Source of the DNA: Enchytraeus crypticus
Taxonomy: Eukaryota; Annelida; Clitellata; Enchytraeida; Enchytraeidae
NCBI GenBank assembly: GCA_905160935.1
Contig: CAJHZI010000424.1
Span: 290,001 to 354,000, forward strand
Direction of reading: 5' to 3'
DNA length: 64,000 nucleotides
The position numbers were made by a program, and so were the translations under genes. The notes under the pieces were generated by a model. That model was not told the DNA's origin. It ran no database searches and worked only from the letters and a program-made list of their open reading frames with translations. Numbering within the stretch: the stretch's first letter is position 1; every line of letters starts with the position of its first letter. Of the stretch, positions 1 through 64,000 are shown piece after piece.

Positions 1-127
1 CACTGTGGCTTGATTGTGTTGTATTGATTCTAAGATATCTTATGCATGATAGAATAGTTTTCTTCTGCATTGTTTTGTAAAGCTTAATGATATTTGCTTT
101 AGTTTTTGTTGATGTGTAGTCCTGTTA

Positions 128-250
128 TATAGGAATCCCTCTATCTCACTCTGTCATTAAGCAGATCCAAAATACATATTCTTGCCGATTGCTTTCACAG
201 TCTGAACGGAGCACTGTTCGCTTTGCATAATTACAACGTAGCATTAGCAT
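128..250 (-). repeat. SINE-like family D, 3' end
   Basis: Read on the minus strand this matches the 3' part of the family seen at 25378-25715. It has a GTGAAAGCA segment, then a TTGGACCTG-like block, then a short GA-rich tail. It abuts an RTE LINE derivative in the same orientation. Confidence 0.5.
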
Positions 251-545
251 TCTCTCCTTAGCGCACTGCCTACTGGCAGGTCCATGATATATAACACCTC
301 TACTCATATCTATCTTCCGTCTTTCTCTTAATGTCCACACACGAGTGGATCTTTAATTTATTTATATATACCATTCCTTTTGATATGCCATTATTCTTGG
401 TGGATTCTGCATATGATGAGGTGGGGCCCTTATGCCTTCCTCAGCTTCGACTAACATTTACTAGGCAGGGGCTTCATTCCCTGAGAAAACAATCCTGTAT
501 ACCCGTATACAAGCATTAATTCTCTGATGCATTCTCACGTCCTAG
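250..545 (-). mobile_element. Internally deleted RTE-like LINE
   Basis: On the minus strand, 250-352 matches the extreme 3' end of the RTE-like LINE (the WTCQ-stop region and CAGTGCACTAAG motif). Positions 400-540 match the 5' leader of the copy at 43165-43275 (GCTGAGGAAGGCATA, then the cccacctc block). Both ends are in the same orientation with almost all coding sequence missing, so this is a deletion derivative. Small open frames here are shadows. Confidence 0.6.
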
Positions 546-1189
546 TCCAGTTATTACTGAGTTACCTCTTACACGCTCTGACTGGCGTAATATGTAGTGT
601 CTCATGTACAATAAATATATATACAGTCATGCTCTTTGAAGTGTGTATCGTAGTATTTTATCACTGGTTGGCACTCCTCGACTGATAAATTTTTTTTTAA
701 ATGCTTCAATTTTCTGCTAGCATTCTTCTCATCTGCTTCTTTTATTGACGACTAAATGTTTAGTGTTAAAGTCGTTTTGGTTGAATTGTTTTTGGTTGAT
801 CAATGATGTATTTTGTAATAATACTAAGATAAATTAACTGAATGTGTAGTAATTTCTGCACTGAACCGGTACTCAACTGTGATGAAAATACTAAGGTGTA
901 AGATGAATTGATATACGTGTGTGTAAATTAATCTGGTACTTGTAATTTTTGTAATATCAATATATGTATAAGTGTAATGTAGTAAGGTACCTATAGTATT
1001 CTCATCTATAGAAAACTGCTTTAGATTAAGGCATGACTTTAGTTGTGCATGACTTCTGCGCTTTTTATTTTATTTGCATTTAGGAATAATAATAAAACAA
1101 AGCTAGCATGCATGCTTTGTAGTTAAGCACTTGCAGACTACGACGTGTGTAGTAGTAATTTAGAATAGAATCTGTTTAATCTGTTTACA
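546..1189. other. No gene seen
   Basis: AT-rich sequence upstream of the first visible AGAP exon. I find no exon, RNA gene or recognisable repeat. It is probably intron, because the AGAP exon at 1983 starts in mid-protein. Confidence 0.4.
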
Positions 1190-1432
1190 CGATTCTCTCT
1201 AGATGTAGATCTTTCTCATAGATAGTCTACATGATTCTCTCTAGATGTAGATCTTTCTCATAGATAGTCTACATGATTCTCTCTAGACATAGATCTTTCT
1301 CATAGATAGTCTAACATGCTTCTCTCTAGATGTAGATCTTTCACATAGATAGTCTACATGATTCTCTCTAGACATAGATCTTTCTCATAGATAGTCTAAC
1401 CTGCTTCTCTCTAGATGTAGATCTCTGTCATA
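1190..1432. repeat. 42-bp minisatellite
   Basis: About five and a half copies of a 42-bp unit built around TCTCTCTAGATGTAGATC and CATAGATAGTCTACATG. Copies differ by a few substitutions and single-base indels. Confidence 0.85.
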
Positions 1433-1537
1433 AATGGTAGTTTCGTGGATTTTTGGACAAATTGTAATATTATATTGTAATTTTAAAATATATTTTAAAA
1501 TTTAGCTTTCAAGTCTTCATGTAATTATAAAACTGTT

Positions 1538-1685
1538 TTGCTTGATGCTCGTTCGTAACGAGTTTAAATAAACAAAGTTAATTAGAAAGTTATAAAAATC
1601 AAAAATATTCTATTGTATTTTTGATTTTTATAACTTTCTAATTAACTTTGTTTATTTAAATTCATTACAAAGGAGCATCAAGCAA
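1538..1685. mobile_element. Short foldback element
   Basis: Near-perfect inverted repeat with arms of about 65 bp around a short AT-rich centre. The outer ends read TTGCTTGATGCTC and its reverse complement. There is no coding capacity and no clear target duplication, so the superfamily is open. MITE-like by structure. Confidence 0.7.
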
Positions 1686-1982
1686 TTAATCATTCGATTA
1701 ATTTATTTAATTTGTGTATTCTTTAGCTACAGTAATAAACTTAAATAAATGTTTTAGTGTTTCATTTTATTGTCGTAAAACGTTTCAGCCAAGTTTATTG
1801 CAACGTGGCATATCTTGGACTGGAGACGTCTTTGAACTGATTGATGGATTTTGCTGTAGGTTTCTTCTTATAATAGTTGATTGACTGTGTTAACGTCTTA
1901 CTCGTTGTATTATTTATTAATTGACTTGTTAACTGAACATACGGTTCTCAGTGGTTATTTTACTGATTGATTTCTCTTATAG

Positions 1983-13485
<11,503 letters not shown>

Positions 13486-13664
13486 CCGTACTTTCCTGTT
13501 TCAACTACTTAATTGTGTAATATAGTAATTAATGTAATTTTATGTAATTTACAATTACACTTTTGCCAGTTTTTTACCTGCATTTGTTGCAATTATTTTA
13601 TATAAAATTAGAACGTAATTTTTAAAAATTACTTTGTCAAGTGAATTGCTAATAATTATAATAT

Positions 13665-13670
13665 AATAAA
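13665..13670 (+). terminator. Polyadenylation signal for AGAP
   Basis: AATAAA about 180 bases after the stop codon. It is the first canonical hexamer downstream. Confidence 0.5.
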
Positions 13671-15159
13671 TTATTTTGAAAGCCATTTTAGAGAGCACAT
13701 GTGATTCTTACAAAGCTAAGTGAATACTCTATTGCACCTTACTTCAATTCTTGTAATCTTCACTGTTTTCTTGTATTAGTATTGCGAGTATCTCTGAATG
13801 TATCACTGATCATGGGACTACTCTAGCTACCATCTAGTGATCTGTCTATCAATTGTGTTGTAGTGTGGTGGACCAGTACAATTATTCTAATGGACTTATA
13901 TTCACTGTATAACACAATTTCTCTATGAAAGTGCAATAATAATGAACTAGTTTGTCAGGATGTTAGATTTTAACTTGGCTTAGTTGAACGTGTTGTGTAC
14001 TACGTCATATACAAGTAGGCTGATCGATTAGGTAGGTGGTACTGTCTACATTACTGCTTTATGACTATTTCATTAGCTCATTTAAAACTGTTACCAGGTC
14101 ACTGTATGCTTGACTTAGTTTTTATTGAAAGAAGCGCATTGCTTACATTGCTAATGCTTGCTCTTCAGTTGAATTATGTTATCGTGAATGACTTGCATTT
14201 TACTTGCATTTCTGCGTGCATTTGAAGAGTCTGGAGGTTTTACTAAAAGATGCATGATCGTCATCCTGTTCTAGTTACATAACAGTATAAATTAGACAGG
14301 TCAAGTTTAGTAGAGAAATGGAGCTCAATCGAAATAGATCCCAATGAAATTTCAATAATTATAGATAGCCAGTGTTTTAGCTTCGGTACCGTTAGCTTAG
14401 TATGGTTTCTACTCGACACAGTTCTAGGGATTTGATTGTATGTAGCGGCTTGAAATGATTTTTTTTGAATAGATATAGTGACAGGTAATATATCTGTTGA
14501 TACTGCTGTAATGAGTTATTTTATTGTAGGCTACGATACATTCAGCTACCACCTCGATCTGACACCTAATGATAATCTCTCTTATCTTATTTGAGCTGCG
14601 TACTCCTTCCAAACCTCTAGATATTTCTGCTTATATTTTTAAACCTGTTGTCTCATTTTTAACTCAGGATTTATACAACCTGGGACGCAAAATTGTTAAA
14701 AAAACGCAATAATTCTAAATTACGTGTTAAGTCATTGCTCTCTATACGACTGATAAAGTCTGCCATTTGCTTAATGTTTACATTTATTAATTCTTAATTT
14801 TATTCTATTTTTACTGACCTGCTATAAACTTAAAATACTTGTCTTGTCTGTGACATGAAGAATCATAAATAGAAATATTTAGCAAAAAAATAATTGGCAT
14901 GACATTTAAATTGATCTATTCGAGATTGTCTTATGTTTTTTTATTTGCTGTTCTCTGTTGCCAATGTATCAATTACTATTTAACTTGTTGAGATCAAATC
15001 TTAATATTATCAAACCTCTGCTACAGTTCAGCTATTCTCTCTGAGTTTAGTACATATTGTATGAGTTGTGTAGATACATGTCGTAGTACAGCATGCATGT
15101 AGGTATGCATGCTTATAACACTAATAAATATCATAATTCTAGTGCTGTAATATCTTGCC
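13671..15159. other. Intergenic, nothing recognised
   Basis: AT-rich sequence with only short chance open frames. No exon-like block with splice sites or family motif was found on either strand. Confidence 0.4.
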
Positions 15160-15384
15160 GTCTTGTGTCCGGGCTAATAAGCATTTGCACTGTGTTTTGA
15201 CGTTGCTTAGTTGAATATATTGGACATATTATACGCTCAGATTTGATAAAGGTTTTTACCAGAATTTAATGGTAGAATTAATTTGTGGTCGATCGAGTGC
15301 TTTTTAGTGAAGAGGAGAAAGGAAACATATTGTGAGCGAACTGTGTCTTAGATTTACTGCATAACATCACTAGAGAGAAAGAGA

Positions 15385-15424
<40 letters not shown>

Positions 15425-15460
15425 CAGATACAGAGAGAGATACAGAGAGAGGGTGGGGAA
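15160..15460 (+). repeat. SINE-like family D
   Basis: Begins with TTGTGTCCGGGCTAATAA, as at 55810. It keeps the TCGATCGAGTGCT block seen at 46995 and ends AACATCACTAGAGAGAAAGA followed by (GA)n. The ending mirrors the RTE 3' tail. Confidence 0.6.
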
Positions 15461-16454
15461 AGTATTAGGATCTCTCTGATATCTAGATCTGCTGATTGTT
15501 GGTGTTTAGGCGCATTGCACTTGGACATGTAATTGTATACATGGAATATATGACTTAAACGTTGTTGATACTGTATAACGTTGGTTGATACTGTTGCAGG
15601 TAATCTTATATGATTAATGATCTGTAGGATAATCAGAATTGTTGTTTAGTAGCAATTTAAAAAAGGAACATTATCTGATTCACTCGTTTTCTCTGTAGTG
15701 AAGGATTTTTCTTTTAGAATGAAACTGGCAACCGGTTGTTCTACCTTGGAGTATTGTGCAGGTTTGCGACTAAATTGAATCTATTTTAAAACTTGTTAAA
15801 AGTTAGTCTTTGAGAAACAGTGAAAACGAAACTTATTTATAGATTCTGTAATTAATTGATGTTGTTGAAGAGTTGAAAGCTCTTGTGATTCGGCTGATTT
15901 GATTAATTGATTGTTTCTTTAACGTAAGATTTGTTCATTTTTTGGCTTCTAACGGACCATCCAGCTGTGTGAACTCTGTGCGTCTGTCATTGAACTCTGT
16001 GTGTTTTTCTAGCTTATTGCTTTTGTACTGTAGATGTGAAATAATTAGTTTTCCTGTGTAATTTGTTCTATGAAATAGAACATCATGGACTGACGATTTT
16101 TCAATTGGTTCGCTGTTATAATTGTGTTGCGATCGTGTTCAGATTTCTTGTAAATATCAACTGTTTTTGCTGTTGCCGTCTCTTTGCATTTGATTGTTTT
16201 GTTGCCCTTTTGTTTACGTCAGTTTTATGTGTGTTTAACAATTTGCAAGCGAACACATTATTAGTAGAAATAAATTAAGACACATGCAAGTAGTAGTAGA
16301 CGTAATATTGTTTACAGAAACATTTGATCGAAACTTAATCTTCCATTCCTGTTTGGTGTAGTGAACATATAAGATATGTGAAGGCGAATTAACAGGGATT
16401 AGTCATATTGTAGTGACGTAATAAGAATGGTCGATACGATGATGTATTTTTAAA

Positions 16455-16456
<2 letters not shown>

Positions 16457-16528
<72 letters not shown>
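16457..16528. repeat. (TA)n microsatellite
   Basis: About 36 AT dinucleotides without interruption. Confidence 0.97.
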
Positions 16529-16532
<4 letters not shown>

Positions 16533-16934
16533 TTGTAATTACTCTCTAGCTATTGAGATTAACATCAAAATGCATGTCTTAGCAGATACAACACAAGAAG
16601 ATAATTTAATTTTTCTTATGGTTATTGCTTAAAGGTTAAAATAAGTTGAATAAAACTAGAAATTATTATGTAATTACAACATTTATTTAATTTGGAGTTA
16701 GTGTCATTTGGACGAAATGCGTGCCAAAATTGTAATATGGAATAACGATAGCTGGATTTTGTTTTGTTATTTATTTTAATATTTATTATGACATTTTAGA
16801 TATTATCAATTATCTGTAGTTCGTTATTCTGTTGTGAGTCTCTATGTTCTTGAGATTTTTGCTTTTATCTGAAGAGTGGCGGTAGACTTGATATGTTGTA
16901 GACTGATATAGCATATCGTGTGATGAACATATGG

Positions 16935-17610
16935 GTTATCTATGTACTTATAGTACTTAAGTACTTATAATACTGATGTACTTATAATACCGAGGTACTT
17001 ATAGTACTTCTCTTAGTGCACTGCCTACTGGCAGGTCCATGGTACATAACGCCTCCACTCTTCTCTGTCTTCCGCCTTCCTCTTCATTTCCACATATGAG
17101 TGGGTCTTTAAATCATCTAACATACCTAATCTCGGCCTGCCCCTGCCTCTTTTTCCTTCCATTCTACCTTCTATGACCTCTTTTAATAGACCTTCCCCCC
17201 TTAGAATGTGTCCTATCCATCTCTTCTTCCTATTTCTTAATACATTTATCAACTGTCTATCTGTGCCAACTCTCTCCAGGACTTCCTCATTTGTAACCTT
17301 TTAAGTCCAGCTAATCCTCTCCATTCTTCTCCAAATCTACATTTCCGATGCCTCCAGTTTCCTAATATCTTACTTCCTTAAGGTCCATGTTTCACATCCA
17401 TACAATAGCGTTGTCCAAACCAAAGTTTTCAATATCCTTATCTTTGTGTCTTTCTTTAGACTTTTTGTTAATAGTTCTTTTCTACTGCCAAAGGCCATTA
17501 ATTATAGTACTTAAGGCCAGTAATTATAGTACTTAAGTACTTAAAATACTGAAGTACTTATAATACTAAGATACTTATATATCTGTAGTACTTATAATAC
17601 TGAAGTACTC
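16935..17610. repeat. 17-bp minisatellite interrupted by a LINE
   Basis: Units of TACTTATAATACTGAAG and variants occur at 16935-17008 and 17497-17600, split by the RTE fragment. Confidence 0.8.
17005..17495 (-). mobile_element. RTE-like LINE, 3' end
   Basis: 5'-truncated copy on the minus strand. It encodes VLRNRKKRWIGHILRGEGLL, the EGKRGRGRPRLGMLDDLKTH block and WTCQ-stop. The 5' break falls near the SFGSRKE segment. It is inserted in the 17-bp minisatellite. Confidence 0.9.
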
Positions 17611-18054
17611 TAAGTGAACTGTAGTGTCTTATGGAAACCTCTGTGTGAATGCTGTGCTATGTTAATTTAAAATATATGCAGCCATGCAGCATTTACTGAC
17701 TGCTAATGTTTGCTAAGAAACAACTAATCTACCTGCTGCAGTGATTTGAATGCAGATTGATTGATTCAACAAATTCCTTTAATCTTGCCTGTTATTCTCA
17801 CACTTACCAATTGAATCGTACAAATTCGCCGTCATATTTAATTTATTATTCTGAAGGACCGTCAGAGTGTGTTTTCATTGGATCTGATATATAGTTAATG
17901 CATTTAGGTGACTGTTCATCGCTATGCTGATATTCACTGGGTCTCGTTCAACGGTTGACCATGACAATATCTTACAACGTGCATTTATTAGTTATGTAGA
18001 TGTGTAAAGTTGCTAAATCAGTTAGGTAGCTCCCTCTGTTTACGTTTAATCACT

Positions 18055-18180
18055 CGAACAGATATCAGTGACGGGCTGGCCTTGAATTTGAATTCCGCTC
18101 TTGCTGACCCTTACCGATCATACGGCTGATTGGTTTCCACTATTTGTTGCTGGTAGTGTCTTCTGACAGCCAAATGGCCG
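18055..18180 (-). repeat. Diverged SINE family A
   Basis: Reads as the reverse of the SINE (ATCAGTGACGGGCTGGCC, then gaatttgaattccgc) with many changes. Confidence 0.4.
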
Positions 18181-18509
18181 CTTAGTGCAACTGTAACTCT
18201 TTAGTAAGACTTTCTTTAGTTAGGTTAGTTCAGTATATTCATGTTTATATTCATGCTGAAGTTATTCTAGTCAGTAATTAATTTGTCTTTTGATAGAATG
18301 CGGCGTTTTTAGTTTCTAAATCATCTTTTGTGGGAACAAGCGATATGTACGCATTACATGCTTACTAACAGTTTATAGAATTATGTCAGTGTGATATGCT
18401 GCTCGTCAGAAGTCTGTTTCGAAGTGGAAAAACTACGACAATCGAATCGAGAACCTTTTGTTTCATTGGCGAGAGACCCATAGCCTTTCTGCCATGGTAC
18501 AGTCGTTAT

Positions 18510-18607
18510 TATGGTAAAAGCTGGTAAAGCTAAGGTTAACGTCAGTTTCCTCACTCGAAAGCGATGTCGAATATCTTACCGACGTCATCACTGGATTCAG
18601 CCAGTGA
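18510..18607 (-). repeat. SINE family A, internal deletion
   Basis: Keeps the 3' part (GTTAACGTCAGTTTCCTCAC) and the 5' end (TCTTACCGACGTCATCACTG). The intervening B-box region is missing. Confidence 0.65.
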
Positions 18608-19597
18608 CATCGTCGTAATATGACAATTATATGACAATTACTGTTTGCCTATATTGTCGTATAATATGAGATTGTGCATCGAGTAACACTGTTCGTGCTA
18701 ATGCCTCAAGTGTGTTATATCTCACTTAGAACAACAACGCACTATGTGTGGCCCACCCCTCTCCTTCTGTCCTACTCTCTGATGTTTACTTTGCCTTAAA
18801 AATTCTACTGTTACAAATTAACATGTCGTCTTACAGATATGCTAATAACAGCAGCTATGTTTTTTTGTGTTTTGATAACATACACTATGAAGCTGTCACT
18901 TTTGACGTCTTTTCCTCTACTGCTTGTTTCTGTTAGTGTTTGTCTGGCTTGTCTTCGAACACACGGTTTTTTGTTTACCAGGCAAGTGTGTTACAAGCGC
19001 AGCACTTTCCCATACAAATTTACTGCGTCATTTCCGAGGAGAAAGAGGCTTCTGTCGGTGTACACCTGAAAATATGTCTTAAATCTTAATTGTTTATAGT
19101 GCAGCGCACGTTCGCGTACTGTGACGAATTTTTCATAAGCTTAACGAATTAGCAAATATTTCCTCATGAATTTTACGTTCGCTTCTGTGACTAAAAGTTA
19201 AAACTTTTAAAAACCATTTTTCGACGTCGCCATCTCCTCCCCCTCCTCTTTTCTTGCTCTACAGTTATTTAGGGTTTCTCACATAATCTCGTGCAGAAGT
19301 CTTACAAGCTTCAACAGACTCAACACTGCTGCACACTTGATCTGAAGTGAACAAATAGAGGTTCTTACTAAGTTGTAGATGTCATAGTAAGCCTGATGTG
19401 TATGATTTTCTGCTTTAGTGGTCCAGTTTATCTAGGGTTATATGTGCCGTAGTTGATAGCATGTGCTAAGCAGTGCTGAGCTGTTTTGTTCTGTAGTATA
19501 TGAATCTGTTGTAGGTTTTGTCGTTGTTCTAGACCTCAGGCCTATAGCATATGTTAGACCTATAGCAACGCCTTCTCGATCTCGAGATTACACTTTG

Positions 19598-19770
19598 ACA
19601 TAATGCAATACAATGAGGATTTAATGTCCGCTTCCTTGCCCGAAGGCAAGTCTTATCGTCAGTTTCCTCACTCGAAAACGATGTCAGTGACGGGCGAGCC
19701 CAAGATTTAAACCGCGCACATACTGATCCGCGGTAGAGTGTCTTGCCGACATCACCACTGGCCCAGCCAA
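19598..19770 (-). repeat. SINE family A next to a second tail
   Basis: 19598-19643 is the reverse of a GACATTAAATCC-like tail. 19644-19770 is a full family A copy (TCAGTGACGGGCGAGCCC, GATCCGCGG and the cttgccgacatca block). Confidence 0.65.
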
Positions 19771-20554
19771 TTTAATTTAAACAAATAATTTAAACATTTA
19801 AATTATCAAGATAATTTTAAAAAATTATCTAATCAAAATGTCTTTTTTCTTCTACTCTACACCTTCATCAAATTTCGAGACTTAGTTCTGTGTGATCTAA
19901 GATTTTGACTTATTACCGAATTACTTTGTGTCTTGGTAGAAATGAGTTATCACTTTATCAGCGCTTCTTAATCAACCAGGATTGCACATTTGCATCCAGA
20001 ATAGAAACAACATTATCTGTTGCGTAGTGTAATTTGTTGTTAAGTAGCCAGTGCTACGTAGTGGTTGATTTCATGATGTACTCCTGTGTATGACTATGTG
20101 ACACTATAGAAAGTTGTATAAATAAATAGCTTTCTTTACTTCAACGACCATATTTTGAGTTGTTATTTGTTGGAAACTGTAATTTAATCATTCCTTTCTT
20201 TTTAGGGAAAGTTTGGCTAAGTACAGACCTGCTAGAATCAACCCTAGCTTAGGCCTTTGTTTCTTCCATATCATTGACTAATGGATGATTTATTTAAGAT
20301 TTATTTTGACTATTGTTACTAAAGAACTTTCAAATTAAAGAACTAGAAATTAAGGAACTCAATATTAGAAATTTTAAATATTAAAATTAGAGCATTCAGT
20401 TCAAGCTAAATGCACAATTGCTCCCTTGATGTTGTAAGTAACAAATCAAGTGGAATATAGCTGGACTATCGCTCTCTTGTGTGCTATAGTATATTAGCTC
20501 AATTCAGTCCGTCATGTCACTATTCCTGGGAATCGTTGACAACGCTGTAATAGT

Positions 20555-20645
20555 GGCAGTGTGTATGATAGCCTAAAGGATTTGATGGCTTCTAAAACGC
20601 AGGTAAAAACGGATCGAGTTCAAACTCGCCCCATTGGTCAAAGAG
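20555..20645 (+). repeat. tRNA-like sequence
   Basis: GATAGCCTAAAGG resembles an A box. GAGTTCAAACTC is a T-arm/B-box stem-loop about 55 bases later. The acceptor stem is not convincing, so a SINE remnant is likelier than a tRNA gene. Confidence 0.35.
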
Positions 20646-21179
20646 AAATCTCATGTCGCAAGCATAGGCGCTGTTATCTTTAAGATAGATAGTGTTACGA
20701 AGTGAACAAAGAATAAGAGTTTTTTCAGAGGTCATTTAGACAATCATTGGTCAATGACTTAGCATGCCGTTGACTTCAAAGGGTAGAGGTGTAATCATAT
20801 CATTGTCAAGGACATTTAGACGGCAAGCTAAAAGAAAAGCTAGCGGGCTGTGAGAATGAAATTATTTATTTTAGCAGTCTCTTACTCAGTCTGCAGCGGA
20901 ATCTTAGAACCTCGAGTGCGACAATTCAACACGATCTTGTGCTTAAGTCATATTATTTTACCAGAACCTTTTGATTTTATACAGTCCATGGGGTCAAGCC
21001 TTTTGCTTTAGATTCATGTAGAGATTCATAATACTGTTCTGTCTCTCCTGTCTACTCAAATTTCTCGTTAATTTTTGTCATCACCACCCAATCTATCCGG
21101 GTATAAACCTTAAATTCTACAAAACATAAAAACTAAATTTCCTTGTTCAAACCTGCGTTCACTAATTTCTTTCATTATC

Positions 21180-21495
21180 CTTACAGCTTCTTTGTACAGC
21201 TTCTTTTCCTAAAACCAAGCGACGACTTACTCTACAACGTCTCTGCTTTTGAATGATTGCTCAGAAATGAATCTCCGTAGAGGAAGTTGGTGTCTACTTA
21301 ATCATTACCGTACGGGCCATGGTAGATGCAGAGAAAGTATTCGTGATTCACAACTTTGTGACTGCGGTCAATCTCAAACCATGAAACATATCGTTGAGGA
21401 GTGTCCTTTAACCTGCCTACCGGGTGGACTGACTACGTTAAGCTGCCTTACAAGTGAAGCAGTTACCTGGATTAACGAAAGCGCTAAATATTGAT
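21180..21495 (+). mobile_element. LINE fragment, C-terminus of ORF2
   Basis: Encodes GHGRCRESIRDSQLCDCGQ, then TMKHIVEECPL and a short end to the stop at 21494. This Cys/His block (CxC, H, C) is typical of the C-terminal tail of non-LTR retrotransposon ORF2 proteins. No RT domain remains in frame upstream. Confidence 0.7.
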
Positions 21496-21659
21496 TGCTC
21501 TAATTTAGATCATTAATCAAATACTTGCACTAATAACTTATCATTCTGCAGTATGATAACTTTAATATGAGTCATAGTATATATGTAGTTAAGTATAGTT
21601 CTGTTTAATTAAACTTACATTGATTTGACTTCCTGACAACGCGCGTTGTCGACATGTCA

Positions 21660-22060
21660 CTCTGTTCACTGTAACGATATTTCGATAAGCGAAAGGTTGT
21701 ACGTAAAGCTGCTGTGCAATAGACAGCTGCTAAGACAGCTGCTGAGACGCAGCTGCTGAGACGCAGCAACTGACACAGCTGCTGTTCGCAGCTATCTGCC
21801 TGTGTCACAGCTGCTCTATTGCAGTATCAAGACGCGTGTGTTGTGCTCATCGCAGGCTGAGATTTCATGAAAGCAGTTATAGTCAGTAGCGTGATTACAT
21901 GCAGGAGCTTAACGACGAGCTCAATCCACATGATTCCCAATCTTTTAAGCAAATATAGACCAAATAAGTGTTATTTTCCTGAACAACCGAAATACAGCTG
22001 CATTTGCAGTAACTAAAACAACAGCAAAGACACAGCTATAGCTGCAGCAGCTAAGCAGCG
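21660..22060. repeat. CAGCTG-rich block 1
   Basis: Clusters of CAGCTG/GCAGCTGCTGAGA units, densest at 21690-21830 and again near 22020-22060. Each CAGCTG is an E-box core. Regulatory use is unproven. Confidence 0.6.
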
Positions 22061-22479
22061 GCTAATGTCTAACTTTCGTTGATGCGAGTTGACTTTTTTG
22101 TTATGGTTTAATTTGTAGATTGAGGCTTATTAATTTCCTGCACACACTAGTTACTATAATTGGTTGAATTACCAAGTCTGAATCTAATCCTTACTACTCG
22201 GACTAGATTGATATTAAAAGAAAATATTCAATTCAAGATCCGGACTCAATGGCATGTATCCGATCATAAGCTTTTAGATCATTTTTAACTAACACTGCCT
22301 TAATCTTAATCTTAATTATTTTTTTATTCTAAGTAGTCTATTGTTTTTACCAATTTTAATATTACCATTTATGACAACTGTGTGAAAAGTAATCTGTTTA
22401 ACTTAAATTAAGTGCCTGTATTTTCACGTTATGATGCTCAATTGTGCAATATCCTAATCATTTTAATATTTGAACTTGT

Positions 22480-22635
22480 TAAATGTACCTTTGTGTATAT
22501 TTTAATATGATTACTTCCCTCTGCTTTTAAATTCGGAATATGTAAGTGCCACTTGTGGCCTTATCTCCTTTCATGCGCTGATGCTATTTGTGTATAATTG
22601 TAAAGTCTATGTTTGTGACATGCGTATGATAAATA

Positions 22636-22668
<33 letters not shown>
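22480..22668 (+). mobile_element. Possible LINE 3' UTR with (AAT)n tail
   Basis: Sequence ending GACATGCGTATGATAAATAA followed by about ten AAT units, the usual shape of a non-LTR element terminus. No coding remains, so the family is uncertain. Confidence 0.35.
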
Positions 22669-22869
22669 CTAATAATATAGATAATATCTGCACTGTATGA
22701 GTGTATTTCTTAGTTAATGGCAATTTTGTTCATATTTACGTTCACCATTGTTTTCCTTATGTATTCTATATTTATGTTAATTTTCTGTGTTTGTTTGACA
22801 CTGTACGTTTCTACTGCCGTGAAATTGGTGAAATATAGATTATATTTTAGAAGCATTGGTTAAACAATA

Positions 22870-23130
22870 GCGGCTCAGGTACAACTGTTGCAGCTTAAGA
22901 AGTCAAATAACAGCTTAAGTACGGTTGTACATGTATATGCAACAGTGAAACAGCAGCAGCTATAACTTCGTTGATTAAACAGCTGTTGTGTCGCCACATT
23001 GCTCAAGCAGCTGCAGTAGTCAAACAGCAACAGCTTAAGCACAGCTGCTGTAGAGCCGCATTGCTCCAGCAGCTGCAGCAGTTAAGCAGCATCAGCTGAA
23101 GCACTGCTGCTGTAGCGCCACACTGCCTGA
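22870..23130. repeat. CAGCTG-rich block 2
   Basis: Degenerate approximately 65-bp units (e.g. CCAGCAGCTGCAGCAGTTAA, then GCAGCAACAGCTTAAGCAC-like pieces) repeated about three times. Same E-box core as block 1. Confidence 0.65.
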
Positions 23131-24813
23131 GCGCAGTATCTCTACATGTCTTTTATTAGCGGTATGGAAGCGTGTGTGGGCAGTTCACAATATGGTAGTA
23201 TTATAATGATAAACATGACCTGCGTCTTGCTTGTAAGCTAGGCAAGATTTATGATATTGCAGTATAATTGATAATGATTACATCTTTTAGTTGCTTTACT
23301 TGTTGGCGCAGATTAGGAAATGCTTCTCGACTTCATAATATAGAACTGCATATGCAGAGTGATAGGTATTACATGTAGATTTACAGTAACCAAATCAGGC
23401 ATCAGATCGTGAGAGAAATAGAGTTAGTTGAAGAATTTAAATGCTTGAACTGCATTTGCATAAATCACGCACAGTATGCATTAAGTTTTAATTAGTTGTT
23501 GGTACTCTTGGAAGTCTTAGTAGATGGTACTTAATTTATGTGCATGTAAGGATGCCCAATAATTAAGTAGGCCTAAGTATACCCAGCAATTAAGTAGGCC
23601 TACTGTGTTAATGTTATAGGTGGATGATATCTTTATTTTAACACAAAATGCTTTTATTGGGGATATGAATTCAAAGATCTACACTTTTTGTGATTATTTT
23701 AGATGTACCTATTTATTTTGCATCCGAAAGGCTTTAACTAAGTTATCTGATCCCATAAACCTGATCTATTAGAATATCTATTTATCACTCTTCCCATTTT
23801 TGGTTAATTGATAAAATTTTGGCATATAAAGGTCTATTTCAACTAGAGTCTTTCGAAGTTTTGAAAAAGTCATGCGTTTTTTCTTTTGTCTTTTAAAATA
23901 GTGGCATTCTCCCTCAGATTAATCACAATTAAAAGTGTAATTACATCTGATATAATTATGCTGTTTACATCTGAGGTTTTAATTTATTTTTAATTTTAAT
24001 TTTTGGCTTCAGTAATGCACATCTTAGTACTACTAGATGTTTTCATAACCTATAAGATATTCTTACGAAATGACTATAAAATATTAGAGAATTATATTTA
24101 GCCTAACTCTGTAAACCTACAGGCTGTAGAGTGACGTTATATTTAAATATTTAAACCTACAGGCTGTAGAGTGACGTTATAGGGCGAAGGTTTATCAATT
24201 AGTAACATTGCTATTATTATGTTGGCTTAAAACAAAATCTACTGTAGAAATTAACATAGTTACTGCGAAAACATCATTATCGTACATGGCCCCTGAATTA
24301 GGGCCTGCTATTTGACAGAGCACTGAATATGAGGATTTATAATTATGTACCTGTATATCATTATCACTATCGCCGATGCTCTGATTATTTAATGTGATGT
24401 TCTTATATCATCATTGTGCTGCATTAATTAGTAAGTCCGACTGAGCAGCTCAGGATATAGTCAACAGACCTGCACCATTTTGGAATTTTCGTCTTTAGCT
24501 CTCACTATGATGATTTAAAAATAGTCGGTAATTTACATGAATAGTTTATTGATATTTTGTTGAACTGCAAATTCAAGCGCAGATATAGCATTGATCAGCA
24601 AATATCTGTGTAAGGATGAGCTGAATGTGCTGGGTCTTAAATATTGCGTTAGGACTCTCAAGTGCACAATATATTCATGAACATGTTACTATAAATAAAT
24701 GTAGAAATTATTCATTCATTAAAATTCCAAGCAACTACAGAAATGTAATTAGATTACATTTACTATAACTATTTAAATAGTTGCGGACAAAAACACTGTT
24801 AAATATTGGCACA
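23131..24813. other. Upstream region of the PHM gene
   Basis: AT-rich. Holds a direct duplication at about 24113-24181 (AAACCTACAGGCTGTAGAGT repeated at 40-bp spacing) and no supported exon. The promoter must lie here or further upstream. I see no unambiguous TATA or initiator. Confidence 0.4.
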
Positions 24814-25044
24814 ATGCTGCTACATCTAATGCTAATGCTGAATTGTATCTGCGAGATAAATGGACTAGAGAGGATTATAGATGGAGCCACACTGGTGACT
24901 GACCTGCCACTTGAACCCAGTGACCGAAGGAAGCCGGGACCGGGTCGTTACCAACCTGACTACGAAGACGGAAAGAATAGTCGAGGAAATGAGAGAGAGG
25001 ACTCGTCATCAGTTAACCTGACGGTTCCTGCATTGATCGCTATG
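24814..25044 (+). CDS. PHM: PHM exon 1: signal peptide and N-terminal segment
   Basis: The first ATG after an in-frame TAG at 24778 begins a hydrophobic leader. A charged, Gly/Arg/Asp-rich segment with one NLT sequon follows. Donor ATG|gtatga. Confidence 0.75.
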
Positions 25045-25375
25045 GTATGACAACCATGTGAAGTTAGTCTAAGTGCACCAATAGCTCGGTGTGTGGAGCG
25101 GCAGATAACGAAATAATATTCTAACCGGTCTAAGCTGAGGTAATTTCAAGTCCAGTTGGTTCGAAACCATTGAGGTGATGGGGAAGTAAATTTCAGTCAA
25201 ACAGGACCGGTAAATGAATAATTGACCTAATAACATGGTATTTCAAGTTGCAGATATATCTTGCTTGCATAGATTATCATTTCACTGTAACTCATGTTTA
25301 ACATTTTAACTGTGAGCTACTGGTAGCCTGGTTATGTAGGCCTACATAAATGTATATAAATACAGACCGCATCCA

Positions 25376-25424
<49 letters not shown>

Positions 25425-28400
25425 TCTCTCTCTCTCTCTAGTGTTCTGTTAAGTAACAGGTCCAAGCTGCATATCCATTTTCGGTGACTGCTTTCACGCT
25501 TCATAGAGAGAACTGCATAGATCTCACTAATCCCTTCTCAAAAGGCTATGACTTATCAGTACCTTATGTAGCCTATAGCTTGCAAAAAATTGGCTGCTGC
25601 AGTGGTTTTCCGTTACCTTCCTCAACTATTGCTTAACCGTCTTTTACGACACGTGCAGTTAACGGTTGGTCTACTCTTCTGTGACCCGGACACAAAGCGT
25701 GAAACAACTCCATCTACCTGAGTCCAGAAACAGACTAAGAATTGAGGTAAAACTCTATCGCGGAGATATTGATTAGATTGTTTTGCTTAGGATGACGAAT
25801 ACATCTGCGGAAGTTGGAGCCTACCACCCGATGAAAACTATATAGGTATGCCATTATTGTATTCTCTTCTATAATTACTTATTTAAAGTATATATCTCTC
25901 CACAGTAATGCCAGTAGGCTCTATTTCATCGGACGCTATACGTACAATTCTTGACATCTTTTCGTGTGTATCTTGAGGCTTTTGTGTCACTCAAAACGAC
26001 CGGTTCAAAGTCGGTATTCAGTCTCGATAATATTTCTATGACGGGTCAATCATTCGATTCAATTTACTTACGTAGTGATCCACAGTCTAACATATTATCG
26101 ATATGGTACCGGCTTAGCCTGCGAAACAAGATGGGACAAGCTTAGACTGTATTATGAATATTGGCTTTTCGGAACGTGCTAAATTATAATAATTTCAAAG
26201 TCGCCCATCACTGACAACGCTTTCGAGTGAGGAAACTGACGTTAACCTTAGCTTTACCAGCTTTACCATGCTTCTCTGCATTATGCCATCTCTTGCTCCG
26301 TAATTTATTGTCATATAAGCGTCGGCACTAATAACAGTAATATTATTTGTAGTAAAAGTAGAATTTATCAATACTAAAACCAGATGTTAACGTCAATATT
26401 ATCTCCGAGGAATATCGGCGACGGACCGGCTCAAGATTTGAATGAATCCTTCACGTTCCGCAATGCAGCCAACCGACAGCCTAGCCGATTCCGCAGTTGG
26501 TTCAGCCAGCTGCAAGTTATAAGTTATAAGTTGTATAACGTATGGTGACTATGGTCTTACCAGACCATAAGTTATAAAATGCTTGCTAAGCTTTTCAGCT
26601 ATACCAGTATATCGCTGTATACTTCAATATCACTTGTGTATGTGAAACATCAATATGAAAGGAAGATGTCAGAAATCTAGAAGCATTTGAAATGAGTTTT
26701 TAGAGTAGGATGAAAAAGAATAGCTGGACCCAAAAAGTTACACATGAAGAAGTCTTAGGGAGAGATGGTACAGATAGACAGTTGATAAATGGTATAAGAA
26801 GTAGGAAGAAGATTTGGAAAGGACACATTCGAAAAGAAAATTGTTTACTACGAGAGGTCATAGGAGCTAGAATGGAAGGTAAAGCTGGTAAAGCAAAGGT
26901 TAACATCAGTTTCCTAACTCGAAAGCGATGTCAGTGACGGGCGAGCCAAAGGATTTGAACCCCGCACATATTGATCCGAGGTCCAGTATCTTACCGACTT
27001 AGCCACTGGCTCCAGTCGGTGGAAAGAACGACAAGCATGGCTATCCGAGATTAGGAATGTTAGATCTTTTAAATATCCACTCGTATGTGGGCATAAAGAG
27101 GACCTGCCAGTAGCCAGTGCACTAAGAGAGAGAGACTTAAGTATTGCTGTATAGCTTTTTGTCGTTTGTATGACCACAGTGGACTTCAGTGTGATTGCAG
27201 GAGGAACGTCTGCAGTCTATATGATGCTGTATGGCTGCAGCGAACCTTCTCAAACTGAGTCGAGCCTCTGGTGCGTGGTATCAATATTTCTGTAGCTTAT
27301 ATTAATTAAAAGCTAAATTAGTAATTAAGTTGTTCCATCGAAGATAACGTAATATCATAGCTCATAAGTTGTACCATAACGTAATATCATAACTCATGCT
27401 TAGAAAATTCTACACTGTGTTTTTATGACTGATACCCCAAATTGTTTTAACAATAAAGTCGTAAGAAGTTGACCGATGTTCTTGAAATTTACAACACGTG
27501 ACCAGCAGCCAATTCTACAAAACATAGAGGAATTTCGTTTACTGATACCCCGAAACAATTTGGGGTATCAGTTATAAAAAACACAGTGTACATGTATGTA
27601 GCTTAATCTTAAACTTGGTATTAGCTGATTGATTTGCCGATTTTAATGAAGAAGGTTGAAGTTTAACCGAGAGCCTTTCTGTGAAGTCTAACTAATTATG
27701 CTGATGTGGCTAAAGCACAACATGCTCAGAACTTGCACGTTTATTAAATTTAATTAATTGATAATAATAATAACAATAATAATAAAGGTTTAACGTCCGT
27801 TTCCTCATACAGGGATGGTGTCAGGGACGTCCCCAATAGCACACATCACTACAGATCAATTCACCCAGACCAATCTGCAAAAGAAATGTGCTGAGGAGAA
27901 GTAAAGAAATATGCTGAGGAGAAGTAAATAATTAATAATTAATTAATTAGAATTTGAAGCTCAAGAGGAGAATTAAGAGAAATACCTTTGAATGAAATAA
28001 CTTAGATATTGGGTAGTTATACCTACACGATTAATCGAAGATGTTATCCGATCATATTTACTCTTAAACAAGCATATAATTTTTTCCTGACTCCGCAATG
28101 TTGTTATATAATGTATTGCAGGAGTGAGTGCAGGCAGGCCTGCAGCAGGGAGACTGTGCCGTTGTTTGGCTGGGCCAGGTACAGCAATCAACACATGTCC
28201 CTGCCATCAGGTATGTCCATGTAGAATTAGCTCTCAAGGCTTTTGTATCACTGCTTTCATATTACATGTTTTTTATAAATTCAAAATCTATATGATAATG
28301 ATCAATGAATTGTTAAATAAAGTTTCACCATTTTTCCGCGGTCGGTAAGATACTCGACGACGGATCAGTATGTCCGGGTTCAAATTCTGGGCTCGCCCGT

Positions 28401-31400
28401 CACTGATATGCTTTCGAGTGAGGAAACTGACGTTAACCTTAGCTTTAACAGCTATTACCAGCTTTATCTCTTTTAGAATAGACAGAATAGACTCGAACTG
28501 TTTCAAAGTATGTTTTCATTAGTTTGCAGAAAATTTAATGTTATCGAAGCCTCAGAATAGACTAGCACCACTTTAATACGATTTATAATCAACATTTATA
28601 CAATGTGTTTTTTTTATAAATGAAACCCCAAAATTGTTTTAACAATAAAGTCGTAAGAAGTTGACCGATGTTCATGAAATTTACAGCACATGACCAGCAG
28701 CCAATTCTACAAAACATAGAGAAATTTCGTTTGAATATCTGTAATAACGTGAAAGTTATAGTTTTGTGAATAGGAGTGGGGTCAGATAAGAAATTTCCAG
28801 TACAGGATTACGGGCATGTTTCATGCATCGTAAAATTATCTCTATAAAATAATAGCAAATACGTCACAAAATTTCAGCTAATGCAATTTTGAAGAGCAAT
28901 CACTTCTTTGCAAAATGACGTACAGTACGTGCTGATATGTTCTTAATTGACAAAGTTATTGAACTTTTAATGCATGCATTGCATGTCTGGGTACAATTGC
29001 TATCACCGCAGCCACTGCAGCGGCGTCCTCTTCTTCGTTTATTCTCTTCATGCAATGAATGCATGAAAAGTTCGATAACTTTGTCAACTAAGAACATATC
29101 AACACGTAGGCCTATTTTACGTTGTTTTGAAAAGAAATGATTGCTCTTCAGAGCAGCATTAACAGAAATTTTATATTGCGTGTTAGCTAGCATTTTTATA
29201 GAGATAATCTACGCTAAATGTAACATTCCCGTAATTCTGTATTGGAAATTTCTTATCTGACCCCACTCATATTCGCGAAACTATAACTTTCACGTTATTA
29301 AAGATACTCAAACTAAATTTCTCTATGTTTTGTAGAATTGGTTGCTGGTCAAGTGCTGTAAAATTTCAAGAACATTGGTCAACTTCTTACGACTTTATTG
29401 TTAAATCAATTTAGGGTATCAGTTATAAAAAACACAGTGTATATCAATATTCTAAGTAATATTGCAGAGATAATGTTTTAATACGTTCGGTTGCAAATAT
29501 GGCATACCATACGTATCGTAGCAAATGTTATAATTTATAACAACGTAAGCTGATTGCCAGTAAATTTAGCTACTTTCTCTCCATTGTTCTACAGTACCTA
29601 ACGGGAGGTCCTAGGTTCTTAAATATTCTGACAGTCTGCATATTCTCTCAAAAAGTAGCAGGATATATAATAACACGTAAATTCCAACATGAAGACAATG
29701 CTTTTAGTAAACTAAATGTAATAATGTTAATTTCGTACATTTACATACATTCGTATATAGATTTTTATCTTCACTGATGTTGCCTTTTGACGAGGATCGG
29801 ACATTAACTTCTTATTGATTGATTGTTAAAACCCCAATATTGGTTTCTAAATTGATCATTTCTATTTTCAGACACTGGTTACGCTATCGGAGGCGACACA
29901 GTTCTGTCATATCTTGTGTTACAGGTTCACTTCAAACCTACAGAATCAGGTATCATAATCATAGTCCAAATTTTACCCGTGTGCAAATTTTACTCACCCA
30001 TCTCGATAACTATTTTCAAACAATCAAATGGCTTTAGTTCATCGAGTCCTTGTGGAACTTTACTAACCTTTAAACCTAAGTTTGCCATTACACCTTTAAA
30101 CTTCTTTAAATTTGCCAACATTTAGCGGTACTAGTTATAAATTTCTCCTTACAGAAATTTATGTATCGTGTTTTTAAGCTGACAATCCTTAGAGCTGTAC
30201 CTAATTATAAATTATTGCATTATTTGGTGTTAAATTTTAAGCATTATTTTGTCAATGGATTAGCTTTGAAATTAGCGATGATTTAACTGAAAATTGAAGT
30301 AAAGTGTCAAATAAGAGGAATTAATAGTAAAAGATTTAACATTTCATTTCCTTGTCCAATGATTATACCAGATAAATTTTCTAAACATTACAGTAATATT
30401 AACTCAGTTAATGTTGGATTTCTCACACTACTCCTCAGCTTCACTTTGGTTTCACAGTTCTCGCTCAATGTTGTCGTAGGCTATAGTAGCACTCTAATCT
30501 AATTATTGTTGTTGTTTGCATAATTCTGAATTAGCCTTTGATAAGAGAGCTGACGATGTCCATTGCTCTCTCTCTTTTGGTGCACTGCCTACTGGCAGGT
30601 CCATGGTACATAACGTCTCCACTCTTCTCTGTCTTCCGCCTTCCTCTTCATTTCCACATATGAGTGGGTCTTTAAATCATCTAACATACCTAATCTCGGC
30701 CTGCCCCTGCCTCCTTTTCCTTCCATTCTACCTTCTATGACCTCTTTTAATAGACCCCCTTAGAATGTGTCCTATCCATCTCTTCTTCCTATTTCTTAAT
30801 ACATTTATCAACTGTCTATCTTTGCCAACTCTCTCCAGGACTTCCTCATTTTTAACCTTTTGAGTCCAGCTAATCCTCTCCATTCTTCTCCAAATCCACA
30901 TTTCCAATGCCTCCAGTTTCCTAATAACTTCCTTCCTTATGGTTCATGTTTCACATCCTTGCAATAGCGTGGTCCAAACTAAAGTTTTCACTATCTTTAT
31001 CTTTGTGTCTTTCTTTAGACTTTTTGTTAATAGTTCTTTTCTACTACCAAAGGACGCTTTTGCTTGTGCAATCCTACTGCATATTTCTCTCCCACATTTC
31101 CCATCATCGGTTATAGTCTGACCCAAATAATTGAAACTCCTTACCTGTTCCAATTTCGTAAGGAGTTTCAAATATTTGGGTCATACTATAACCGATGATG
31201 GAAAATGTGAGACAGAAATATGCAGTAGGATTGCACAAGCAAAAGCGTCCTTTGGTAGTAGGAAAGAACTATTACCATTGCTATTTAGTGATATTAATTT
31301 GTTGCATTTTTTTAAAAGTATAACGTATGAGGGAACGGACGTTAAGCCTTTATTATTATTATTATTATTGTTATTATTATTATTATTATTATTATAAATT

Positions 31401-31412
31401 TTTTTACCCCGA

Positions 31413-31444
<32 letters not shown>

Positions 31445-34400
31445 CTACTTTGTAGATAAGTGTGACTTTTGCTTGATCTCTGGCTTTACTATCGATTCAG
31501 CGACCAGGAATTGCCACATATATCTGCAGAATTTATTGATAAGAGCTTAAATATCACATAGTACACAGGCTACAAGTGTGAAAATAATTAATGCCATAAA
31601 CATGCACATGTACATGTGAATTATTCAGTGCTTTATTGTTTGTAGCATTTACAACAACAGAAGATGCTGAGGCTGGTTTTAAGGTTACAGTAACGCCAAT
31701 GAGGTTACTAGTTTCTTCTGTTTCAGCAATCTATCCTGCATCACTAACCTCTGTAGTCTTCAACATTTCACGATAATTTACCTCTAGCCTATAATCTTCA
31801 ATATTTCACGATGCATAACCTCTGTAGTGTGCAACATTTCACGATGTTTCACTATAAGGAATGTTATTTGATAGGACAGTGAAAATTTGTCTTTCCACAT
31901 GAATTCTATAGAAAATAATTTATTGTAAAATGTGGACAGAGAGGCTAACACATGCGTCTATATTTTCCAATGAAGTTTCATTTAAGTAGTAGTTTTAGTC
32001 GCAATAGTAGTTTTATTTCGATCACGCCTGCACTGATCAGGGTCTAGTGATAACAATTGGCCAATAAATTTTAATATTGATTTGAATTTTTTACTTTAGT
32101 TTAGTTAAAAAAATGAAGTCAATTAATTTAAGTAATTAAGTTAATTTAAATCATGTTTTAGGTTTAGTCGTGAATTAAAGCATTCATAACCTCATATATC
32201 ACCTCCATACAGCTCTTATATCATCTCCATACAGCTCATATATCACCTCCATACAGCTCATATATCACCTCCATACAGCTCATATATCACCTCCATACAG
32301 CTCATATATCACCTCCATACAGCTCATATATCACCTCCATACAGCTCATATATCACCTCCATACAGCTCATATATCACCTCCATACAGCTCATATATCAC
32401 CTCCATACAGCTCATATATCACCTCCATACAGCTCATATATCACTTCCATACAGCTCATATATCACTTCCATACAGCTCATATATCACTTCCATACAGCT
32501 CATATATCACTTCCATACAGCTCATATATCACTTCCATACATCTCACACCTCCATACAGCTCATATATCACTTCCATACAGCTCATATATCACCTCCATA
32601 CAACTCATATATCACCTCCATACAGCTCATATATCACCTCCATACAGCTCATATATCACTTCCATACAGCTCATACATCACCTCCATACAGCTCATATAT
32701 CACCTCCATACAGCTCATATATCACCTCCATACAGCTCATATATCACTTCCATACAGCTCATATATCACTTCCATACAGCTCATATATCACTTCCATACA
32801 GCTCATATATCACCTCCATGTAGCTCTTCGGCGTCACGTGTTTCGAAGAAGTAATTTACTGACTGTTTTTTATTAAGGCCTAAATATACCATTGGCTTGT
32901 TCGTAACGGAGCCGGAAAAATTGAATCTCCCTGCTGGAAAAACAGGTAGGCCTACTCAATTTTTATAGCGTCGTCATGAACATAGATTAAAAAATCGTTA
33001 CGGGTTTTGATGATGCCTTATCGTTGAAGCGCTAGATATTATAATATAACTGATGATGATGATGTGGGTTTAACGTTAGCCTAAGGTAGTAAACCCAAAG
33101 GGCTTCTATTCAAGACAAAATTGCCAAGCCTATATAACATACAGTAGATCTGTATCACTTAGATGTGTATTGGTTTAATAGCATTAACATAAAAACTTAA
33201 ACTGGACATTAAATTTTTGAACATAATTTTACTAGATATTTCTCAAGTAAGTGTTTTTAATGTAGTATTTACACACGTTAGTATTAAAATTTAACGAAAT
33301 TAATGAAGACCTTTGAGAAGAATTGTTGTTGAGATTTAATTAAAGTCTACATTTTAGCTGACATGGTGAATTAAACTGAATTAGAGAAAATACAATAAGA
33401 GTTGTCCATCAGATGTCAGCAGCTTGTTGCCAGCATAAACCTGAGAAATGGAATCGATTTAAAACACGTAATAGCGACCTGTGGTCGCAGGTTGGCTTAG
33501 TCTAATGGTTACTTCGTTCATTAATCAACAGAAAACTTGATTATTAGCTGGCCTATAGCCGGCATAGTGGGTTCAAAGCCCACTGTCTCCAAACCAAAGA
33601 CGCAGTCCAACCTTTTGCCCTTTTTTCATGATTTATATTGTTCAAAATTAAGAAATATGTGTCAACTTGACTTATCGCTGAATGGTTACTTCATTTCTGA
33701 AATTATCATGAAATTTTAACTAGCGTTTTTATTATAAATTTAGCGAACTGATACTTCATTTCTAAAATTATTAAAATTTATTTAAATCTGATCTTTATTA
33801 GGCAGAAGTTAAAAATGAAATTAATAAATAAATAAATAAAAGCTTATATCGCTGTTAATGTTCTTTTCTCATATATCGTGTTAATCTTTAAGCAGATCCG
33901 CATTTAATATGGAGGGTAGAATGCCCGGGCGTTATTTTTTTTAATTTGTAGCTAATAACTAACCCTATCCCTAACCCTAAAGCCTAAAAAGTGAGGCGAG
34001 CGGCAATCGAACTTAGGACTCGACTCAAATTGCATAAGATAGATAAGATGTGCCACCTCTTCCCTGATTAACATTCATTCAGACATGCCAAGATTGAATC
34101 ACAATTAGAAATCAATTTCACGATGCCTAGAAAGCTACCGTTACTTGAAGAGCCAAAATCTTCATTTGAGCCGCGGATTGCCAGACCACTCAGCCTACCT
34201 GGCTAGAGCCAGTGGCGAGATCGGTAAGATATTCGACCGCGGATCAGATGGTGCGGGTTCAAATCCTGAGCTCGCCCGTCACTGATATCGCTTTCGAGTG
34301 AGGAAACTGACGTAACCTTAGCTTTTTTAGCTTTACTTTGCAACTATACTGTGGCCATAACACGACAAAGAATTGTGACTCGATGGTCATTTTATATATT

Positions 34401-36197
34401 GAATGGCTGCTGAAGCTACTTGCTTATGCAAAGTTTTTGTAGCATATGATTGAGCACTGCAATCACTAATTTATGATGTGCTACACTATTTTCATGACGT
34501 AGGACTGCGATGTCCCATGCATGGTTCAGATCCAGTGCCGGCCCGCTACTAATATGCGCTCGAGGCAAAGCCTATGGTTAAAACGGTTTTAGTCTTCAAT
34601 GACAATTAAAAATAGTATACATTGCTGGAAGCATAATTGTATATCTGTGCTATGTGTGCAGCTGTTCACGCAGACGTTACCTGCAGGTTTGAGGAATCTC
34701 TTCCTATTCATGGCTTCGCCTTCAAAGTCCACACCCATCGACTCGGTCAGTTCACCATTTGACTGCTCGGTGTTGACTTTGATGCTTCTTCTTCTCTTCA
34801 TCTCTCTTTCTCTATCTCTATCTCTCACTCTCTTTATCACTCTTCTCTCTGCCTCTCTGTCTCTTTTTCTGACTGACTCTCTCTCTCTCTCTCTCATTCT
34901 CTCTTTCTCTCTCTCTCTTTCTTTATCACTTTTCTCTCTGTCTCTCTGTCTCTGTTTTTGTCTGTGTCTTTCTCTCTTTCTCTCTCTCGTTCTATCGTTC
35001 TCTCTCTCGTTCTATCTCTCTCTCGTTCTATCTTTCTCTTCCTATCTTCCAATATCAGTTAATCCTATCACAGAGGATAATTAAGCCCTTCTTTGTAATC
35101 TCGCTACCATCTCTGTAGTCGTTTATCTCCTCTGTACGGTATGAAACTGCTGATTCATTAGCCAGTGATAAGAGTCTCCTTGTCGTTTTCAGACCTTGGC
35201 GCACTGTATAACTGAGAAACTACCTACACCATATACCTTTGCGACGTAATGTCTTACTTTCTTCGTTAATCTCTACCAGTGAACCTTAATTGTTAGAAAC
35301 GTCTGGGTTTTAATTTTGTTCCTTGAGCTTTTATTCCCAGTAGTTAATTGATTTAACTGATACGTTATTAATTTAACGAGCTCTAGATTTATGGTTCTAC
35401 ATGTCAAATTATTAAATTACTGTCTCTATTTATAAATATAATCAATAATAATACCAATTTTCTGATTTCATAAGCTATATATGTACATATTACTGAAGTA
35501 ATATTTTTATGATTGTATGTTTAAAATAATTATGGACTGCTATCAGGTCAAGTGGTAACAGGTTACCTTGTCAATCGACGGGGTAACTGGACACTAATAG
35601 GACGCAGTAACCCGCAATGGCCTCAGGTAACGTACCGCTGCTATTTGCTGTTCTGTAAACTTTTAGTGTTTCATTAGTGATAGACAAGACTTTGCTTTGA
35701 ATCCTAAACTTTCTAATCATCATACGAAAGCTGACTGAACAAGCCTTGGGGTGTGCGGCGCTGATTTAATGAAATAAGATTATAACAATACAGGAGCTGA
35801 ATGCGTCTCTCAGTTGTTTTATAAAAGAAAGGGGTTGATAGAGAGAGGAAGAAGAAGAAGAAGAAGAAGAAGAAGAAGAAAAGCAAGACACATAGAAAAT
35901 GAATGACAAAGAAAATGAATGAATGACAAAGACAAAATAAGATAGTATAATGTTGAGAGAAAAATATATAAGCACAATGAGTTGGTTTCCATGCACTTAT
36001 GGAGCACCCAAGCATAAACTATATTGTTACCATGGGAAACTAAGTCATAATCTTTTTCTTTTTCCTTCGAAAAGTAGACATAATTTTATGAGTGTTTAAT
36101 GTGAAGCCATTGCTACGCTTTAAATCTGTTGTGAGGAGTTCATCTGTAACAGATCCTATTACAATTTCTATTGAGATACATGTTACCAGCGTTGATA

Positions 36198-36234
<37 letters not shown>

Positions 36235-39200
36235 CAGAGAGAGACAGAGAGAGTGAGAGAGAGAGAGAAAGAGTGAAACTGATAAAAATATTTTGACCTG
36301 TTTAACTAGTATATCACTCACTATATGTTAATTATTAATGTTTTTCTTATTTTCAAGGCTTACTATCCAACTGCAAATAACTTGACAATTTCAAAGGGAG
36401 ACTATCTGGTGAGTCAAGCCAACTATCTTATAGCTTTTGTTTATAAATCAAGAAATTTTGCTAAGTTAATACCATTCTCGTCATGTACAAGCCACACACT
36501 TAATTTCCATTTTACTCTCTTCCAAATGAAGTCTTTAAAGTAACATCGATATCTACTATGTTTTATATAATCTTCAACGCTATTTAATCTACCAGAAATC
36601 GCTATTTTAGCCTCTATGAATTAATGACTTCGTTGAATACACACAAATTTGCAGACTTACAAAAATCTTAATTTAGGCTATTAGCTTTAGTTAATCTGGT
36701 TTCTGGGGTGGTTTTCAGTTGCGTTTCTCAGTTTTGTTCTAGCCCACCTCCTTGTGCACACTATAAATTCGCGGTCTATTATTCTGTAGTCCGGATACAG
36801 CACTAGTAATATAAGAACACAATGTTGATAATGAATATGGCAGTGCTCATAGGATATAGATACATGACCCTGCAGGGGTCCAAGGTACATATTTAAACAA
36901 ACACATGCAATCAAGCTCTGGCATAAACACTGCGTCTGTCAATGGAATTTAATTATAAATTGTAAATGCCAATAACTTTCTAAACTACGCCAAAACTATT
37001 AAAATAAAGATTCTGAATGATTTCATTCTATCATTAATAGTACCTTGTATAGTGGGATCTTTTCGAAACCCGTACCGTTTTCAGTTTTTGTATTTAAAGT
37101 TTCCTTTCAAAATCGCACGAGAGTTAAATTAGTTATGTGACATGTATATCATTTTTTTATCTGTAAAATATTTCTATGTATTTATATAAATATTTATTAA
37201 ATTTTATATTAAATTATATTATTTTTTAATTTAATACATATTTTTAATAATTTTTATTTTGTATTTTTGTGTGTATTTAATTTGATGTATTTACTTCTCT
37301 GAAATAATCTCTGCATATAATCTCTGCGTGTCTCTGTATTTTATCTCTACATTTCTATTGGTCAGGTGACGCGGTGTACCTACGATACGTCAACAATTAG
37401 TCGTCGGTTAAAAATCGGGTAAGAAATTTTAACTAGAAACTAATTTAATCATATTCCTGAGCAGCTTTCCTCTGATAAGAGTTTTTATAAGTAGTTGCAT
37501 AATGCTATGTGGCTATATCACTATGGTTATGGTTATGTCACTTTTGTGACTTATGTCACTATGGTTGTGATTGTGTTACTATGATTATAGTTATGTCACT
37601 ATGGTTATGGATATTTCACTATGGTTACGGTTATGTCGCTATGGTTATTGTTATATATTCGCCATTTTATTTCGCCACTTGGGCAAAGAACACACATTGC
37701 ATAGTGAAACAAAATCAAAATCAAAGAAACAAAATGCAAATACACAGTGAAAAGAAAATTGAAGCAAATAAACAAAACTAATAAACGAAAAATATGATGT
37801 GCACATCAGGCTTTCTCTATATCATTATGAAGATATATTCAACCTCACAATTTTTCAAAATGAGCGTTTAATGTATTTCTATAGTTATTCTCAAACAAAA
37901 TCGTATCAGTTTTAAACATATTTGGTAATCTGCATATATCATTCATTACTAGATACTTACTCAGCGTCCTTAACATGTTTTCTGATCCTGAAATAGATTC
38001 TAAGAACGACATTACCTTTAAAGCATACAGTTGTAGCATTAGTTTGTATCCCATAGATCTATACAGTTAGCATTATTTTATGGTTATATCGCTCTGGTTA
38101 TCGTGACAATCATTGTCAATATGGTTATTTTTTTTTGCAAAATCACCATATATCGTTATGGGTGGATGGGTTAGTGAACGAGCCCTACAATCTACTGTTA
38201 AAAGTAGAGATGGGAATCGAACCGAACCCGAACCGAATCCTAAAATCTAGAATTTTGACCGAACCGAACTCGAACCCAGACTCTGATCGAACCCGAACCG
38301 AACCCGAACCCAGACTCTAGCCGAACCGAACCGAACCCGAACCCAGACTCTGGCCGAACCCTAACCGAACCCAGACTTCGTCCAAACCGACCTGAACCAA
38401 ACTCTTGTAGTTCCTTTCTTCTTCACCAGCCTGACATTAAATAAAGATAGTAAGAACAATATATATATATTTATATATAAATATATATTAGTTTTTGCAT
38501 TTACATGTCTTACAGTATCTAACAGCATATATTCAGGCAAGGCTTGTTCCGACACAAATTTTAAAATTGTAGCGGTATAAAGGAATGGTAGCGGGAAGCG
38601 AGACGGGCCTACAGAAGATAATGGATAGTCTGAATGATACGGCATTGAAATATGAAATGAAGATTAACATCAAAGAGACAAAAGTGATGAGAGTATCCAA
38701 TAAAAATATGAAAATGCTTGACTCAATCTAGGAGGATTTGTTCTTGTTAAATTCAAATTATGAATTTTTTCTAATTTTTGTGTGCTACTTTAATATTTTT
38801 GCAGCCAGATTTATAAATAATTATATATAACATTCTATATGTGTTAAGGCTTTCTGGAGTAAAAACATTGCACCATGGCAATACAATAATTTCATTACTA
38901 TTTTCGTAACTTCACAATTGATCTGAGAGTTTAAAATTTGAAACCCTAAGGTAAATTATGAAGCTTATTACTGGTCAGTAGATAGCAAACGATGTATATT
39001 ATGATCATTTTTCTATAAAAGTACACGTGTTTACTAAATCATCTTTATTTGACATTTTTGTGTTACTAAATTGCACTTTGTCTCTGAAATATTGGATCAA
39101 ATTTTAGCCAAGACATTTCTACTTAATTATAAACGTATCTAATATATAGACCTATAGTGACAATAAAAATTTAAAAAATGAAGAAGCATTCTATTTGCTC

Positions 39201-40210
39201 GTTATAATCAAGGAAAATATTTCAGATACAATAATAAAGCTAATTATCTATATTATGAACATTTGTTGGTCAACTAGCAATATTTTAAGAAATGTACAGG
39301 AATAAATACCACTTCTCTCTTTTTTTCATTGTCATATTTTTACCCAGGTGAAAAAATGTGGCAGCTATTATGACTTAATTAATTTTTAAGCATATTTACC
39401 ATAAACATGTCTGTCATAAAACCATTTCGAACTGGAATCGAACTCTTGCGAGTTGGAAAGCAAGCCGAACCCGAACCCTTGTTAGAACCGAACCCGAACC
39501 GAACTTTCATTTCAACGAGCCGAATCGAACCGAACTCTCAAATTGTCAACTGCTAACCGAACCCGAACCGAACTTTCGTTTTCAACGAACCGAACCGAAC
39601 CCGAACTCTGGAAATTCATAAAATTCCCATCTCTAGTTAAAAGTTCTTATGGAAATATTTTAGAAAATGTCTAATTTGAAAATTATTCCATTTCATCGAA
39701 ATATTCCAGTTTTTTTCATTTGATTCAATCTATATTTATGAATTGCTTTATTATCAATTGATTCAACCAAGTTCTAACTTCTACATAGTCATGAACGACG
39801 GAACCACTGTTGTGTTGTTTATGTTGTAGAATGAGAGCTGAAGACGAGATGTGTAACCTCTATATGCTGTACAGAACTAATTCTACAGATGGCGCAGGTT
39901 ACTACTCCTGCAAGGGCAACAACAACGCCAAGCTGCTGGACAACATTCCACAAGACTCTGACAAGCCTCCACCTGTCAATCGACTTCTGGAGCAAACAGG
40001 CGGAGAGAACAGGCCTCTGCAGCGGTCCAGCGCTCCCTCAAACGATCAGTATGTCGGTAAGTGGGGACTCAGTTATGCTGCGCGTCAATTGAACGAAGTA
40101 AAGCCACGTTGCAGCGGTTAGTAAATTGTGGACGAAAACGTTGGAAGCCCCCGTGTTGACAGTTTTGAATGTAAATAATCCTCGGGGTGTTGGAGGTTAT
40201 TCTTATATAT

Positions 40211-40251
<41 letters not shown>

Positions 40252-43200
40252 TATATCCTCTGCGGAGGCCCAGCGGTCCCTCAAACGATCTCGGTAAGTA
40301 TCTAAACAAACAAACCTCAAACGATGTCGGTAAGTATCTAAACAGCATTATGGCAATATTATTATGTAGCATTAATAATACTAAGTAATGCCATGAGAAG
40401 GAGAGAAATATGCTTTATTTCATTACATTTCAACTCGACAACAGAACCGTTACCAACAGCAAACGAAGGCGTTCATGCAAACAGTGAAAAATCAGTGTAA
40501 CCAAAAATACAAAGGTAAATATTACGAGTACATGTGCCATCAGCGAATGCACACAGTATTTTTTCTAGCTGAACACCATTCCATACTTGCATTATATTAT
40601 AATAAAAGTAACACGGTTAAAGATGTACTGTAAACCATGTAAAAGTAAGCAACTTCGGGTTGAGGTTAGTACTTGGATGGGCGACAACCTTGGAAGACAG
40701 TGTGTTGATAGGATTGAATAGAAAGCCCAGGATGTTGGATCGTTACTCTTAATACGATTCGACCAAGGCACTACGCTTCTTTATTCATTTCATATAGGCA
40801 ACTATTACTAGTAATGTTAAACTTGAAATGAGTCGAGCTTTAAACTAATTGATTAATTATTTTAATTAAGTAATTACGGGAGGAAAGCACGAAACAAGTT
40901 ACAAAAATGTCGGCAAAGTAAGCAAGGAAACTATAATATACCTGCGTCGGTCAAGTGCGTAGCTAAAAGGAAAAATAAAAGAGTAATAGATTTTATTTTA
41001 TTTTATAGATTTTTTATTTATGATACGTTTAGCGACACATTTATAGCTACATATTTTTCGTTTATTTTATAGCGACACATTTCGTTAATTGACAAGTCAC
41101 TGCATTGCAATTGAAATAAAAGAAAAAAACTGGCGAGAATAGATTTATTTATTTGTTGATTTGATTCAGACTCTCAACGAGTATTCAGACCGTCATTGCA
41201 GCGGAGTTCCAATAGAAATCCATCAAATGGTTATTACCCCAGTATTCGTGGTTCAGGACGTCTCGGGGAAAACCCGGAAACATACCCAAACTATCCGGAA
41301 AGACGCTACAATTCGGATTTATTATCAAATCGAAGGCCGGGATTCAGACCAGAAGAAGACAGGCTGCCGAATTCGGTAGATACATCGGTTAGGCGAGGCT
41401 ACAAGCAGACCGAGATGAAGGCAGGCGGGAGATTTAATTCTGGGTATAACTCAGAGGATCCCGTGAACAGCGACTACTACGAGAGTGTGTCCAACGAGAG
41501 GTCCAGGCATCGAGGAGTCGCGGTAGCTTCTGGAAAATCCGAAGATTCTGGAAAGATAAGTGTGATCTCTACCAAACAGCCTCAGCTCTCGGTTGGACAT
41601 GAGAATCCTTCAACGACAAAGATCAGTGGCGCACAGAAGATTGAGTTAAAAACAACGTCGAAGATTTCTGGTTGGTAAATCTTAATAATTCCTACCTACA
41701 ATTTAAGGAAAAATTTCAGTGGTCAAATGGTCTGCAAATAGTCTAGAAGGAATTACTTGTTATGTAATTGGCGAGTCTTAAATAGTTCACATGTTGTGTC
41801 TTACATTAAATAGTTACACCTGGGTGTGTCACATTAAATAGTTGCACTTGTTGTGTCTCACTGTTGTGTCTGACATTAAATAGTTACACCTGGGTGTCTC
41901 ACATTAAATAGATGCACCTGTTGTGTCTCACATTAAATAGTTACACCTGTTGTGTCTCACATTAAATAGTTACACCTGTTCTGTCTCACATAAAATAGTT
42001 ACACCTGTTGTGTCTCACGTTAAATAGTTACACCTGTTGTGTCTCACATTAAATAGTTACACTTGTTGTGTCTCACATTAAATAGTTACACCTGTTGTGT
42101 CTCACATTAAATAGTTACACTTGTTGTGTCTCACATTAAATAGTTACACTTGTTGTGTCTCACATTAAATAGTTACACCTGTTGTGTGTCACAATAAATA
42201 GTTACACTTGTTGTCGCTCGCAGCAGCACGTGATCGATTGATCCTTTATTATTCGTTTAGTAATATATTGTGGAATTTGAGATAAAATGACCCTTGTCAG
42301 TACACATCATTTTAATGATTTATTGAAATTTATTTATTATATGAATTAGTAATAATTAACTGATTGAATAATAATTGAACTAGAATGAAAAGGAACACAT
42401 TGCATAATATCGTAATATGAATGTGATGTCACGCAATAAAAAAAATTTCCGATATGGTATTTCGATACATATAATCTGATACTAAAAAAGGTATTTTAGA
42501 ATTATATGAGAGAAATATGATTCTTTTTATTTTAGTGTTAAAAAACACGTGTACATGTGACACATGCAATAGACCTTCAAACAAGGTACATTGGCATAAG
42601 ATGTATTGGCATCTAGTTGGCCACTTTAAAGTTTTTACATACAAATTCAATAAATAAATTAATATAATATAAAATGGTTAATAAAATATAAAATGTTTAC
42701 AAAAAATAATCTATAACTCCTGTGTCACATGTGTTTTGAATTATATCCATGCAGAGCCTGTTTCCAGCCCAGGAAGTTCCCATCCTGTCACATCCACTTC
42801 ACCTCCACATCCCGTCACTGATGGAGAGGCGAGTGAATCCTCAGAGACTCTGAGTGACTTCAGCTCTTCCTTCATCATCATGTCCATCCTCGTGGTGCCC
42901 CTTCTCGTCATCCTCTGCGTCACCATCGTTCTCAGGATCAGAAGAAGTGGTAAGAAGTGGAAGATTATACCTCTGACTATTAGTCCTTATGCAACTGGTG
43001 TCAGCTAAAGGAAGCCATTAAAATAGGTGCAAAAGAAGTTTATGGCTTTCTTAAAGCAAATACAGCTAAAAAACCTTGGATCACAAACGAGATGCTTGAC
43101 AAACTGGATGAAAGGAGGAAATGGAAAAGTATTGACACCAGTCATGGCCGAAGGATATATAGATGCTTAAACAGTGAACAGGATAGTTTTCTCAGGGATT

Positions 43201-46200
43201 GGCGCCCCCCGCCCGGTAAATTTCAGTCAAAGCTGAGGAAGGCATAGGGGGCCCACCTCGTCAAAAAGCATATCCTCCAAGAAATAAAGGCATATCACGA
43301 CAAAAATGAACGCCCCCAGTCCCGTGCACCCCTTAAATGGGGAGGGGGTGGTAAGAATTCCACGGCCAGACGGCACCTTGTGTGTCCCACAGATATACCA
43401 AGAGGACATTCCATGCGCCCTAAAAGGATAAGTGTGGGCACATGGAATGTGAGAACTATGAGTGAAAGGGGAAAGTTAGAAAATGTAAAGAGGGAAATGG
43501 AGAAAGGGAAAAAATGTCCTAGGGATGAGTGAAGTAAGGTGGCTGGGAACTGGAGATTTTATAAGTGATGGGTACAGGGCTATATACACAGCAGGAGATA
43601 AAAGGGAGAAGGGTGTGGCTATGATATTGGATAGAAATTTAAGTGAACGAGTAACAAAGGTTCTTCAGTGCAGTGACAGACTGATGTTAGTGCGGATCAA
43701 AGCAGATCCAGTAGATTTGGTGTTTATCCTAATCTACATGCCTACATCAGCCTCAGAGGATGAGGAAATTGAAGCGATGTACGAAAAAATAGAAAGTGAT
43801 TAAAGGAGAAAAAGCCACAGATTAGTTGATAGTTATGGGGGATTGGAACGCGGTGGTGAGTGAAGGGAGAGATGTAAATGAAGTTGGGGAATATGGTCTA
43901 GGAAAAAGAAATGAGAGAGGACAGAAATTGGTTGACTTTTGCAATAGAATGAGATTAGTGGTGTCCAACACTTGGTTCAAGCATGAGAAGAGAAGGCGTT
44001 ACACATGGAAGAAACCAGGAAGCACCGGAAACGAGGGAAGATACCAGTTGGACTTTATTCTGTTAAAGCAACGGTACAGCAATAGTGTGAAGAATTCAAG
44101 GGCCTATCCAGGAGCATTAATTCAGACCACAATCTAGTAATGGCAAAAATAAGGCTCCAGTTGAAGAAAATACTTAAGAAGAGAAGCAGTAAGAGATGGA
44201 ATTTGAAAATTGGAATGCGGGTTCTTTGCGAAAGAAGCTTAGAATACGGAAATGACGTTTTTGTATGCTTTTTAGACTTCGAGAAGGCCTTTGACAGGAT
44301 TGATAGGATAACGATGATGAATATCTTAAAAAGAATAGGAATTGACCGGAGAGATAGAAGACTAATTTTGACATTGTACATGAATCAAAGAGCACTAGCC
44401 AAAATTCAACAAGAATACTCAGAAGAAGGTGAAATAGGACGTGGAGTAAGACAAGGTTGCAGCATTTCGCCGCTGCTGTTTAACATTTACGCTGAGGCAA
44501 TGATGGAGGAAGCCATGGAAGACTTGGAAGAAGGAATAAAAGTAGGTGGGAATTTGTTACAAGATGTACGATTTGCAGATGACCAAGGAATGGTAGCGAG
44601 CAGCGAGATTGGATTTCAGAAGACAATGTATAGGCTGAATGATACGGCCCTAAGATATGGCATGAAGATTAATATAAAAAAGACCAAGGTTATGAGAGTG
44701 TCCAATAATAAAGGTGAAGTTAATATCACAATAAATGGTACGAAATTGGAACAGGTAAGGAGTTTCAAATATTTGTGTCATACTATAACCGATGATGAGA
44801 AATGTGAGACGGAAATATGCAGTAGGTTTGCACAAGCAAAAGCGGTCTTTGGTAGTAAAAAAGAACTATTAACGAAAAGTCTAAAGAAAGACACAAAGAT
44901 AAAGATAGTGAAAACTTTGGTTTGGACCACGCTATTGTATGGATGTGAAACATGGACCTTAAGGAAGGAAGATATTAGGAAACTGGAGGCATTGGAAATG
45001 TGGCTTTGGAGAGGATTACCTGGACTCGAAAGGTTACAAATGAGGAAATCCTGGAGAGAGTTGGCACAGACAGACAGTTGATAAATGTATTAAGAAATAT
45101 GAAGAAGAGATGGATAGAACACATTCTAAGGGGGGATGGTCTATTAAAAGAGGTCATAGAAGGTAGAATTGAAGGAAAAAGAGGCAGGGGCAGGCCGAGA
45201 TTAGGTATGTTAGATGATTTAAAGACCCACTCATATGTGGAAATGAAGAGGAAGGCGGAAGACAGAGAGGAGGGGAGGCGTTATGTACCATGGACCTGCC
45301 AGTAGGCAGTGCACTAAGAGAGAGAAAGAGATGCTACTGGATGATATCAAGGATAATACTGTATTCGTTTATTATATGAAATCTGACAAACCGCAGAAAA
45401 CTTACAAACTTACAAACGTAGAATAAATTGATAATAGAAAGTTCAATAGTAACAAAAATTCTACGATAAAAGCCTAATAAGGGTCTTCGGTAAAAGTCTA
45501 TATATAACATTCTAATTATGAAGAGCTTATCCATCAAAGGAGAACGTTTAGATTGTAATGCAAGGAGAAATGTTCCTGGAAAAACAACTTTTGTAATCTG
45601 CTCTCTCGCTTAAATATAATTATTGTGTAGATGTTTGCCATTTCTATTTATATGTTTATTGTATTTATATGTTTATTTGACATAAATGAAAATTTGTATT
45701 TTCAAATAGAATAACATAATAACTGGCATAGTAAATCAGTTATCAGACGTCCTGATAATTCAAATATTCAGAGCTTTGATCGTCTGATTTCATATTTCGT
45801 CAGATTTTTAGGCCTGTGTGCTCACAGGCCAACAGATGACGTGATAAGAGGGGCCATAGTTCACTAAAAAGAGTATTTGTAATAGAAAGAGTGTTAAGGA
45901 ACTTTATGTTAACTTTATGTTACATAATTTATGTTATTTTAGTTTGATATCCGGATTCATACTCTATGAACGCTGCATTCCTCTTTGTTGTTTAATTATA
46001 TCAGGTAAGATTCGCTGGCTGCTGATGAACAGGCGGCACGGTTCAGGGCCGGTTTCATCGATCGTAGGAGGCCTGATAGCCGGCAGTCAGCCGGGTCAGA
46101 AGAAGCGACGACACCACGGCGTGGACAAGGGCCTAGGGAGGCTACTGGGACCTGGAAATGGGAAGAAGGAAGAGCTGGAGTATCTGCAGAATGGCGAACA

Positions 46201-46261
46201 ATACAGTGATAGCGAGGTTGATATGGACGACTGTAGAATTATGCCAAATCCACCCGCCTGA
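24814..46261 (+). CDS. PHM: Membrane-anchored PHM-like monooxygenase (15 exons, 698 aa)
   Basis: Exon lengths sum to 2097 bases in one frame, with GT/AG borders and matching phases throughout. PHM is the copper enzyme that hydroxylates C-terminal glycine of secretory peptides, the first step of alpha-amidation. Order: signal peptide (MLLHLMLMLNCICEI); first copper domain (DDEYICGSW, MMLYGCSEP, GWARY, IGGDTVLSYLVLQVHF); second copper domain (KVHTHRLG, GNWTLIGRSNPQWPQ, DEMCNLYMLY); a 166-residue Arg/Asn/Ser-rich linker exon; one transmembrane helix; a basic then acidic cytoplasmic tail. No PAL lyase domain is present. The CuM ligands (two His of HTH, Met of DEMCN) and the third CuH histidine (QVHF) are kept. 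The HHM motif of the CuH site reads VYM, and the substrate-contact Arg before VHTH is Lys. It may be a pseudoenzyme or have altered chemistry. Confidence 0.92.
25075..25210 (+). repeat. tRNA-derived sequence in PHM intron 1
   Basis: GGTTCGAAACC is a perfect B box inside a TTGGTTCGAAACCATTG stem-loop. An A-box-like TGTGTGGAGCGG lies about 70 bases upstream. It is followed by GTAAATTTCAGTCAAA, also present in the RTE 5' leader at 43216. Confidence 0.5.
25378..25715 (-). repeat. SINE-like family D
   Basis: Reading the minus strand: TGTGTCCGGGTCACAGAAGA, then ACCGTTAACTGCACGTGTCG and a GAGGAAGGTAACGG block. The end reads CTTGGACCTG...AACAGAACACTAG, then (AG)n (the CT tract at 25378-25440). The 3' end parallels the RTE end. 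Confidence 0.7.
25791..25845 (+). CDS. PHM: PHM exon 2
   Basis: Encodes DDEYICGSWSLPPDENYI, matching the first Cys strand of PHM (TYxC near the domain start). Confidence 0.85.
26195..26270 (+). repeat. SINE family A, 5'-truncated
   Basis: TCGCCCATCACTGACAACGC, then GAGTGAGGAAACTGACGTTA and the CAGCTTTACC tail. Confidence 0.75.
26380..26512 (-). repeat. Diverged SINE family A
   Basis: Reverse orientation; TTAACGTCAATATTATCTCC and GGCGACGGACCGGCTC correspond to the family 3' half. Strongly mutated. Confidence 0.5.
26690..27145 (+). mobile_element. RTE-like LINE 3' end with nested SINE
   Basis: Encodes SWTQKVTHEEVLGRDGTDRQ and the REVIGARMEGK block. It is interrupted at about 26885-27022 by a minus-strand SINE A, then resumes with PRLGML-like sequence and ends CCAGTGCACTAAGAGAGAG. 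Diverged, so older than the other copies. Confidence 0.82.
26885..27022 (-). repeat. SINE family A nested in LINE
   Basis: Complete-looking copy: GGTTAACATCAGTTTCC, then TCAGTGACGGGCGAGCC, GGATTTGAACCCCGCAC (B box) and the ccactggctcc 5' end. Confidence 0.8.
27201..27270 (+). CDS. PHM: PHM exon 3: altered CuH motif
   Basis: Encodes GGTSAVYMMLYGCSEPSQ. The family has xxHHMLLYGC here, so both His ligands are replaced by Val-Tyr while MLYGC is kept. About ten residues expected before the motif are also absent. Confidence 0.88.
27413..27588. mobile_element. Short TA-flanked MITE
   Basis: 176 bp. Terminal inverted repeats CACTGTGTTTTTATGACTGA and its partner continue into TACCCCAAATTG, with TA at both borders (Tc1/mariner-type target duplication). 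Its left 125 bp match the left end of the element at 28601, so it is an internal-deletion relative. Confidence 0.8.
27782..27905 (-). repeat. Retroposon 3' end, family B
   Basis: Reverse complement of the block at 4475-4615: GTTTAACGTCCGTTTCCTCA, then GTGTCAGGGACGTCCCC and the CAGACCAATCTGC segment. An (AAT)n-like tail lies at 27762-27785. Confidence 0.75.
28122..28210 (+). CDS. PHM: PHM exon 4
   Basis: Encodes WSECRQACSRETVPLFGWAR then YSNQHMSLPS, matching the ILYAWARNAPPTSLP block. Two Cys are kept for the domain disulfides. Confidence 0.88.
28336..28467 (+). repeat. SINE family A
   Basis: Includes GTCGGTAAGATACTCGACGA, a B-box region (CCGGGTTCAAATTC), GAGTGAGGAAACTGACGTTA and a CAGCTATTACCAGCTTT tail. 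Confidence 0.8.
28601..29439. mobile_element. Long foldback DNA transposon, TA target site
   Basis: 839 bp that is almost one palindrome. Arms of nearly 400 bp flank a centre of about 60 bp near 28990-29045, with TA on both sides. No transposase is encoded. The open frames on both strands mirror each other because of the palindrome. It lies in PHM intron 4. Confidence 0.85.
29775..29825 (+). repeat. Retroposon 3' tail, family C
   Basis: GATGTTGCCTTTTGACGAGG, then ATCGGACATTAACTTC and TTATTGATTGATTG. Diverged. Confidence 0.5.
29872..29949 (+). CDS. PHM: PHM exon 5: third CuH histidine
   Basis: Encodes TGYAIGGDTVLSYLVLQVHF, matching FRVGGETGSKYFVLQVHYG. The His of QVH is retained. Confidence 0.93.
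30560..31400 (-). mobile_element. Chimeric hairpin retroelement, copy 2
   Basis: Minus-strand counterpart of 5221-6050: RTE 3' end at 30570-30600, RT sequence back to 31126, a hairpin loop near 31143, an inverted RT arm to about 31275, then a linker and GGGAACGGACGTTAAGCC with (TTA)n. A 75-codon frame with the same non-consensus LLQGCET end occurs in both copies. Confidence 0.87.
31646..31703 (+). CDS. PHM: PHM exon 6
   Basis: Encodes TTTEDAEAGFKVTVTPM, parallel to the KDCSGVSLHLT strand. The Cys expected in KDCSG is absent. Identified mainly by position and phase. Confidence 0.75.
32195..32822. repeat. 22-bp minisatellite, about 28 copies
   Basis: Unit CTCATATATCACCTCCATAC plus AG. Blocks of ACCTCC and ACTTCC variants alternate in runs. 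It ends 55 bases before PHM exon 7. Confidence 0.96.
32878..32945 (+). CDS. PHM: PHM exon 7
   Basis: Encodes PKYTIGLFVTEPEKLNLPAG, the strand linking the two copper domains. It begins 58 bases after the end of the 22-bp minisatellite. Confidence 0.8.
33490..33600 (+). repeat. tRNA-like sequence
   Basis: TGGCTTAGTCTAATGGTTA resembles a tRNA 5' half. GTGGGTTCAAAGCCCAC makes a perfect T-arm about 70 bases later. The distance and poor acceptor pairing argue for a tRNA-derived repeat. Confidence 0.45.
33950..34200 (-). repeat. tRNA-Leu-like repeat with telomere-like edge
   Basis: On the minus strand, GTAGGCTGAGTGGTCTGGC resembles the 5' half of a class II tRNA. AAGTTCGATTGCCGC resembles a B box about 160 bases on. 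The far edge holds CTAACCCTATCCCTAACCCT. Confidence 0.4.
34203..34336 (+). repeat. SINE family A, near full length
   Basis: GAGCCAGTGGCGAGATCGGT (A-box region), GTGCGGGTTCAAATCCTGAG (B box), CTCGCCCGTCACTGATATCG and GAGGAAACTGACGTAACC. Confidence 0.82.
34495..34590 (+). repeat. Diverged SINE family A
   Basis: GGTTCAGATCCAGTGCCGGC, CCGCTACTAATATGCGCTCG and a degraded GTTAAAACGG tail, in the same order as the family. Confidence 0.4.
34662..34745 (+). CDS. PHM: PHM exon 8: CuM histidines
   Basis: Encodes AVHADVTCRFEESLPIHGFA then FKVHTHRL, matching DISCHYKNYPMHVFAYRVHTHHLG. Both CuM His are present; the Arg two residues before the first is Lys. Confidence 0.93.
34790..35045. repeat. CT-rich low-complexity tract
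   Basis: (TCTCTC)n with GTT/GAC interruptions starting about 45 bases after PHM exon 8. Open frames here are composition artefacts. Confidence 0.9.
35547..35626 (+). CDS. PHM: PHM exon 9
   Basis: Encodes QVVTGYLVNRRGNWTLIGRS then NPQWPQ, closely matching KVVSGYRVRNGQWTLIGRQS-PQLPQ. Among the strongest matches in the gene. Confidence 0.95.
35848..35882. repeat. (GAA)n microsatellite
   Basis: About eleven GAA units in PHM intron 9. A (GA)n tract of about 70 bp follows at 36198-36268. Confidence 0.95.
36358..36408 (+). CDS. PHM: PHM exon 10
   Basis: Encodes AYYPTANNLTISKGDYL, matching AFYPVGHPVDVSFGDLL. Confidence 0.9.
37366..37418 (+). CDS. PHM: PHM exon 11
   Basis: Encodes VTRCTYDTSTISRRLKI, matching AARCVFTGEGRTEATHI. 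The donor GG|gtaaga restores IG at the junction. Confidence 0.88.
37495..37655. repeat. 18-bp minisatellite
   Basis: Copies of TTATGTCACTATGGTTAT with variants in PHM intron 11. A few stray units occur at 38075-38130. Confidence 0.8.
38205..39635. mobile_element. hAT-type non-autonomous transposon
   Basis: 1431 bp. Perfect 13-bp terminal inverted repeats (TAGAGATGGGAAT) and a perfect 8-bp target duplication GTTAAAAG at 38197-38204 and 39636-39643. Both ends carry subterminal arrays of CCGAACCCGAAC-type hexamers, a usual feature of hAT ends. No transposase frame. An RTE fragment lies inside. Confidence 0.9.
38583..38714 (+). mobile_element. RTE-like LINE fragment inside hAT element
   Basis: Encodes GMVAGSETGLQKIMDSLNDT, then KYEMKINIKETKVMRVSN, parallel to 44586-44705 but diverged. 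Truncated at both ends. Confidence 0.85.
39830..40056 (+). CDS. PHM: PHM exon 12: CuM methionine
   Basis: Encodes MRAEDEMCNLYMLYR, matching SSDEMCNLYIMYY, with the Met ligand and the Asn and Tyr substrate contacts intact. It then continues through YYSCKG and a Pro/Asn-rich segment into the linker. Confidence 0.94.
40080..40208 (+). repeat. 5S rRNA-derived SINE, diverged
   Basis: GCGCGTCAATTGAACGAAGT through GTTAGTAAATTGTGGACG, then GTGTTGACAGTTTTGAATG. It aligns along its whole length with 59350-59475. It starts about 20 bases after the donor of PHM exon 12 and ends at a (TA)n tract. Confidence 0.65.
40630..40720 (+). repeat. 5S rRNA-derived sequence
   Basis: AGTAAGCAACTTCGGGTTGA, then GGTTAGTACTTGGATGGGCG, closely matches the 5S internal control region (A box and C box). 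The 5' half of 5S is missing and the 3' end diverges, so it is a SINE or pseudogene and not a working gene. Confidence 0.75.
41170..41670 (+). CDS. PHM: PHM exon 13: disordered linker
   Basis: 166 codons rich in Arg, Asn, Ser, Gly and Tyr (e.g. NPSNGYYPSIRGSGRLGENP), with no recognised domain. Phase matches both neighbours. It takes the place that the PAL domain occupies in bifunctional PAM. Confidence 0.85.
41790..42215. repeat. 29-bp minisatellite
   Basis: About fourteen copies of ACATTAAATAGTTACACCTG plus TTGTGTCTC in PHM intron 13. Confidence 0.93.
42755..42949 (+). CDS. PHM: PHM exon 14: transmembrane helix
   Basis: A Ser/Pro/Thr-rich stalk, then a hydrophobic span (SFIIMSILVVPLLVILCVTI) stopped by LRIRRS. 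It resembles the PAM membrane anchor in layout. Confidence 0.9.
43010..45330 (+). mobile_element. RTE-like LINE, longest copy
   Basis: APE endonuclease: TWNVRTM, SEVRW and MGDWNAVV motifs spread over 43435-44130 in broken frames. The central connector and RT N-terminus are deleted near 44205. RT then runs 44206-45080: FVCFLDFEKAFDRI, GRGVRQGCSISPLLFNIYAE, DVRFADDQGMV. The C-terminus is 45040-45305 with KRGRGRPRLGMLDDL (AT-hook-like) and WTCQ-stop. It ends CAGTGCACTAAGAGAGAG. It has at least four frame breaks besides the deletion. Connector-like sequence (KPWITNEMLDKLDERRKW) lies upstream of the endonuclease at 43020-43160. Sits in PHM intron 14. Confidence 0.9.
46005..46261 (+). CDS. PHM: PHM exon 15: cytoplasmic tail
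   Basis: Begins KIRWLLMNRRHGSG, then a KKRRHHGVDKGLGRLLG basic stretch and an acidic YSDSEVDMDD segment before the stop. The last codons, including TGA, are shared with the first unit of the 25-bp minisatellite that follows. Confidence 0.88.
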
Positions 46262-46705
46262 ATGAATGTAGAATACATCCATCTGAATGAATGTAGAATA
46301 CATCCATCTGAATGAATGTAGAATACATCCATCTGAATGAATGTAGAATACATCCGTCTGAATGAATGTAGAATACATTCGTCTGAATGAATGTAGAATA
46401 CATCCGTCTGAATGAATGTAGAATACATCCATCTGAATGAATGAATGTAGAATACATTCGTCTGAATGAATGTAGAATACATCCATCTGAATGAATGAAT
46501 GTAGAATACATTCCTCTGAATGAATGTAGAATATATCCATCTGAATGAATGTAGAATACATCCGTCTGAATGAATGTAGAATACATCCATCTGAATGAAT
46601 GTAGAATACATCCATCTGAATGAATGTAGAATATATCCATCTGAATGAATGTAGAAAACATCCATCTGAATGAATGTAGAATACATCCGCCTGAATGAAT
46701 GCAAT
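46257..46705. repeat. 25-bp minisatellite at the PHM stop codon
   Basis: About eighteen copies of TGAATGAATGTAGAATACAT plus CCATC, with CCGTC/TTCGTC variants and two units carrying an extra GAAT. It supplies the TGA stop and the proximal 3' UTR of PHM. Minus-strand open frames are period artefacts. Confidence 0.95.
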
Positions 46706-46814
46706 TCTGTATATATTGTAAATATTACAAACAGTCATCAGCAAATATTTTGCTATAATACTATTTAACTATTTTACTCATATTATTATATTTATCGTAT
46801 TCCTCTGTGTATAA

Positions 46815-47045
46815 ATTTGTACACATGAGAGCGGATCAATCAGTAACTGCACGAGTCTCGTAAAAGGCGAGTAACGTATTACTGCAGATGTCCAGTAAGT
46901 CATAGGAAAACTGCCTTCGAAAAATGATTTCATACTCAGGCTTTTATTTAAGTAAGGTTTATGCAAAGCCTTTGAGAAGGCTTCCATTTGTTAGCCTATC
47001 GAGTGCTCTTTACTGAGCTCGGCTGCAGACAAGACAAATAAATCA
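46815..47045 (+). repeat. SINE-like family D
   Basis: TCAGTAACTGCACGAGTCTC, then GTAAAAGGCGAGTAACG and later CTATCGAGTGCTCTTTACTG, in the same order as 15160-15460 and 55800-56075. Contains a candidate AATAAA at 47037-47042 for PHM. Confidence 0.5.
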
Positions 47046-47049
47046 ATGC

Positions 47050-47940
47050 TATAGACCGTCTATTTTCTAAAGCCCATTACTTCGCATATACGTGTGCAAT
47101 ACTGTACATATTGATATAATTGTATTTGTACTTGTGTATTAAATTGGACAGACCGTGAGTACTATAACAACTGTGCTTTATTAATCCTATTTTGGAAGCA
47201 ATTACTTCATCACTCACAGTGAATGAGTCAATAGAAATGTAGCACCAATGTCTTGTTTAATACTAGTTTTTATCTAGACCTAATAAAATAATTATTTATA
47301 TTGTCAATGAACTCGTGTTGTGTTTGCTTTTATATACTGGTCATTATATAGGCTCATAATATATGTATACCAGTGAATGTCTTTTTGTTAGAGCTCAATT
47401 CTATCAACCACTGCAGAATTCTATTCGATCATCTTATTAAAAACAAGACGTTAATTCATATCTAAGTGTGGCTTGGGTAGAATTAAAACTTTCAAGAATA
47501 GATGCCAATTTTGAGCTCATCGAAACTTTTTTAACTTTAAAAGTACTAAAATTTAGTATTAAAATTTAATTAAACCTTTTATATTTCAGGTCATATTAAT
47601 CATTCTTTATGAATAAGACACTTACAGGCATTTCACCAGTATCTTTCTTCAGCTTTTATTTGGTTTACATTACGTATGCTCTTGCGATATCCATCTGCGG
47701 TTCAGATTGTTTTGCAATAAACAGATACATGTATATACATGCAGATAATTTATTGAACTAAATGAATCGCACATGTGTATTATAAACATGAAGGATAATA
47801 AATATTTACTAATTTTTCCTTTAATATTTACTTTTTTTAACTTATCATCTAATTAATCTTACACACTTTTATCTCAACATCTGGAATTATTAATTTTAAG
47901 AGATAAATTGGATACAATTATATATACCTTCAACAACATT
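47050..47940. other. Intergenic, nothing recognised
   Basis: AT-rich DNA between the PHM 3' flank and the first CR1/L2-like LINE. No exon or family motif seen. Confidence 0.4.
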
Positions 47941-48219
47941 TAAGAGTTATTAAATTTACCCTATTGTGGACGTTATCTTCGCTGTAGATTAGACTTTGAT
48001 CTATCGATAGTATAGTGTACTGAACTGATCCTTGCCCTCATTCACTCATATTGTACATCGATCGCACGCACACGTCTTGAATCGTTCCGCTTGACTTAAC
48101 ACTAGTGATACCTGTGTATATTGCCTACTCTATATCTGTGATCACCTGCCGTGTGTGCCGTCTACCACCTTATGCTACACTTAATACTCTCCTATTATAA
48201 AATAAGTAATGAATAAGTA

Positions 48220-48987
48220 ATGCCCCCAAAGCCAAAGAAGAGTGATGAATCAACAGACTCTAGCAGATCCCTGGGTGAGCAATTCATGGAAGCATTGAGA
48301 CAAGATGATATTATGGAAGCTTTCTGCAAAACCATCACTCCTAGCTTGCAATTGATTGTGCAGGAGATTGTTACCAGCAGCATTAAACAAGTTTTGGACG
48401 ACAATCGAGCTATGAAGTCCAAAATTAAGGAAATAACAGAAGAAAACGAAAAGATTAAGTCCAGACTGAACTTAATGGAAGATAAACTGAAGGAAATGGA
48501 TCGTGAGAGAAAGTCAGCAAACGTGATAATCAGGGGTCTTCCTGAACAATCATTTTCAGAGTCTGCTTCGATGCAGGAGAACGGGGACAGCAACTCTCGA
48601 CATAGCTCCGTTCTATCGACAGTTATAGGACTACTTAATAATGACCTGAATCTACAAATTCAACCCCAGGATATTGTCACAGCATTCAGGATGAAAACGG
48701 GAAATGCTGATCGTACTCGTCCTGTACTTGTAAAGTTCAGCTCGATACAACTGCAAAACAAGGTGATGGCCTCAAAGAAAAAACTGCACACCTCGGGAAA
48801 GCAAATATATATCAACGAACATCTGACTCAGCGCTCAAATGAAATATTTTCTCAAGCTCGTTCCCTGGTAAAACAGAAAAAGATAGCGTCAACTTGGACC
48901 TTTAAAGGTCAAATCTTCATAAAGCAGAGCTCAGACGCGTTCTGTAGACCGATACTACTTAAGAGCAAAGAAAGTTTGCCTAGATAA
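48220..48987 (+). CDS. LINE A ORF1 protein, intact 255 aa
   Basis: Starts MPPKPKKSDESTDSSRSLGE. A charged coiled coil lies at about residues 60-95 (KSKIKEITEENEKIKSRLNL), followed by NVIIRGLPEQ and a C-terminal region with DIVTAFRMKTGNADRTRPVL. This is the usual ORF1 nucleic-acid chaperone layout of CR1/L2/Jockey-group LINEs. Its frame is uninterrupted, so the insertion is fairly young. Confidence 0.85.
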   Translation: MPPKPKKSDESTDSSRSLGEQFMEALRQDDIMEAFCKTITPSLQLIVQEIVTSSIKQVLDDNRAMKSKIKEITEENEKIKSRLNLMEDKLKEMDRERKSANVIIRGLPEQSFSESASMQENGDSNSRHSSVLSTVIGLLNNDLNLQIQPQDIVTAFRMKTGNADRTRPVLVKFSSIQLQNKVMASKKKLHTSGKQIYINEHLTQRSNEIFSQARSLVKQKKIASTWTFKGQIFIKQSSDAFCRPILLKSKESLPR

Positions 48988-49220
48988 GCCACTAATAATT
49001 TAATTTTTCTGGGTTTTTCTTATACATGTACATATCGATTGACATTATCTATTAAAAAATTGCGTCAAATAATAATATTTATAAATTTTAATTATGCTTC
49101 AGTCGAAACCAGAGTTTATCTATTAGCTCTACCAACAAATTAGATATTAATAAAATTGATGACTATATTGTTAATCTATGTGACTCAAGATATGTTACCC
49201 TGGATGAATGCAAGTCTTTT

Positions 49221-49934
49221 TTGCAATCTAATAACCTATGTAATTTTATGCATAAGTTTATCAGAAGTTTATCTAAAAATTATGATCATTTATGCACCTT
49301 AGTATCTCATTTAGACGCGCAATTTGTTGCTATTGGTCTTAGTGAAACTTGGTTGAAACCATTTAATTCTGATATTTTTGCTTTACCGGGCTATAATTTT
49401 GTATCTTGTTCTCGCCCCATCAAGCCAGGTGGAGGTGTTGGAATCTATGTCAATATGCATGAACAATTTAGCATCATTAATGATCTTACTATTATGAATG
49501 AAAATATTGAAAGTATTTTTATCGAAGTTGCAAAGAGGGATTTAAGGAAAAGTTCGATACTTATTGGTTGTATTTATCGACCCCCACAATCTGTTACAGT
49601 TAATTTTACTAATCAATTAACTGAATTTTTCAGACATAAATATTTTTCAAAGAAACAAGATAATATACTAATAATGGATGACTTTAATTTTAATCTCTTA
49701 GCTAATAGTTCCATTAATCCTCAATCCACTTTTCTTAATACAATGCTATCTCATGGTATGCTACCTGCAATCAACAAGCCGAACAGAGTTGCTAATACTT
49801 CTGCGACCTTAATTGACAATATTTTTACTAATGTTGATGTTAGCATCTGTAAATCTGAATACTTTATACTTTATGAAGATACAACAGACCATTATCCAAT
49901 AATTTTCAGCCACCTCAGTAAATTCTGTTTATAA
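49221..49934 (+). CDS. LINE A endonuclease part of ORF2
   Basis: APE-type endonuclease: LSETWLKPF (catalytic Glu), CSRPIKPGGGVGIYV, LIGCIYRPP, ILIMDDFNFNLL (family GDFN) and TTDHYPII (catalytic Asp/His). The expected Asn of the HxNxRS motif reads HKFIRS, so the site is damaged. The frame ends soon after the internal deletion. Confidence 0.85.
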   Translation: MQSNNLCNFMHKFIRSLSKNYDHLCTLVSHLDAQFVAIGLSETWLKPFNSDIFALPGYNFVSCSRPIKPGGGVGIYVNMHEQFSIINDLTIMNENIESIFIEVAKRDLRKSSILIGCIYRPPQSVTVNFTNQLTEFFRHKYFSKKQDNILIMDDFNFNLLANSSINPQSTFLNTMLSHGMLPAINKPNRVANTSATLIDNIFTNVDVSICKSEYFILYEDTTDHYPIIFSHLSKFCL

Positions 49935-50459
49935 ATTTCGACAAATTTCGGAATTTACTATACCATCGTTCAGAACTTTCTGTCGCGAAAAGTATATCGC
50001 AGTACAAGGCCCTAGATACTGGCTATCCCTTCCATCTAATTTACGATCATCTCGCTCCGTTAACTGTTTTAATATTAATCTTCGTCAGTACTTATTAAAT
50101 AATTATTAATGATAATGAACTTAAATGTATAATTATGCATACCTATTATCAAACGATCTATGTAAACAAACGGCTGGATGTAATTTGCTTATAAATAAAT
50201 CTAAATGCAACTAATAACTAGATTTTTCACATAAATTCGGTTTACTCCGTACGGATTAAATAAATATAATAGTAACACACTCTATATCAAGCTCAGACGC
50301 GGATATATAATATATTAATAAAATATTATAATAATATTTAAAAGGATATAAACAATCTGGACTTCGTACCCTCTCACCTGTATCTACGATTCTATATATG
50401 ATCACTCGTCATATTATAGTAAACACCCATGCTCATGTGTAGAGACTCATCCTGAGACA

Positions 50460-50535
<76 letters not shown>

Positions 50536-50539
50536 CATA

Positions 50540-51241
50540 ATGCCGCCCAAACAACGCTCAGTGGGTGAAGAGCTCGCCGAGGCGATCAGAAGTGGGGAAA
50601 TCTCAGAAGAATTGGGAAAAGTTATCGGCCCCATAGTGGCAGAGTCAGTCAAGACAATGTTTTCTGAGCTAGTAAACAACCTGCTTGAGGAAAACAAGAA
50701 ACTACTAATAAGATTAACAGTAGCTGAGGAGACAATCAGGCAACTAAAAACAACGCCGCCAATAGGTATCAGCATCCCTCCTCCCCTCCATGTTCCAGAA
50801 AGGTCACCAAAAAGCAGAAGCTGGGCCGAGATAGCTGATTCACCAAATCCAGCGATTTCTGCTCAACCTATAAAATCAAGTCAACAAGTAACTAGCGTAG
50901 GTGGTGCTAGCGGATTTAACCGCCAGGCGAGGCCCCAATCGATCACCTACACAGGGAAGAAAACCGACAGCAAAATCAAAGCTGTGCCCAAGAAACTATC
51001 AATATTTATGGGCAGACTCCAAATCGACACAACTGAGGACGATATGAAGGATTTGCTGAAGGATAACGGTATTCCTGATTCTGTCTGCAAAAAGCTGACT
51101 GGAAAGACTAGGGACGGGCGGGAGTACAAATCTTCGGCCTTCCTTATCTCAGTCGATGTTAAATACAAGTATCTTGTTTTTAACATGGACTTGTGGCCTG
51201 ACAACATCACGATCAGAGAATGGTGGTCCTCCAAACAATAG
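50540..51241 (+). CDS. LINE B ORF1 protein, intact 233 aa
   Basis: Starts MPPKQRSVGEELAEAIRSGE eight bases after the (CT)n tract. A short coiled coil (NNLLEENKKLLIRLTVAEET), a Pro/Ser-rich middle and a C-terminal KLSIFMGRLQIDTTEDDMKD segment follow. The latter is typical of the domain called RRM- or esterase-like in LINE ORF1s; I cannot tell which. Only the MPPK start is shared with LINE A ORF1. Confidence 0.8.
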   Translation: MPPKQRSVGEELAEAIRSGEISEELGKVIGPIVAESVKTMFSELVNNLLEENKKLLIRLTVAEETIRQLKTTPPIGISIPPPLHVPERSPKSRSWAEIADSPNPAISAQPIKSSQQVTSVGGASGFNRQARPQSITYTGKKTDSKIKAVPKKLSIFMGRLQIDTTEDDMKDLLKDNGIPDSVCKKLTGKTRDGREYKSSAFLISVDVKYKYLVFNMDLWPDNITIREWWSSKQ

Positions 51242-51362
51242 TCGACATTTCACTCTTTATAATGGCTTGTAATTTTAATGGTTTAATTAACGATGATTTT
51301 ATCAGTAACTCACATAGGCCTTTATTATAGGCCTTTATTCACCAGAGGACTCTAATAAACTA

Positions 51363-54270
51363 TTGAACTCTTTTAAACTTTGTAACTTTGCTATCTTTCA
51401 TATCAATATTAGAAGTCTCAATGCCAATTATTTACACTTATTAAATTTACTTGATATATATGATTACAAATTTAATATTATTTTACTATCTGAAATATGG
51501 TCCACAAACCTGGCATATTTTGATAATATATTTCCTAACTATATTTTTCTTTACTTTCAGCCACTGAACCAGAGAGCCGGTGGAGTTGGTGTTTTAATTC
51601 ATAAATCGATAGTTTATAATATTGTTGCCTCGTCAAATGACGAGGTTACAAGTTACTAGATGATGCTGCGGAATATGTTATACTTGATGTAACTACCAGT
51701 AACGGCAAACTTCGTATATTTTTATTTTATAGACACCCAAGTAAAGCAATGCCGATTTTTATTGATTCATTGTTTGATTTACTTAAGCTGTACAAGCCAA
51801 CGAAGAGAAGCATATTATGTGGTGACCTGAATATTGATTTACTAAAATATGGTTCTACTGCATGTATTGAGAGATACGTCAATGAATTATTCTCTATGAA
51901 CTTCGTTCCGTTCTCTGTTATTCCGACGCATTGTGTCAATAATTCATTGTGTCAATAATTCCATGTATTCTGTAATTTTGGTATTGACTGTGTGCAAGGC
52001 TGTAGAATTAAGTCATTAACAGTGGCAAGTGATGTTAGTGACCACTATGCCAACATTGTTGTTATAACTGCAAACAAGAAAAGGGTAAATTACTGTGATC
52101 GACCCACGACACGAATTTTCTCTAAAAAGGCTATAAATTCTTTTAAAAATCAACTTTCTTTTACTGATTGGACACCCATTTATAGTTCTGATCAGATAGA
52201 CACTTCGGTCGCCTACCTAACTGATACCTTAACTAACGCCATTGATAACAATTTTCCGTTAGTTCTACTGTCTCGAAAAAGTTTTAAGGACAAACCATGG
52301 ATATCAAAGGAATTGAAAAAACGTATCAAAATAAAAAATTCTCTCTACCTACTTTTCAAAAAAACTAAAAGTATTGAAGATGAAGATAAATATCGTGCCT
52401 ATCGGAAATCAGTGGAAAAGGAATTAGAAAATTATAGAAAGATATATTTCAGCGATAAATTAAATATAAGATTTAATTCCGCTAAAAATATATGGAAAAA
52501 TCTTAACGACATCACTAGCCACAAAAATAAAATAGCTAACAATTTAATTGATAGAGTTTACTCTAAAAATGGTTTTATTTATGATAAATATCAAATGGCG
52601 AATGAAATTAACAACTACTTTATCAATGTCGGTATTAACTTAGCAAATGAAATATCAAATAATTCTAATGATTACCAGTCTGACCTTCCTGAAAATTTCC
52701 CAAATTTTATATTCATATACCCAACCATCAATAAGGAAACCTTCAATATCATTCAAAGCCTAAATAAAAGTAACGCCACCAGACATGATAAAATAACTAG
52801 TAAAATTCTTCAGCTCGGTGCTGAATACATTGTCAACCCAATTACTTTTATTATGAATAAATCTCTAGAGCAAGGCTTCTTTCCTACAAGTTTTAAAATA
52901 GCTAAAGTAATTCCTATTTTTAAAAGGGTTGTAATCATGATGTATCTAATTATAGACCCATTTCTCTACTTAATAACTTGAGCAAAATTTTTGAGAAAGT
53001 GATCTACAAACGCCTGGTTGATTTCTTTAATTTTAACAATACTTTATCTGACAGCCAGTTTGGTTTTAGAGAAGGCCATTCCACAAGTGATGCACTTTTC
53101 AGCTGTATCAATTTACTGACAAATAAAAATGCCGAGAAAAGTAAAACTATGGGCATCTTTTTAGATTTATGCAAAGCTTTTGATACAGTCGACCATGGTA
53201 TCTTGCTCTTTAAATTATCTAATTATGGTATTCGTGGTAAAGCTTATAATTGGTTAAAATCATATTTGTCCGACAGACAGCAATATACTGTAATAGGAAA
53301 TATACCATCTGATATAAAATATATCAGAATGGGCGTGCCCCAGGGCTCAATATTAGGACCATTGTTGTTTTTAATTTACGTTAATGACTTACAATTTTCC
53401 TGCACCAATGCCACATTAAAACTTTTTGCTGATGATTCCAATCTTTCTGTGCACGGTAGCAACCTTGAAGAACTGTACCAGGCAGCTAACCAGGCTTGCT
53501 CACAAGTTAGTCGTTGGTTTATCTGCAATCGTTTAACAATTAATTGTTCCAAGTCGGCATATATATATTTTTTTCCTACAGATGACGATAGTGCAAACAT
53601 TACGGCAAATGATATGTGTGTTAAATTAAATAATTGTTCAATTGGTAAAGTTTCAATCACTAAATTTCTGGGCATTCTAATTGATGAGAACCTTACCTTT
53701 AACAATCATATCGATGCTTTAATAAGCAAGGTTAATAGCTTAAATGGTATGTTTTACAGACGAAAGGACTACATACCTCAGGGATGCCGTAAAAATCTGT
53801 ATTTTTCTCTTGTTTATTCGCGCATTCAATATGGTATAGAAATTTATGGAAAAACAACCTCTAAGTTATTACAGCCTCTGCACTATTCCTGTAATAGAAT
53901 TTTACGAACTCTACAAAATAAATCCAGGTTTTGTAATGTCAAAGAATTATATGCTAATTTCAATACTTTACCTGTATCTCAACTCTATATACTCTCTATA
54001 AGTAAATTAATTTATAAGTGTATTAATTTTGACGGTATTATGTCTACGGCAATTCGTGACATCATTAATTCTCTCCATCAAAATCGTTATTACAATACTA
54101 GACTGTCAACACTAATTATATATTTTCTAATAGCAGCAAGCTTTTCTTCAAATCTTATATTTTTAATTGTGTGATGATTTGGAATAATGTTCCCTTAGAA
54201 ATTCGTAATAGTAAATCTTTGAATTTATTCAACAAGAGATACAAAAGCTATTTAATTGGTATTTTGTCAT
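51363..54270 (+). CDS. LINE B ORF2 (endonuclease-RT), broken
   Basis: Pieces: 51363-51659 (FHINIRSLN, LSEIW, GGVGVLIH), 51749-51958 (CGDLNIDLL), 51992-52981 (SDVSDHYANI, connector, FKIAKVIPIF) and 52978-54174 (QFGFREGHST, GIFLDLCKAFDTVDH, MGVPQGSILGPLLFLIYVND, KLFADDSNLSVHG), then IWNNVPLEIRN to about 54270. The RT catalytic FADD is intact. Breaks fall near 51660, 51960, 52925-52980 and 54120-54175. Confidence 0.88.
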
Positions 54271-54775
54271 GATAAATATATCTTAATGTTGACAATTATC
54301 GTGCTATTTCTGTCTTTACTTAGGTTGCTTGCTTCAATAATTGTGGTTTCATTTTTATGCCATCAATTGTTGTACAACAGTTTTTCGAACTTGCACGCCG
54401 GTTAGTCGTTACTGCTTTTTCGCTAGTAACTTTTGCTAATTTTAAATGTACATGTATGTTTGGCTGTTTTTGCGTGTTTGCTGGCTGTCAACTAGATAGG
54501 GTATATATGCCCTCTTTGATGACCTTGTGATTGTATGTATACTTGTATGTGTACTTCAATAAACATAGTTCTCTCTCGCATTAATTTTCTTTATTTTGAA
54601 TTTCTTTATTTCAATTCTTTAATTTCTACTTTTTATTTTTCGTTTTAAGTTCACCATGGTTCACATTTAAATTGTGTTCACATATTGCATTTACATGATT
54701 GTTTGCACTGCTTGTGAACTGTACAGGGTTGAATGACCCTTTTTGGTGATCTAACAAAATAAATTAAATAAATAA

Positions 54776-55235
54776 CAGAACTGATTTGGCGATGCTAGTG
54801 AATCTATTTTTAAGATGCTCGTATTCAATTACAATACCTATATGAAAAAAGCAATTGGTATTTCAGTCACTTTTAAATTCTCTTGTAGTCGGATGCAGTG
54901 TTACCGTTTAGCGAACTTTTTGAAATCTGTTGACTTCAAAGTATGTAAACCAGCTTTTCTTCATGTAACAACATGCCGTTCTCTAATTTTATCATGCTTC
55001 CAATCTGAAGACACCTCAGTATGCAACATCAGCATGAAGGAACAATGTCTATCCATCACTTTGACCTCTCAGATCATTCGCCAAACAATAAATTATATTA
55101 ATTCTTTGTGCTAACTTTTGACTATCACGGGATGTTATTTAATAAGTTCAATTACACAATCACGGACTTCAAAGCGGGTCTGTTGCAATATAACAGTCTT
55201 ATACAGTATACATATATATGATGATATCTGAGCAA
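54776..55235. other. No gene recognised
   Basis: A 99-codon open frame at 54815-55114 has several Cys but no splice context, family motif or composition support, so I do not call it. Confidence 0.35.
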
Positions 55236-55239
55236 ATCT

Positions 55240-55315
55240 ACGTCCCTGACATTACCTTATGGCGAGGAACCGGACGTTAAATTCTTATTGATTGATTGAT
55301 TGTAATCATATAATG
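55240..55315 (+). repeat. Retroposon 3' tail, family C
   Basis: ACGTCCCTGACATTACCTTA, TGGCGAGGAACCGGACGTTA, then TTCTTATTGATTGATTGATT. Confidence 0.7.
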
Positions 55316-55799
55316 ATATAATATGTTGCTGTACATATATCATAGGCATTGCAACAGCCTTTTTACCGTATGGACTAATGATACCTGACTAAACCGATGG
55401 TTTGCTGGTATAATCATACTGTATATGTACAGTATATCATAGGTATTGTAACAGACGTTTACTGTATAGACTAAGGATGTGTGAGCAAACTAATGGGTTA
55501 CTGGTCTACAGATGTCATACGTATTATAGCACTGTTTTTGATACCGGCATTTCGAACATAGGCCTACTGTATTTTCAGTTAACAATTTTATAACAATACT
55601 CAGAAAGCTACTACCCAATTTCATCAAACCCATCCTATAAATGCTCTAAATCCGACATATTTTAGGTTGGAATAAGTGGAATTTAGAATTCTTACATAAC
55701 TTTTGGTTACTAATTCTCTAATTCTTTATATTATTGTTATCTCGCTTTATACTCAATTTCAAAATATTTTAATCCCAATATTCAAACTATATAGACTAG

Positions 55800-56075
55800 T
55801 TTTTCTCGTGTTGTGTCCGGGCCAATGAATAATAGATCGACCGTTATCTGCACGATTCGTAAGAGGCGACTAAGCAAGGACAGAGGAAGGTAACGCGAAA
55901 CCATCTCAAAAGCCCTCTTTTCCATGAGCTATAAGCCACATACGGTATGAATATAAAATTAATATAGCCTTTTTCATTTGCCTCGTGTGAGCGTTCCTTA
56001 TTGAGAATGAAAGAAAATTCTGAGTAAGAATATGAGCCTTGGACCTCCCAACTGACAGAATACTAGAGAAAGAGT
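55800..56075 (+). repeat. SINE-like family D
   Basis: TTGTGTCCGGGCCAATGAAT, GACCGTTATCTGCACGATTC, AGAGGAAGGTAACGC, then CCTTGGACCTCCCAACTGAC and a GAATACTAGAGAAAGAGTGA end. Confidence 0.7.
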
Positions 56076-56147
56076 GAGATAATTACGTACGTGCATATAG
56101 CATGCTACCAATACAACAATTATAATTATAATTAATAATATTATTAA

Positions 56148-56405
56148 GTTACAAATGAAGAATTTCAGGGGAGAGTTAGTACAGATAAGGAGTAGACAAA
56201 TGCGCTATGAAATAAAACGAAAGACAGTAGGACATCTTTTAAGAGGTTAAAGTTTACTAAAAGAGGTCATAGAAGGCAGAATGGAAGTAAAGAGAAGCAG
56301 AAGCAGACCAGGAGTAGTAATGTTAGATGATTTAAAGATCCACTCGTATGTGGACATGAAGAAGAACTGAAAAAAATTAAAATTAAAATTTAAGAGACGA
56401 GAAAT

Positions 56406-56455
<50 letters not shown>
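56148..56455 (+). mobile_element. RTE-like LINE 3' end, diverged
   Basis: Starts GTTACAAATGAAGAA. Continues through AAGAGGTCATAGAAGGCAGA, an AT-hook region and GATTTAAAGATCCACTCGTA, ending near a long (GA)n at 56409-56452. Confidence 0.8.
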
Positions 56456-56456
<1 letters not shown>

Positions 56457-56479
56457 TGAATAAATCTGCTTTACAATGA

Positions 56480-56605
56480 CAAGCCTGTCTAACTGTTACA
56501 CCTAATTAACTGCTACAACTGCTTAACTGCTACAACTGCTTAACTGCTACAACTGATTAACTGCTATAACTGATTAACTGCTACAACTGATTAACTGCTA
56601 CAACT
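56480..56605. repeat. 17-bp minisatellite
   Basis: About seven copies of CTGCTACAACTGATTAA. Confidence 0.9.
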
Positions 56606-56789
56606 AACACTAGATATAAAAGTTTTTCATCGTCTCTAATTTGAACCACAATTATCGATTTTACTTTGTAGTTTGCCGTCATTTGCATGAGTAGTAGTTC
56701 AAATGTTGAAACATCGGTTCGCATAAAATATCGTACACATTGAAAGTGAAGACTTTACTTAGAGGGCTTTAACATCTGTAATATAACAC

Positions 56790-56955
56790 CGCATACGTAG
56801 TATATCACCTCACTAGTGGTATATCAACTACATCCGTGGTCTGTCACCCCACCTATGGTCTGTCACCCCGCCCATGGTATTTCACCACACCCAAGGTATT
56901 TCACCACACCCGTGGTATTTCACGACACCCATGGTATTTCACCCCGCCTCTGGTA
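56790..56955. repeat. 19-bp minisatellite
   Basis: About eight degenerate copies of CCACACCCGTGGTATTTCA. The CACCCGTGG core is partly palindromic. Confidence 0.85.
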
Positions 56956-57697
56956 TGGATATATTACACTATGAGAGTCGTTGGTGTATGCTTAAACAGC
57001 TTTTTGGTCGCTTAAACAGCGCAATTGCATCCTGAACCCATCACGTCGTCACATTGTCATGCGCTGTAATGTCGCTATGAGATAATTACTCGGCTGCTAC
57101 AAATTGTTTACACTGCTTGTGGAGAAAGGCTACGCTTGATCTCTCTGTGCTCAAACGTTATAGATGTAAGCTTACCTCTTCAATAATAACTATTGAAAAA
57201 TGTTGTCCACTCTTTGGAGAGCATTTGAGAGAGCAACAACAACATCTAGGATAATGATTTGCTGCAACTAACCTTAATGATTTGCTGCAACTAAAATTTT
57301 TTTGCGCTTTGAAATATGGCTTTGTAAGTATTTTCGTTTGCTTTATTTTGTGTATTGTAGCCTATCAGTACTACTGTAGTGTTCTCATAGCTGACATGTC
57401 CATGGTACATATTCTTACTCCCATTCTGCTTTCGCATACCACAAAGAACTCTCCGTCGAATACCACGTACTACCTTCACAAAAGTGTGTGCCCTAGCCAT
57501 TTTAAATACGACCCTAGAAAGTAGCATATTGAACATGTTGCTTCTGAGGTAGTTTCTCTTTGCTTTCCTCAGTTCCTGCTCTGTCACCTCAAACGACATG
57601 TGCAATTTACGTTTAGCCTTTATTTATATAGTGCTGTTGAAAGTTCGACCCCTGCAAGAGACCACAAGAGCAGAGTCTATATTCAGTTTGATCTTGG

Positions 57698-57828
57698 CTG
57701 GAGCCAGTGGCGAAGTCGGTAAGATACTCGACCGCGGATCAGTTGATGCGGGTTCAAATCCTGGGCTCGCCCGTCACTGACATCGCTTTCGAGTGAGGAA
57801 ACTGACGTTAACCTTAGCTTTGTCAGCC
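57698..57828 (+). repeat. SINE family A, best copy
   Basis: GAGCCAGTGGCGAAGTCGGT gives an A-box-like site. GATGCGGGTTCAAATCCTGG contains the B-box consensus. The tRNA-like part spans about 70 bp, then CTCGCCCGTCACTGACATCG, GAGTGAGGAAACTGACGTTA and ACCTTAGCTTT. Used here as the reference copy for the family. Confidence 0.88.
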
Positions 57829-58974
57829 TTTTGTGAGTCAGTGCAGAGTAATGAGTGACAGTGATTAACTAATTTCTAGTTAATTAACTGTGCCAATGAG
57901 CTACGCTACCAAAAGTAACAAAGCCCAACAACTTAACTTAGATTTTAGAAAGACTGGGTAAAGCAAGTATTTTAGCTGAAAAGGTGTTAAAATAAAATTC
58001 ATATTAACTACTCTATATACGAAGGCACAGTTATCCAAAAAAGCTTACTTGTTTAGAAATAAATACTGAAATATTTTGAAGGTTAATGATTTAAAACTAA
58101 AATTTATATATTAAAAGATTAAATTTACTAGATTTGAAACTGATGAAGAATATTTTCAACTAATAAGGCGTTAAGGTATTTTCACATAGGCCCCAATTAT
58201 AACTTTATAAGGTGTAATAATTGAAGTAAAATGTAGGCCTATGCTGTAAGTTTAAACAGCTACAAATTCTGTAATATTTAAAAATATCAATATGGACATC
58301 CAGTCATTATTTAATGGCTACTGTTTTCCATGACAACACTGAGCATTATAAACAAAATCCAAACTAATGAGTAAAATATTGAAGATGAAAATTTGAATAC
58401 AATGCTATGAAATACAGTCTAAGCTATAATACATCGGTTCACGTGTAGACTGGTTAAAATTGTAACTGTCTATTTTACATTACAGTCTATTTTACAATAT
58501 ACTCTATACAGTCTATTTTGCCGTTCTGTATTAAGATGTAATTAAGAAACAGGATCTCAGCTATATGGCACTACACCTAGCACAGGGACCGTAATGAGAC
58601 AGGCTGGTATGCTTTTGATGATGGGTGTATTAGGCACAGGCCTACATGTACATGTATATTACGTGTGAGGTTCAAAAAGATTTTATAAAACAGCTGGACG
58701 AAAGCTACATAAATTGTAGACAAATTTAATTTAAAATTTACAAGACTATTGCTCTGTGTTGATATCAAGGTATTTATATGCATGTGCTTCTAAGACAAAT
58801 GACAATTATGACACAATGCAGATCTCGTTTTCAACAGATGCTAGAAGATTAAAGGAAAGGTTGACGTTTGTAATATTCTATAAAATTTATTCCATTAAAA
58901 AATATTTCAAAAGGTGAAGCCTGCGATTGATAAAATATAAATTTTTAATATTACCTAAAGAGCTACTTGTATAG

Positions 58975-58975
<1 letters not shown>
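57829..58975. other. Intergenic, nothing recognised
   Basis: AT-rich with no exon, RNA gene or clear repeat. Ends at a (TA)n tract (58978-59031). Confidence 0.4.
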
Positions 58976-59034
<59 letters not shown>

Positions 59035-59349
59035 GGGGCCTATATAATATATAATATAGAAATGAATCTTATAAATGCATAATGCGGCTGTACACAACAC
59101 AATTAGGAGCTACAGGAAGACCATACATGTAGGTCTATAGTGATTAGAAGAGAGTTATAAGAGTTATAATTAGAAGAGTTTAATTAGAATTATAACTGCA
59201 GTAGAATTATAATTAGAAGAGTTTTAGCTAACACACGATTCGAGTAATTCTCATTCAAGCGTTTAGTCGTGAAATATTCATTGCAGATATAAGTATGAGA
59301 CACAATCGGTGATATTTGACGGCGGGTTTTAAAGCACTTGTTTTATTTG

Positions 59350-59480
59350 CGCGTCAATAATCGAAGTTAAGTTTCATCGGCCTCGGTTAGTACATGCTTG
59401 GGTGACCACCTTGGAAGACCGAGTGTTGACAGCTTTGAAGGAGAAAAATCACAGGGTTTTGAAGCTTATTATTAAATCCG
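59350..59480 (+). repeat. 5S rRNA-derived SINE
   Basis: CGAAGTTAAGTTTCATCGGC, CTCGGTTAGTACATGCTTGG and GTGACCACCTTGGAAGACCG follow the 3' two-thirds of 5S rRNA, including the A box and C box. GTGTTGACAGCTTTGAAGG and a non-5S tail come next. The same tail is at 40125-40208. Confidence 0.8.
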
Positions 59481-59648
59481 CGCCGGCTGCAACTGATGCG
59501 CCATCAAAAGGCAAAGATTATTAATAACCATGGAGAGAAAGGATGAAATGTGTCTTAAAACAAGGATCTGCTTTTCCTGACCCAGTGTGCCATTATGTTA
59601 TGTTATATGATCGGTTAAGTTTACTGCGGTTCAGCCTGCAGAAACTTT

Positions 59649-59692
59649 CTCTCTCTCTCTCTGAGGACTGCCCCATTTCAGGTCCATGGTAT
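59649..59692 (-). mobile_element. RTE 3' tip
   Basis: (CT)n followed by TGCCCCATTTCAGGTCCATG, the reverse of the RTE terminus (CCATGGACCTG...GCA). It abuts the 27-bp minisatellite. Confidence 0.5.
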
Positions 59693-60500
59693 AGTATCAT
59701 AGCCTATCTTAGCATTTATGTTATCCTAGTCTATCTTAACATGTATAGTGTTCTAGTCTATCTTAACATGTATAGTATCCTAGTCTATCTTAACATGTAT
59801 AGTATCCTAGTCTATCTTAAAATGTATAGTATCCTAGTCTATCTTAGCATGTACAGTATCCTAGTCTATCTTAACATGTATAGTATCCTAGTCTATCTTA
59901 GCATGTATAGTATCCTAGTCTATCTTAAAATGTATAGTATCCTAGTCTATCTTAGCATGTACAGTATCCTAGTCTATCTTAACATGTATAGTATCCTAGT
60001 CTATCTTAGCATGTACAGTATCCTAGTCTATCTTAACATGTATAGTATCCTAGTCTATCTTAGCATGTATAGTATCCTAGTCTATCTTAACATGTATAGT
60101 ATCCTAGTCTATCTTAATATGCATAGTATCCTAGTCTATCTTAACATGTATAGTATCCTAGTCTATCTTAATATGCATAGTATCCTAGTCTATCTTAACA
60201 TGTATAGTATCCTAGTCTATCTTAGCATGTATAGTATCCTAGTCTATCTTAGCATATATAGTATCCTAGTCTATCTTAATATGTATAGTATCCTAGTCTA
60301 TCTTAACATGTATAGTATCCTAGTCTATCTTAACATGTACAGTATCCTAGTCTATCTTAGCATGTACAGTATCCTAGTCTATCTTAATATGTATAGTATC
60401 CTAGTCTATCTTAACATGTACAGTATCCTAGTCTATCTTAGCATGTATAGTATCCTAGTCTATCTTAATATGTATAGTATCCTAGCTTCTCCTAACATGC
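59693..60500. repeat. 27-bp minisatellite, about 29 copies
   Basis: Unit TATCCTAGTCTATCTTAACA plus TGTATAG. Its period is nine codons, so it is open in frame and yields a 367-residue hydrophobic frame (YLNMYSILV repeats). I do not call that a gene: no host context, extreme repetition, third-position changes not favoured. Confidence 0.93.
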
Positions 60501-60847
60501 ATACTATCCTAGCTTCTCTTAACGTATGCAGTCTACATATTCCTATTTCTGTGTTTGGAAGAGTAGAAAAACAACAGTTACTAGTTTCATCTTTTACATC
60601 GGAATCACAATATAAAATGGACATTAAATTTACATTAGTTTATTGATTTATGTTATTATTTATTAGTTTATTTATTTATTTATAGGTTAATAGTTTAATC
60701 AGCTGTAATTCCTGCGTAACTCAATTGTTCTAACAAATATCAATAATTTATAAAAAAAGAGATTTGATATGAAGTTTAATCAGACAAAACTTCATTTTGA
60801 GAAACTAAACAAGGAGCAGTTTAATTAAAGATAGACAAACTGGGGAT

Positions 60848-63046
60848 ATGGAGTACACCGAAGAAATTTATGATACCACAGATGTAGATATAAATCAGAG
60901 TCTGAAGAATAAAGACGAATGCGACACGACAGCAGAGGTTGATGGACAAATAATTAAACACATGTCACCTGTAGTTAGTGAAAGTGTAGACAAATATGAT
61001 GAGGACCCACCTGAAGGTCTAACAGATGCACCTGAAGGTCTATCAGATACACCTCAAAGTCTAACAGATACACCTCAAAGTCTAACAGATGCACCTGAAG
61101 GTCTATCAGATTTACTAGGAGGTTTAATAGATAGACTTGAATGCCTAACATATACACTTGGTGATCCAATAGATGAAATTCGTGAGGACATGAATGATAA
61201 AGAGCAAAAAACTAATCCTGAACATAAAGATTCCTGCATCAAGCTGATCCGGAGAGATAATAAAGAGGAATCTAGAGATTATACGGAAGCAGAAAACTGT
61301 AACAAATCCCCGCTGGGTACTTTTGAACAAGAAAATCTCTTTGTGAAGTCAAAAGCTGATACCATCACTCAAGAAAATGTCATAAGTGAACAAGAATGCG
61401 AAGATACTCTAGCAGACATTACTTCAAGCGCGGAAACAAGTTCAGCTCAGGACAATGACGTAAGTGTGCAGACATATAAAGATAGGACTATACCCGATGA
61501 GCAGCCAGCCTCCAACAAGCGAGAGAAACGACGTGTTTCCATAAAGGACGAAGGCAAAGAATCAAAAGAGAGGGTTTCTGGAATGAATCAAGCTCGAATG
61601 TCATCAACGACGAATCGCAATGAGTTGAGAAGTTTTACATTCGATGGAACCCTTGATGCCCTTCTTAATAAAGATGAAGTAGAAAAAACTCGAGTGATGC
61701 CATTACCACAAACTCCTTTCACTCCCTGGTTCTCTCCACCTCCAAAATATCAAACATGGCAACCATTTTCTATCTCTAGAGGTCTTTCGGAGGCGTTGAA
61801 AGAAAGACTGTTCTCGTACTTTCATGCCACGTCATCTCTATATGATCAGTCACACAGTAGACGTTACCATAGCGACGACTGTTTCAGCACTGGCTCCACC
61901 CCTAAAGTGCTTCCTCCACTCGCCAGCCAGTGGGGCGGAGCTTCGGTGACTCTCCGCCAATCAGAGCTCTCACATATACTACACGCTATTTCTAAAGCGG
62001 AGCTTGACGACGCATTCTGCACATGCGATGAAAGAATCAGTAAGATGCTGACGGAAGGAAAGGTATTTGTCGAAAAATATTAAAAAGAAATCCAAATAAT
62101 AGTTAAATTTTATTTTTCTGTTTACGCATATTAATGCTGTTACAATCGAACCCGGGCAAACTTAGCCTACAAAATGTAGCCTGCGCATAGTTTATACATT
62201 GCCTTACATTGACGTCCTTGACATTGCATTATGGCGAGGAACCGGTTTTTAACTTCCTATTGCTTAATTAAATATAAGTTATACCACCACTAAACAAATG
62301 CAAAAGTGAAAAACAAGAGGGAGATTTAAAAAGCATACAACAGGAAAACTAGCAGATCAACAAAATGACGCATTTAGTGTCAAAATTATATGGTTCAGAA
62401 GCATTTACCCATGAAAGAAACAAAACCCCGACAAGTCAATCACGTAGTGAGAAAACAACAAACGGAACCTAACACGAAGACGATGTCGAGGAAGTTAGGA
62501 ATGAAACAGAATGTTTAATTTTCGTGAGAAATTTACTAAGTTTGATTGATGGTAGTTAAGACTGGTTCAGGTTCAGTTCAGTTCGATCGAAGACTCGAGC
62601 AGTAGAATAGTGGAGTTAGGTAGGTGTCCGTTTTCGGATCAACAGATGTCGAGTTCAAACGATAGTGCTCTTCCGTCACTGATATTCGTCTAGAGAAGAT
62701 ACTTGCGGTTAACTTACATGTATATCTTAGCCTTTATAGTTATTGTTATTAACTATTCTGAAAAGTTAGGAAAACAATGATCGATCGATTGACTGATTGA
62801 TTGATTAAAGGAGAGATAGATTGTAATTAATAATAATACTAGTAATAACAACAATTTAGTTATTAATTATGTTATTATATTGCTTATTGCTAGGTTTGCT
62901 TCTTCTGCCGCACAACGAGATTCACATTCTTTGGTAAAAGAGGTCGAAAGTGTGATCTCTGCAGGAGAATGATCTGTGAAGACTGCTTGATAAAAGTTTG
63001 TAAACTCTGTGAGCTTTTGCTAAACGCTAGACTTGTCTCCACGTGA
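60848..63046 (+). CDS. Spire-like protein with Spir box and FYVE-type zinc finger
   Basis: Exon 1 is 60848-62062 (405 codons) and exon 2 is 62894-63046 (50 codons and stop), joined AAG|GTT in phase 0. The end of exon 1 (ELSHILHAISKAELDDAF, then MLTEGK) matches the helical Spir box. Exon 2 starts VCFFCRTTRFTFFGKRGRKC, matching the KLCFSCRTKRFSFFTW zinc finger of Spire. Four CxxC pairs (CFFC, CDLC, CEDC, CKLC) give two zinc sites. Spire proteins nucleate actin on vesicles with formins and myosin V. Here no KIND or WH2 domain is seen: residues 1-300 are acidic with a 7-residue repeat (DAPEGLS/DTPQSLT) at about 58-95. The start could be a true ATG or part of an internal exon, since no in-frame stop lies immediately upstream. 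Confidence 0.8.
62205..62270 (+). repeat. Retroposon 3' tail, family C
   Basis: TGACGTCCTTGACATTGCAT, then TATGGCGAGGAACCGGTTTT and AACTTCC. Within the Spire-like intron. Confidence 0.6.
62590..62720 (+). repeat. Diverged SINE family A
   Basis: GGATCAACAGATGTCGAGTT, CAAACGATAGTGCTCTTCCG, TCACTGATATTCGTCTAGAG and a GCGGTTAAC end keep the family order. Confidence 0.45.
62894..63046 (+). CDS. Spire-like exon 2: zinc finger
   Basis: Acceptor TTGCTAG. All eight Cys are in 40 residues. In vertebrate Spire the last Cys pair lies tens of residues further on, so this finger is compact. Ends LLLNARLVST-stop. Confidence 0.85.
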   Translation, partial: VCFFCRTTRFTFFGKRGRKCDLCRRMICEDCLIKVCKLCELLLNARLVST

Positions 63047-63220
63047 TGAGGAAAGGCGTAAAATATTAAATTGATATTATTATACAAAGTGTATATTAAT
63101 ATTTATTATATGCATTATTTCATTTGGTTCGTAGTAAGATATGAGATTCGGCTGCTGAGGAATTACTTTATCTCAGTTTTCTGTTAATTGATACTTACCA
63201 CACTTGATACCGATTTAGGA

Positions 63221-63226
63221 AATAAA
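63221..63226 (+). terminator. Polyadenylation signal for Spire-like gene
   Basis: AATAAA 175 bases after the stop codon. Confidence 0.55.
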
Positions 63227-63754
63227 ATACCTCAATCTATACTGTCAATGTTTAGTCCAACGTGAAATTCATCTATCTCTCTCCACTGCTTTATCTACAT
63301 TGCTGCATACAAGTATTTATTTAATAAGTTAGACAATTTCGTGTATTATCCTTTTTCTTGATCATCCTCTAGCTTTTCAAATTACTTCTGACTTCTATTA
63401 TCTGATTTAGCAAGTTAGAAGCCCTTATAATTAATTAAGATTTGCTTCTTTTATAACTTTTTAAGTCTGGGTTGTGCAGCGAAGCTCTTTCAGCTCTTTC
63501 GTGGCACGTTGCCAATGATTACTCCTGTTGTCTTTCCTCAACATAAACGTTTACATTTTGTATACAGAATAACATTAGAATTTCTCAAAATAAAGTTGGC
63601 GCATGATAACTAGTATGTAGGCCTTAGGCTCATAGCTCGTAGTTAATATCTGATTATATTAACAAAACCAACTCAAAACATGTGGCACGTTTCAATTAGT
63701 TCCACCATATCACCATATCACTTCCATTGATAGAATTGCGTAACGGAGGCCAAA

Positions 63755-64000
63755 TGAGCAACAGGCCTGCCAACAGAAACAGTAACACAGCAACAGCCAC
63801 CACCATCGCAATAACAACAGCAACAACAAAAACCACCACCTTCGCAATAACATCAGCAGCAACAGAAACCACCACCATCTCAATAACAACAGAAACCATA
63901 ACAGCCACCACAATCTCAATAACAACAGTAACAGCAACAACCACCACCATCACAGTAACTAAAACAACTATAAAAACCAAAACAACCACAACAACAATAA
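63755..64000. repeat. CAA/CCA-rich low-complexity tract
   Basis: Degenerate ACAACAGCAACAACCACCAC-type repeats running off the window. Open frames are composition artefacts. Confidence 0.85.

Follow-up and report, generated by a model that had tools for sequence, protein, structure and literature searches.

What does a copper monooxygenase of the PHM family do once two histidines of one of its metal sites have been replaced and the reading frame around them has stayed open? This question is raised by a gene in the window, a stretch of 64,000 nucleotides from the annelid Enchytraeus crypticus (GCA_905160935.1, contig CAJHZI010000424.1, positions 290,001 to 354,000 of the forward strand) that was analysed as a whole and whose numbering is used throughout. 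The initial annotation of this DNA had described a PHM-like protein lacking the CuH His-His motif and had suggested either a pseudoenzyme or changed electron-transfer chemistry.

Results and discussion

A 15-exon gene with a PHM domain and a membrane anchor

Exon junctions were joined by hand with homology as a guide. The resulting plus-strand model (24814-46261) has 15 exons and 700 codons with no internal stop, and all 14 introns are bounded by GT-AG. The gene had earlier been called intact at 698 codons; its open frame stands, and the count is corrected to 700. The predicted protein consists, in order, of a signal peptide, a PHM domain, a linker, a transmembrane segment and a short tail. 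C583, named in the list, is a PAM-type family member from the same genome, described below.

24814..25044, plus strand: exon 1, with a putative ATG start, the hydrophobic signal peptide MLLHLMLMLNCICEI and a propeptide-like stretch; the frame is open to a phase-0 GT donor, and hydropathy peaks at residue 1
25791..25845, plus strand: exon 2, DDEYICGSWSLPPDENYI, where the PHM core begins; aligned with DDDYMCTQWDLPAEDLYL of C583 and SDTYFC of rat
27180..27270, plus strand: exon 3, the CuH exon, with Val-Tyr at 27215-27220 replacing His-His; acceptor corrected
28122..28210, plus strand: exon 4
29872..29949, plus strand: exon 5, YLVLQVHF, holding the third CuH His (H172) and Q170
31661..31703, plus strand: exon 6
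32878..32945, plus strand: exon 7
34662..34745, plus strand: exon 8, FAFKVHTHRLG, the CuM His pair, with Lys at the rat R240 position
35547..35626, plus strand: exon 9, GYLVNRRGNWTLIGRSNPQWPQ
36358..36408, plus strand: exon 10
37366..37418, plus strand: exon 11
39830..40056, plus strand: exon 12, DEMCNLY (the CuM Met), where the PHM core ends and the linker begins
41170..41670, plus strand: exon 13, polar linker; open frame with phase-1 junctions at both ends
42755..42949, plus strand: exon 14, transmembrane segment IIMSILVVPLLVILCVTIVLRIRR; hydropathy 3.16, similar to the transmembrane segment of the C583 PAM
46005..46261, plus strand: exon 15, putative cytosolic tail (basic, then acidic) with a TGA stop; phase-1 junction after the transmembrane exon, as in C583

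Other features of the window lie within or beyond this gene. Intron 6 holds a tandem array (32200-32830) of roughly 22-base units (CTCATATATCACCTCCATACAG, read by eye), open in three plus-strand frames. Long open frames at 43248-45302, in the last intron, and at 48217-54269 have by eye the look of a non-LTR retrotransposon endonuclease/reverse transcriptase. Downstream of the gene, a mostly non-repetitive, acidic open frame of 424 codons (60809-62080, plus strand) is perhaps part of a neighbouring gene.

The complete protein matched PF03712 at 111 bits (cut-off 23) and PF01082 at 45.2 bits (cut-off 30), placing it in the copper type II ascorbate-dependent monooxygenase fold (PHM/DBH). The PF01082 score had been 35.7 bits before exon 2 and seven codons of exon 3 were added, two changes that were made together. 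When a 280-residue version was compared with PDB, 14 distinct sequences matched; 13 were PHM or PAM (best E 8.9e-48), and the remaining one was dopamine beta-hydroxylase (E 1.1e-9). The double jelly-roll fold is treated in the part of PMC8812541 used here.

Val-Tyr replaces the CuH histidine pair

Exon 3 reads ...VDFSVIAGGTSAVYMMLYGCSEPSQTESSLW on the plus strand and includes GGTSAVYMMLYGC in the frame that runs through the hand-joined exons. We aligned the protein to a rat PHM sequence that agrees with the PDB match rows. At H107 and H108, the adjacent CuH histidines of rat PHM, the window gene has Val (GTC, 27215-27217) and Tyr (TAT, 27218-27220). The third ligand, H172, is kept (QVHF); positions 107, 108 and 172, each His in a PHM enzyme, therefore read V, Y and H. 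All three CuM ligands are retained in HTH and DEMCN, namely M314 and the two histidines that we take to be H242 and H244. Both alignment and exon reading thus bear out the initial annotation in its central points, the loss of the CuH pair and the integrity of the CuM site and of the third CuH histidine.

Elsewhere, Y79, Q170, N316 and Y318 are kept relative to rat PHM; R240 is Lys and M320 is Leu. R240 is presumably the arginine that engages the substrate carboxylate, and we likewise assume the roles of N316, Y318 and the other functional positions. On these assignments the peptide contacts R240/N316/Y318 read K/N/Y, with one conservative change. Seven of nine scored cysteines are present (C81, C114, C131, C227, C293, C315 and C334); C126 aligns one position off, and neither the window gene nor C583 has C186.

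The start of exon 3, previously placed at 27201, required revision. The exon probably begins at 27180, the likely acceptor (27179/27180) lying 21 bases, or seven codons in the same frame, upstream. The residues added, VDFSVIA, align without gaps to rat IDFKPRA and C583 VEFEAVM, and also without gaps to the sequence of C642, a second family member. With the third in-frame acceptor, an AG at 27214-27215, the exon would start at 27216, where G+TC gives Val and is followed by Tyr (read by eye). Since exon 2 ends in the single G of a split codon, all three in-frame acceptors yield Val-Tyr, and the assertion that Tyr occupies the second His position whichever acceptor is used holds.

Could misassembly, an error in sequencing or an overlooked His-His exon account for the substitution? 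CAYCAYATG has no match in any plus-strand frame of 25791-28400. The sole plus-strand match to CAYCAY followed by YTN in that interval lies at 28326 (CACCATTTT), inside the next intron. No alternative or missed His-His-Met exon was found in 25791-28400 on the plus strand, nor among frames of at least 15 residues on either strand across the window. To turn CAY CAY into GTC TAT without disturbing the frame, three or more bases must change, and exon 3 matches the assembly once, with no second copy; a single miscall is thereby ruled out. Neither of the two events named at the outset as fatal to the observation, a His-His-Met exon within the regions searched or a single sequencing error at the site, was seen. 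Together with the gap-free alignment of exon 3, these results make an artefact extremely improbable; as far as can be read from the DNA, Val-Tyr is not an artefact.

Family members with intact His-His motifs

The genome (524 Mb, 802 contigs) bears the marks of an annelid. A mitochondrial contig piece carries, in order, ND3, ND2, COX1, a tRNA with anticodon GTT and COX2 (protein genes identified by eye), which fits annelid gene order, and PF16915, the annelid erythrocruorin (haemoglobin) linker domain, matches five times above its cut-off. Odorant-receptor searches found no match here or in the control genomes and so carry no weight on an insect origin. We searched this genome for other members of the family. 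These searches score best candidates only, so further family genes are possible. At least seven other genes were found (C642, C583, C359 and four on C460), six of which keep His-His; C368, a weak match (E 0.218) with stops, was left out of the count. C642 is a PHM with HHM for which no lyase was found. On one strand of C583, about 20 kb carry PHM exons with HHM, followed by PAL exons, a transmembrane exon and a tail-like exon; this gene is read as a bifunctional PAM from its genomic exons, one stretch of which is unreadable. The second PHM with HHM that the annotation had advised looking for is thus present, both as the C642 PHM and in the C583 PAM. Bifunctional and monofunctional amidating enzymes have been reported within one genome in scorpions and crustaceans, according to the part of PMC6669573 used here, so their coexistence is not new.

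The remaining genes, members of the wider family, have HHL (C359) or, on C460, HHM in three of four and HD in the fourth. The latter, one of four tandem copper-monooxygenase genes (C460:220868-221029), reads FVHDIIVYGC, and its sisters read MHHMLVYGC or MHHMLVFGC; this His-Asp adds another altered CuH site to that of the window gene. In C583, the beginning of the DEMCN exon is partly repeated twice (TNDMCNLYVIY and KDEICNFYVIY), immediately ahead of the exon chosen for the PAM model.

A PAM paralogue that lacks a detectable lyase

In the PHM part, all 11 exon starts compared, at hand-set junctions, have the same intron phase in the window gene as in C583; ten of the C583 phases were printed, and the eleventh (phase 2) was obtained from summed exon lengths. 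Six of ten complete exons are equal in length (window/C583: 55/55, 91/88, 89/83, 78/78, 43/52, 68/68, 84/84, 80/77, 51/51, 53/53). C642 merges some exons that the window gene keeps separate.

The membrane anchor provides a further point of comparison. Between the transmembrane segments of the window gene and C583, tblastn gave E 7.7e-6 in about 174 kb with filters off, and only 7 of 5000 shuffles of the C583 segment within its three zones scored as well, which argues for homology with the anchor of a PAM-type gene. The cytosolic tail matches in position and phase; its similarity was reached by 124 of 1000 shuffles against C583 and 67 of 1000 against the rat tail, and is not significant.

In a four-sequence tree, the window gene paired with C583, and rat with C642, with support of 0.893. 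The branches of the window gene and C583 are the longest in this tree, so long-branch attraction is possible. Raw identity of the window gene is highest to C642 (39.9%, 87/218), followed by rat (36.6%, 93/254) and C583 (35.3%, 89/252). Given this ranking and the long branches, the case for PAM paralogy rests on the introns, the anchor and the tree. Taken together, the shared intron phases, the similar transmembrane segment and the tree identify the window gene, at the level of sequence, as a diverged, coding-intact paralogue of bifunctional PAM.

A bifunctional PAM carries PAL after the linker. None was detected here: queries with rat PAL and C583 (its later PAL part only) gave no match below E 0.4 across the window and the 40 kb that follow it. 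Fragments resembling PAL are present on C111, C454, C391 and C583 of the same genome. Neither the PAM-type anchor nor the missing lyase had been mentioned in the initial annotation.

Probable consequences of losing CuH ligands

Studies of rat PHM bear on what the loss of CuH ligands would mean. The portions of PMC6123673 drawn on here describe H107A, H108A and H172A each as inactive and, elsewhere, as having "dramatically reduced activity". When neither citrate nor extra copper was supplied, crystals of all three mutants lacked CuH; H107A kept its usual CuM coordination, and in citrate one H107A molecule of the two did carry copper at CuH (PMC6123673). Given this occupancy and the wording on reduced activity, a damaged CuH is not always empty or fully dead. 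By analogy, the window protein is likely to have lost monooxygenase activity: with two of three CuH ligands gone, it should be a one-copper protein that lacks this activity. Lacking these ligands and a detected PAL, it probably no longer makes amidated peptides.

As to the two outcomes first proposed, the pseudoenzyme finds support in the loss of two CuH ligands, Lys at R240, the absence of a detected PAL, the intact gene and the His-His PAM and PHM elsewhere in the genome. Changed chemistry gained no positive support and is disfavoured by the inactivity of the single His-to-Ala CuH mutants of rat PHM.

A non-enzymatic function of PAM in granule formation is backed by experiments in mouse heart cells, one a knockout and one with a dead mutant made in the laboratory (PMC8793981; PMC10886904, in the parts consulted). 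There, inactive PAM (Met314Ile) brought proANP content back near normal in PAM-deficient atrial myocytes. The proposal is that PAM serves as a cargo receptor, binding proANP through its luminal domains; its tail is a routing determinant (PMC8793981; PMC10886904). The window protein may have a comparable carrier or sorting role. In the mechanism that we favour, a PAM paralogue would have lost PAL and two of three CuH ligands and retained the PHM fold, the CuM site, the anchor and a short tail. Its signal peptide would direct it into the secretory pathway, where, as a type I protein, it would reside in the membrane of the Golgi or of granules; it would bind at most one copper firmly, at CuM. As a one-copper protein cannot supply the second electron, peptidylglycine would not be hydroxylated. 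The luminal PHM domain could then hold peptide or propeptide cargo, with anchor and tail directing trafficking. Such a sorting role fits best, because the luminal fold, anchor and tail are kept while both activities have been shed. On balance we consider the gene most likely to encode a natural monooxygenase-dead, lyase-less, membrane-anchored PAM that acts non-enzymatically, holding propeptide cargo for granules.

More tentatively, catalysis may after duplication have been left to the intact PAM and PHM while the window copy dropped lyase and CuH and kept only membrane-bound cargo sorting, so that the two jobs proposed for mammalian PAM would sit on separate genes in this animal group; we regard this scenario as possible but doubtful. 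If the cargo-holding reading is true, a natural PAM that has shed both activities and preserved fold, anchor and open frame would support the granule role on independent evolutionary grounds, and that role could be studied separately from amidation.

Alternatives to a cargo-holding role

The strongest competing account, though an unlikely one, is a different non-enzymatic role, as a copper/ascorbate sink, a decoy for glycine-extended peptides or a regulatory partner of intact PAM or PHM. Retention of CuM and of some of the substrate pocket is compatible with such roles, as is the presence of His-His PAM and PHM in the same genome; we found no experimental precedent for them, whereas the cargo role has one.

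Could the gene instead be decaying, having only recently fallen out of use or expression and not yet acquired a stop or frameshift? A decaying copy would be expected to show changes such as the missing PAL and CuH ligands. However, 15 open exons and usable splice sites persist although the gene and its PAM paralogue have diverged far, to about 35% identity, and HTH, DEMCN and seven scored cysteines are retained. Comparison with C583 shows differences at codon positions 1, 2 and 3 in 125, 98 and 168 of 252 codons, counts that reflect both lineages; random codon pairs differ at 0.74, 0.74 and 0.75, respectively. That position 2 differs less than position 3 also speaks against decay. Among 500 neutral, substitution-only simulations run to 50% identity, none was stop-free (mean 8.7 stops, minimum 2). 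The codon-position comparison and the simulations are both compatible with a recent loss of function, and we judge decay improbable overall.

About equally improbable is a one-copper or rewired oxidase in which CuM remains active and CuH is unused or rebuilt (with H172, Tyr108 and another residue), with new chemistry on the bound peptide. Tyrosine can bind Cu(II), and all CuM ligands, Q170, N316 and Y318 are retained. The occupied CuH of H107A with citrate also favours this idea, but each single CuH His-to-Ala mutant of rat PHM was called inactive (PMC6123673), and here two ligands are lost and R240 is Lys.

Comparison with known systems

Cargo holding by a catalytically dead PAM remains our preferred reading, and it can be set beside what is known of the family. 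No natural PHM or PAM pseudoenzyme was found described in the open-licence literature that was searched. Like bifunctional type I membrane PAM, the window protein has a signal peptide, a PHM domain with its CuM site, a linker, a single transmembrane segment and a short tail; unlike it, no PAL was found, H107/H108 are Val-Tyr, R240 is Lys and M320 is Leu. With monofunctional soluble PHM (scorpion PHMm, Drosophila Phm and C642) it shares a single PHM domain and the absence of a detected lyase, but it differs in having a membrane anchor and tail and in having lost CuH ligands, C642 having HHM.

Rat PHM H107A, H108A and H172A, as described in the available portion of PMC6123673, resemble the window protein in that a CuH ligand is gone and CuM stays. 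Those are single laboratory changes; in the window protein two ligands are missing and position 108 is Tyr. The closest parallel in proposed function is inactive PAM/Met314Ile, the proposed proANP cargo receptor, for which propeptide storage was seen (PMC8793981, in part). Both are membrane-anchored, monooxygenase-dead forms of PAM, in the case of the window protein by prediction. PAM/Met314Ile, however, was made in the laboratory, is altered at CuM, was studied in mouse atrium and still has PAL; the window gene carries a natural CuH change with putative cargo binding.
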